Origin: Nitrospirota bacterium | Lineage (GTDB): Bacteria > Nitrospirota > Thermodesulfovibrionia > Thermodesulfovibrionales > UBA6898 | DNA length: 36,597 nt | Direction: 5' to 3' | NCBI GenBank assembly: GCA_004321925.1 | Contig: SCQH01000045.1 | Coordinates: forward strand, 1 to 36,597 | In this document: positions 1-36,597 of the stretch, one piece after another | How the letters are laid out: every line of letters begins with the position of its first letter | Position numbering within the stretch: position 1 is the first letter of the stretch | The notes under the pieces: model-generated | Databases searched by the model: none | What the model was told of the DNA's origin: nothing | The model's input: only the letters and a program-made list of their open reading frames with translations | Translations under genes and position numbers: made by a program

Positions 1-1635
1 GCAGAAGGTTCGGCCTTCATTTCTGAAACGATCTCCGGGGACAGGATATGGCAGGCGATAGAAGCTTTAAACGCCCTCATGCAGAAGATGGCACTCTACC
101 TGCGCAGGTCCGAGACCATGACGATGGAAAGTATGGTCAAACTCGGCGGCATCGTCTCAACGGTCGATGATGTGCATCTGCATCTGGAGGAAATGGAGCA
201 GATAGCACGGACACTGCGGGTTCTCGGCCTTTCGACCGCTTTACAGAGCGCTGCCTTGAGAAGGACCGGGAGCGAAGGAAAGGTCCTCGGTTCTGACATC
301 AAGACCCTCTCCTTTGTGGTCCAGGAGAAGTCCCAGAACATCGGCGGCAATGTCGCGGCCCTGGTCACCTTCATCCAGACCACCCTTGCCCGTCTCAAAC
401 TTCTTGAAGAAAGCCAGCAGAAAAAGGCATCGGTCGTGCTCAAGGCGACCATGGCAGGCATTAATGCACTCATTGCAAAGCACCGGCTTGCCACCACCAC
501 CTCGCGTGACATATCCGCTGCTGCTGAGAATATATCCAAAAGCATCGGCAATGTGGTGTCCTCACAACAGTTTCACGACATCACCCGCCAGCAGTTCGAG
601 GCGATCAGAAATGCCTTTGCGACAATGTCGGCTGCCCTTCTGGCCCATCCCGGCCTCCGGAACGAATTGCCGGGGGCTCCCGGGACCGGTCAGGACCGGA
701 TGCGGGAAGCGGCGCACCTCTGCTTTTCACAGGCGGCTGCGCTTTCAGAGACCCGCAGGATCTTCATCACTGCGGTCGAAACCATCATAGGAAATCTTAA
801 GGCCATTGCCGGGGCCGTGCGGGATATGAACAGGAAGACCGACCTGCTGACCGGTCGTGACAGTTCGTCCGGATCTTTTCTCGCCGGGCTGGGGGGCACC
901 CTCTCCTCAGTCATGTCGACCCTTGCCGCCCTATCCGAGGATATCACAACCAAAAAAGAGCTCGCCGAGGCGGTAACCTATATCTGGAGGACGACGACCG
1001 AAATGGCCGGCTTCATCAGGGAGATCGAAGACATAGGCGACGAGGTCGACCTGATCGCCTTTAATGCCGCCGTGAAGGCAAGCATGCTCGGAGAAGAGGG
1101 AAAACCGCTCGTCGTGATCGCAGAATGGATACAGCGCGTCTCCTTCGAAACACAAAAACATACGAACGCCGTATCCGAGATGCTGAACTCGGTCACCCGG
1201 TATACCGCTGAACTGTCGGGAAAAATTGACGACAGCTTTACCTCGGGAGGCTCTGAGGTAAAAGAGATGTCCGACACGCTTCAGTCCCAGGTGGGATTAC
1301 TCTCAAAAGCGAACAGGGAAATTCAAAAGACGAATACGGAGATCGAAGCCGTCAGCAGCACCCTTGCAGATGACATCGAGGCGGCAGCGGAAAAGATAAC
1401 GGTCTACACCCTGGTGGATTCCTCGGTCACCCGGATCCTTACTCTCCTTGAAGCTAATCTGGCCAGGATAAGGATGGCGGTACCCGAGATAACGCAAGCG
1501 GCCTATGGCGACGGCGATGCCGCTACCCCGTTGCAGGGCGAGGGAGGTCTTCCGGCGGAAGGTCCCGGGGCGCCGGAGACAGGATCCGCCCGGGAAGCGG
1601 AAAAGGAATTCGGAGAGAATATCGAACTGTTTTGA
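1..1635 (+). CDS. Divergent methyl-accepting chemotaxis-like protein (5' partial)
   Basis: The frame is open from the first base, so the start lies upstream; 544 residues are visible. The protein is almost entirely helical and coiled-coil-like with no membrane segment in the visible part. Around positions 1030-1150 there is a recognisable but degenerate receptor hairpin tip: DLIAFNAAVKAS stands where canonical receptors have NLLALNAAIEAA, and VVIAEWIQRVS stands for VVADEVRKLAE. An earlier segment reads SSQQFHDITRQQFEAI, resembling the QFQD-type motif seen in other chemotaxis helices. It is followed 22 bases later by a STAS gene, then cheY and cheA, so it probably works in that signalling complex. 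The C-terminal 40 residues are low-complexity, rich in Gly, Glu and Pro. Inference: a soluble or N-terminally anchored receptor-like scaffold with altered CheA/CheW contacts. The ligand is unknown. Confidence 0.7.
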   Translation, partial: AEGSAFISETISGDRIWQAIEALNALMQKMALYLRRSETMTMESMVKLGGIVSTVDDVHLHLEEMEQIARTLRVLGLSTALQSAALRRTGSEGKVLGSDIKTLSFVVQEKSQNIGGNVAALVTFIQTTLARLKLLEESQQKKASVVLKATMAGINALIAKHRLATTTSRDISAAAENISKSIGNVVSSQQFHDITRQQFEAIRNAFATMSAALLAHPGLRNELPGAPGTGQDRMREAAHLCFSQAAALSETRRIFITAVETIIGNLKAIAGAVRDMNRKTDLLTGRDSSSGSFLAGLGGTLSSVMSTLAALSEDITTKKELAEAVTYIWRTTTEMAGFIREIEDIGDEVDLIAFNAAVKASMLGEEGKPLVVIAEWIQRVSFETQKHTNAVSEMLNSVTRYTAELSGKIDDSFTSGGSEVKEMSDTLQSQVGLLSKANREIQKTNTEIEAVSSTLADDIEAAAEKITVYTLVDSSVTRILTLLEANLARIRMAVPEITQAAYGDGDAATPLQGEGGLPAEGPGAPETGSAREAEKEFGENIELF

Positions 1636-1657
1636 ATCGGTAGAAGGAGGCAGGAAG

Positions 1658-2008
1658 ATGGGTGAATACAGAATGAGCGAGTCGGAGATACCGGGGACAC
1701 TGATCATATCGGGATCACTGGGCATCGAAAACTCGGCACGTATCAAGGAGGCCCTGATGGAGGTCCTTGAGAGGTCTGAGCATATCGTGCTGAAGCTTGA
1801 GAAGGACTCCTCCGTGGACCTGTCTTTCTTGCAGATACTTTGCGCAGCCCATCGCGCTGCAACCCTGAGGCAGAAGACCTTTGAGGTCCTGGGGGCTAAC
1901 GCCGACAATTTTGAGCTGACGGTAACAGACACCGGCTATGCCCGCACCTGCGGGTGTGCCATGGATAAAGACCACACCTGCTTATGGGTACGGGGAGGAA
2001 AGAAGTGA
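1658..2008 (+). CDS. STAS-domain protein with Cys-rich tail
   Basis: This is a 116-residue protein. ATG 1658 is chosen because an AAGGAGG ribosome-binding site sits at 1644-1650. Residues about 10-95 match the anti-anti-sigma/STAS fold: ISGSLGIENSARIKEAL, then KDSSVDLSFLQILCAAHRAA, where the usual phospho-acceptor Ser/Thr region of SpoIIAA-like proteins reads DSSVDLSFLQ. STAS proteins of this size are found in chemotaxis operons, where they may act as phosphorylation-dependent switches or scaffolds; that role is inferred. The last 20 or so residues carry CGC and HTC, a cluster of Cys and His unusual for a STAS protein. Its TGA stop overlaps the GTG start of cheY, so the two are translationally coupled. 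Confidence 0.75.
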   Translation: MGEYRMSESEIPGTLIISGSLGIENSARIKEALMEVLERSEHIVLKLEKDSSVDLSFLQILCAAHRAATLRQKTFEVLGANADNFELTVTDTGYARTCGCAMDKDHTCLWVRGGKK

Positions 2009-2370
2009 GCAAGACGATTATGACAGTGGACGATTCTGCAAGTGTCAGACAGATGGTAAGCTTCACGCTCAAACAGCTCGGACATCATATTGTCGAAGCG
2101 GCCAACGGTATGGACGCCCTGAAAAAGATGGACCTTAAACCGATCGATATGCTGATCACCGACATCAATATGCCCGAACTTGACGGGATAAGCCTTGTGA
2201 AAAAGGTGCGGGAAAACCCTGCATACCGGTTCATCCCGATCATCATGCTGACCACCGAGTCACAGGCAGAGAAAAAACAGGAAGGGAAAGCGGCAGGCGC
2301 AACAGGCTGGATCGTCAAGCCGTTCAGGCCGGACCAGCTTATCGCGGTCGTAAAGAAGGTGCTGGGATGA
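2005..2370 (+). CDS. cheY: CheY-like single-domain response regulator
   Basis: A 121-residue receiver domain and nothing else. The start is placed at GTG 2005, which overlaps the upstream TGA (GTGA) and follows a GGAGG-type site at about 1994-1999; this gives the usual MSKTIMTVDDS beginning. An in-frame ATG at 1984 would add an uncharacteristic N-terminus. The acidic pocket is D9-D10, the phospho-acceptor is D53 in LITDINMPELDG, the conserved Thr lies in MLTTES, and the conserved Lys lies in WIVKPF. In the family, CheA phosphorylates this Asp and the phospho-protein carries the signal to the flagellar motor. Its stop overlaps the start of cheA, so CheA and CheY are probably produced together. 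Confidence 0.92.
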   Translation: MSKTIMTVDDSASVRQMVSFTLKQLGHHIVEAANGMDALKKMDLKPIDMLITDINMPELDGISLVKKVRENPAYRFIPIIMLTTESQAEKKQEGKAAGATGWIVKPFRPDQLIAVVKKVLG

Positions 2371-4484
2371 GCAACGGGCTTGAGGAGCTGAAAAAGACAT
2401 TCAGGGCCGAGGCCATGGAACTCCTGGCCGCCCTTGAGAGTTCGCTCCTGGAACTGGAATGCAGTCCCGGGAACCAGGAGACCATCGGCTCGATCTTCAG
2501 GGTCTTTCATACCCTCAAGGGTACAGGGGCCATGTGCGGTTTTGATGAGATCTCTCATTTTACCCATGAGATCGAGACGCTCTATGACATGGTGCGCTGT
2601 GGGAAGATCACCCCTGACAAGGAGCTCATAGACGTAACCCTTGCTGCGGGCGATCTCATAAAACAGTTCCTGACCCTGGATGAATCCTCAACAGGGGAAC
2701 TCGCAGAGCAGGAGGCCGGACTCCTTGCCGCCTTCAGGAAATTCATGCCTCAGGAAGCCTCGGCCGCGCCTTCCGGCAAGACCTCCGGGGCAGTAGCTCC
2801 CGGTGCGCCACCCGTTCAGGCGAAACAGGTCACCTACCGGGTTCGCTTCAAGCCGTTCAAAGAGATATTCAGGGGCGGGACGAACCCGGTCCTCCTTCTG
2901 AGCGAATTGCGCGGTCTCGGGGACTGCACGATCGCGGCCCATACCGATGCGATCCCCGATATCTATGAGATGGACGCCGAGGCCTGCTATACCTTCTGGG
3001 ACGCCATTTTGACAACTGACAAGGGGCTCGACGCTATCCGGGACATCTTCATCTTTGTTGAAAATGAAAGCGAACTGAAGATCGATATCATCGACAACGG
3101 CGAAAGCTCACTCGGGGTGCTCGATTACAAGAGGCTTGGAGAGATACTCGTCGAAAAAAGAGAGCTCCGCAGGGAAGACCTCGAGGCGGTCCTTCAGACC
3201 CGAAAACTGCTCGGAGAGATGCTCATCGAGAAGGGACTGGTCGATCCTCAGACCGTGGAAATGGCCCTGACCGAGCAGGAACGTCTCAAACAGATACGCG
3301 AGAACCGGCTGAAGATCGAGTCGATGGCCAATATCAGGGTATCGTCGCAGAAGCTCGACAAGCTGGTCAACCTCGTGGGAGAACTGGTGACCGTCCAGGC
3401 GCGTCTCAGCCAGACCTGTGCGGCGAGAAATGACGCCATCCTGCTTTCGATCTCCGAGGAAGTGGAGCGCCTGACCATGGAACTCAGGGACAATACCATG
3501 GACATCCGCATGATGCCGATCGGTTCCACCTTCAGTTCGCTCAAGCGGGTTGTCCGCGACCTTTCAATAGAACTCGGCAAGCAGGTCGAGCTCATCACGG
3601 ACGGGGGTGAGACCGAACTGGACAAAACGGTCATAGAAAAGCTCCACGACCCCCTTGTCCATCTCATCAGAAACAGCCTCGACCACGGGGTGGAACTTCC
3701 GGCTGCACGGGAAAAGGCCGGTAAATCAGCAGGCGGGATCATCCACCTTGCCGCAGCCCACTCAGGAGACCATGTCGTGATACAGATCATGGATGACGGC
3801 AAGGGTCTTGATCCGCGGAAGATACGGGAAAAGGCCGTCAAGAGCGGACTGATCCAGCAGGATGAACAACTCTCCGAGCGGGAGATCTACGAGCTGATTC
3901 TTGCCCCGGGCTTCACCACTGCCGAGGGCGTCACCAGCGTCTCAGGCCGGGGTGTCGGGATGGATGTGGTGAAAAAAGCTGTCGATGCCCTCAGGGGGTC
4001 GATCCATATCGAAAGCCACCTTGGTTACGGAACGACCATTACCCTTGTCCTCCCCCTCACCCTTGCGATCATCGAAGGCCTCCTGGTGAGGATCGGCGGC
4101 GACCACTTTGTGCTCCCCCTCTCCCTGGTGGAAGAGTGCATGGAACTGACCGGAAAGGACATCAGCAGGCACCACGGCAGGCATATCGCCGATGTCCGAG
4201 GGAAAGTGGTGCCGTATATCAGGCTTCGTGAGCACTTCATGACCGAAGGCGCCCGGCCCGAGATCGAGCAGATCGTCATTGTCAACTCAGACAACCACCG
4301 TATTGGGCTTGTGGTCGACAGCGTCATAGGGGGGCATCAGACCGTCATCAAGACCCTGGGCAAGGTCTTTCGGGATATCCGGGGGGTATCAGGGGCCTCG
4401 ATCCTGGGAGACGGCTCTGTCTGCCTGATCGTCGACGTTGAAAAACTTATCCATTCAATAGAGAAAGAGGAGGTGGCCGGATAA
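2367..4484 (+). CDS. cheA: Chemotaxis histidine kinase CheA with MshEN-like insert
   Basis: A 705-residue kinase that overlaps cheY by four bases (ATGA). Domains in order: Hpt at about 1-105 with phospho-acceptor His48 in HTLKGTGA; an Ala/Pro linker; a P2-like alpha/beta region at about 155-245 (KPFKEIFRGG, then DAIRDIFIFVE); a helical insert at about 252-312 with two LGExLxEK motifs (L257 and L282); the dimerisation helices (KLDKLVNLVGEL); the ATPase with N box HDPLVHLIRNSLDHG, G1 DDGKGLD and G2 SGRGVGMD; and a C-terminal CheW-like domain. All catalytic elements are present, so it should be active. The LGExLxEK insert resembles the N-terminal MshEN/GspE-N fold of type II secretion and pilus ATPases, which binds c-di-GMP in some proteins. 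That resemblance is by motif only. Confidence 0.93.
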   Translation: MSNGLEELKKTFRAEAMELLAALESSLLELECSPGNQETIGSIFRVFHTLKGTGAMCGFDEISHFTHEIETLYDMVRCGKITPDKELIDVTLAAGDLIKQFLTLDESSTGELAEQEAGLLAAFRKFMPQEASAAPSGKTSGAVAPGAPPVQAKQVTYRVRFKPFKEIFRGGTNPVLLLSELRGLGDCTIAAHTDAIPDIYEMDAEACYTFWDAILTTDKGLDAIRDIFIFVENESELKIDIIDNGESSLGVLDYKRLGEILVEKRELRREDLEAVLQTRKLLGEMLIEKGLVDPQTVEMALTEQERLKQIRENRLKIESMANIRVSSQKLDKLVNLVGELVTVQARLSQTCAARNDAILLSISEEVERLTMELRDNTMDIRMMPIGSTFSSLKRVVRDLSIELGKQVELITDGGETELDKTVIEKLHDPLVHLIRNSLDHGVELPAAREKAGKSAGGIIHLAAAHSGDHVVIQIMDDGKGLDPRKIREKAVKSGLIQQDEQLSEREIYELILAPGFTTAEGVTSVSGRGVGMDVVKKAVDALRGSIHIESHLGYGTTITLVLPLTLAIIEGLLVRIGGDHFVLPLSLVEECMELTGKDISRHHGRHIADVRGKVVPYIRLREHFMTEGARPEIEQIVIVNSDNHRIGLVVDSVIGGHQTVIKTLGKVFRDIRGVSGASILGDGSVCLIVDVEKLIHSIEKEEVAG

Positions 4485-4508
4485 GCTCATGGCAGCACCG
4501 CTCGATAA
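4482..4508 (+). promoter_or_regulatory. Candidate sigma-28 (FliA) promoter for the MCP-cheW pair
   Basis: TAAG at 4482-4485, a 15-base spacer and CTCGATAA at 4501-4508 resemble the flagellar sigma-28 pattern TAAA-N15-GCCGATAA (3 of 4 and 6 of 8 matches). It starts at the end of cheA and lies about 60 bases before the MCP start, where a chemoreceptor promoter would be expected. The match is by eye only. Confidence 0.4.
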
Positions 4509-4569
4509 TTTTATATACATTACCCCTGACAGGGACATATTACATTAAATTTTTTCTCAAGGAGGGCTC

Positions 4570-6276
4570 ATGCTTAAGAATTTAAAGATAGGATCAAGAC
4601 TGTTAGTAGGCTTCGGGATTGTCGTGCTTATCACTCTTGCGATAGGTGGCTCTGGATACTGGGGGGTCGATTCCATAACATCAAAAGTGATCACCATGCT
4701 CCAGACCGATTCCAATGTCTCTGAAAATGCTTCCCGTGCCCGCGCCAATGTCAACGCACTGCGGAGGTACGAGAAAGACCTTTTCATAAACATCGGGAAC
4801 AAGGAGAAAGAAGAAGACTATCACAAGAAATGGCAGGAGCAGCAGGACCATCTCAACAAGAGGATGGCTGAACTGGACAAAGTTGTTTACATCAAGGAAG
4901 AGAAGGAGCAGCTCAAGGACATGCAGACCGAGATGAAGGCTTATGACGCCGGCTTCCTGAAGGTCTATAACCTTATCAAGGCAGGCAGCATAAAGACCAC
5001 GCAGGAAGCGAATAATGCCATAAACGAATACAAGGACTCAGTACATAAACTCGAATCATCAGCGAAGAGTCTTGCTGAAGCAGGCAATGCTCGTATGGAG
5101 GGTGAGGAACCTATCTTGAAGGCCTTTGCAAAAAGGATCACCTTCATTATGCTCATGCTTCTCCTTGTTGCCATGGCCCTGAGCATCGGCATTGCCATGT
5201 TCATCACCAACAGCATTGTGAACCCCTTGACAAAGGGAGTGGTGGTAGCCAATGCCCTTGCCGAAGGGGACCTGATGCTGAACGTTGAGGTAACGAGCAA
5301 GGACGAGACAGGGCAGCTGCTGCTTGCGATGAAGAACATGGTGGAGAAGCTCAGGGAGATCGTGCTGGACGTGAAGACCGCCTCTGACAACGTGGCCTCA
5401 GGGAGCCAGCAGATGAGCTCCAGTTCAGAGGAGATGTCCCAGGGCGCCTCAGAGCAGGCGAGCTCCGTGGAAGAGGTCTCGTCGTCGATGGAAGAGATGG
5501 TATCAAACGTGCGCCAGAATGCGGACAATGCGCAGCAGACAGAGAAGATAGCCCTGAAATCTGCCGGTGACGCCCGCGAAAGCGGCAGGGCGGTCGGCGA
5601 GACCGTGACGGCGATGAAAGAGATAGCCGGCAAGATCTCAATCATCGAAGAGATAGCCCGCCAGACAAACCTCCTTGCCCTGAACGCGGCTATCGAGGCA
5701 GCGCGTGCAGGCGAGCACGGCAAGGGCTTTGCGGTCGTTGCCTCTGAGGTCAGGAAGCTCGCAGAACGGAGCCAGACAGCAGCGGCCGAGATCAGCAAGC
5801 TCTCGTCGTCGAGCGTACAGGTGGCAGAGATGGCCGGCCAGATGCTGACGAAGCTCGTCCCTGACATACAGAAGACGGCCGAGCTGGTCCAGGAGATCAA
5901 CGCAGCCAGCGCAGAGCAGAACAGCGGGGCAGAGCAGATCAACAAGGCTATCCAGCAGCTCGACCAGGTGGTGCAGCAAAACGCCAGCGTGGCAGAGGAG
6001 ATGTCCTCCACTGCCGAGGAACTTGCCGCCCAGGCAGAAAACCTCCAGAGCTCGATAGAGTTCTTCAAGATCGGGGGGGCAGAAAGAAGCAGGGTTGCTG
6101 CAGCACGGCCTGCCCCCCACATGGTAGCGCACAGGACAAAGTTCGCGCATTTGACCCACCCGGTGCAGAAACCCGGCAAGGCCGTGGCCGCAAAGCCGGC
6201 GGTTCAGAAGGGGTTTGCCCTGGACATGGGCGACACGGGCAGGGACGCCGAAGACAGTGAATTCGAGAAGTTTTAG
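4570..6276 (+). CDS. Methyl-accepting chemotaxis protein (4HB sensor)
   Basis: A 568-residue transmembrane receptor with a strong AAGGAGGG site just before ATG 4570. TM1 is at about residues 11-32. A helical periplasmic region follows at about 35-185, rich in Lys and Glu, of the four-helix-bundle MCP type. TM2 is at about 190-213, a HAMP linker at about 212-265, and then the long cytoplasmic signalling hairpin. The tip is canonical: EEIARQTNLLALNAAIEAAR, then GFAVVASEVRKLAERS. The SSSSEEMSQGASEQASS region is a typical adaptation-helix segment. There is no C-terminal NWETF-like tether; the tail ends EDSEFEKF after an Ala/Pro/Lys-rich linker. It binds CheA/CheW through the tip and is the likely substrate of the CheR, CheD and CheB encoded nearby. 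The ligand cannot be read from sequence. Confidence 0.93.
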   Translation: MLKNLKIGSRLLVGFGIVVLITLAIGGSGYWGVDSITSKVITMLQTDSNVSENASRARANVNALRRYEKDLFINIGNKEKEEDYHKKWQEQQDHLNKRMAELDKVVYIKEEKEQLKDMQTEMKAYDAGFLKVYNLIKAGSIKTTQEANNAINEYKDSVHKLESSAKSLAEAGNARMEGEEPILKAFAKRITFIMLMLLLVAMALSIGIAMFITNSIVNPLTKGVVVANALAEGDLMLNVEVTSKDETGQLLLAMKNMVEKLREIVLDVKTASDNVASGSQQMSSSSEEMSQGASEQASSVEEVSSSMEEMVSNVRQNADNAQQTEKIALKSAGDARESGRAVGETVTAMKEIAGKISIIEEIARQTNLLALNAAIEAARAGEHGKGFAVVASEVRKLAERSQTAAAEISKLSSSSVQVAEMAGQMLTKLVPDIQKTAELVQEINAASAEQNSGAEQINKAIQQLDQVVQQNASVAEEMSSTAEELAAQAENLQSSIEFFKIGGAERSRVAAARPAPHMVAHRTKFAHLTHPVQKPGKAVAAKPAVQKGFALDMGDTGRDAEDSEFEKF

Positions 6277-6287
6277 GGGGTGATGAT

Positions 6288-6791
6288 ATGAGCGTAACAG
6301 GAGTTACTGAGACAACGCAGTATCTGACATTCAAGCTTGAGGAAGAGGTCTTTGCCCTGGACATCTCGAAGGTGCGGGAGGTCCTCGATTTTACGGCAGT
6401 GACGAAGGTGCCGCGCACGCCGGAGTTCATGCGGGGGGTGATAAACCTCAGGGGCAATGTGGTGCCGGTGGTGGATATGCGGCTTAAGTTCGGTATGACG
6501 AAGACCGAAAACACCGTCAACACCTGCATCATCATCGTGGAGATAGCCCTTGACGGCGACAAGACCGTGCTCGGCGCGCTGGCGGATTCGGTGCAGGAGG
6601 TGATCGACCTCGAACCGGACAAGATAGAGCCCGCCCCGAAGATCGGCACGAGGCTGCGGACCGAGTTCATCCGGGGCATGGGGAAGAGGGACGAACAGTT
6701 CGTCATCATCCTCGACATCGACAAGGTCTTCTCCGCCGATGAGCTCTCTCTTGTCCAGGACTCCGGGCAGAAGGCCTCGGCAGATCATTAG
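6288..6791 (+). CDS. cheW: CheW coupling protein
   Basis: A 167-residue CheW domain covering nearly the whole protein. Diagnostic segments are YLTFKLEEEVFALDISKVREVL near the N-terminus, then RGVINLRGNVVPVVDMR and FVIILDIDKVF. CheW is the cytoplasmic adaptor that joins receptor tips to CheA. It lies 11 bases after the MCP stop with a GGGGGTGAT site, so the two form a pair probably driven by the same promoter. The last 20 residues are a short polar tail. No key feature is missing. Confidence 0.93.
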   Translation: MSVTGVTETTQYLTFKLEEEVFALDISKVREVLDFTAVTKVPRTPEFMRGVINLRGNVVPVVDMRLKFGMTKTENTVNTCIIIVEIALDGDKTVLGALADSVQEVIDLEPDKIEPAPKIGTRLRTEFIRGMGKRDEQFVIILDIDKVFSADELSLVQDSGQKASADH

Positions 6792-6976
6792 GACCTGAGA
6801 GAACATCAGCGTCGTCATCCCCGAACAGACGGGAAACCCTTGCCTGCTGGATGTTATCTGCTATGCGGGTTCCCGCCTGGATCGGGCCTCTGAGGTTCGA
6901 TCGGGTCATTTCTCCCGGTGAGTTCGCCTTCGTGCGGATGCAGGCATAATGGTTTTATTACCGATATCACTATACT

Positions 6977-7857
6977 ATGAACGTTTCTGAAAACACAGGA
7001 TACAAATACTGCGGCAAGATCATGGCTGCGAAGCTCTCGGACAGGGACTTCCAGCGGCTGAGCCATTTTATCCATGAGGAATGCGGCATCAAGATGGCCG
7101 TGCCTAAAAAGGTGATGCTCGAGGCCCGACTGAAAAAAAGACTCCGGGTCCTGGGCCTGGAGACCTTTGATGAATACTGCGACCTGCTCTTCAGTCCTTT
7201 GGGGATGCAGCAGGAACGGCTTAATATGATCAATGTGGTGACGACTAACAAAACGGACTTTTTCCGTGAGCCGCGGCACTTCGAATACCTTCTCCAGCAG
7301 GCCATCCCCGAGCTTATACGGCTCTGCGGTGCTGGGATGAGAAGACGCCTTGCTGTCTGGTCTGCCGGGTGCTCGACCGGTGAGGAACCCTACACTCTGG
7401 CAATGGTGCTGAGCGAATTTGCGGCCCGCACCCCCGGGTTCAATTTCAGCATACTCGCTACCGATATCTCGACCGCCGTGCTCGAAAAGGCGGTCAGGGG
7501 GGTCTACAAAGAGGAAAGGCTCGAGACCGTTCCGCAGATGTACCGGAAGAACTATTTTATGAAGAGCAAGGACAGAGGAAGGGCATTGGTGAGGGTCATG
7601 CCTGAAGTCAGATCTCTCGTCAGGTTCCGGCGGCTGAACTTTCTTGACCATGACTTCGGCATGCGGGAGCACCAGGACATTATCTTCTGCCGCAACGTCA
7701 TCATCTATTTCGACCGCCCGACGCAGGAAAAGGTGCTCGGAAGGCTCTGCGGGCATCTGATTCCGGGGGGCTACCTCTTCATGGGACATTCCGAGACCCT
7801 GAGCAGCCTGGACCTCCCCCTTGTTTCAGTCGGGCCCATGGTCTACCGAAGGCCCCT

Positions 7858-7861
<4 letters not shown>
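6977..7861 (+). CDS. cheR: Chemotaxis methyltransferase CheR
   Basis: A 294-residue protein (279 if the ATG at 7022 is used). It has the N-terminal helical CheR domain (LSDRDFQRLSHFIHEECGI, NVVTTNKTDFFREPRHF) and the SAM-binding domain (VWSAGCSTGEEPYTLA, ILATDIS, IIFCRNVIIYFD). It methylates receptor glutamates using SAM. Neither start has a clear ribosome-binding site. The conserved domain begins right after ATG 7022 (MAAKLSDRDF), and TATACT lies at 6971-6976 immediately before ATG 6977, so the true start may be 7022. The stop overlaps the start of cheD. A 185-base gap separates it from cheW, suggesting a separate transcript. Confidence 0.92.
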
Positions 7862-9461
<1,600 letters not shown>

Positions 9462-9519
9462 TCTCTTTCCCCGCCGGTATATGTACTTCAGATGAGCATT
9501 TATATTATTATATTCCCTC

Positions 9520-10299
9520 ATGAAAAATTCTCGCTTTAAGGACAAAGTCGCTTTAATAACAGGTAGTTCAAGGGGCATCGGCAGCGCCATCGCCCTGAAG
9601 TTTGCAGAGGCCGGAGCCGATGTTGTCCTCAATTACCGCAAGCAGGGAGGCTCATCCGAGGCCCAGGGGAAGAAGCTCTGCGAAACGATCCGGGGGATGG
9701 GACGCAGGGCCTTCCTTATACAGGCCGACATCTCTCAGAAGGAGTCGGTCAGGAGCCTGTTCGCTCAGGCCGCCGAGGCCTGCGGACGGTTGGACTTCCT
9801 GGTGCTGAATGCTGCCCGGACACCCTTTAAGCCCCTCGAAAAACTGCTCGAACGTGAGATCCGGCAGCTGGTCGACACCAATTACATCGGGAACCTCTTC
9901 TGCATCCAGGAGGCGGTCCCGCAACTGGCGCAACAGCGGGGTTCGATCGTTTTTGTATCGAGTCTCGGCAGCCGCTTCTATAACGTCTCCTACCCGCTGG
10001 GCAGCATGAAAGCCGCCATGGAGTCGGTCGTCCGGGATTGCGCCGAGGGGTTAAAGGCTAAAAGGATATCGGTCAACGCGGTCTGCGGGGGCATCGTCAA
10101 AACAGATTCCTTCAAGGTCCTGCGGCAGTTATGGGAAGAGCTTGAGTTCATCCCTGAGGACCTCTTCGTTGAGCCTGAAGAGATAGCCGATGTTGTCCTG
10201 TTCCTCTGCAGCAGTGACAGCAGGGCGATATGCGGCCAGACCATTGTTGTGGACCACGGCTTCAGCAACAGGCTCTATCAGCCGATGCAGAAAAAATAA
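9520..10299 (+). CDS. FabL-like enoyl-ACP reductase / SDR
   Basis: A 259-residue short-chain dehydrogenase. The cofactor loop is TGSSRGIG at the N-terminus. The middle reads LVLNAART where classical SDRs have NNAG, as in FabL-type enoyl reductases. The region SLGSRFYNVSYPLGSMKAA and the later VNAVCGGIVKTDSF closely follow the Bacillus FabL pattern. The candidate catalytic pair is Tyr158 and Lys164, with only five residues between them (YX5K). FabI/FabL enzymes usually have YX6K and ketoreductases YX3K, so this spacing is unusual. Likely role: reduction of the enoyl-ACP double bond with NAD(P)H in the locus that follows. There is no ribosome-binding site before ATG 9520, and an AT-rich TATATT stands about 6 bases upstream, so the message may be leaderless. 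A divergent ketoreductase is the alternative. Confidence 0.75.
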   Translation: MKNSRFKDKVALITGSSRGIGSAIALKFAEAGADVVLNYRKQGGSSEAQGKKLCETIRGMGRRAFLIQADISQKESVRSLFAQAAEACGRLDFLVLNAARTPFKPLEKLLEREIRQLVDTNYIGNLFCIQEAVPQLAQQRGSIVFVSSLGSRFYNVSYPLGSMKAAMESVVRDCAEGLKAKRISVNAVCGGIVKTDSFKVLRQLWEELEFIPEDLFVEPEEIADVVLFLCSSDSRAICGQTIVVDHGFSNRLYQPMQKK

Positions 10300-10326
10300 A
10301 TTTTGATACCAGACAAGGAGCGTCAC

Positions 10327-10890
10327 ATGGCACAGAATATCGTTACTGAGGAAAAGGTCATCGAAGAGGTCAAGAAGGCCGTAGCTGAAACACTAAGCAG
10401 TGATGTCGCCGCGATCCAGCCTGACAACTCCATGATAAGGGACCTTGGCGCCGAATCGCTTGATTTCCTCGACATCAACTATCGGCTTGAGCAGGCCTTC
10501 GGGATCAAGATGGCCCGGCATTTCATCCTCGAACATATAGAAGAGATGTTCGGCGAGGGCACGGCCATAGATGAGAACGGGCAGCTCACCGAAAAGGCGG
10601 TCAGGTTCCTTCAGGCCCGCTACGGGGACAGCTTCCCCGGCTTCAAACAGAACATGGACATGGACGAGGTCCCTGCCCTCTTCACCATCCGGACAATGGC
10701 CGGCGGGGTCCTGGATATCCTTGATACGCTGCCGGAGAAATGCTCACAATGCGGAAATGCCGCATGGAAGTCTGACAACGGTGTCAAGATCATCTGCGGT
10801 TCCTGCGGGGAGCAGGCGGTCTTCACAAACGGCGACGACCTAATAAAGCAATGGCTCACGAAGATACAGGACGACAAAAAGATCTGCTGA
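10327..10890 (+). CDS. Acyl carrier protein fused to a zinc ribbon
   Basis: A 187-residue protein; ATG 10327 is chosen for the AAGGAG site six bases upstream. Residues about 5-85 are an acyl carrier protein with the phosphopantetheine Ser44 in DLGAESLDFLD. It is longer than a standard ACP (about 80 residues). The C-terminal half carries a four-Cys knuckle: C139-x2-C142, 14 residues, C157-x2-C160 (KCSQCGNAAW and IICGSCGEQ), typical of a zinc ribbon. The middle (about 90-130) is a helical connector. Role: carries the growing acyl chain for the adjacent ketosynthases, reductases and dehydratases. The ribbon is probably a protein docking module, since nothing points to DNA or RNA binding. It is 27 bases after the enoyl reductase gene. 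Confidence 0.85.
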   Translation: MAQNIVTEEKVIEEVKKAVAETLSSDVAAIQPDNSMIRDLGAESLDFLDINYRLEQAFGIKMARHFILEHIEEMFGEGTAIDENGQLTEKAVRFLQARYGDSFPGFKQNMDMDEVPALFTIRTMAGGVLDILDTLPEKCSQCGNAAWKSDNGVKIICGSCGEQAVFTNGDDLIKQWLTKIQDDKKIC

Positions 10891-10923
10891 TCCGGGGCCG
10901 TGCATCGGGCGGTGACCGCAGAC

Positions 10924-12207
10924 ATGCCTGAACGCCGCGTCGTCATCACCGGGTACGGGGCGATCACCCCCCTTGGAAAGAGCGCTCACGAGACCTTTGA
11001 TCGTGCATCAGCCGGACTTTCAGGGGTCGACTATATCAGATCGTTCGAGACAAAGGGTCTGCCCTGCCAGGTCGGGGGCGAGATCGATGACCGCTGGATC
11101 GACGAACTCAAGGACCCTGCCGCACAGCGTCTGTCCAAATTTTCGTCCCGCGGCCTGAAACTGATGATGATCGCAACAGCCGAAGCGGCAAGGTCGGCGC
11201 AGCTCGATTCGGTCCTGCAGAGAGAGAAGATCGGCGTCTCTCTGGGATCCCATGGCGACAACCCTGCAATTGCCGATGTTCAGCACCTCCAGCGCTTTTA
11301 CGACGGCCAGGGCAACTGGGACATGAAGGGACTGATGGAGACCGGCGGTTATTCCTTCCTCAACTTTTTCAGAAGAAAACCGGATGCTGCGACGTCACTG
11401 CTCTCGATGCAGTTCAACTGCAAGGGACCGAACCTCTCCTTCGTCTCGGCCTGTGCTGCCGGCGCTCAGGCGGTCGGCGAGGCTTACCGGTTGATACAGG
11501 AGGGCTCCGCGGATCTTATGATCGCCGGCGGGTGCGAGGCGACACTCAACTTCTCAGGCTTCATCGGCTTTGTCCTTATTAAGGCCCTTGTCGAAAAATA
11601 CCCCACGCCGCAGAAAGCCTCACGCCCCTTTGACAGAAAGAGGAACGGGTTTGTCATGTCTGAAGGCGCCGGCAGTCTGGTCCTTGAGGACCTTGAGCAT
11701 GCACGGGCGCGGGGCGCGGCCATCTTTGCAGAGATACGCGGCTATGGCGACTCAGCTGATGCATACCGTATCACGGACACGCACCCAAAGGGTGACGGCG
11801 CCCTGCTTGCCATGAAGGGTGCCCTTGATGACGCCGGCCTGGACGTCAGCGACATCGACTACATCAACGCGCACGGCACCTCGACAGTACAGAATGACCT
11901 TACCGAGACCCGTGCCATAAAGGCTCTCTTCGGTGACCGCGCCGGGAAGATCCCCGTCAGTTCGAACAAATCAATGCTCGGCCATACAATTGCCGCCGCC
12001 GGCGCTATCGAATGCATCCTGACCACCATCGGGATGAACCGTTCGATCATCCTGCCGACGATCAACCAGGAGCATCATGACCCGAAATGCGACCTGGATT
12101 ATGTGCCGAATGAAGCACGCAGTCAGGGCTATCGCTACGCCCTTTCGAACTCCTTCGGTTTTGGCGGACAGAACGCCTCTCTCTGCATCGGCAGATTCGA
12201 GGGCTAG
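10924..12207 (+). CDS. Beta-ketoacyl-ACP synthase (FabF-like), active-site complete
   Basis: A 427-residue FabF-type ketosynthase. ATG 10924 gives the standard MPERRVVITGYGAITPLG beginning; a GTG at 10900 would add eight atypical residues. The catalytic triad is complete: Cys177 in FVSACAAGAQAV, His317 in INAHGTST and His354 in SMLGHTIAAAG. The C-terminal GFGGQNAS signature is present. It should condense an acyl group with malonyl-ACP. It is paired with the downstream Cys-less homologue, an arrangement like ketosynthase/chain length factor heterodimers of type II polyketide systems. It resembles the third ketosynthase in this locus (shared CDLDYVPN/K segment), suggesting an internal duplication. 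Confidence 0.9.
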   Translation: MPERRVVITGYGAITPLGKSAHETFDRASAGLSGVDYIRSFETKGLPCQVGGEIDDRWIDELKDPAAQRLSKFSSRGLKLMMIATAEAARSAQLDSVLQREKIGVSLGSHGDNPAIADVQHLQRFYDGQGNWDMKGLMETGGYSFLNFFRRKPDAATSLLSMQFNCKGPNLSFVSACAAGAQAVGEAYRLIQEGSADLMIAGGCEATLNFSGFIGFVLIKALVEKYPTPQKASRPFDRKRNGFVMSEGAGSLVLEDLEHARARGAAIFAEIRGYGDSADAYRITDTHPKGDGALLAMKGALDDAGLDVSDIDYINAHGTSTVQNDLTETRAIKALFGDRAGKIPVSSNKSMLGHTIAAAGAIECILTTIGMNRSIILPTINQEHHDPKCDLDYVPNEARSQGYRYALSNSFGFGGQNASLCIGRFEG

Positions 12208-12213
12208 GGACCC

Positions 12214-13482
12214 GTGGCCGCAACCGATATCGTCATCACCGGCGCCGGCGTCGTAAGCGCTCTCGGGAATACTCCGGAGGACCTATGGTCTGCCCTTCTC
12301 GCCTCGCAGACCGGCATCAGGCCTGTTGACGGATTTCCGGAGGGATCCTCCCCTCTGGCTGCGGCGCAGGTCAGTGGCATCGACCCTGCTGAGCTCGGCA
12401 TCCCGCGGCGTGATGCACGGATCATGGGCAGGCATTCCGGCATGCTGATCAAAAGCAGCCGTGATGCCTATCTGCGCGCAGGGCTCGACAGCCGGTCGGT
12501 ACCCGCGGAAGAGACCGCGTTCTTTGCCGGGATGGGGATGGTGGATTACCGGATGGACGATCTGATGCCGGCCCTGCTGAGATCGCTCAACCAGGATGGC
12601 TCGATAGACTACGACAGATTTTATTCGACCGGCTACCAGGAGATATTTCCGCTCTGGCCGCTTTCGATGCTGAACAACATATCCTTCTGTCAGGCAGCCA
12701 TCAACCTTGATATTCGCGGCGAGAATACCGTCTTTTCTCCCCATGCCGATTCAGGGGCCCAGGCGATAGCTGAAGGCGCCAGGACCGTGAGCGAGGGACG
12801 GGCAGCGGCAGTCCTTGCAGGAGGGGTCAGCGAGGTCGTTTCCCCACTGAGCATTGCCCGGGCCGGGATCTTCGGCCTTTTGGGTGAGCCCGGAAAGGGC
12901 AGTATGACCTGCCGTCCCTTTGGAGAGGACAGATCAGGATCGGTCCTGGGTGAGGGCTGCGGCATTGTCTGCCTTGAGACCCGCTCCTCAGCAGAGGCGC
13001 GCGGGGCAGCCTTCAGCACCATGTTCATGGGGTATGGCAATTCGTGCGGCAAAGAGACCGGGGCAGCCTGCCCTTCGGTCGATGCTATTGTGCAGGCGAT
13101 GGAGCAGGCCCTCGATTCTGCGGAACTGAATCCGGCCGATATCGGCCTCATTATCGCCCACGGGGACGGGACCCTGCAGGGCGACAGGAACGAGGCAGAG
13201 GCGCTCAGGAGGGTATTTCAGGCGGGCCTTCCCGTCTATGCCTCAAAAGCAGCTCTCGGGAACTGCCTTGCGGCAGGACCGGCGATCGATATCGTCCTCG
13301 GCTCATACATGATCGCTCAGGGGATGATCCCCGCTGTGTTTGGCCTGGACACCCCTTCCGGCTCTCTTGGTCTCAGGGTCGTCACCCAGGGACCTTTGAG
13401 GGCAAGACCCGGAAAGGTGCTTATCAATGCCTTCAGCTATGAAGGACAATGTACATCCCTGATAATCGGGGCAGCTGACTGA
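12214..13482 (+). CDS. Ketosynthase-like protein lacking catalytic Cys (chain length factor-like)
   Basis: A 422-residue protein starting at GTG 12214, six bases after the preceding ketosynthase. It keeps the thiolase-fold layout (VITGAGVVSALGNTPEDLW, IIAHGDGT, and AFSYEGQCTSLIIG near the end). The active site is lost: Ala178 stands where the nucleophilic Cys belongs (SPHADSGAQAI), and Asn350 replaces the second His (ALGNCLA). His316 is retained. It cannot do the usual condensation. By analogy with KS-beta/CLF proteins it probably dimerises with the upstream ketosynthase and shapes the chain-length tunnel. That role is inferred from the mutations and the gene pairing. Length is normal and there is no frameshift, so it is not a decaying gene. 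Confidence 0.85.
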   Translation: MAATDIVITGAGVVSALGNTPEDLWSALLASQTGIRPVDGFPEGSSPLAAAQVSGIDPAELGIPRRDARIMGRHSGMLIKSSRDAYLRAGLDSRSVPAEETAFFAGMGMVDYRMDDLMPALLRSLNQDGSIDYDRFYSTGYQEIFPLWPLSMLNNISFCQAAINLDIRGENTVFSPHADSGAQAIAEGARTVSEGRAAAVLAGGVSEVVSPLSIARAGIFGLLGEPGKGSMTCRPFGEDRSGSVLGEGCGIVCLETRSSAEARGAAFSTMFMGYGNSCGKETGAACPSVDAIVQAMEQALDSAELNPADIGLIIAHGDGTLQGDRNEAEALRRVFQAGLPVYASKAALGNCLAAGPAIDIVLGSYMIAQGMIPAVFGLDTPSGSLGLRVVTQGPLRARPGKVLINAFSYEGQCTSLIIGAAD

Positions 13483-13494
13483 CAGGAGGAAAAG

Positions 13495-13962
13495 GTGAGA
13501 TTTCTTTTTTACGACACCGTTCATGAGTTGACCAAGGGGAAGTATATCAGGGGGGCCAAATCCTTCGCCCTCTCTGAAGAATACCTGCGGAGGCACTTCA
13601 GTAAAAAGGCCCTTGTCCCCGGCGTCATCCATATAGAGGCGATGGCCCAGCTCCTGGGCTGGGCCGTGATCCATGCCCATGACTTCAGGATCTCGGCCGT
13701 CATGTCCCTTATCGAGGGTGTTACGGTACATCCCCGGCTGAAACCGGGGGTGACGGTCGATATCCACGGGGAGATCATCTCGACCTCAAAAAGGGATTCG
13801 CTCGGCCGGGCATGGATGACCCTTGAGGGTGAGACCGTCGCCTCGATGGACCGGATCATCTACAGCCATTTCCATAAGGTCGACCCCACTGAACTGCTTA
13901 ACCGGTTCTGCTACTACAGCGGTATGGACAGCTCAGCCGCTCAGGGAATATCTGAGGGATAG
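13495..13962 (+). CDS. FabZ-like 3-hydroxyacyl-ACP dehydratase 1
   Basis: A 155-residue single hotdog-fold protein starting at GTG 13495 behind a GAGGAAAAG site. The FabZ signature is visible as EYLRRHFSKKALVPGVIHIEAMAQ, with catalytic His34 and Glu48. The usual FP at the motif start is FS here. It would remove water from 3-hydroxyacyl-ACP to give enoyl-ACP. It follows the chain length factor-like gene by 12 bases and precedes the third ketosynthase by four. A second dehydratase in the locus has His and Glu at identical positions, so the two may handle different chain lengths or form a heterodimer. Confidence 0.86.
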   Translation: MRFLFYDTVHELTKGKYIRGAKSFALSEEYLRRHFSKKALVPGVIHIEAMAQLLGWAVIHAHDFRISAVMSLIEGVTVHPRLKPGVTVDIHGEIISTSKRDSLGRAWMTLEGETVASMDRIIYSHFHKVDPTELLNRFCYYSGMDSSAAQGISEG

Positions 13963-13966
13963 ACCT

Positions 13967-15265
13967 ATGCGCCACGCCCCGAATCGCAAAGTGGTCGTCA
14001 CCGGGCTCGGGCTGGCGACCTCGCTCGGCCTCGATCTCGATACCTGCTGGGAAAAGGCCCTCGCCGGTGTCTCAGGGGTTAAAAGAATTTCCTATCCCGG
14101 TGCGGAGAGATCTCCGGTCCAGGCGGTCGGAGAGGTGGGCGCGGAGGACTGGCAACGGATCCGGGCGGCGTTCAGAGAATACGCAGAGTGTGAAGGTGAG
14201 CGCAGGACCCTCTTTGCCTTATGGTCGGCAGAGGCGGCCCTTAAAGACAGCGGGGTCCTTGATTCAGACCTGAGCCGGAAACGTTTTGGCGTCAGCCTTG
14301 CGGCGGGGCTCGGCATCAACAGGCTCGAGGATATTCAGAGATGGATGCGCGGGGACAGGACATTCGATTATGCCGCCTTCGGAAGGGACTATGCCGGGGT
14401 GCATGCGGAATCGATCATGAGGAACAATTCAAACCGCCCCCCGGCAGTCATTGCAGACCGTCATGCCCTGGCCGGGTATAACTGCACGATCACCACGGCC
14501 TGCGCATCCGCCACACAGGCGATCGGGGCCGGCTTCAGGGCAATCCAGCGCGGTGACGCTGACCTGATCCTGGCCGGAGGCGCTGATTCGATGATCAACC
14601 CTGTCGGTCTGATCTTCTTCGTTCTCCTCGGCGCCGCCGCTGTAGCACCCGACGACCCTGCCACGCTCTGCAGGCCGTTTGACCGCAAAAGGTCCGGACT
14701 GGTCATGGGCGAAGGCGCGGGGATCGCCGTGCTCGAGGAGGAATCGCATGCGCTTAGACGCGGAGCGCGGATATATGCGGAGGTCGCCGGGTACGGCTCC
14801 TCAATGGACGCCTATCAGGTGACCGCCCCTCACCCCAGGGGCATTGGGGCCGAGGCCTCGATGAGTCGGGCGCTCAGGGACTCCGGCATGGGCCCCGGTG
14901 ATATAGATTATATAAACGCACACGGGACCAGCACAAAACTGAACGATGCGGCTGAAACCGCCGCGATAAAGAACATCTTCGGGGAGCATGCAAAGGCCCT
15001 GGCGATAAGCTCAAGCAAGTCCCTCGTCGGCCATCTGCTTGCGGCCTCGGGCGGACCGGAATTTGTCTTTACGGTCATGAGCACGCGGCATGACCTGGTC
15101 CATCCGACTATCAACCTTGAGAACCCTGACCCGAAATGCGACCTCGACTACGTGCCGAAGCATAAGAGAGAAAAGAGAATCAGGGCCGCCCTCTCGAATT
15201 CCTTCGGGTTCGGCGGCCAGAACGCATCTATCATCGTCAGGAAATACATGCAGGAGGAGAGATAA
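13967..15265 (+). CDS. Beta-ketoacyl-ACP synthase (FabF-like), second active enzyme
   Basis: A 432-residue ketosynthase. ATG 13967 gives a beginning (MRHAPNRKVVVTGLGLATSLG) that matches the family; the open frame further upstream lies inside the dehydratase gene. The triad is complete: Cys179 in TTACASATQAI, His319 in INAHGTSTK and His356 in KSLVGHLLAAS. The ending GFGGQNASIIV is canonical. It condenses acyl-ACP with malonyl-ACP. Its C-terminal third is very like that of the first ketosynthase in the locus. The ketoreductase gene starts four bases after its stop. Confidence 0.9.
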   Translation: MRHAPNRKVVVTGLGLATSLGLDLDTCWEKALAGVSGVKRISYPGAERSPVQAVGEVGAEDWQRIRAAFREYAECEGERRTLFALWSAEAALKDSGVLDSDLSRKRFGVSLAAGLGINRLEDIQRWMRGDRTFDYAAFGRDYAGVHAESIMRNNSNRPPAVIADRHALAGYNCTITTACASATQAIGAGFRAIQRGDADLILAGGADSMINPVGLIFFVLLGAAAVAPDDPATLCRPFDRKRSGLVMGEGAGIAVLEEESHALRRGARIYAEVAGYGSSMDAYQVTAPHPRGIGAEASMSRALRDSGMGPGDIDYINAHGTSTKLNDAAETAAIKNIFGEHAKALAISSSKSLVGHLLAASGGPEFVFTVMSTRHDLVHPTINLENPDPKCDLDYVPKHKREKRIRAALSNSFGFGGQNASIIVRKYMQEER

Positions 15266-15268
15266 CAC

Positions 15269-16027
15269 ATGGGGATAACCATCGACCTGACCGGGAAGAT
15301 AGCGCTTGTGACCGGAGGCGGCCAGGGCATCGGCAGGGAATGCTGCAGGTCACTTTCACGTGCCGGGGCAACCGTCATTGTGAATTACAGCAGATCGAAG
15401 GACGAGGCAGACACCCTGCTTCAGGAGATCTCGCAGGAGGGTGGCGTTGCCGAGGCCTGTCAGGCCGATATATCAGTCCCTGAGGAGGTCCAGCAGCTCT
15501 TTGACCACATAAAGAAGAAACATGGCAGAATAGATATACTGGTCAACAACGCCGGCATCGTCAGGGACAAGCTCCTCCTGAGCATGGAACTTGCCGACTG
15601 GGACAGGGTCCATGACATCAACCTCAGGGGGGCCTTTCTCTGCACCAGGCTCGCCGCCGAAATGATGATGGCCAACCATGCCGGGAAGATCATCAATATC
15701 TCCTCGATCGGTGCGGTTCGCTGCTCGCGCGGACAGACGAATTATGCCTCCTCAAAAGGCGGCCTCATATCCTTTACCAGGGCCTGCGCGGTTGAGCTGT
15801 CGGGCAAGGGCATACAGGTAAACGCTGTTCTGCCCGGCATGATCGTGACCAAAATGAGCAGCCGCGTCAGAAAACGGGCGGGAGATGACCTGCTCAAGAC
15901 GATTCCTGCCGGCCATTTCGGCGAGCCTGCGGATATCGCCGGTGCGGTCGTCTTCCTTGCCTCAGGCCTTTCTGACTATATAACCGGCCAGACACTCCCC
16001 GTTGACGGCGGCATGAGCGTATCGTGA
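15269..16027 (+). CDS. fabG: 3-oxoacyl-ACP reductase FabG
   Basis: A 252-residue classical SDR with cofactor loop TGGGQGIG, NNAG (LVNNAGIVRD), the Ser in INISSIGA, and the catalytic Tyr159 and Lys163 in NYASSKGG. The C-terminal VDGG motif is present. Length and motifs are typical of FabG, which reduces 3-ketoacyl-ACP with NADPH. Because it sits between a ketosynthase and a dehydratase, it is probably dedicated to this locus rather than being the housekeeping copy. That is an inference from position. Confidence 0.9.
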   Translation: MGITIDLTGKIALVTGGGQGIGRECCRSLSRAGATVIVNYSRSKDEADTLLQEISQEGGVAEACQADISVPEEVQQLFDHIKKKHGRIDILVNNAGIVRDKLLLSMELADWDRVHDINLRGAFLCTRLAAEMMMANHAGKIINISSIGAVRCSRGQTNYASSKGGLISFTRACAVELSGKGIQVNAVLPGMIVTKMSSRVRKRAGDDLLKTIPAGHFGEPADIAGAVVFLASGLSDYITGQTLPVDGGMSVS

Positions 16028-16103
16028 TACAATTCTGTCGGGGATGCATCTGCCTCTCATACGCAGGCTTACGCCGGGGCAACGGTCATCCTGCCGGGGA
16101 ACG

Positions 16104-16112
16104 TGCTATAAT
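16104..16112 (+). promoter_or_regulatory. Possible internal extended -10 promoter
   Basis: TGCTATAAT is a perfect extended -10 (TG-N-TATAAT) in the 127-base gap between fabG and the second dehydratase, in an operon whose other gaps are under 30 bases. No good -35 is visible, as is common for extended -10 promoters. It could give separate expression of the second dehydratase, the Cys-less ketosynthase-like gene and the acyltransferase. Confidence 0.35.
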
Positions 16113-16154
16113 TTCTGGGATACAGACTATCATCAGGAGGCGTTAGAACCATAT

Positions 16155-16607
16155 ATGCGGTATTTGCTTGTTGATCACATCACTGAATGGAAGGCCGGGG
16201 AATCGATCCGGGGCGTAAAGAATGTTGCCATGAGCGAGGATTTTCTCGAATTCCATTTTCCCAAGAACCCTATCATGCCGGGCGTCATGCTCCTGGAGGC
16301 CATCACCCAGCTTACCGGCTGGCTTGAGGCAGCCTCCTCGGACTTCACGCAATGGTTCCTGATCAGCGGGGTGAACAAATGCAGTTTCTACGGCTTCGCC
16401 TTTCCGGGGGACCAGGTCGAACTCAGGGTTGAATTCGTTTCCAGCCCCGGTGAGAACAGAAAGGTCTTCAAAGGGACCGGCATGGTTCAGGGCAAGAAGA
16501 AGATAGCGGTCGAGTTTGAAGGCAGCCTGGTGCCGTTCGATGAGCTTGAGGATGGCGAAGAGCAGAGAAGGTTCTTTGATCTCCTGACACGGAACCTGGG
16601 GCTATAA
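16155..16607 (+). CDS. FabZ-like 3-hydroxyacyl-ACP dehydratase 2
   Basis: A 150-residue hotdog protein. ATG 16155 gives MRYLLVDHITEWKAG, which parallels the first dehydratase of the locus; the open frame before it has no family-like sequence. An AGGAGG lies at 16135-16140, rather far (14 bases) from the start. The motif EFHFPKNPIMPGVMLLEAITQ carries catalytic His34 and Glu48 and is closer to standard FabZ than the first copy. It dehydrates 3-hydroxyacyl-ACP. The TAA stop is directly followed by the ATG of the next ketosynthase-like gene. Confidence 0.86.
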   Translation: MRYLLVDHITEWKAGESIRGVKNVAMSEDFLEFHFPKNPIMPGVMLLEAITQLTGWLEAASSDFTQWFLISGVNKCSFYGFAFPGDQVELRVEFVSSPGENRKVFKGTGMVQGKKKIAVEFEGSLVPFDELEDGEEQRRFFDLLTRNLGL

Positions 16608-17897
16608 ATGGACAGGCGGGAGGTCGTGATCACCGGCATGGGGCTTGTCACCCCGCTCGGCAGCACGGTGTCAGAGAACTGGGCGAATATGAAGGCCCTC
16701 AAGACAGGGCTCGCCTGTTATCCGAAGGCCGGTCTGCCCGCCTTCATGGAATATCTCGGCAAGATCTCTCAGGTATCGGTCCCTGAGGAGATCCCCCAGA
16801 AGATCTCCGGACAGATGAAATTCCTGAGCCGGGGATCATTGCTCGGGTTCATTGCTGCAGCAGAGGCGGCCGCACAGGCCGGTTATGCCGGGGCGGATGT
16901 CACCGCCGGCAGGCGCGCCCTCTATATAGCGTCCGGCGACTTTACGAAGGTCGGGTACGATTTTCTCTACCCGGCGGTCAAGGATGCCTCACTGCACAAC
17001 TGGAGGGAGCTCGATCATGCAAAACTTAATGATGCCGCCCTCAGCAAGGTCAATCCTTTCTTTCTGCTGGAGTCGCTCCTTAACAACCTTTTCAGCTTTC
17101 TCTCGGCCTTCCTTGAGTCCATGGGGCCCAGCACCAGCGTTGCAAGCCTTTCGCCCTGCGGGGGATATGCGATAGAGCTGGCCTGCAGGTCGATCAGGCA
17201 GAACAGGGCAGATATTGCCGTTGCCGTCGGGTGCGGCAACTGGATAACCGAGATCCCGCTTTATGAGATCGACGGCCTCGGCATCGCTTCTCAGTGCAGG
17301 GACGGCGTCGGGTCCTTCAGACCGTTTGACCGGAGGAGGGACGGCTTTATGACCGGGGAGGGAGGCGCGGCCCTGGTCCTTGAAACGCCGGAAAGCGCCG
17401 AAAGAAGGGGGGCGCCTGTCTTCGGGAGGATCAGGGGTGTCGGCAACTGCATTGAGTTCGTCCCGGGAAGGGGATTGACCGTTCCGCCGCTCGTCAGCAG
17501 AAGATGCATGGAGATCGCCATGGCTGATGCCGGCATGAACTTCAATGAACTCGGCTTTATCACGCCCCATGGGAGCGGCACACAGAAAGGCGACGCCTCA
17601 GAGCTCATGTCGATCGCCCGGGTCCTTGAGGATAACAAAGCAGCAGTCCCTATCAGCGGGATGAAGGCCTATACCGGGCATCTCGGGGCTGCAAGCGATA
17701 TCGCTGAGGTGATCATGGGAATTGCTGCAGGCCGGGAGCATATCGTCCCTGCCACGCTTAATTTTTCTGAGCCGGACAGGTCCCTGCCGGACCTGAACAT
17801 ATCCGGCGGCCATCAGGTTTCAGACAAAGCCGCCTTTCTTTCAACCAGCTACGGAGTGGGCGGGCAGTCCTCTTCCGTGGTTGTAGAAGTGTTGTAG
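16608..17897 (+). CDS. Ketosynthase-like protein with Cys-to-Ser active site
   Basis: A 429-residue thiolase-fold protein of the FabF family (MDRREVVITGMGLVTPLGSTV, then SYGVGGQSSSVVVE at the end). In the nucleophile region it reads ASLSPCGGYAI: aligned on GGYAI, Ser182 is where the Cys belongs, and a Cys (Cys184) stands two residues later. Both histidines remain (His321 in TPHGSGT, His358 in YTGHLGA). Condensation by the normal mechanism is therefore unlikely. It could be a chain length factor, a decarboxylase-type priming protein, or a protein with a shifted nucleophile. The central region (SLLNNLFSFLSAFLE) is hydrophobic and unlike the other ketosynthases here. It abuts the second dehydratase with no gap. 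Confidence 0.83.
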   Translation: MDRREVVITGMGLVTPLGSTVSENWANMKALKTGLACYPKAGLPAFMEYLGKISQVSVPEEIPQKISGQMKFLSRGSLLGFIAAAEAAAQAGYAGADVTAGRRALYIASGDFTKVGYDFLYPAVKDASLHNWRELDHAKLNDAALSKVNPFFLLESLLNNLFSFLSAFLESMGPSTSVASLSPCGGYAIELACRSIRQNRADIAVAVGCGNWITEIPLYEIDGLGIASQCRDGVGSFRPFDRRRDGFMTGEGGAALVLETPESAERRGAPVFGRIRGVGNCIEFVPGRGLTVPPLVSRRCMEIAMADAGMNFNELGFITPHGSGTQKGDASELMSIARVLEDNKAAVPISGMKAYTGHLGAASDIAEVIMGIAAGREHIVPATLNFSEPDRSLPDLNISGGHQVSDKAAFLSTSYGVGGQSSSVVVEVL

Positions 17898-17932
17898 AAT
17901 AATGCCTGCAGTCCTCCCTGCGAAGCGGAGCC

Positions 17933-18871
17933 ATGCCTGAGAAGCCAAAGAAATCACGGATACTTCAGCTCGTTGAATATGCCGCTGCCTATGTCTTCAT
18001 CACGATCTTCAGGGCACTTCCTTTCTGGCTGACGAACCTGATCTCCGGATTCCTCGGGAATCTGCTCTATTACGTTGTCCCGCGGCGCAGGACTATAGCG
18101 GTCACGAACATCAGCGCTGCCTTTTCAGGCATGCCGGCCTACGAGGTCCGCAGGCTTGCACGCGAAAGCTGCAGGGCCCTCTTTCTTACCGCATTTGAGA
18201 TCATGAAGTCACAGAGCCTCTTCAGCTCCCCGGATGCGAGGGAAAAGATACGGGACACGGCGGACAATCTTGAGGAGCTTTTCCAAAAGGCAAAGAAGAT
18301 ACATGACGGGTCCGGGGGCTGCATCTTTGTTACCCCCCATATCGGCAACTGGGAACTTCTTCCGGCGGTCAGCTCCCTGATCGGCATCCCTCTGGTCATC
18401 GTGGCACGTCCGCTCGATAATAAATACCTTGAAAAGCTTTTTTATGAGAACCGCACTGCCAGCGGTCAGATGGTGATACCGAAGAAGAACGCCCTCTTCG
18501 TTCTCCAGAGGACCCTTCAGAAGGGCAAGTCGATCGGCATGCTGACCGACCAGAGCACAATGAAAGGCCTCCCGGTGGAATTCTTCGGCAGAAAGGCCTT
18601 GACAACCCCGGTGCCGGCAGTGCTCGCGATGACCAAGAACCGCCCCATCGTGGTGGTCGCCTGCTGCCGCATTGCTGATTTCAGGTTTGAAGCCTTTGTC
18701 TCGGACCCTATCTGGCCCGGCGAATATCAGAACGAAAAGGACGAGCTGCTCAGGATCACCCGGCTGATGAACAAAGAGATGGAGGCGATTGTCAGGAAGC
18801 ATCCCGAACAGTATCTCTGGATGCATGACCGCTGGAAGACCTATGGCGGCTCGAAAGAACTGATGTCCTGA
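17933..18871 (+). CDS. LpxL/HtrB-family lysophospholipid/lipid A acyltransferase
   Basis: A 312-residue membrane-associated acyltransferase. A hydrophobic N-terminal segment (about residues 13-50) anchors it. The family HX4E motif is His136-Glu141 in TPHIGNWELL, and the later MLTDQSTMKGLPVEFFG matches the LpxL/HtrB core. Members transfer acyl chains from acyl-ACP to lipid A precursors or other amphiphiles at the inner membrane. As the last gene of a fatty-acid-like assembly locus, 35 bases after the last ketosynthase-like gene, it probably moves the locus product onto a lipid acceptor. The acceptor is unknown, and a housekeeping lipid A role cannot be excluded. Confidence 0.83.
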   Translation: MPEKPKKSRILQLVEYAAAYVFITIFRALPFWLTNLISGFLGNLLYYVVPRRRTIAVTNISAAFSGMPAYEVRRLARESCRALFLTAFEIMKSQSLFSSPDAREKIRDTADNLEELFQKAKKIHDGSGGCIFVTPHIGNWELLPAVSSLIGIPLVIVARPLDNKYLEKLFYENRTASGQMVIPKKNALFVLQRTLQKGKSIGMLTDQSTMKGLPVEFFGRKALTTPVPAVLAMTKNRPIVVVACCRIADFRFEAFVSDPIWPGEYQNEKDELLRITRLMNKEMEAIVRKHPEQYLWMHDRWKTYGGSKELMS

Positions 18872-18881
18872 CTGCCGGCCC

Positions 18882-19820
18882 TTAGCCCCCGAATACCCCG
18901 GTGCTCAGATACCGGTCCCCCCTGTCAGGGAAAATGACAACGACCTTCCTCCCGCTTTCGAAACGGTCAGCGATCCGCAGCGCAGCCCAGAGAGCCGCTC
19001 CCGATGAGACCCCGGCAAGGATGCCCTCCTCTACCGCAAGCCGACGGGTCGTCCCTTCAGCATCGGCATCGGTCACCGTGACCACTTCATCGTAGATCTT
19101 CGTATTCAGAATGCCCGGCATGAACCCTGCCCCTATGCCTGCGATCCTATGCCTGCCCGGATCGCCTCCCGAAAGGATCGGGGAACCTGCAGGCTCGACC
19201 GCCGCGATCAGAATATCAGGGCTCTTCCCCCTGAACACCTCCCCGATCCCGGTTATCGTGCCGCCGGTGCCGACACCGGCAACCAGGGCATCGGGGGGAC
19301 AGCCGAGGTCTCGCAGGATCTCGATTGCGGTCGTCTTTCTGTGGGCCTCCGGGTTTGCCCTGTTTTCGAATTGCAGGGGCATGAAAAAGCCTGCGTTGTT
19401 CCGCCGGATCTCCTCTGCCTTGTCCCATGCCCCAAGCATGCCGCGCTCAGCAGGCGTGATGACAAGCTCGGCGCCGTAGGCCTGAAGCAGCTGCCTTCTT
19501 TCGATGGACATGGCCTCGGACATCGTCAGTATGAGCCGGTATCCCCTGGCCGCGCAGACAAGTGCGAGCCCTATCCCGGTATTGCCGCTCGTCGGTTCAA
19601 CGATCGTCCCGCCGGGAAGCAGTGTCCCGTCCCGTTCAGCGGCCTCGACCATATAAAGCGCGATCCTGTCCTTCACTGAGCCGCCCGGATTGAGGCCCTC
19701 GAGCTTTGCCCATATTTCAGCTTTGCCGGGATGCGCCATCCTGTTTATCCGTACCAGAGGCGTATTGCCGATCAAAGCCACTATGTTGTGGTAATGTTCC
19801 ATCTGTCCTGCCTGATCCAT
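18882..19820 (-). CDS. cysK: Cysteine synthase (O-acetylserine sulfhydrylase)
   Basis: A 312-residue fold-type II PLP enzyme. The PLP Lys50 is in GGSVKDR, the substrate loop is EPTSGNTGIG, and the phosphate-binding loop is GVGTGGTITG. It makes cysteine from O-acetylserine and sulfide. A cystathionine beta-synthase-type role is less likely because no extra domain is present. The start may be ATG 19820 or ATG 19802. The second is favoured by an AGGA just upstream and by a TATAAT that overlaps ATG 19820, which would put transcription initiation downstream of it. The 3' end converges on the acyltransferase gene with a 10-base gap. Confidence 0.92.
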   Translation of the reverse strand: MDQAGQMEHYHNIVALIGNTPLVRINRMAHPGKAEIWAKLEGLNPGGSVKDRIALYMVEAAERDGTLLPGGTIVEPTSGNTGIGLALVCAARGYRLILTMSEAMSIERRQLLQAYGAELVITPAERGMLGAWDKAEEIRRNNAGFFMPLQFENRANPEAHRKTTAIEILRDLGCPPDALVAGVGTGGTITGIGEVFRGKSPDILIAAVEPAGSPILSGGDPGRHRIAGIGAGFMPGILNTKIYDEVVTVTDADAEGTTRRLAVEEGILAGVSSGAALWAALRIADRFESGRKVVVIFPDRGDRYLSTGVFGG

Positions 19821-19849
19821 TATAGATTATTTCATGAGACCCTTCTCAA
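19819..19849 (-). promoter_or_regulatory. Candidate promoter of cysK
   Basis: On the minus strand TTGAGA (19849-19844) and a perfect TATAAT (19824-19819) are separated by 19 bases. This is slightly longer than optimal, but the placement right after a strong terminator of the upstream gene is sensible. Confidence 0.4.
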
Positions 19850-19893
19850 AAAAAAGCGCCCTCGCCGTAAGGGGACAAAGCCGGCAAGGGCGC
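19848..19893 (-). terminator. Rho-independent terminator after the 118-residue gene
   Basis: On the minus strand a 12-base-pair stem (19893-19882 with 19867-19856, one T-G pair) closes a 14-base loop. A run of eight T (19855-19848) follows directly. It lies 45 bases beyond the stop of the small gene at 19938 and insulates it from cysK. Confidence 0.85.
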
Positions 19894-19937
19894 AGAGGGG
19901 GGAGTTCTTTATATATTGCCGCGCATTCCGGAATGCC

Positions 19938-20294
19938 TCAGGCTGCGGCCAGAGCTTCCTCGTTCTCGGTCACTGTAACAGCGGCGGCATCTTCAACGAC
20001 CCAATAAAGGGCGAGATGCCCCTTGTCGTCGAAGTCAAAGGCTATCGTGTCCCTCACCATGACTGAAACCGTATAGGCAAGGTCCTGGAGCTTCTCTTTC
20101 AGCCCCTGAGGGGTATGGTCCTCGAGGTCATAGATCTCAAGGATGTCAATGATCTCGACAAGATCACCCGTATTATATGATTCAAGGACCATCGCATCCG
20201 CAGTCACATGGCTGGCGGCCAGCCTCTTCTTCGCGTTCGTTATCTGGAACTTCACCCGCTGCAGGCATACATTATATATTTTCGCTTCATCCAT
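19938..20294 (-). CDS. Uncharacterised 118-residue protein
   Basis: Not recognised. GAGGAG eight bases before ATG 20294, its own strong terminator, and normal codon use support a real gene. The protein is soluble, acidic and has no signal peptide. The N-terminal half is probably helical (IYNVCLQRVKFQITNAKKRL); the second half alternates like beta strands (YTVSVMVRDTIAFDFDD, then HLALYWVVED). It ends in an Ala/Glu tail. It stands alone between cysK and the symporter-kinase gene, monocistronic by its flanks. Confidence 0.7.
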   Translation of the reverse strand: MDEAKIYNVCLQRVKFQITNAKKRLAASHVTADAMVLESYNTGDLVEIIDILEIYDLEDHTPQGLKEKLQDLAYTVSVMVRDTIAFDFDDKGHLALYWVVEDAAAVTVTENEEALAAA

Positions 20295-20483
20295 GGTCGT
20301 GACTCCTCGCCGTCATGATTTTCTCTTTTCTGTAAAAGCAAGCGGCATGCCAGGGGCAAATGGCGTAAATACAGGCTGTTCCCTCCCCGACATACTATAA
20401 AATGCTTACACTATGCTCACGGTGGTTACTTTTTATACACAAAGCGGCTGATACCAGGGAACGGAAGTTCACTCGTGGCACTT

Positions 20484-23198
20484 TTACGGGGCTAAAGGAA
20501 GGGTAAAGATGAACCGCGACCCCTGGCCGGGCTCGCTCTCGACCCAAATCCGGCCACCGTGGTTCTCGATGATCATCTTGCAGATGGCGAGGCCAAGGCC
20601 CGTGCCCTGGGGCTTGCCCATCGATGCATCACGGAGCTGATGGAATTTTTCAAATATGCGCTCGCGCTCCTCAGACACGATCCCCGGTCCGTTGTCGACC
20701 ACCACGAGCCGTGCCTGATCGTCCTCCGGAGACAGCTGGAGGCTCACGCGGCCGGTATCTGAGTTGCAGTACTTGATCGCATTGGACAGGAGGTTGATGA
20801 CCACCTGCACGATCCTGTCGCGGTCGCCCGTAACATTCACGGGGCCGCCGGGCACTTCCCTGACGACGCTGATGTTCTTGTTTTGAGACAACTGACTGGT
20901 GGCAGCCATCGCCTCATCGACAGCACCGATAAGGTCGAACTTCTCGTGCGCCCAATGGTAGGCGCCGGATTCGATCTTGGTGAAATCCAGCATCTCATTG
21001 ACGAGGCGGGTAAGACGTTCAGTCTCTTTTACGATAATGTTCAGGAGCTGATGGCGCTGCTCCTTATCCATGGCGGCGTCATCCTGAAGTATCTCGGAAA
21101 AGGCCCGGATAGAGGTCAGCGGGGTACGCAGTTCGTGACTTACCGTTGAGACGAACTCATCTTTCAGGCGGTCAAACTCCTTCAGGCGTTCGTTCGTGCG
21201 CTTCAACTCACGGGTGGCCGTCTCAAGCTCGCGGGATTTCTGTTCGAGCCTGCGGCTGTATTCGATCGCTTGAGACGTCTCATCGAGTATCTTCATCACT
21301 CCCTCGATGCTCAGGGCCTCCCCTTCCACGATCGAGGAGATCATGACCCTCGCCGATGCGGCCCCGATGGTGCGTGCGAGTTCCCGCTCGGCGAAGGTCA
21401 CCAGGCTCTCATTTGCGAGCGTATTGTCCTGGAGTTCCAGTGAGTGCTGGAGCGCATATGTCCTGAAGGCCATCTCTGTCCGCTCCGGCCCGATCAGATG
21501 GGCGAGGAGCCCCTTGAGATCGCTGATCTGTGTCTTGCCGTGCCAGAGATTCCCTACCTCGGCACCCGAGGCCCTCTCCTTGTATACATCCACGAACATC
21601 GCGGCCTGCAGGCGCTCCAGGGCCTCCTGCCTGCTGAAGAGGGAAACACTGATAAGGAGCCCGACGTTGGTCAGCATGCTCCAGAACACCGCGTGGGTGA
21701 TGGGATCGAAACCAGAGAGATTGAAGAGGTGGTAGGGGCCGAGCAAGGAGATGCCGAACGGGCCCGGGTCCACAAATGACATCGGAAGCCAGCCTGAAAG
21801 CGCAAAAGAGGGGAGAAAGAGCGTATAGGCCCAGACCGCAAAGCCCCCGGCCAGCCCGGCCAGCGCACCTGTTCTGCTCGCCCTTTTCCAGTATATGCCG
21901 AGTAATATGGCAGGGGCGAACTGAGCGGCGGCGGCAAACGAGATAAGGCCAATGGTCACCAGGGCATAGGACTCTCCGATGAACCGGAAATACAGATAAC
22001 CCAGAAGCAGTATAACGACAATACTTATACGCCTTATGCCGAGGAGCATTCTGCCCATGTCGTCACGGCGGAGCAGCTTGAACCTCAGCAGGACAGGCAT
22101 AAGCAGGTTGTTGCAGATCATGGTGGAAAGCGCTATCGTCTCCACAATGACCATCCCCGTGGCAGCCGACAGGCCGCCAATAAATACAAAGAGAGCCAGG
22201 GCCGGCCGGCCGCTCTCAAGCGGGAGGGTCAGGACGAACATGTCTGCATCGACCGAGCCGGCCTGAAAGAACATCACCCCGCCAATGGCAATGGGAAGCA
22301 CAAACAGGTTTATAGCGAGCAGGTAAAGAGGAAAGAGCCATGAGGCCGTCCGTACATGCTCTTCGTTCACATTTTCAACCACCAGGATCTGAAACTGCCT
22401 CGGCAGGAACATGATGGCAGTTATGGAAATGAACGTCAGCGCAAACCAGGAAGCATAGCCCCCGGGCATGGAACCCATATCCATAAGCTTCACGGTCTCC
22501 GGCAGGAGCGTCGCCTGCGTGAAGAGCTCTGACGGGCCATCGAAAACCATGAAGGTCACGAAGATGCCCACTGCTGAAAAGGCCAGCAGCTTTACTATGG
22601 ACTCAAAGGCTATGGCAGCGACCATGCCCTCGTGCCGCTCCGTGACATCAATATGGCGCGTTCCGAAGAGTATCGAAAAAAGGGCAAGGATCAGCGCGAC
22701 ATAGAGCGAGGTGTCCTGGCCGAGATTAAGATCTCCGGCTGCGCCGCTGTTGTAATAGAAGAGCACGTTGAAGCTTGAGGATATGGCCTTCAGCTGAAGC
22801 GAGATATAGGGCATGATCCCCACGACCGAAATAACGGTCACCAGACCGCCGATGGTAGAGCTCTTCCCGTAACGGGATGATATAAAATCGGCGATACTGG
22901 TGATATGGTTGATCTTGCTCAGACGGATGATCTTCCGCAGGACCATCCACCAGATGGTGGCGGCAAGTGTCGGCCCGAGGTAAATGGGAAGAAACCCGAC
23001 CCCGGTGGAGGCGGCCCGGCCGACGCTCCCATAAAAAGTCCAGCCGGTGCAGTACACTGCTATCGAGAAGGTATAGATATAAGGGTTGCTGATGATCGAC
23101 CTGCCGCCATCCGCACGCTTGTCACCGAAATAGGCAATAGCAAACAGAATGCCGAGATAGCCAAAGGAGACCAGAAGTATTATCCAGTGCTGAAACAT
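20484..23198 (-). CDS. Sodium:solute symporter-histidine kinase fusion (CbrA-like)
   Basis: A 904-residue sensor. Residues about 1-510 form a multi-pass sodium:solute symporter (SSSF) domain with 12 or 13 hydrophobic segments (YTFSIAVYCTGWTFYGSVG near the start). A STAC-like linker follows at about 560-640 (FAERELARTIGAASARVMI), then a coiled coil. The kinase part has phospho-acceptor His688 in STVSHELRTPL, N box NLLSNAIKYCN, G1 VVDNGPGI and G2 GTGLGLAICKMI. Unlike Pseudomonas CbrA, no clear PAS domain is seen between STAC and kinase. Role: a transporter-like module senses or transports a solute and controls autophosphorylation. The probable partner is the receiver at 25582-25959 in the same unit. 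It starts just after the stop of the 94-residue membrane protein. Confidence 0.9.
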   Translation of the reverse strand: MFQHWIILLVSFGYLGILFAIAYFGDKRADGGRSIISNPYIYTFSIAVYCTGWTFYGSVGRAASTGVGFLPIYLGPTLAATIWWMVLRKIIRLSKINHITSIADFISSRYGKSSTIGGLVTVISVVGIMPYISLQLKAISSSFNVLFYYNSGAAGDLNLGQDTSLYVALILALFSILFGTRHIDVTERHEGMVAAIAFESIVKLLAFSAVGIFVTFMVFDGPSELFTQATLLPETVKLMDMGSMPGGYASWFALTFISITAIMFLPRQFQILVVENVNEEHVRTASWLFPLYLLAINLFVLPIAIGGVMFFQAGSVDADMFVLTLPLESGRPALALFVFIGGLSAATGMVIVETIALSTMICNNLLMPVLLRFKLLRRDDMGRMLLGIRRISIVVILLLGYLYFRFIGESYALVTIGLISFAAAAQFAPAILLGIYWKRASRTGALAGLAGGFAVWAYTLFLPSFALSGWLPMSFVDPGPFGISLLGPYHLFNLSGFDPITHAVFWSMLTNVGLLISVSLFSRQEALERLQAAMFVDVYKERASGAEVGNLWHGKTQISDLKGLLAHLIGPERTEMAFRTYALQHSLELQDNTLANESLVTFAERELARTIGAASARVMISSIVEGEALSIEGVMKILDETSQAIEYSRRLEQKSRELETATRELKRTNERLKEFDRLKDEFVSTVSHELRTPLTSIRAFSEILQDDAAMDKEQRHQLLNIIVKETERLTRLVNEMLDFTKIESGAYHWAHEKFDLIGAVDEAMAATSQLSQNKNISVVREVPGGPVNVTGDRDRIVQVVINLLSNAIKYCNSDTGRVSLQLSPEDDQARLVVVDNGPGIVSEERERIFEKFHQLRDASMGKPQGTGLGLAICKMIIENHGGRIWVESEPGQGSRFIFTLPLAP

Positions 23199-23199
23199 A

Positions 23200-23484
23200 C
23201 TAAGTATCCCCGGGACCCTTTCGATCCTTCACTGTCGGGGAATCCTGCGGACGGCTCCGGAGAACAAAGGCTGTCAGCCCGGCAATAAGAGACCATACGG
23301 AAAAAAGATAGAAATAAAAGACAGGGATGCCAAAGACAAACCCGCTGACGCTAAAGATCGACAAAAGAGGAAAGTTCAGGAGCGCAAGTCCGCCGAGCAT
23401 AAGTGCCGCAAGACGCTCTTCGCGGGGCTCCGGGTCGGGAATCTTGCCGGTATCCGGGGCAGTCGGTTCTTCCGGCCCTGTCAT
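23200..23484 (-). CDS. Small two-helix membrane protein
   Basis: A 94-residue protein with an acidic Pro-rich N-terminus (about 1-25), two hydrophobic segments (LAALMLGGLALLNFPLLSIF and VFYFYLFSVWSLIAGLTAFV) and a basic tail. It resembles the small membrane subunits that accompany SSSF-type transporters, such as the short proteins next to acetate permease-like genes; the family is not assigned. Its ATG overlaps the stop of the exonuclease gene by four bases. Its own stop is one base before the symporter-kinase start, so tight co-translation suggests it is a partner of that sensor. Confidence 0.75.
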   Translation of the reverse strand: MTGPEEPTAPDTGKIPDPEPREERLAALMLGGLALLNFPLLSIFSVSGFVFGIPVFYFYLFSVWSLIAGLTAFVLRSRPQDSPTVKDRKGPGDT

Positions 23485-25553
23485 TGGCGCACTGCCTCCA
23501 GCATCTGTCCGAGGGTGGTGATCCCCTTTTCCTGGAGAAGGAAGAGGAACTTGACAAATATCTGTGCAGTGATCAGTGAGTCACCAAGCGCAGTATGCCT
23601 CCCCCTCACCTCCACACCCAGACGCCGGGCAACGGCGTCCAGCGAGTGCTCTGGTGTGTGGGCATGCAGATAGCGTGACAGTTCCAGTGTGTCGAGGACC
23701 GGTCCGCGGAAGCGGACATTTGCCCTGCCTTCCTTCATTCTTATAAAACGCATGTCGAAAGCGGCATTATGTCCCACAAGGACGGCATTACCCACAAACG
23801 CATGAAAACGGCCCAGCACTTCTTCCAGGGGAGGCTTCCCGCCGACCATGTCAGCGGTGATCCCGTGAATGCGGACCGAGGACTGCGGGATACTTCTCCC
23901 GGGGTTCACTAACTCGTCAAAGGTCTCACCGACTATAATGCCCCGTTTAATAATTTTCACACCGGCAAGGGAAATGATCTCGTCGCCTTCAAGGGGAGTG
24001 AGACCCGTCGTCTCGGTATCGAACACAACAAAGGTCATCGTGCTCAATGGGAGGTCCCTCAAGGGTGAGGTTTCTGCGGCCTCTTCGGTGGCAGAGAAGT
24101 CGGTGTAAACGGGCCTGGCCGGAACCAGGGGGAACGCAGGTTCCCACTGGCGTGTGGAAGACGGCAGGGGCAGTCGCAGTATGGCAAAGCCCGGGGTGTG
24201 ATGGGGGCTGCTCCATATTTCACTCCCCAGGCGCTCAAGCACGTCCGAAACAGTATGAGCGGCAAACGCCTCAGGCAATCGGGACTTCCAGTCCCGGATC
24301 TCTGCCTCCGGCACTGCTTCGCCGGGCCAGTAGAAATTGAAATACACACGTTTATCCCCCAGCAGCGTCTCGACCTCCATATTCCGTGCCCCGGCATGCT
24401 CATGGATCCTCAGAGCCAGAAACTCAAGCAGAAGGAGCAGGGAATGGATATCCGTTCTTACCCAAAGAGGATCCCCTATCAGGGTAAGCCTGAGCCCCTT
24501 TTCCTCAAGCCGTCTCGCCACGCAGGCAACAGCATCGTCCGAAGATACGTCGTTCATGAGGTATCTCGCAGGCTCCAACTCCTCTATCTCCCGGGCAAGG
24601 ACGTCATACCGGGATGCTAGGCTTCGGGCATCAGCAGAAATAGTCTTTTCCAATGTGGCCCTGGTTGCTGTATCAATATCGGGAAGCAACTCAAGGCTGT
24701 CGGCACTAAGGATAAGACTGGTCAGGCTGGTCTGCATACCCCTGAGAGCGCTGCGCAACAGGTTTTGCCTTCGGCCACTGGCGTCGGTCTCCCTGCTTAT
24801 GTCCTCACAGACAAAAAGAAAAGACCAGGAAAGGCCCGGAACTGCAGGAAGAAGGCGCATGCCGGAGCTTATGATCGTACCGGCAAGGGTCGAGCATACG
24901 AAAGAGATGCCATTGTCCGTATCCCGGTCCTTGGGACTCCGGAGGCTCCTCTGTTTCAGAAGGGCCAGCGTGCTTTCGATCGGTGACGCAGTGCAGAGCT
25001 TGTAGAGAGAGCGTCCGAGTGCAAGGTCAGAGCTGTTATTGAAAACCCTCTTCGCCGCCGGATTGTAGAACAGGATATGGGCCTTATCGTCGCACACGAT
25101 GATCCCCTCCCGGAGAGACGAGAGGATGGTGTCGAGCCGGGCCTTTCTGTCTTCCATATCGCTGGAACCTGCAGATACCGCCTCTGCTATCTCCCGCCGG
25201 GCCTTCATGAGGGCTGCACCGATATCGCCGGCAGCTTTCGGGATATCGCCCAGAAAATGCGGGTGTGCCACGTTAATGACATATCCCGGGTTTATGTCGC
25301 TGATTATCCGTATCTCCCGGCTGAGCATCCTTAAAGGACTGATTACATAAAAGTAAAGGACTGTGTAGATCGTCAGAAGAAGCACGGCGGTGATAAAGGC
25401 GGTGACCTCAAGAGTGAGTACTATAGATGCCCGGACAGCCGGGTCTGCGGAACGGGACAGCAGGAGTATCCCGGCACCGGCAAAAAGCACTGCAAAAAGC
25501 ACTGCTGTTGCCAGCATCAAGAGCAGGAACGGGGATCGTTTGTCCAAGGTCAC
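23481..25553 (-). CDS. Membrane PAS/pseudo-kinase protein fused to DnaQ-like exonuclease
   Basis: A 690-residue fusion. Two membrane helices lie at about 10-32 and 42-70, followed by a HAMP-like linker and a PAS domain at about 125-245 (IIVCDDKAHILFYNPAAKRVF). A region resembling histidine-kinase dimerisation and ATPase folds follows (about 255-475), but the SHELRTP motif is replaced by ALRGMQTSLTSL and no N, G1 or G2 box is evident. The C-terminal 190 residues are a DEDDh exonuclease: VVFDTETTGL, VGHNAAFDMRF and HTALGDSLITA carry the catalytic acidic residues and His. DnaQ-like exonucleases near DUF294 and SSSF genes are a known arrangement. Fusion to a membrane sensor with a dead kinase is unusual. 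The substrate is unknown. Confidence 0.85.
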   Translation of the reverse strand: MTLDKRSPFLLLMLATAVLFAVLFAGAGILLLSRSADPAVRASIVLTLEVTAFITAVLLLTIYTVLYFYVISPLRMLSREIRIISDINPGYVINVAHPHFLGDIPKAAGDIGAALMKARREIAEAVSAGSSDMEDRKARLDTILSSLREGIIVCDDKAHILFYNPAAKRVFNNSSDLALGRSLYKLCTASPIESTLALLKQRSLRSPKDRDTDNGISFVCSTLAGTIISSGMRLLPAVPGLSWSFLFVCEDISRETDASGRRQNLLRSALRGMQTSLTSLILSADSLELLPDIDTATRATLEKTISADARSLASRYDVLAREIEELEPARYLMNDVSSDDAVACVARRLEEKGLRLTLIGDPLWVRTDIHSLLLLLEFLALRIHEHAGARNMEVETLLGDKRVYFNFYWPGEAVPEAEIRDWKSRLPEAFAAHTVSDVLERLGSEIWSSPHHTPGFAILRLPLPSSTRQWEPAFPLVPARPVYTDFSATEEAAETSPLRDLPLSTMTFVVFDTETTGLTPLEGDEIISLAGVKIIKRGIIVGETFDELVNPGRSIPQSSVRIHGITADMVGGKPPLEEVLGRFHAFVGNAVLVGHNAAFDMRFIRMKEGRANVRFRGPVLDTLELSRYLHAHTPEHSLDAVARRLGVEVRGRHTALGDSLITAQIFVKFLFLLQEKGITTLGQMLEAVRQ

Positions 25554-25581
25554 CTTACCCTGACAGTTCCCGGTGTCCCGG

Positions 25582-25959
25582 CTACCGTTCCGGTCTTCGG
25601 TCCAGTATTTCCCTGACCTTCAACATAACCTCCCGTGTCGAGAAAGGCTTGGTAATATACAGATCAGCACCCAGGGCCATCCCCTTTTCCTTCTCGACCT
25701 CACGGCCCTTGGCCGTAAGCATGATGATGGAAACATCCCTGAGCTGATCATCAGCCCTGATACGCTGGCATACTTCGTACCCGTCCATCTTCGGCATCAT
25801 GATATCGAGGATCATCAGGTCCGGACGAAACTCCCTCACCGCGTCAAAGGCCTTCTGACCATCGTCAACGCTCAGCGTTTCATAACCATCTCTCTTCATC
25901 AGGAGTTCGAGGGCAAGTACGATATTCGGCTCATCATCAACGATCAGAACGCGTGGCAT
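25582..25959 (-). CDS. Single-domain response regulator
   Basis: A 125-residue receiver: D8-D9 acidic pocket, phospho-acceptor D52 in LMILDIMMPKMDGYE, Thr in IIMLTAKG, and Lys in YITKPFS. A GAGGGAGGA site precedes ATG 25959. There is no output domain, so it must act through protein contacts or as a phosphorelay intermediate. It is the first gene of the minus-strand sensory unit and the best candidate partner of the symporter-kinase. It stands 28 bases before the exonuclease fusion gene. Confidence 0.92.
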   Translation of the reverse strand: MPRVLIVDDEPNIVLALELLMKRDGYETLSVDDGQKAFDAVREFRPDLMILDIMMPKMDGYEVCQRIRADDQLRDVSIIMLTAKGREVEKEKGMALGADLYITKPFSTREVMLKVREILDRRPER

Positions 25960-25993
25960 GTCTGTTCCTCCCTCACAAGAGCGCCTTTTCGAT

Positions 25994-26002
25994 ATTCTAC
26001 CA
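25994..26002 (-). promoter_or_regulatory. Candidate extended -10 promoter of the response regulator unit
   Basis: On the minus strand TGGTAGAAT (TG-N-TAGAAT) lies about 35 bases upstream of ATG 25959. The context ATTATGGTAGAATAT is almost the same as ATTATGGTATCATAT before the nucleoside transporter gene at about 30211-30225. No clear -35 was found. Confidence 0.35.
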
Positions 26003-26100
26003 TAATACGCTTATCGTCAGGCAGAAACTCTTTGTCTGCCCGGCTGGTTTCCCGAAGCCTTTTGCCGGACAGGCATGCCGCTCACCCGTTTCATAAATCC

Positions 26101-26139
26101 TGGACTTTTTAAGGCCAGAGCTGTACCATGTAAGCATGG
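26101..26139 (+). promoter_or_regulatory. Weak promoter candidate and inverted repeat before the DUF294 gene
   Basis: TGGACT (26101-26106) and TACCAT (26124-26129) are 17 bases apart, each 4 of 6 to the sigma-70 consensus. A perfect inverted repeat CCATG-TAAG-CATGG overlaps the -10 at 26126-26139 and could be an operator. The rest of the 25960-26174 gap shows no other clear element apart from the divergent response regulator promoter. Confidence 0.25.
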
Positions 26140-26174
26140 AGCAGAGACCTGCTGATTCCGGAACATAAGCCGCA

Positions 26175-28097
26175 ATGCTGAGAAAAAATGCAGCCGTTTT
26201 TTTGAAGAGCCTGCCGCCGTTCAGACTGCTGGACGAACAATCACTCGGCAGACTGATCGGCCACCTCATCATGGAGCTTTATCCTGACGGTTCGCTGATT
26301 CTGAAGCAGGGAGAGCCAACGTCTCGCGGTCTTTACATTATCAGAGAGGGGCGAGTCAAAATATCGGCCCGCACCTCACCTGACCTTGAGCAGACGATAG
26401 ATTACAGGGACTCCGGTCAGAGCTTCGGGTTCCTGTCACTTGCTGAAGACGAGCTCCTCGATGTATCAGTACAGGCTGACGGAGACACCATCTGCTATGT
26501 TCTGGGCAGCGCTCAGGTAACAGAACTGCTGGACGAACATCCGTCTTTGCGGGAATATCTGATCCCGTCATATTTCCCGAAGCAGGGTAATAAGCCTGCC
26601 GGAACACCCTCGTATCCGAACACCCTGCCCCTGGGTTCTGACAGGGTCCTCTTTACTACTACGGTTATAGATATTGCCTGCCGGGACGTTTTCACGGTCC
26701 GGGATGATGTATCGATACGGGAGGCCGCCAGATTGATGTCAACCCACAGGATCGGTGCTGTCGTCGTTGTCAACGAAGCCGGCCGTCCCGAAGGGATCGT
26801 CACCTCATCTGACCTGCGTGACAGGGTACTGATACGGGAGCGGGAACTGTCGGATCCTGTCTGTGAGATCGCCAGCAGCCCCCTGGTCACGGTGGACGCC
26901 TCTGATCTCTGTTTTGAGGCACTTTTGAAGATGATGAGCCATGAGTTGCACCACCTGGTGGTGCTGGATGCCGGAAGGCTCGCTGGTATCGTCAGCAACC
27001 ACGATTTTCTGATCCTGCAGGGCATATCCCCTTACATTATGGTGAGGGAGGTTGAGGACCAGGGTACTGTGGAGGGCCTGGCCTCCACGTCGGGGAAGGT
27101 ACGGGGCCTGATAGCCCAGCTTCTCAGGGAAGGGGCCGGAGCCGGCAGCATACTGAGAATCGTTACAACGGTGAACGACCGCATCGAACGCAGGATACTG
27201 GACCTTGCACTGAAAACACTCGGCCCGTCCCCTGTGTCTTTCTGCTGGATCGTGTTCGGGAGTTCCGGAAGGAAGGAACAGACCTTTATAACGGATCAGG
27301 ACAACGCCATCATCTATGTCGACCCTGCCGATGAAGAGGAAGGGGTGTGGGCGGAGGAGTACTTCGGCCGGTTTGCGGAGTTTGTCGTTGACGCCGGCCT
27401 GAGGTGCGGGTTCAAACTCTGTCGGGGTAATTTCATGGCTTCCTTCCCTCACTGGAGGCAGCCCCTGTCGGCCTGGGAAAAAAGATTCAGCAGCTGGATC
27501 ATGACGCCCACGAAAAAGGCCATCCATAATTCGGCAAATCTGTTTGATTTCAGAGGACTCCACGGAGACATGCGTCTCGCCACGGCACTTAAAGAACACC
27601 TTATGTACTCACTCCGGAATCAACAGTTCTTTTTGAATGCCTTTCGTGATAAACAGTTCTTTCTGAAGGCCTTTGCTGACTACATAACCGACTACCGTCC
27701 GCCTCTGGGCATGTTCGGATCTCTGATGTTCGAAAAGGACGGTGATCACGCCGACCACCTCAACCTCAAGGATAAATGTCTTACCCCGCTGATCAATATA
27801 ATTCGCCTTTTCAGCTTCGAATGCAATATACCGGAGACCTCCACACTCGAGAGAATAGCTGTTCTGAAGGACATTCACCCCGTAATGAAAAAGACCGGAG
27901 AGGATCTGCAGCATGCCTTTGAATTCATTTCCCTGCTGCGGATCCGGCATCAGCTTGAGCAGGCCGCTTCGGACATCGTCCCCGACAACTTCATCGCCCC
28001 TAAACACCTGAGCTCCCTCGAACTGAGAAACCTCACGGAGATACTAAAGCTGATCGATCAGCTCATTGACGGGATAGCAAAAAAATATGCCTCCTGA
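26175..28097 (+). CDS. cNMP-binding/CBS/DUF294 nucleotidyltransferase-like protein
   Basis: A 640-residue cytoplasmic protein. Order: cyclic-nucleotide-binding-like domain at about 10-130 (GEPTSRGLYIIREGRVKI), two CBS domains at about 165-285 (IREAARLMSTHRIGAVVVVN and ALLKMMSHELHHLVVLD), a DUF294 nucleotidyltransferase at about 330-450 with FGSSGRKEQTFITDQDNAII (GS motif plus metal-binding D-x-D), and a C-terminal helical DUF294 domain. The fold is that of GlnD-like uridylyl/adenylyltransferases; the target protein is unknown. Genes of this type recur beside DnaQ-like exonuclease and SSSF genes and are thought to belong to carboxylate-uptake regulation. It is divergent from the response regulator across a 215-base gap. 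Confidence 0.88.
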   Translation: MLRKNAAVFLKSLPPFRLLDEQSLGRLIGHLIMELYPDGSLILKQGEPTSRGLYIIREGRVKISARTSPDLEQTIDYRDSGQSFGFLSLAEDELLDVSVQADGDTICYVLGSAQVTELLDEHPSLREYLIPSYFPKQGNKPAGTPSYPNTLPLGSDRVLFTTTVIDIACRDVFTVRDDVSIREAARLMSTHRIGAVVVVNEAGRPEGIVTSSDLRDRVLIRERELSDPVCEIASSPLVTVDASDLCFEALLKMMSHELHHLVVLDAGRLAGIVSNHDFLILQGISPYIMVREVEDQGTVEGLASTSGKVRGLIAQLLREGAGAGSILRIVTTVNDRIERRILDLALKTLGPSPVSFCWIVFGSSGRKEQTFITDQDNAIIYVDPADEEEGVWAEEYFGRFAEFVVDAGLRCGFKLCRGNFMASFPHWRQPLSAWEKRFSSWIMTPTKKAIHNSANLFDFRGLHGDMRLATALKEHLMYSLRNQQFFLNAFRDKQFFLKAFADYITDYRPPLGMFGSLMFEKDGDHADHLNLKDKCLTPLINIIRLFSFECNIPETSTLERIAVLKDIHPVMKKTGEDLQHAFEFISLLRIRHQLEQAASDIVPDNFIAPKHLSSLELRNLTEILKLIDQLIDGIAKKYAS

Positions 28098-28139
28098 TAA
28101 AGAGCCATGATCCCTTAGTCCGGGCTGACCCTGTCGAGA

Positions 28140-28187
28140 CGCTGCCCTTTTCTTCCCTCGGGGCGGCGACCGTATGTCATCCTTTTT
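28140..28187 (+). terminator. Possible terminator after the DUF294 gene
   Basis: A stem of eight pairs (28140-28147 with 28161-28168, one T-G) with a 13-base loop lies 42 bases after the stop. A T6 run follows only at 28182-28187, so it is a weak intrinsic terminator at best. Confidence 0.3.
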
Positions 28188-28217
28188 TACAGCCCATCTT
28201 TTTTGCGCTCACCGATA

Positions 28218-28248
28218 TTGACTATTAAGTAACCACTATGGTTATATT
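28218..28248 (+). promoter_or_regulatory. Candidate promoter with palindromic operator before the sigma-54 activator gene
   Basis: TTGACT (28218-28223) is followed after 18 bases by TTATAT (28242-28247). A perfect inverted repeat TAACC-ACTAT-GGTTA occupies 28230-28244, between and overlapping these boxes, a typical repressor or autoregulator position. The activator starts at 28277. Confidence 0.45.
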
Positions 28249-28276
28249 TTAATATGACCCATTCCGGAGGTACGCC

Positions 28277-29623
28277 ATGGAAAAGATCATTGTCCTGACA
28301 AAGGACGATTCACTGAAGGCGGAGCTTGAGGGAGTCTTTCCAAGGAACTATAAGCTCCTTATGAACGCTTCTGCTCAGAAGGAAGCGTTCATTTTCTTCG
28401 ATATCGACAGCATCAAGCCGGGTATGATCCGGGATCTGAGTGAAAATAATTTTGTGGTCGCCGTCACCAGGCAGAAGTGGACCGCCCCGGTTATGGAGGC
28501 GTCAACGTTCGGAGCATACGAGGTGGTGCACCGCCCCCTGGCTCAGGAAACGGTGCTGCCGATCCTCTCCGAGCTGAGTTCCTTCAGGGAGGAGCTGCAG
28601 AGCCATCTGACCCTCGCAAGCCTGCCGCCGACGCCCACCTGTGCCATCGTCGGGCAGTCACCGATCATCATGGACGTCTGCAAAAAACTTGCGCGTCTGT
28701 CGCAGGTCGACGCCCCGGTACTGATCACCGGCGAGACCGGCACCGGCAAGGAGCTCATAGCCGAATCGATAGCACAGCTCTCGTCGCGCTTCGGCAAACC
28801 GTTCGTTGTCGTGAACTGCGCTGCGGTGCCGGAGAACCTGCTTGAATCGGAGCTTTTCGGATTTGAAAAGGGATCTTTTACCGGCGCGGTTGCTGCAAAG
28901 GAGGGGATATTGAAGATAGCCGACGAAGGTTCTGTTTTCTTCGACGAAGTGGGAGAACTGCCCCTGGCACTGCAGGGCAAGCTGCTGCGCTTCCTTCAGA
29001 CCCAGACCTTCTACCCGATCGGCAGCACCAGGGAACTGCAGGTGAATGTCCGGGTCATTTCAGCGACGAACAGGGACCTCGGGAGCATGGTCAAAACAGG
29101 CACGTTCAGGGACGATCTTTATCACCGCCTGAGCGTCACCTCGATCCATATCCCCCCCCTCCGTGAGCGCAAGAAGGACATCCTCCCCCTCGTCACCTTT
29201 TTTGTGAACAAGTATAAGCATACGGCCCCGCGCGCCATACGGGGGGTCTCAAAGGCCTTTCTGAAGAAACTGGCCTCGTATGAGTGGCCCGGGAACATCC
29301 GCGAGCTTGAAAACAGCATACGCTCTGCCCTGGCCCTCTCAAAAACACATTACCTTTCAACCTACGAACTGAAAGAGCTTGGTGACCGTCATCCGGTGAC
29401 ACCCCGATCGTCTTCCCAGGAGACCTTCTCCTCTGCAGTCATCCCTTTTATAAAAGAGGCCATGGGGAGGAATGAAACGAACATCTACGATAAGGTACAC
29501 CAGGAAGTGGACAGGACACTCCTCGACTATGTCCTGTCCGCTACGAAAGACAACCAGTCTGAAACAGCCCGCATCCTCGGAATAAACCGCCTTACCCTGA
29601 GAAAAAAACTGAACGCACGCTAA
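28277..29623 (+). CDS. Sigma-54-dependent transcriptional activator with degenerate receiver
   Basis: A 448-residue NtrC-type regulator. The N-terminal 110 residues look like a receiver (D10-D11, FFDID at 40-44, then HRPL where receivers have a KP). The conserved Lys is Arg and the Asp context is altered, so phosphorylation is doubtful. The AAA+ domain is intact: Walker A GETGTGKE, Walker B region GSVFFDEVGEL, GSFTGA as the sigma-54 contact loop (usually GAFTGA), and SEWPGNIRELEN-like YEWPGNIRELEN. A Fis-type helix-turn-helix ends the protein (SETARILGINRLTLRKKL). It activates sigma-54 promoters from distant sites. No partner kinase is adjacent and the regulon cannot be deduced. GGAGG precedes the ATG. 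Confidence 0.9.
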   Translation: MEKIIVLTKDDSLKAELEGVFPRNYKLLMNASAQKEAFIFFDIDSIKPGMIRDLSENNFVVAVTRQKWTAPVMEASTFGAYEVVHRPLAQETVLPILSELSSFREELQSHLTLASLPPTPTCAIVGQSPIIMDVCKKLARLSQVDAPVLITGETGTGKELIAESIAQLSSRFGKPFVVVNCAAVPENLLESELFGFEKGSFTGAVAAKEGILKIADEGSVFFDEVGELPLALQGKLLRFLQTQTFYPIGSTRELQVNVRVISATNRDLGSMVKTGTFRDDLYHRLSVTSIHIPPLRERKKDILPLVTFFVNKYKHTAPRAIRGVSKAFLKKLASYEWPGNIRELENSIRSALALSKTHYLSTYELKELGDRHPVTPRSSSQETFSSAVIPFIKEAMGRNETNIYDKVHQEVDRTLLDYVLSATKDNQSETARILGINRLTLRKKLNAR

Positions 29624-29626
29624 AAG

Positions 29627-29656
29627 CCAGAGCGCTCCGGGTGCCCGGTCCTCTGG
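29627..29656. terminator. Hairpin between convergent genes
   Basis: CCAGAG (29627-29632) pairs with CTCTGG (29651-29656), enclosing an inner CCGG-GTGC-CCGG stem. It stands exactly between the convergent activator and GroES genes. There is no T run on either side, so it may be an inefficient or bidirectional terminator. Confidence 0.35.
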
Positions 29657-29667
29657 TCGAACTCAGC

Positions 29668-30120
29668 CTATTTCTTTGTCTTCTTCTTTGCAGGGGCCTT
29701 CTTCGACGGTTCCACGGCATTGGCTGCCTTTTTCTGCAAGGCCGAAGGACCCTTGGCCTGGAGGTCGGTAGAGCTCTTTTTCTGAAGTGCTGTGCTGCCC
29801 GCACCGCTGTCTTCAAGGATACCCAGGATATTCTTTTCCCTGACCATGAGTATCTGCTGACCGTCCAGCTCAAACTCACTGCCCATATATCTTTCGTACA
29901 GAACATGCTGGCCGGGCCTGACCTCGCAGGGGATGAATTTCTTCTCGTCCTTCTTGGCCGAACCCTTTTTGGTCTCGTACGCACCGGGCCCAACCGCCTC
30001 AACCGTGCCCCATTGCGGCTTCTTCTTTGCAACCTCGGGGATTATAATGCCTCCCGCGGTCCTCTCCTCGGCATCGGTCGCCTTTATGACGACCCAGTCA
30101 TTCAAGGGTCTGATCTTCAT
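29668..30120 (-). CDS. GroES-like co-chaperonin with basic C-terminal tail
   Basis: A 150-residue protein. ATG 30120 is preferred over 30129 because GGAGGA then has an 8-base spacing. Residues 1-95 are a complete Cpn10 domain: MKIRPLNDWVVIKATDAEE, mobile loop with TAGGIIIPEV, GTVEAVGPG, and QQILMVREKNILGIL at the end. The remaining 55 residues are a Lys/Ala/Ser-rich, probably disordered tail with a repeated ALQKK element (TALQKKSS and SALQKKAA) ending in KKKTKK. No groEL gene is next to it, so it is probably a second, specialised GroES. The tail might bind nucleic acid or membranes; that is a guess. Confidence 0.85.
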   Translation of the reverse strand: MKIRPLNDWVVIKATDAEERTAGGIIIPEVAKKKPQWGTVEAVGPGAYETKKGSAKKDEKKFIPCEVRPGQHVLYERYMGSEFELDGQQILMVREKNILGILEDSGAGSTALQKKSSTDLQAKGPSALQKKAANAVEPSKKAPAKKKTKK

Positions 30121-30200
30121 AAGCTCCATCCTCCATCAACGGTGTAAATTTGTACCTCTATTTAAAACCTTAGGCTTCAGGGATGTCAATCTGGCAGGGG

Positions 30201-30223
30201 TTCGTACGAAATTATGGTATCAT
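30201..30223 (+). promoter_or_regulatory. Palindrome and extended -10 before the nucleoside transporter
   Basis: A perfect 10-base palindrome TTCGTACGAA (30201-30210) stands just upstream of an extended -10, TGGTATCAT (30215-30223). The transporter starts at 30241, so the leader would be about 12 bases. The palindrome is in the usual place for an operator. Confidence 0.4.
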
Positions 30224-30240
30224 ATCCTGCGTGACAGACC

Positions 30241-31545
30241 ATGCATAATCTCATCAGTTTTTCAGGGATCTTTGTCATCATGGCCGTTGCCTGGATGCTT
30301 TCTGCGGACAGGAAAGTGGTCAACTGGCGCGTCATCCTCTGGGGAACCCTCCTTCAGCTTGTCTTCGCCCTGTTCATCTTTGTCGTTCCCGCCGGCTCAC
30401 AGGTCTTCCTTATGGTGAATGAGGTGGTGGTAAGGGTCCTTGACAGTGCCACCGCCGGGATCAGGTTTCTGTTCGGGAGGCTTGCCCTGCCGCCGGGGAC
30501 GAAGAACGAGGCAGGAGAGGAATCTCTCGGCTTCATTCTTGCATTTCAGGCGCTGCCGACAATAATATTCTTTGCCAGCCTGATGGCAGCGCTCTACTAC
30601 ATGGGGGTCATGCCGAAGATCATTCGGTTATTTTCAATCGTCTTTACGAAGCTGATGAGGATCAGCGGGGCCGAGGCTCTGAGCGTCTCAAGCAACATAT
30701 TCGTTGGGGTCGAGGCGAACATGACGGTGCTGCCCTATCTGAAAACAATGTCGCGGTCGGAGATCTGCACCATACTGGCTGCCGGGATGTCCACGACCGC
30801 CTCGAGCGTCCTGGCGCTGTATGTTTTTCTCCTGCAGGGACGGTTCCCGACCATTGCCGGGCATCTCGTATCTGCCTCGATCATCTCGGCGATCGCCGCA
30901 ATAGTCATTTCAAAGATCATCATGCCTGAGACCGGTCAGCCGATCACCCTCGGTGTTGAGATAGAGCCCCATTACAAGAAGGAATCATCCCTCATGGAAG
31001 CGGTCATCAACGGGGCAAACGAAGGGGTGAAGATGCTGGTCGGGGTCGTTGCCCTGCTGCTGGCATTCCTCGGTATTGTCGCCCTGTGTGATCTCATGCT
31101 TGGGGCCGTCGGGATAAAGCTCAACGATCTTTTCGGCCTGCATGCCGACTGGTCGATAAAGGGCATCCTCGGGTATCTCTTCTATCCGTTCGCGCTTATT
31201 ATCGGTGTCCCGCCTGTCGACGCCCTGGAGGTCTCGAAACTGATCGGGGAGCGGGCGGTGCTTACCGAAGTAAAGGCTTATCAGGACCTTGCAGCCCTTA
31301 TGTCCGCCGGGACTCTGAAGCATCCAAGGTCGGCGGTGCTTGCCGCTTACGCGCTCTGCGGCTTTGCGCATGTGGCATCACTGGCGATCTTTGTCGGCGG
31401 TACGGCAGCGCTCGTCCCCACAAGGACAAAGGACATCTCCGCCGTCGGGCTCAGGGCCCTTGCAGCAGCGACCCTCGCCTGCCTGATGACGGCCGCAGTC
31501 GCCGGCACATTCTTTGTCGAGGGCTCGATACTCCTGGGAAGGTGA
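30241..31545 (+). CDS. nupC: CNT-family concentrative nucleoside transporter
   Basis: A 434-residue inner-membrane protein with about ten hydrophobic segments. The family core is visible: LSVSSNIFVGVEANMTVLPY (substrate/ion site region with the conserved Glu), AAGMSTTASSVLALYV, and NGANEGVKMLVGVVALLLAF. CNT carriers import nucleosides with sodium or protons. Length matches bacterial NupC (about 400). No ribosome-binding site is obvious near ATG 30241. It is monocistronic by its flanks: divergent from the GroES-like gene and followed by an AT-rich promoter region. Confidence 0.88.
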   Translation: MHNLISFSGIFVIMAVAWMLSADRKVVNWRVILWGTLLQLVFALFIFVVPAGSQVFLMVNEVVVRVLDSATAGIRFLFGRLALPPGTKNEAGEESLGFILAFQALPTIIFFASLMAALYYMGVMPKIIRLFSIVFTKLMRISGAEALSVSSNIFVGVEANMTVLPYLKTMSRSEICTILAAGMSTTASSVLALYVFLLQGRFPTIAGHLVSASIISAIAAIVISKIIMPETGQPITLGVEIEPHYKKESSLMEAVINGANEGVKMLVGVVALLLAFLGIVALCDLMLGAVGIKLNDLFGLHADWSIKGILGYLFYPFALIIGVPPVDALEVSKLIGERAVLTEVKAYQDLAALMSAGTLKHPRSAVLAAYALCGFAHVASLAIFVGGTAALVPTRTKDISAVGLRALAAATLACLMTAAVAGTFFVEGSILLGR

Positions 31546-31619
31546 GCGCCGCCGGCCGGCCTGAAAATTTATATTTATAATTTTAATTATTATGTTGTAT
31601 TATAAGTTTCACTAACAAG

Positions 31620-31648
31620 TTGACAGCGGCCATATTCCTTGATAGATA
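31620..31648 (+). promoter_or_regulatory. Candidate sigma-70 promoter of the two-CW gene
   Basis: A perfect TTGACA (31620-31625), a 17-base spacer and TAGATA (31643-31648) lie about 50 bases before ATG 31699. The 60 bases upstream of the -35 are nearly all A and T, as in an UP element. This suggests strong expression and argues against an upstream TTG start at 31639. Confidence 0.55.
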
Positions 31649-31698
31649 TGGCAAAGAGCGATCGGGCATTAACTCAGAACGAAGGAAGGTGCGGATCT

Positions 31699-32022
31699 AT
31701 GCTACTTAACTGCTGGGAGTTTATGAAGTGCGGCAAGGCCTCCAAGAACCAGTCCGATATCTGCCCTGCGGCCACCGAAGTGATGGCCGACAAACTCAAC
31801 AGGGGAAAGAACGGCGGCCGGATGTGCTGGGCTGTTGCCGGAACCCATTGCCATGGTTCGGTCCAGGGAGCATACGCGGAAAAAGTGTTGCTCTGCGGCG
31901 AGTGTGACTTCAGAACAAGGGTATTGGAAGAAGAACGGTCAGGGTTCCAGAGAATATTCTTCAAGGGTCATGAGACCGCCAACCTGATCATGACCACGCC
32001 GCCAAAGGACAGGCGGGGATAA
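31699..32022 (+). CDS. Small cysteine-rich two-CW domain protein
   Basis: A 107-residue cytoplasmic protein. ATG 31699 is chosen for the GAAGGAAGG site ending at 31689 and because a good promoter lies between it and earlier possible starts. The start NCWEFMKCGK, followed by DICPAATEV, then RMCWAVAGTHCHG and LLCGECDF, gives the paired Cys-Trp layout of the two-CW family common in anaerobic delta-proteobacteria and Nitrospirota. The Cys set (C5, C11, C22 and several more) probably binds a metal or iron-sulfur cluster. Its role is unknown. It converges on the peroxidase gene. Confidence 0.75.
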   Translation: MLLNCWEFMKCGKASKNQSDICPAATEVMADKLNRGKNGGRMCWAVAGTHCHGSVQGAYAEKVLLCGECDFRTRVLEEERSGFQRIFFKGHETANLIMTTPPKDRRG

Positions 32023-32068
32023 CCACCGGAAAGCCGGATCAAGTTCACGCCCCTGTCAGTCGGGGCTG

Positions 32069-33136
32069 TTACGGCACCTGCGGGTAACTGAAAGGGACCT
32101 CCTCTCCCGAGAGCGCTTCGACAAGAAAGGTCTTGAGATATCTTTTTTCCTCAAGGCTCAAACCAAGTGGTTTCAGGACAGTATTCCCCTGCCCTCCTCC
32201 CCGGTCAAAGAAATCGATCACCTCTTCGAGGGTCCCGAAGACACCGTTATGCATGTAAGGACCGGTCTTGGCGATGTCGAGAAGGGCGGGCGTCCGGAAG
32301 GCCTTCCAGTCCTTTTTCTCCTTGGTTATGAGATACCGGCCGGGGTCCTCTTTAAGGTCCCTGTATTCCGCAAAGTGATAGACCTTCGCCACAAACCGCA
32401 TGGTCGCGGAATACCGCGGATCGTCCTTGTATGCCGGGTTCTCCGGTACGTTCAGCGCATGGAACTTGTCATCAGAAAGAGTCACACTATAATGACATTC
32501 GATGCATTTCCCCTTTTCCTGAAACAGATCCATGCCTTTTTTCGCGTCTGCCGAGAGAGCCTTTTTGTCCCCCAGGAGATAACGGTCAAGGGGAGTATTG
32601 ACCGACACCAGTGTCCTTTCAAACGCGGCAAGAGCTATCGCTATCCGTTCTTTGGTGGTGTCTCCATCACCGAAGGTCTTCGCGAACTCCTCAACATAGG
32701 CAGGCACGGACCTGATCTCCTCCTCAATATAATCAAGGTTCTGGTTCATCTCAAAGGCCGACATCATCGGAAAGAGCGCCTGGTCCTCGAGGGACGTTAC
32801 ACGTCCGTCATGGAAGAGGAACTTTTGAAACGCAATGTTCAGGAGCGTGGGGGAGTTCCTCCAGTTCCTGGTGGTCGGGTAACTCTGCGAGATATCCTGC
32901 CCGTCGGTGAAGGCCTGTTCGGGTATGTGGCAGGTTGCGCAGCTTGTCGTCCCGTCCCCTGACAGCCGCCGGTCAAAGAAGAGCTTTTTCCCGAGTTCGA
33001 CCTTCCCCTGCGTCTGCACCTCCTGTTTCGGCATGGGAGCGAACCTGAAAGGCTCAAGGTGCGCAGCATAAGAGAGCCCGGCCAGGGCGACGCTGCAGAC
33101 AAGGGCGATCAGAAAGATCCTGCTATTTTTTGGCAT
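32069..33136 (-). CDS. Di-heme cytochrome c peroxidase (MauG/CcpA family)
   Basis: A 355-residue secreted protein. ATG 33136 is chosen because GAGGA lies eight bases upstream; this gives a clean signal peptide of about 24 residues (SRIFLIALVCSVALAGLSYA). ATGs at 33151 and 33154 are alternatives. Two c-type heme sites are present: CATCH at 66-70 (GTTSCATCHIPEQAFTDG) and CIECH in the C-terminal half. TPLDRYLLGD and PYMHNGVFGTLEEVIDFFDRGG are family hallmarks. It reduces hydrogen peroxide in the periplasm using electrons from small cytochromes. The start overlaps the end of the upstream selenoprotein gene by 14 bases, so they are co-translated. Confidence 0.9.
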   Translation of the reverse strand: MPKNSRIFLIALVCSVALAGLSYAAHLEPFRFAPMPKQEVQTQGKVELGKKLFFDRRLSGDGTTSCATCHIPEQAFTDGQDISQSYPTTRNWRNSPTLLNIAFQKFLFHDGRVTSLEDQALFPMMSAFEMNQNLDYIEEEIRSVPAYVEEFAKTFGDGDTTKERIAIALAAFERTLVSVNTPLDRYLLGDKKALSADAKKGMDLFQEKGKCIECHYSVTLSDDKFHALNVPENPAYKDDPRYSATMRFVAKVYHFAEYRDLKEDPGRYLITKEKKDWKAFRTPALLDIAKTGPYMHNGVFGTLEEVIDFFDRGGGQGNTVLKPLGLSLEEKRYLKTFLVEALSGEEVPFSYPQVP

Positions 33137-33713
33137 TTTTGAGTTCCTCATCAATGATCTTTTTCAGGTATTCATATGGCCTGTTGCCGACCACCTGCCT
33201 GCCGTTGATATAATAGGTCGGCGTATTATAGAGGTCCAGGCTCTGGGTGAGCTTCAGGTCGGCTTCGATCGCCGCGGCATGCTTCTTCGTATCGAGCGAT
33301 GCGGTAAAGGCCTTTATATCAAGCCCGAGCTCACGGGCATAGCTAATAAGGCTCTCACGGTCAAGCTTCGGGGAGTTCTTAAGCAGGATATCATGCATCT
33401 CCCAGTATTTCCCCTGGTCAGCGGCCGCAAGCGAGGCCTCTGCGGCGATATGGGAATGGTCGCGGTACTTGTAAGGATAGTTCTTTATCACCAGCCGCAT
33501 TTTGCCTTTGTAGGACTCCATGAGCTTTTTGACGGTCGGACCGGCCGCCTTGCAGTGCGGTCATTGAAAGTCAAGAAACTCGATGATGGTAACCGGCGCG
33601 TCCTTCGGCCCCATCTGAGGGGAGTCGCCGACCGGGACAGTGAAGCGCTGTTCGGCAGCAAAAGACCCGGTGACAAGAAAGAAGAGAAGAAAAACAGCCT
33701 GAATGGTTCTCAT
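33123..33713 (-). CDS. Secreted DsbA-like thioredoxin-fold selenoprotein (in-frame TGA = Sec51)
   Basis: Read through the TGA at 33563-33561, this is a 196-residue protein. ATG 33713 with GGGAGGG just upstream starts a signal peptide (MRTIQAVFLLFFLVTGSFAA), followed by FTVPVGDSPQMGPKDAPVT and then IIEFLDFQ-U-PHCKAAG. DsbA/DsbG-like proteins have FxDFxCPxC here, so selenocysteine (residue 51) replaces the first Cys of CPHC and Cys54 is kept. The frame is continuous on both sides and the downstream part is a normal DsbA-like fold (cis-Pro in NTPTYYING). Eleven bases after the TGA a hairpin can form (33549-33545 with 33535-33531, loop with GGU), as in bacterial SECIS elements. Inferred role: periplasmic thiol-disulfide or peroxide chemistry together with the peroxidase. 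Confidence 0.85.
33531..33563 (-). promoter_or_regulatory. Candidate bacterial SECIS element after the Sec codon
   Basis: UGA at 33563-33561, 11 bases, then a 5-bp stem GGCGG/CCGUC (33549-33545 with 33535-33531, one G-U) and a 9-base loop containing GGU. The 11-base distance and a GGU-containing apical loop agree with what is known for E. coli fdhF. Not folded by software. Confidence 0.5.
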
Positions 33714-33725
33714 GATCCCTCCCGT

Positions 33726-33760
33726 AAAAAATAAAAGGGCGGGTCAATACGACCCGCCCT
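33726..33760 (-). terminator. Terminator-like hairpin between formate dehydrogenase operon and selenoprotein gene
   Basis: On the minus strand a perfect 10-bp stem (33760-33751 with 33745-33736) with a 5-base loop is followed by a T-rich run (33736-33726, TTTTATTTTTT). It lies 14 bases after the HybB-like stop. The ribosome-binding site of the selenoprotein gene begins right after the T run, leaving no room for a promoter in between. Confidence 0.8.
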
Positions 33761-33774
33761 CCGTAAAAACCATT

Positions 33775-34911
33775 CTAGTGCTCAGCCTTTGCTTCGTGCA
33801 GTACCGGCAAAAAGACAACTGCGAGCCGGTAGAGGAAGACACCCAGGGCGATAAGGCCGAGGGTTATCCCGATCTCCTTGGATGTCGGGAAATAGCTCAC
33901 CCCGCTGCCGAGCTGTGCAAAGAAATTGGTATTGAAACGGTTCATGATGACGCCGCCGATGACGAGGACCGATGCCCCGAGCACTCCCGAGACAGATTCC
34001 CTGACCCCCCGTATCGCCAGCAGGACCATGGGGGCGACAACACCGAGGCCGACCTCAGCCAGAAAGAGCTTGCTGGCCGTGCCGCCGTCGAAGGCCAGCG
34101 GAAGTGCCCCCCTCATGCCGAGGTCAGCGACCTTCACGATCAGGTAGACCAGCAGGGTAATGGCCGTCCCCTTCCCTACCCCTCTGATAATGTCGGTCTC
34201 GTAATCCCGCTTGAAGGCCCAGGCACTGACTATGGACTCGAAACATACCATCGCAAGGCCGACCGCAATGGCCGAGATATAGAACATCTGCGGCATAAGC
34301 TTTGAATACCACAGCGGGTGAAGCTTGCCGGGCATGATCAGGAAAAAGGCCCCGAGCGAGGACTGATGGAGGAACGAAAGGATGATACCGAGGATGACCA
34401 GCGGAAACGTAAAGAACTTCAGGAACTTCAGCAGCAGGTTCAGCTTCAGTTTCTCAAGAAATGCCGGTGCAAACTCGAGCCCGAGCACAATCGAATAGAG
34501 GGTGATGCACCAGACCACCTCGAACATGACCGAGCGGTGCTGCCACATCACCAGGGGATGCCAGAAACGGGTTGGCTGTCCGATGTCGACGACCAGGCCG
34601 ACAACGACCATAAGATACCCTATGAAGGCGGTCAGGATAGCAGGCCGCGCGATAGGTTTATATTTCTTCATATTGAAAATGTAGACGGCTGCAGTGATGG
34701 TAAAGCCGCCGGCCGCGAGGGCGACCCCGCATAAGACGTCAAAGGCGATCCAGATCCCCCAGGGCACTGAGTCTGACAGATTTGTTGACGGACCAAGGCC
34801 GTAACTGAAACGGTAATATGCGGAATATACGCCATAGGCGATCACTGCCAGCAGTATAAGCGTGCCGATCGAAAAAACAGACAGGTCCTTTTTGTTGGTT
34901 GTATCACTCAT
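33775..34911 (-). CDS. HybB/NrfD-type membrane quinone-reactive subunit
   Basis: A 378-residue polytopic protein with nine or ten hydrophobic segments. HybB-like blocks are clear: PWGIWIAFDVLCGVALAAGGF, RFWHPLVMWQHRSVMFEVVW and FLHQSSLGAFFLIMPGKLHP. These proteins lack heme and pass electrons between an iron-sulfur subunit and the quinone pool. It starts three bases after the beta subunit stop, so it is the membrane anchor of the formate dehydrogenase, replacing the cytochrome b FdnI of E. coli. The C-terminal tail is short and His-containing. Confidence 0.88.
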   Translation of the reverse strand: MSDTTNKKDLSVFSIGTLILLAVIAYGVYSAYYRFSYGLGPSTNLSDSVPWGIWIAFDVLCGVALAAGGFTITAAVYIFNMKKYKPIARPAILTAFIGYLMVVVGLVVDIGQPTRFWHPLVMWQHRSVMFEVVWCITLYSIVLGLEFAPAFLEKLKLNLLLKFLKFFTFPLVILGIILSFLHQSSLGAFFLIMPGKLHPLWYSKLMPQMFYISAIAVGLAMVCFESIVSAWAFKRDYETDIIRGVGKGTAITLLVYLIVKVADLGMRGALPLAFDGGTASKLFLAEVGLGVVAPMVLLAIRGVRESVSGVLGASVLVIGGVIMNRFNTNFFAQLGSGVSYFPTSKEIGITLGLIALGVFLYRLAVVFLPVLHEAKAEH

Positions 34912-34914
34912 GGG

Positions 34915-35727
34915 TTAACCCTCCTTTCCTTTCTCATCAGGCGGAACCGCGCTGTCGCTGTTGCCGCGGTTCCTGATGAAGGCGATGGCTGACAGGATAA
35001 CGGCGAGTCCGCCGACCGCGTACGGTATCTTCGAAAGCGAGGCCCAGGTCAGATCCGGCAGAGGGCCCTTGGGGATGCCGGCCTTGAAGCCCATCTTGTC
35101 AAAAGGTACAGAGGACAGGTACATCCAGGCTGTACCGCCTGCCTCTTCCTTGCCGTAAATATGGTTCACATATTTTTCAGGATGCTCCTTTATCCTCCGC
35201 TCTGCCTCTGCAAGGATCTTGTCATGGTCTCCGAAGATGATCGCATTCGGCGGACAGGTCTTCACACATGCCGGCTCCATGCCGTCGGCGATCCGTTCTG
35301 CGCAGAAGGTGCATTTCTGGACCACCGGATATTTTTTGTCCCATTCATATTTGGGGATCTGGAAAGGACATGCCATCATGCAGTAACGGCAGCCGATGCA
35401 TTTCTCCGGCTCATAGGTCACCGGACCTGCAGGGGTCTTCGTAAAGGCGCCCACCGGGCAGGCAGAGGCACATGCCGGGTTCTTGCAGTGCATGCACTGA
35501 ACCTTGATAAAATCCCAGGTTACATCGGCATCCTTATCATTTTCGATGAATTTGACAAGGGTGTATGTCTCGGAGTTCATATCTCCCGGACTGGTAAAGT
35601 TGCCGGTCATCTGGGTCTTCTTTGTGGAGCGCTGGTTCCAGCTCTTGCAGGTTACCTGACATCCCCTGCAACCGATGCATTTCGTCAGGTCGACCAAAGC
35701 GCCTTGTGGTTTGGTTATGGTTGCCAT
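34915..35727 (-). CDS. Formate dehydrogenase iron-sulfur (beta) subunit
   Basis: A 270-residue ferredoxin-like subunit with four Cys clusters: CIGCRGCQVTCKSWN, CMHCKNPACASACPVGA, CIGCRYCMMACPFQ, and CTFCAERI with ACVKTCPPNA, enough for four [4Fe-4S] centres. A single membrane helix lies near the C-terminus (YAVGGLAVILSAIAFI). It carries electrons from the catalytic alpha subunit to the membrane anchor. The layout matches FdnH/FdoH. It begins nine bases after the alpha stop with a GGAGG site. Confidence 0.92.
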   Translation of the reverse strand: MATITKPQGALVDLTKCIGCRGCQVTCKSWNQRSTKKTQMTGNFTSPGDMNSETYTLVKFIENDKDADVTWDFIKVQCMHCKNPACASACPVGAFTKTPAGPVTYEPEKCIGCRYCMMACPFQIPKYEWDKKYPVVQKCTFCAERIADGMEPACVKTCPPNAIIFGDHDKILAEAERRIKEHPEKYVNHIYGKEEAGGTAWMYLSSVPFDKMGFKAGIPKGPLPDLTWASLSKIPYAVGGLAVILSAIAFIRNRGNSDSAVPPDEKGKEG

Positions 35728-35736
35728 ATCGCCCTC

Positions 35737-36597
35737 CTAAGCCTTCTGGACATTGACCATAAAGGCCTTTGTCTCAGGTATCATCGTATTTGCGTCACCG
35801 ACGGTCGGGGTGAGCAGGTTTGCGCTGTCCCCGCCGCTGCCGTCCTCAGGGTACTGCCAGCCAAAATGATAGGGAAGGCCGACCTGATGGATCGTCGAAC
35901 CGCCGACCTTGAAGGGTTTGAAGCGCTTGGTCACTACCGCTTTTGCCCATACCTCACCCCGGCCTGATCTGACGATCACCTTGTCGCCGTTGCTGATGCC
36001 CTTTTCCTGGGCCAGTTCGACGCTGAGCTCCACGAACTGCTGCGGCACGGCCTCGGCAAGCCAGGGCACATGCCGTGTCATAACACCCGTCTGCCAGTGT
36101 TCAGAAACACGGTATGTGGTCGCTACATACGGATATCTCATGTCGCAGGAAAAGAAGATATCCTCGGCAGCCCCCTTGTCCTTGTCAGAAAAGATCTTCA
36201 CTGCCGGGTTGATCTTCGTCTTCGACATAAGATTTTCCTGAAGCGGGCATTCAAGCGCCTCATAGTGCTCGGGGAACGGCCCGTCGGCAAGCCCCGGCCC
36301 AAAAAGACCGCCGACCCCGGAGGCCGTCATGATGAACGGAAGCTTCCCTGTCTTTTCAGTGGCCATAGGCGGGGCAGGACCGTCAGGGACATCGCCGTCC
36401 CATCCCGGAACGACCTTATTCGTGACCGGGTCGATCTTGTCGGGGTTCCATTTAATAACGGCCCGCTTCGGGTCCCAGGGTTTGCCCTCGGGGTTGACCG
36501 AGGCGCGGTTATAGATAATACGCCGGTTGACCGGCCAGGCCCAGGCCCACTCAGGGAACATAGCGAGACCGGTCGGATCGGTCTTCTTCCGGCGGGC
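35737..36597 (-). CDS. Formate dehydrogenase alpha subunit, C-terminal part (5' partial)
   Basis: The frame is open to the right edge of the window; 286 C-terminal residues are visible. The segment MFPEWAWAWPVNRRIIYNRAS, followed by molybdopterin-dinucleotide binding domain features (TTYRVSEHWQTGVMTRHVPWL, then VIVRSGRGEVWAKAVVT), matches the C-terminus of FdnG-type formate dehydrogenases. The catalytic Sec or Cys and the N-terminal iron-sulfur site lie outside the window. It oxidises formate to CO2 at a molybdenum or tungsten centre, probably on the outer face of the membrane. It is the upstream gene of a three-gene alpha-beta-HybB unit. Confidence 0.9.
   Translation of the reverse strand, partial: ARRKKTDPTGLAMFPEWAWAWPVNRRIIYNRASVNPEGKPWDPKRAVIKWNPDKIDPVTNKVVPGWDGDVPDGPAPPMATEKTGKLPFIMTASGVGGLFGPGLADGPFPEHYEALECPLQENLMSKTKINPAVKIFSDKDKGAAEDIFFSCDMRYPYVATTYRVSEHWQTGVMTRHVPWLAEAVPQQFVELSVELAQEKGISNGDKVIVRSGRGEVWAKAVVTKRFKPFKVGGSTIHQVGLPYHFGWQYPEDGSGGDSANLLTPTVGDANTMIPETKAFMVNVQKA

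Follow-up and report, generated by a model that had tools for sequence, protein, structure and literature searches.

The rhizobial AcpXL is a specialised acyl carrier protein (ACP) for the very-long-chain acyl groups of lipid A, and PDB entries 2kw2 and 3lmo are structures of one such protein, RpAcpXL. Dedicated ACPs also belong to aryl polyene and highly reducing type II polyketide systems, which combine a ketosynthase (KS) and a cysteine-less KS with a dehydratase (DH), a ketoreductase (KR) and an LpxL-family acyltransferase. Extended ACPs of about 130 aa without a ribbon, for which we know of no established name, were found in this work in multi-ketosynthase clusters of Desulfobacterota. 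The rhizobial acpXL-lpxXL cluster encodes FabZ, two FabF-type proteins, a reductase and an LpxL-family acyltransferase (PMC11901934), while in DUF35 proteins (PhlB, thiolase/HMG-CoA synthase complex) a zinc-ribbon protein is found within a thiolase-fold acyl-enzyme complex (PMC6392133).

The window, by which we mean the whole 36,597-nt stretch of Nitrospirota DNA analysed here (genome G000), encodes an ACP with a four-cysteine C-terminal tail, designated ACP-ZnR, within a cluster of fatty-acid-synthesis-like genes. The features discussed below are:

9520..10299, + strand: SDR1, FabL-like SDR of enoyl-ACP reductase type (PF13561; best NCBIfam model FabL, below cut-off; upstream neighbour in 39/39 loci)
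10327..10890, + strand: ACP-ZnR gene, 187-aa ACP with insertion, zinc ribbon and C-terminal helix (ORF and translation, PF00550, 38 aligned ribbon-bearing homologues)
10327..10509, + strand: ACP helices I and II, residues 1-61 (PF00550 match; model helices 8-23 and 47-58)
10510..10659, + strand: insertion splitting the ACP fold, roughly residues 62-111 (helices 67-75 and 89-99 in the model; ~50-residue gap against ordinary ACPs; also in ribbonless relatives)
10660..10728, + strand: final helices of the ACP, residues 112-134 (112-118 and 121-132 in the model; structural alignment)
10729..10830, + strand: zinc ribbon, residues 135-168 (invariant Cys columns; two-strand ribbon in models)
10741-10743, 10750-10752, 10795-10797 and 10804-10806, + strand: Cys codons of the ribbon
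10831..10887, + strand: C-terminal helix GDDLIxxWLxxxQ, residues 169-187 (invariant columns; model helix 169-184)
10900..12207, + strand: KS1, FabF-like ketosynthase with catalytic Cys-His-His (downstream neighbour in 39/39 loci)
12214..13482, + strand: KS2, ketosynthase-like, without the catalytic Cys, chain-length-factor-like (profile match and catalytic position; orthologue in 13/13 genomes tested)
13495..13962, + strand: DH1, FabZ-like dehydratase (PF07977)
13967..15265, + strand: KS3, FabF-like ketosynthase with catalytic Cys (profile match; start taken at the Met ahead of the conserved N terminus)
15269..16027, + strand: KR, FabG-like ketoreductase (profile matches)
16049..16111, + strand: AcpS gene remnant comprising the final 20 codons plus stop (55% identical to L021 AcpS over its residues 112-131; the gene is complete at this position in relatives)
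16155..16607, + strand: DH2, FabZ-like dehydratase (PF07977; FabZ models below cut-off)
16608..17897, + strand: KS4, ketosynthase-like and chain-length-factor-like, with Ser or Pro in place of the catalytic Cys (profile match, active-site column)
17933..18871, + strand: LpxL-family acyltransferase (PF03279; lipid A lauroyl acyltransferase models below cut-offs)

Like AcpXL, ACP-ZnR is longer than a normal ACP, and its cluster resembles the rhizobial one in part, in having the same enzyme classes (PMC11901934). At the same time, ACP-ZnR differs from AcpXL in its ~50-residue insertion, zinc ribbon and C-terminal helix, and its cluster has more genes, an SDR in place of the alcohol dehydrogenase, and two KS/cysteine-less pairs. 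RpAcpXL (2kw2) is the best solved match of the ACP-ZnR profile (E 1.3e-10), whereas the AcpXL equivalog model NF005079 scores 41.2 bits against a cut-off of 83; we propose by analogy that ACP-ZnR may work like AcpXL yet falls outside the AcpXL model. The enzyme classes of aryl polyene systems are likewise present, but ACP-ZnR clusters are set apart by an invariable enoyl-reductase-like SDR and the zinc-ribbon ACP itself. The ribbonless extended ACPs share with ACP-ZnR the insertion, the last helix, the motif DLGAESLDxLDI and a multi-KS neighbourhood, but they end at about residue 132, have no Cys and lack an SDR1 neighbour. With DUF35 proteins only the idea is shared, a zinc ribbon amid thiolase-fold acyl enzymes: the ribbon of ACP-ZnR is C-terminal on an ACP, with no OB fold and no DUF35 match, and the two are not homologous on present evidence.

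Sequence and predicted fold of ACP-ZnR

The ACP-ZnR frame runs from an ATG at 10327, with an AAGGAG ribosome-binding site 5' of it, to a TGA ending at 10890. PF00550 (PP-binding) covers residues 14-70 (E 1.6e-6; 28.7 bits against a cut-off of 20.8), the phosphopantetheine serine, Ser44, is encoded at 10456-10458, and the ribbon cysteines are arranged as C139xxC142-14-C157xxC160. An earlier sequence-only reading had described an ACP with an intact Ser44 followed by a CxxC-14-CxxC knuckle, and both elements stand, Ser44 and all four cysteines being invariant over 39 sequences (see below). Domain searches confirmed the carrier domain at 14-70 but gave no name to the remainder, as no Pfam or NCBIfam model reaches its curated cut-off over residues 71-187. 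With the tail alone (residues 135-187), the best Pfam models, PF13451 and PF11781, both stay below their cut-offs, and neither DUF35 nor a rubredoxin-like zinc ribbon is among the matches to E 5. The core and insertion together are very acidic, with a mean net charge of -13; the mean net charge of the tail is -1.6, making nucleic-acid binding by the tail unlikely.

AlphaFold2 predicted the full-length protein, as a monomer, with a pLDDT of 90.3 and a pTM of 0.86. In structural alignments, standard ACPs span about residues 2-136 of this model with a gap of ~50 residues, showing that the ACP fold continues past residue 80. For example, 77/80 residues of the Thermus ACP 1x3o align over 6-133 at 2.0 Å, and 98/101 residues of RpAcpXL align over 7-147. 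A ladderane-type identity was considered and rejected: amxACP (7auf) aligns at Z 8.7, yet generic ACPs score equally high. The last helix of the fold is 121-132, with some 50 residues (62-111) inserted ahead of it, and the "helical linker" of the sequence-only reading turns out to be part of the ACP fold, which ends at about residue 134 and has the insertion between its helices.

Beyond that point, model strands 147-150 and 154-157 lie between the two Cys knuckles in the geometry of a zinc ribbon, and the Cys4 site would, from its sequence, bind structural Zn(II). Residues 131-180 have a pLDDT of 92-96 in the full-length model, while the tail modelled by itself reaches a mean pLDDT of only 77 and a pTM of 0.43; these confidence values alone suggest that the ribbon tail packs on the ACP, since it is predicted confidently only as part of the whole protein. 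A Foldseek search with the ribbon alone gave only weak matches (ribosomal ribbons, TFIIB; E > 0.2). Considering that the ribbonless relatives have both the insertion and the last helix but nothing beyond, the ribbon and C-terminal helix are an added module on an extended ACP core.

Conservation and distribution

Our species-genome scan yielded 39 loci, in Nitrospirota/Thermodesulfovibrionia except for one Desulfosarcina MAG and two records labelled simply as Bacterium BMS3 isolates. Alignment of the window protein with 38 ribbon-bearing homologues (60-85% identical to it) showed that the four Cys, Ser44, W147 and, in the C-terminal helix, W176 and further residues are invariant. The four-Cys motif is present in all 39 rows, in 34 of them with the exact 2/14/2 spacing, while columns 1-134 contain two Cys in total. 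The invariance of Cys, Ser44 and W147 across homologues rules out chance or a frame artefact. In loci L047, L052, L064 and L090 the first knuckle is CxC, not CxxC, with all four Cys kept. Non-conservation of the cysteines, which the sequence-only reading had named as evidence against itself, was thus not seen among these homologues, although ribbonless relatives with the same core do exist.

Searches of sampled genomes added two further genomes on the Desulfobacterota side, together with divergent full-length members from Nitrospirota. All of them bear the ribbon; W176 is replaced in two of these, again with the Cys motif kept. In an even sample of Nitrospirota, 21/295 genomes matched at E <= 1e-12, one of the matches being ribbonless. 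Locus L073 (G261:C210) encodes an ACP with a similar core and a different, much longer extension without a ribbon. Plasmid-borne spread was considered and rejected, the search having matched one record, 34% covered at 34% identity. Comparison of same-genus pairs, with synonymous sites near saturation, gave pN values of 0.15-0.22 for the ribbon, 0.04-0.11 for the C-terminal helix and 0.04-0.06 for the core, the stretch of ribbon between its Cys being the fastest-changing segment. ACP-ZnR is a real, conserved family, largely of Thermodesulfovibrionia (Nitrospirota). Full-text search of a partial literature collection found no zinc-ribbon ACP described earlier, and within that scope ACP-ZnR is an undescribed variant of specialised ACP.

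Partner enzymes, priming and pathway product

The order SDR1-ACP-KS1 was seen in 39/39 loci. FabL (3oic) is the only solved structure matched by SDR1 at E<=1e-35; the SDR1 stretch at 9988-10011 encodes a conserved [AS]YPLGSMK in nearly all copies, and its Tyr-to-Lys spacing is presumably one residue shorter than in FabL/FabI. KS1 keeps the Cys-His-His set in every copy. With the register judged by eye, the catalytic Cys is absent from every copy of KS2 and replaced by Ser or Pro in KS4, so that both look like chain-length factors; KS1/KS2 and KS3/KS4 show the pairing with a Cys-less ketosynthase homologue by which highly reducing type II PKS are recognised.

About a third of the loci have the window order on the KS2 side, some of them ended by contig ends, and the rest have the trio alone. 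Trio-only genomes carry a KS2 orthologue elsewhere (13/13 tested, window type included). This KS2 heads a KS2-DH1-KS3-KR-DH2-KS4-LpxL block in G063, G534 and G631, a KS2-to-KS4 block (KS2-DH1-KS3-KR-DH2-KS4) with no visible LpxL in G040, and a shorter KS2-DH1-KS3 block in G060 and G062; a motif scan of the distant KS2 blocks found no second ACP. An LpxL-family gene closes the cluster in the window and in several other loci. Upstream, a chemosensory operon (MCPs, CheY-like, CheA, CheW, CheR, CheD, CheB) fills positions 1-9461 of the window and ends 59 bases before SDR1, and MCP genes adjoin the KS2-DH1-KS3 block in two other genomes (L104, L106). A link between signalling and the ACP-ZnR lipid pathway is possible.

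Twelve regions have an extra ORF between KR and DH2, intact in L021 at 15733-16125, and the three tested were all holo-ACP synthases above the TIGR00516 cut-off. In the window this gene is reduced to a remnant reading SASHTQAYAGATVILPGNVL-stop (16049-16111). Most ACP-ZnR genomes tested have two AcpS, and each of two relatives without ACP-ZnR has one. Ser44 would be primed by AcpS to give the holo form. No AcpS-type gene was found in G000, where an assembly gap is possible; the genome does have an Sfp-type transferase, located close to another KS locus. That specialised locus (L117, 5428-11957, on G000:C26) encodes an Sfp-type phosphopantetheinyl transferase, a male-sterility-type reductase, an AMP-binding enzyme, a ketosynthase and a weak ACP-like match.

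The adjacency of SDR1, ACP and KS1 in every locus, together with a cluster AcpS additional to the housekeeping one, indicates that ACP-ZnR very probably serves as dedicated carrier in a secondary pathway of the type II fatty-acid or polyketide-like kind. The idea in the sequence-only reading that this ACP is reserved for the local pathway is therefore well supported, with the trio in 39/39 loci and many clusters having their own AcpS.

As to what the pathway makes, nine loci have lipid A genes immediately upstream of the trio: lpxD-fabZ-lpxA-lpxI-gnnA-gnnB precedes it in L034, L035, L038, L039 and L041, gnnA-gnnB in L027, L032 and L033, and gnnB in L026 (here gnnA is our label for a UDP-GlcNAc 3-dehydrogenase-like gene and gnnB for one encoding a DegT-type aminotransferase). 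In many other loci the trio has no lipid A genes alongside, and lpxA is present in 61/61 relatives, so that presence of lipid A genes is uninformative as a predictor. From the gene neighbourhood in this part of the loci, the product is rather likely to be an unusual lipid-A-type acyl chain, which is probably very long or partly unsaturated. KS1/KS2 and KS3/KS4 would act as ketosynthase/chain-length-factor pairs, KR, DH1, DH2 and SDR1 would process the growing chain, and LpxL would transfer the finished chain to lipid A or a similar outer-membrane glycolipid.

LpxL-family enzymes also work in aryl polyene clusters, and the product could instead be a secondary metabolite, for instance a polyene, of the kind made by highly reducing type II polyketide clusters, with LpxL loading a lipid other than lipid A. 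The two KS/Cys-less pairs, two dehydratases and one ketoreductase do resemble aryl-polyene-type systems, and the ribbonless ACP relatives sit in multi-ketosynthase clusters. Against this, the enoyl-reductase-like SDR is always present as a partner and lipid A genes stand beside the trio in nine loci. Moreover, the conserved cluster has no aromatic or other recurring starter-unit gene, AcpS being the only extra conserved ORF that recurs. We consider a polyene-type product unlikely, if still worth keeping in mind.

Role of the ribbon

SDR1 is present in all ribbon loci examined and in 0/8 ribbonless loci; given this co-occurrence, SDR1 is a candidate partner in addition to KS1. Packed on the extended ACP, the ribbon and C-terminal helix would form a rigid cap and specify partners, first KS1 and SDR1, and so keep the carrier from housekeeping enzymes. 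Docking is something we infer, and we give about an even chance to the ribbon being such a partner-specifying cap. The reading as a whole, an AcpXL-like dedicated carrier with a partner-specifying ribbon cap that serves a lipid-A-type chain, is in our judgement similarly balanced. One locus, L058 (2549-4451), is an exception, having SDR1 and KS1 with the ribbon absent and the ACP continuing in frame into KS1, an arrangement that looks like a deletion fusing the two genes. If real, covalent tethering of ACP to KS1 may have replaced the ribbon there; equally, this may be an assembly error on a 4.4-kb contig.

The ribbon might also merely stabilise the fold, capping an enlarged and very acidic ACP with no part in partner choice. 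The charge of the core and insertion would fit this, as would the prediction of the tail with confidence only together with the ACP, and the ribbon residues besides Cys and Trp change fastest, a pattern that suits a stabiliser as well as an interface. At the same time, relatives with the same insertion do without a ribbon, the C-terminal helix is conserved to the degree of a binding surface, and the presence of the ribbon tracks SDR1, so we see stabilisation alone as a possible but less favoured account. The sequence-only reading had also offered redox or metal control, in which the Cys4 site would act as a switch on the carrier. Sites of this type can be responsive to oxidants or metals, but the profile and fold hints, weak as they are, point to zinc ribbons of the ordinary structural sort, and the loci examined show no recurring redox partner next to the trio; this idea found no support and is very improbable.

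We tentatively suggest that the built-in zinc ribbon of ACP-ZnR could be an address label docking on KS1 and SDR1, which would let two type II fatty-acid assembly lines run in one cell without cross-talk and would serve a lipid-A-type acyl pathway, so far undescribed, in Nitrospirota. It is an open question in the field how a discrete carrier protein reaches its proper enzymes in a cell that has several carriers, and ACP-ZnR, with its conserved Cys4 tail, strict partner pair and natural tailless relatives, is a ready test case. These results also point to an acyl pathway, unstudied and probably of the outer membrane, that a large group of uncultured bacteria possesses.

Follow-up and report, generated by a model that had tools for sequence, protein, structure and literature searches.

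The window is a 36,597-nucleotide stretch of DNA from a Nitrospirota bacterium. A tight minus-strand gene order (receiver, exonuclease, 94-aa membrane ORF, symporter-kinase) lies next to a divergent gene on the plus strand:

25582-25959, minus strand: single-domain response regulator of 125 aa, phospho-site residues intact, ending 28 bases before the exonuclease start
23481-25553, minus strand: sensor-pseudokinase-exonuclease ORF, GTG start, 690 aa, intact frame
23200-23484, minus strand: small membrane protein of 94 aa, its ATG overlapping the exonuclease stop (ATGA)
20484-23198, minus strand: SLC5/SSF symporter-histidine kinase (CrbS/CbrA type), HisKA and HATPase_c intact, starting 1 base past the small ORF
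26175-28097, plus strand, divergent: cNMP-CBS-CBS-DUF294 nucleotidyltransferase, catalytic motif intact

Pfam recognises SSF (E 3.9e-8), HisKA (E 8e-22) and HATPase_c (E 2.3e-33) in the symporter-kinase. It gives no match to a STAC domain between symporter and kinase; the residues IGAASA loosely resemble the LGPx(x)A motif.

The 690-aa protein encoded by the exonuclease gene has the following parts, from N- to C-terminus:

25332-25535, minus strand: two membrane helices, approximately residues 7-34 and 44-74, read from the sequence
24834-25142, minus strand: PAS domain, approximately residues 138-240 (Pfam match to residues 138-186, E 2.4e-5)
24105-24821, minus strand: pseudokinase with DHp-like helices and a CA-like fold, residues 245-483 (profile and model)
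23484-24083, minus strand: DEDDh (DnaQ/PolC-type) 3'-5' exonuclease domain, residues 491-690 (Pfam, PDB matches and catalytic residues)

This agrees with the architecture proposed in an earlier sequence-only reading of the locus, namely a membrane PAS sensor, a dead kinase and an intact DEDDh exonuclease in one chain. The membrane helices are also predicted in a full-length structure model, which is poor (mean pLDDT 49, three-sequence alignment). The linker between them, as read from the sequence, is about 10 residues long and leaves no space for a periplasmic sensor domain, so sensing of an outside ligand is unlikely. Pfam returned zero matches to HisKA, HATPase or HAMP in the 690-aa protein.

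Residues 245-483 are homologous to the DHp and CA domains of histidine kinases. A profile of 48 relatives over this region, compared with the PDB, matched histidine kinases (best 4u7n, E 4.9e-12) as well as the pseudokinase DivL (4q20, E 1.5e-6). For structural comparison we relied on a model of residues 245-483 (three-sequence alignment, mean pLDDT 67.5) instead of the full-length model. Foldseek searches with this predicted structure matched kinases, DivL included, at E of about 1e-9, with whole-region TM-scores of only about 0.4 and large rmsd, which is probably due to a different placing of the two domains in the model. VIA-align matched the model to the CA domain of PrrB (1ysr) with Z 13.0 and an rmsd of 2.7 over 124 residues. 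The predicted structure has a CA-like fold where the earlier reading had noticed a kinase-like region.

The catalytic positions of this kinase fold have been lost throughout the family, which rules out a functional kinase. At the phospho-acceptor position (R271 in the window protein), 90 aligned rows have glutamate (49), arginine (12), aspartate (6), proline (5), other residues (11) or a gap (7), and histidine occurs in 0 of the 83 relatives with a residue there. The aspartate of the G1 box, one of the ATP boxes, is replaced by tryptophan in 80 of the 84 rows with a residue at that position, and asparagine is not among the leading residues in the N-box helix columns of the aligned relatives. 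The absence of the phospho-acceptor histidine and of the ATP boxes (N and G1), claimed from the window protein alone, holds across its relatives. Outside the lost catalytic residues, the pseudokinase has near-invariant positions and is complete in 83 of the 90 rows. Conserved residues of the CA-like domain include W364, W409, W422, W447 and R460, and its Trp/His/Arg set is very highly conserved. A conserved RPxYxDF linker joins the pseudokinase to the nuclease, and the most conserved part of the first DHp helix is residues 274-287, the half just past the lost histidine.

The C-terminal domain is a predicted DEDDh 3'-5' exonuclease. RNase_T (PF00929) matches residues 508-665 (E 1.1e-35) with 124.1 bits against a curated cut-off of 24, spanning model positions 1-164 of 164. 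The catalytic set D512, E514, D600, H653 and D658 is intact in the window protein, and the five DEDDh catalytic residues are kept in 89 of the 90 rows, so the nuclease (four acids and a histidine) is intact as originally described. The nearest solved sequences are PolC-type exonucleases (2p1j, E 5.8e-31), and the catalytic set is shared with PolC-type and DnaQ DEDDh exonucleases; unlike these, the window exonuclease lies outside any polymerase protein, is fused to a membrane sensor and is encoded near a DUF294 gene. Because the gene is linked to DUF294 and to carbon genes, we set the likelihood of a role in polymerase proofreading low. Of the targets suggested earlier (DNA, RNA or a small nucleotide), RNA 3' ends are our low-confidence guess.

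Relatives of the window protein were counted in three genome samples. Matches at E <= 1e-40 were present in 3 of 245 genomes from the window's own phylum, in 46 of 144 genomes around an Aquisalimonas genome and in 51 of 398 genomes from the phylum of that genome; in 42 of the last 51 the relative is long, with a match beginning at or before residue 121. A further 42 matches at E <= 1e-20 came from plasmid records, where the proteins are annotated, for example, as "DNA polymerase III subunit epsilon" or "exonuclease domain-containing protein". Paracoccus denitrificans PD1222 also has the long form (locus PDEN_RS25395-RS25415). The arrangement had been called unusual in the sequence-only reading, with a search for fusions of the same order as a check. 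The fusion is in fact not rare, long relatives being found in 42 of 398 genomes of one phylum sample, and its locus is strongly conserved. In the tree, the window protein groups with its family relatives within a mainly proteobacterial set; this placement fits horizontal transfer, the tree being unrooted.

For the locus comparison, neighbourhoods of up to approximately 8-9 kb per side were fetched and neighbours were labelled by phmmer against reference proteins from the window and from plasmids. The resulting 90 sensor-type loci draw on part of the 57 matching places listed in the Aquisalimonas set, the 52 in its phylum and the 42 plasmid records, after dropping L033 (a duplicate of L093), L039 (whose protein is encoded in two frames), and L032 and L004 (on the contig of L040). 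These 90 loci are not independent: L037/L038, L085/L086/L088 and L157/L158 are near-identical, and some genomes contribute two or three loci. L116 was excluded from the trees.

As some of the fetched stretches end at contig ends, the following locus counts are lower bounds. The DUF294 nucleotidyltransferase is the most widely shared partner (81 of 90 loci), and the GS and DxD residues of its nucleotidyltransferase motif are kept in 93 of 95 DUF294 rows. A symporter-type histidine kinase is present in 47 loci and was not found in the fetched stretches of the other 43, acs is present in 38 and an SSF transporter in 49 (either of the two in 58), and a small membrane ORF similar to the 94-aa ORF of the window in 38. 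All of DUF294, symporter-kinase, acs and SSF are absent only in L160, L162 and L168. The DUF294 frames of L173 (1043 aa) and L093 (787 aa) are unusually long, possibly reflecting extra domains or a late start choice.

The exonuclease occurs in three forms. In the short form it is a stand-alone protein next to DUF294, measuring approximately 230-320 aa from stop to stop. Twenty-four loci with this form from the window's taxonomic order (L008-L031) were picked as negative controls for DUF294 linkage, and all 24 proved to have DUF294 adjoining the exonuclease, so that they provide a contrast only for the receiver: a receiver gene is found at 0 of the 24 (1.5 kb flank), compared with 70 of the 90 sensor-form loci. 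The chance rate of DUF294 linkage was gauged instead from the 2 DUF294 matches in a 3.2 Mb genome and from a DnaQ-like locus without DUF294 (L218). The adjacency in all 24 loci suggests that the pairing of DUF294 and exonuclease is old and general. L217, another short form, is found in a locus with DUF294, SSF and acs. The intermediate form (L179-L183, 465-508 aa) consists of membrane helices, PAS domain and exonuclease without the pseudokinase, and has no adjacent receiver. The full form, as in the window protein, has membrane helices, PAS domain, pseudokinase and exonuclease. In a tree of the exonuclease domain, the sensor forms make up one side of a branch with support of 79 and the 24 short forms are grouped on another with support of 99.

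A frameshift or chance fusion is ruled out by the 83 of 90 rows in which a complete pseudokinase comes ahead of the exonuclease, and by the grouping of sensor-type exonuclease domains on one side of a branch (support 79). The fusion is real, conserved and widespread. The sensor-fused form is apparently undescribed, as a literature search, mostly without subscription journals, found no paper on it and no biochemistry on the fusion. The short stand-alone versions beside DUF294 (24/24, and L217) and the form lacking the pseudokinase (L179-L183) would also suit a scenario of a relic sensor part and a constitutively active nuclease that is just tethered to the membrane. We regard this as very unlikely, since the pseudokinase is complete in 83 of the 90 rows and retains near-invariant residues beyond the lost catalytic ones.

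The receiver gene lies within 400 bp of the exonuclease gene in 70 of the 90 loci; 68 of these 70 receiver genes share its strand and 67 are located upstream of it. The phospho-site aspartate of the receiver is kept in 67 of 70, the threonine or serine in 70 of 70 and the lysine in 70 of 70. Across the 90 loci, 70 have both a complete pseudokinase and an adjacent receiver, 13 have the pseudokinase alone, 7 have neither and 0 have the receiver alone; all 7 loci without a complete pseudokinase are thus also without an adjacent receiver. Under a stricter cut (DHp of at least 80 residues, 89 rows), 67 have both, 9 the pseudokinase alone, 11 neither and 2 the receiver alone, these two being loci with a shortened DHp that still have a receiver. 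On the tree, the receiver label switches 10 times and the pseudokinase label 3 times. There are only 2-3 independent comparisons (median p 0.5), so the association is statistically weak while consistent in direction. Nine of the 100 highest covarying pairs fell in the patch expected for docking, receiver helix 1 against residues 272-312, a number reached by 2.1% of slid placements; once the exonuclease columns were added, the figures were only 3 of 100 and 14.5%. The sequence-only reading had placed the nuclease under the direct control of a membrane sensor. With an inter-helix loop of only about 10 residues, the direct input is likely to be the single-domain receiver rather than an outside sensor of the protein itself.

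The pseudokinase might instead be a ligand-binding or purely structural dimerisation module that does not read a receiver, with the rebuilt ATP site (Trp364, Trp409, Trp422, Trp447, Arg460) binding a metabolite and setting nuclease activity together with the PAS domain. The very high conservation of the CA-like domain's Trp/His/Arg set points this way, as do the 13 of 83 complete-pseudokinase loci without a nearby receiver, and the adjacency of the receiver in 70 of 90 loci and its absence from 7 of 7 loci without a complete pseudokinase point away from it. We consider this alternative rather unlikely; ligand binding and receiver reading are also compatible, and both may hold.

DHp domains dimerise in kinases, and the dead kinase could pair with the live symporter-kinase in a heterodimer that damps or localises the latter. 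The receiver would then have a different role, such as acting on the DUF294 enzyme or serving the symporter-kinase as a phosphate sink. A symporter-kinase is indeed present in 47 of 90 loci and in the window starts one base past the small membrane ORF. Many loci, however, have a receiver and a pseudokinase with no symporter-kinase in the fetched stretch, so partnering with that kinase cannot by itself explain the linkage, and we judge this arrangement improbable.

The proposed reading of a receiver by a dead kinase has a known parallel in the DivL-DivK pair of Caulobacter, with which the window protein shares a kinase fold without the catalytic histidine, a single-domain receiver partner and a PAS domain in front. 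According to the accessible text on DivL, its DHp surface was mapped as a response regulator docking site and binds DivK~P (PMC4211667). By analogy, the conserved residues 274-287 of the first DHp helix may form the kind of surface that DivL uses for DivK~P (PMC4211667). The same text has DivL retaining the N, G1, F and G2 boxes (PMC4211667), whereas N and G1 are eroded in the window protein. DivL regulates another kinase, while the fused output of the window pseudokinase is an exonuclease.

The short forms resemble a Pseudomonas gene pair, PP_0354/PP_0353 (PA3233/PA3232 in P. aeruginosa), as described in the available parts of the published accounts, in that a cAMP/CBS/nucleotidyltransferase protein is paired with an RNase_T exonuclease. 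In P. putida, the CBS-protein gene pp_0354 and the RNase_T gene pp_0353 are reported there to form one operon, the pp_0354 promoter is bound by ErdR, deletion of pp_0353 impairs growth on pyruvate, and the PAO1 homologs adjoin actP (PMC9927547). The authors call the precise role of pp_0353 unclear and speculate on mRNA decay (PMC9927547). From similarly partial texts, the cNMP-CBS-nucleotidyltransferase Pflu5625 belongs to the CrbS/R regulon (PMC5715377), and PA3232-PA3235 are upregulated on propionate (PMC9765439). The pair is tied to actP and to the acetate regulon of CrbS/R (MxtR/ErdR), as the module here is to carbon genes. Compared by description, PP_0353 is a putative RNase_T-family exonuclease for which the accessible text mentions neither a membrane, PAS or pseudokinase part nor a receiver of its own. 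CrbS/R and CbrA/B, so far as the texts seen describe them, combine an SSF symporter and an intact histidine kinase in one protein, like the symporter-kinase of the window; they differ in that the linked receiver here is without a DNA-binding domain and the proposed output is a nuclease.

Our preferred reading, to which we give just short of an even chance, is that a DivL-like pseudokinase reads the phosphorylation state of the receiver and gates a membrane exonuclease within a CrbS/CbrA-type carboxylate-sensing module. The fusion protein would be the output arm of a CrbS/CbrA-type (symporter-kinase) two-component system. We infer phosphotransfer from the symporter-kinase (20484-23198), which would sense a carboxylate-type solute as its putative ligand, to the receiver (25582-25959). 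The receiver, phosphorylated or unphosphorylated, would then bind the dead kinase at its DHp-like helices, in the manner of DivK~P on DivL, and the docking signal would pass through the CA-like domain and the RPxYxDF linker to the DEDDh exonuclease, with control in either direction turning the membrane-bound nuclease on or off. The PAS domain may contribute a second, cytoplasmic input. The nuclease and the cNMP-CBS-DUF294 nucleotidyltransferase might together tune carbon use post-transcriptionally. A version in which the two-component output is nucleic-acid trimming in place of transcription seems to us rather unlikely; here the phosphorylated receiver would gate the exonuclease through the dead kinase, and the exonuclease as eraser would oppose the linked DUF294 enzyme as writer, both acting on the same RNA 3' end or nucleotide-tagged target in carboxylate metabolism, and the opposition of the nuclease to the DUF294 enzyme is speculation.

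If the preferred reading is correct, environmental sensing would act directly on nucleic-acid degradation with a dead kinase as the coupler, and such coupling would be present in approximately one in ten genomes of the 398-genome phylum sample. It would extend the DivL idea, a kinase turned receiver-reader, to an enzymatic output in the same chain. It would also offer a concrete lead on the exonuclease required by P. putida for normal growth on pyruvate, whose role is unclear to its authors in the text available.

The single row of the 90 that has lost the catalytic residues of the exonuclease is a paralog of the same architecture (L116:7935-10007), in which the domain is still recognisable; the same genome also encodes an intact copy (L096). 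Elsewhere in the window, a 118-aa ORF without a Pfam or NCBIfam match lies downstream of the symporter-kinase (19938-20294), a 153-aa Cpn10/GroES-like protein, extended at its C-terminus by a long Lys/Ala-rich stretch, is encoded at 29668-30129, and a chemotaxis cluster (MCPs, CheA with Hpt and CheW parts, CheR, CheD and CheB) occupies positions 79-9461.
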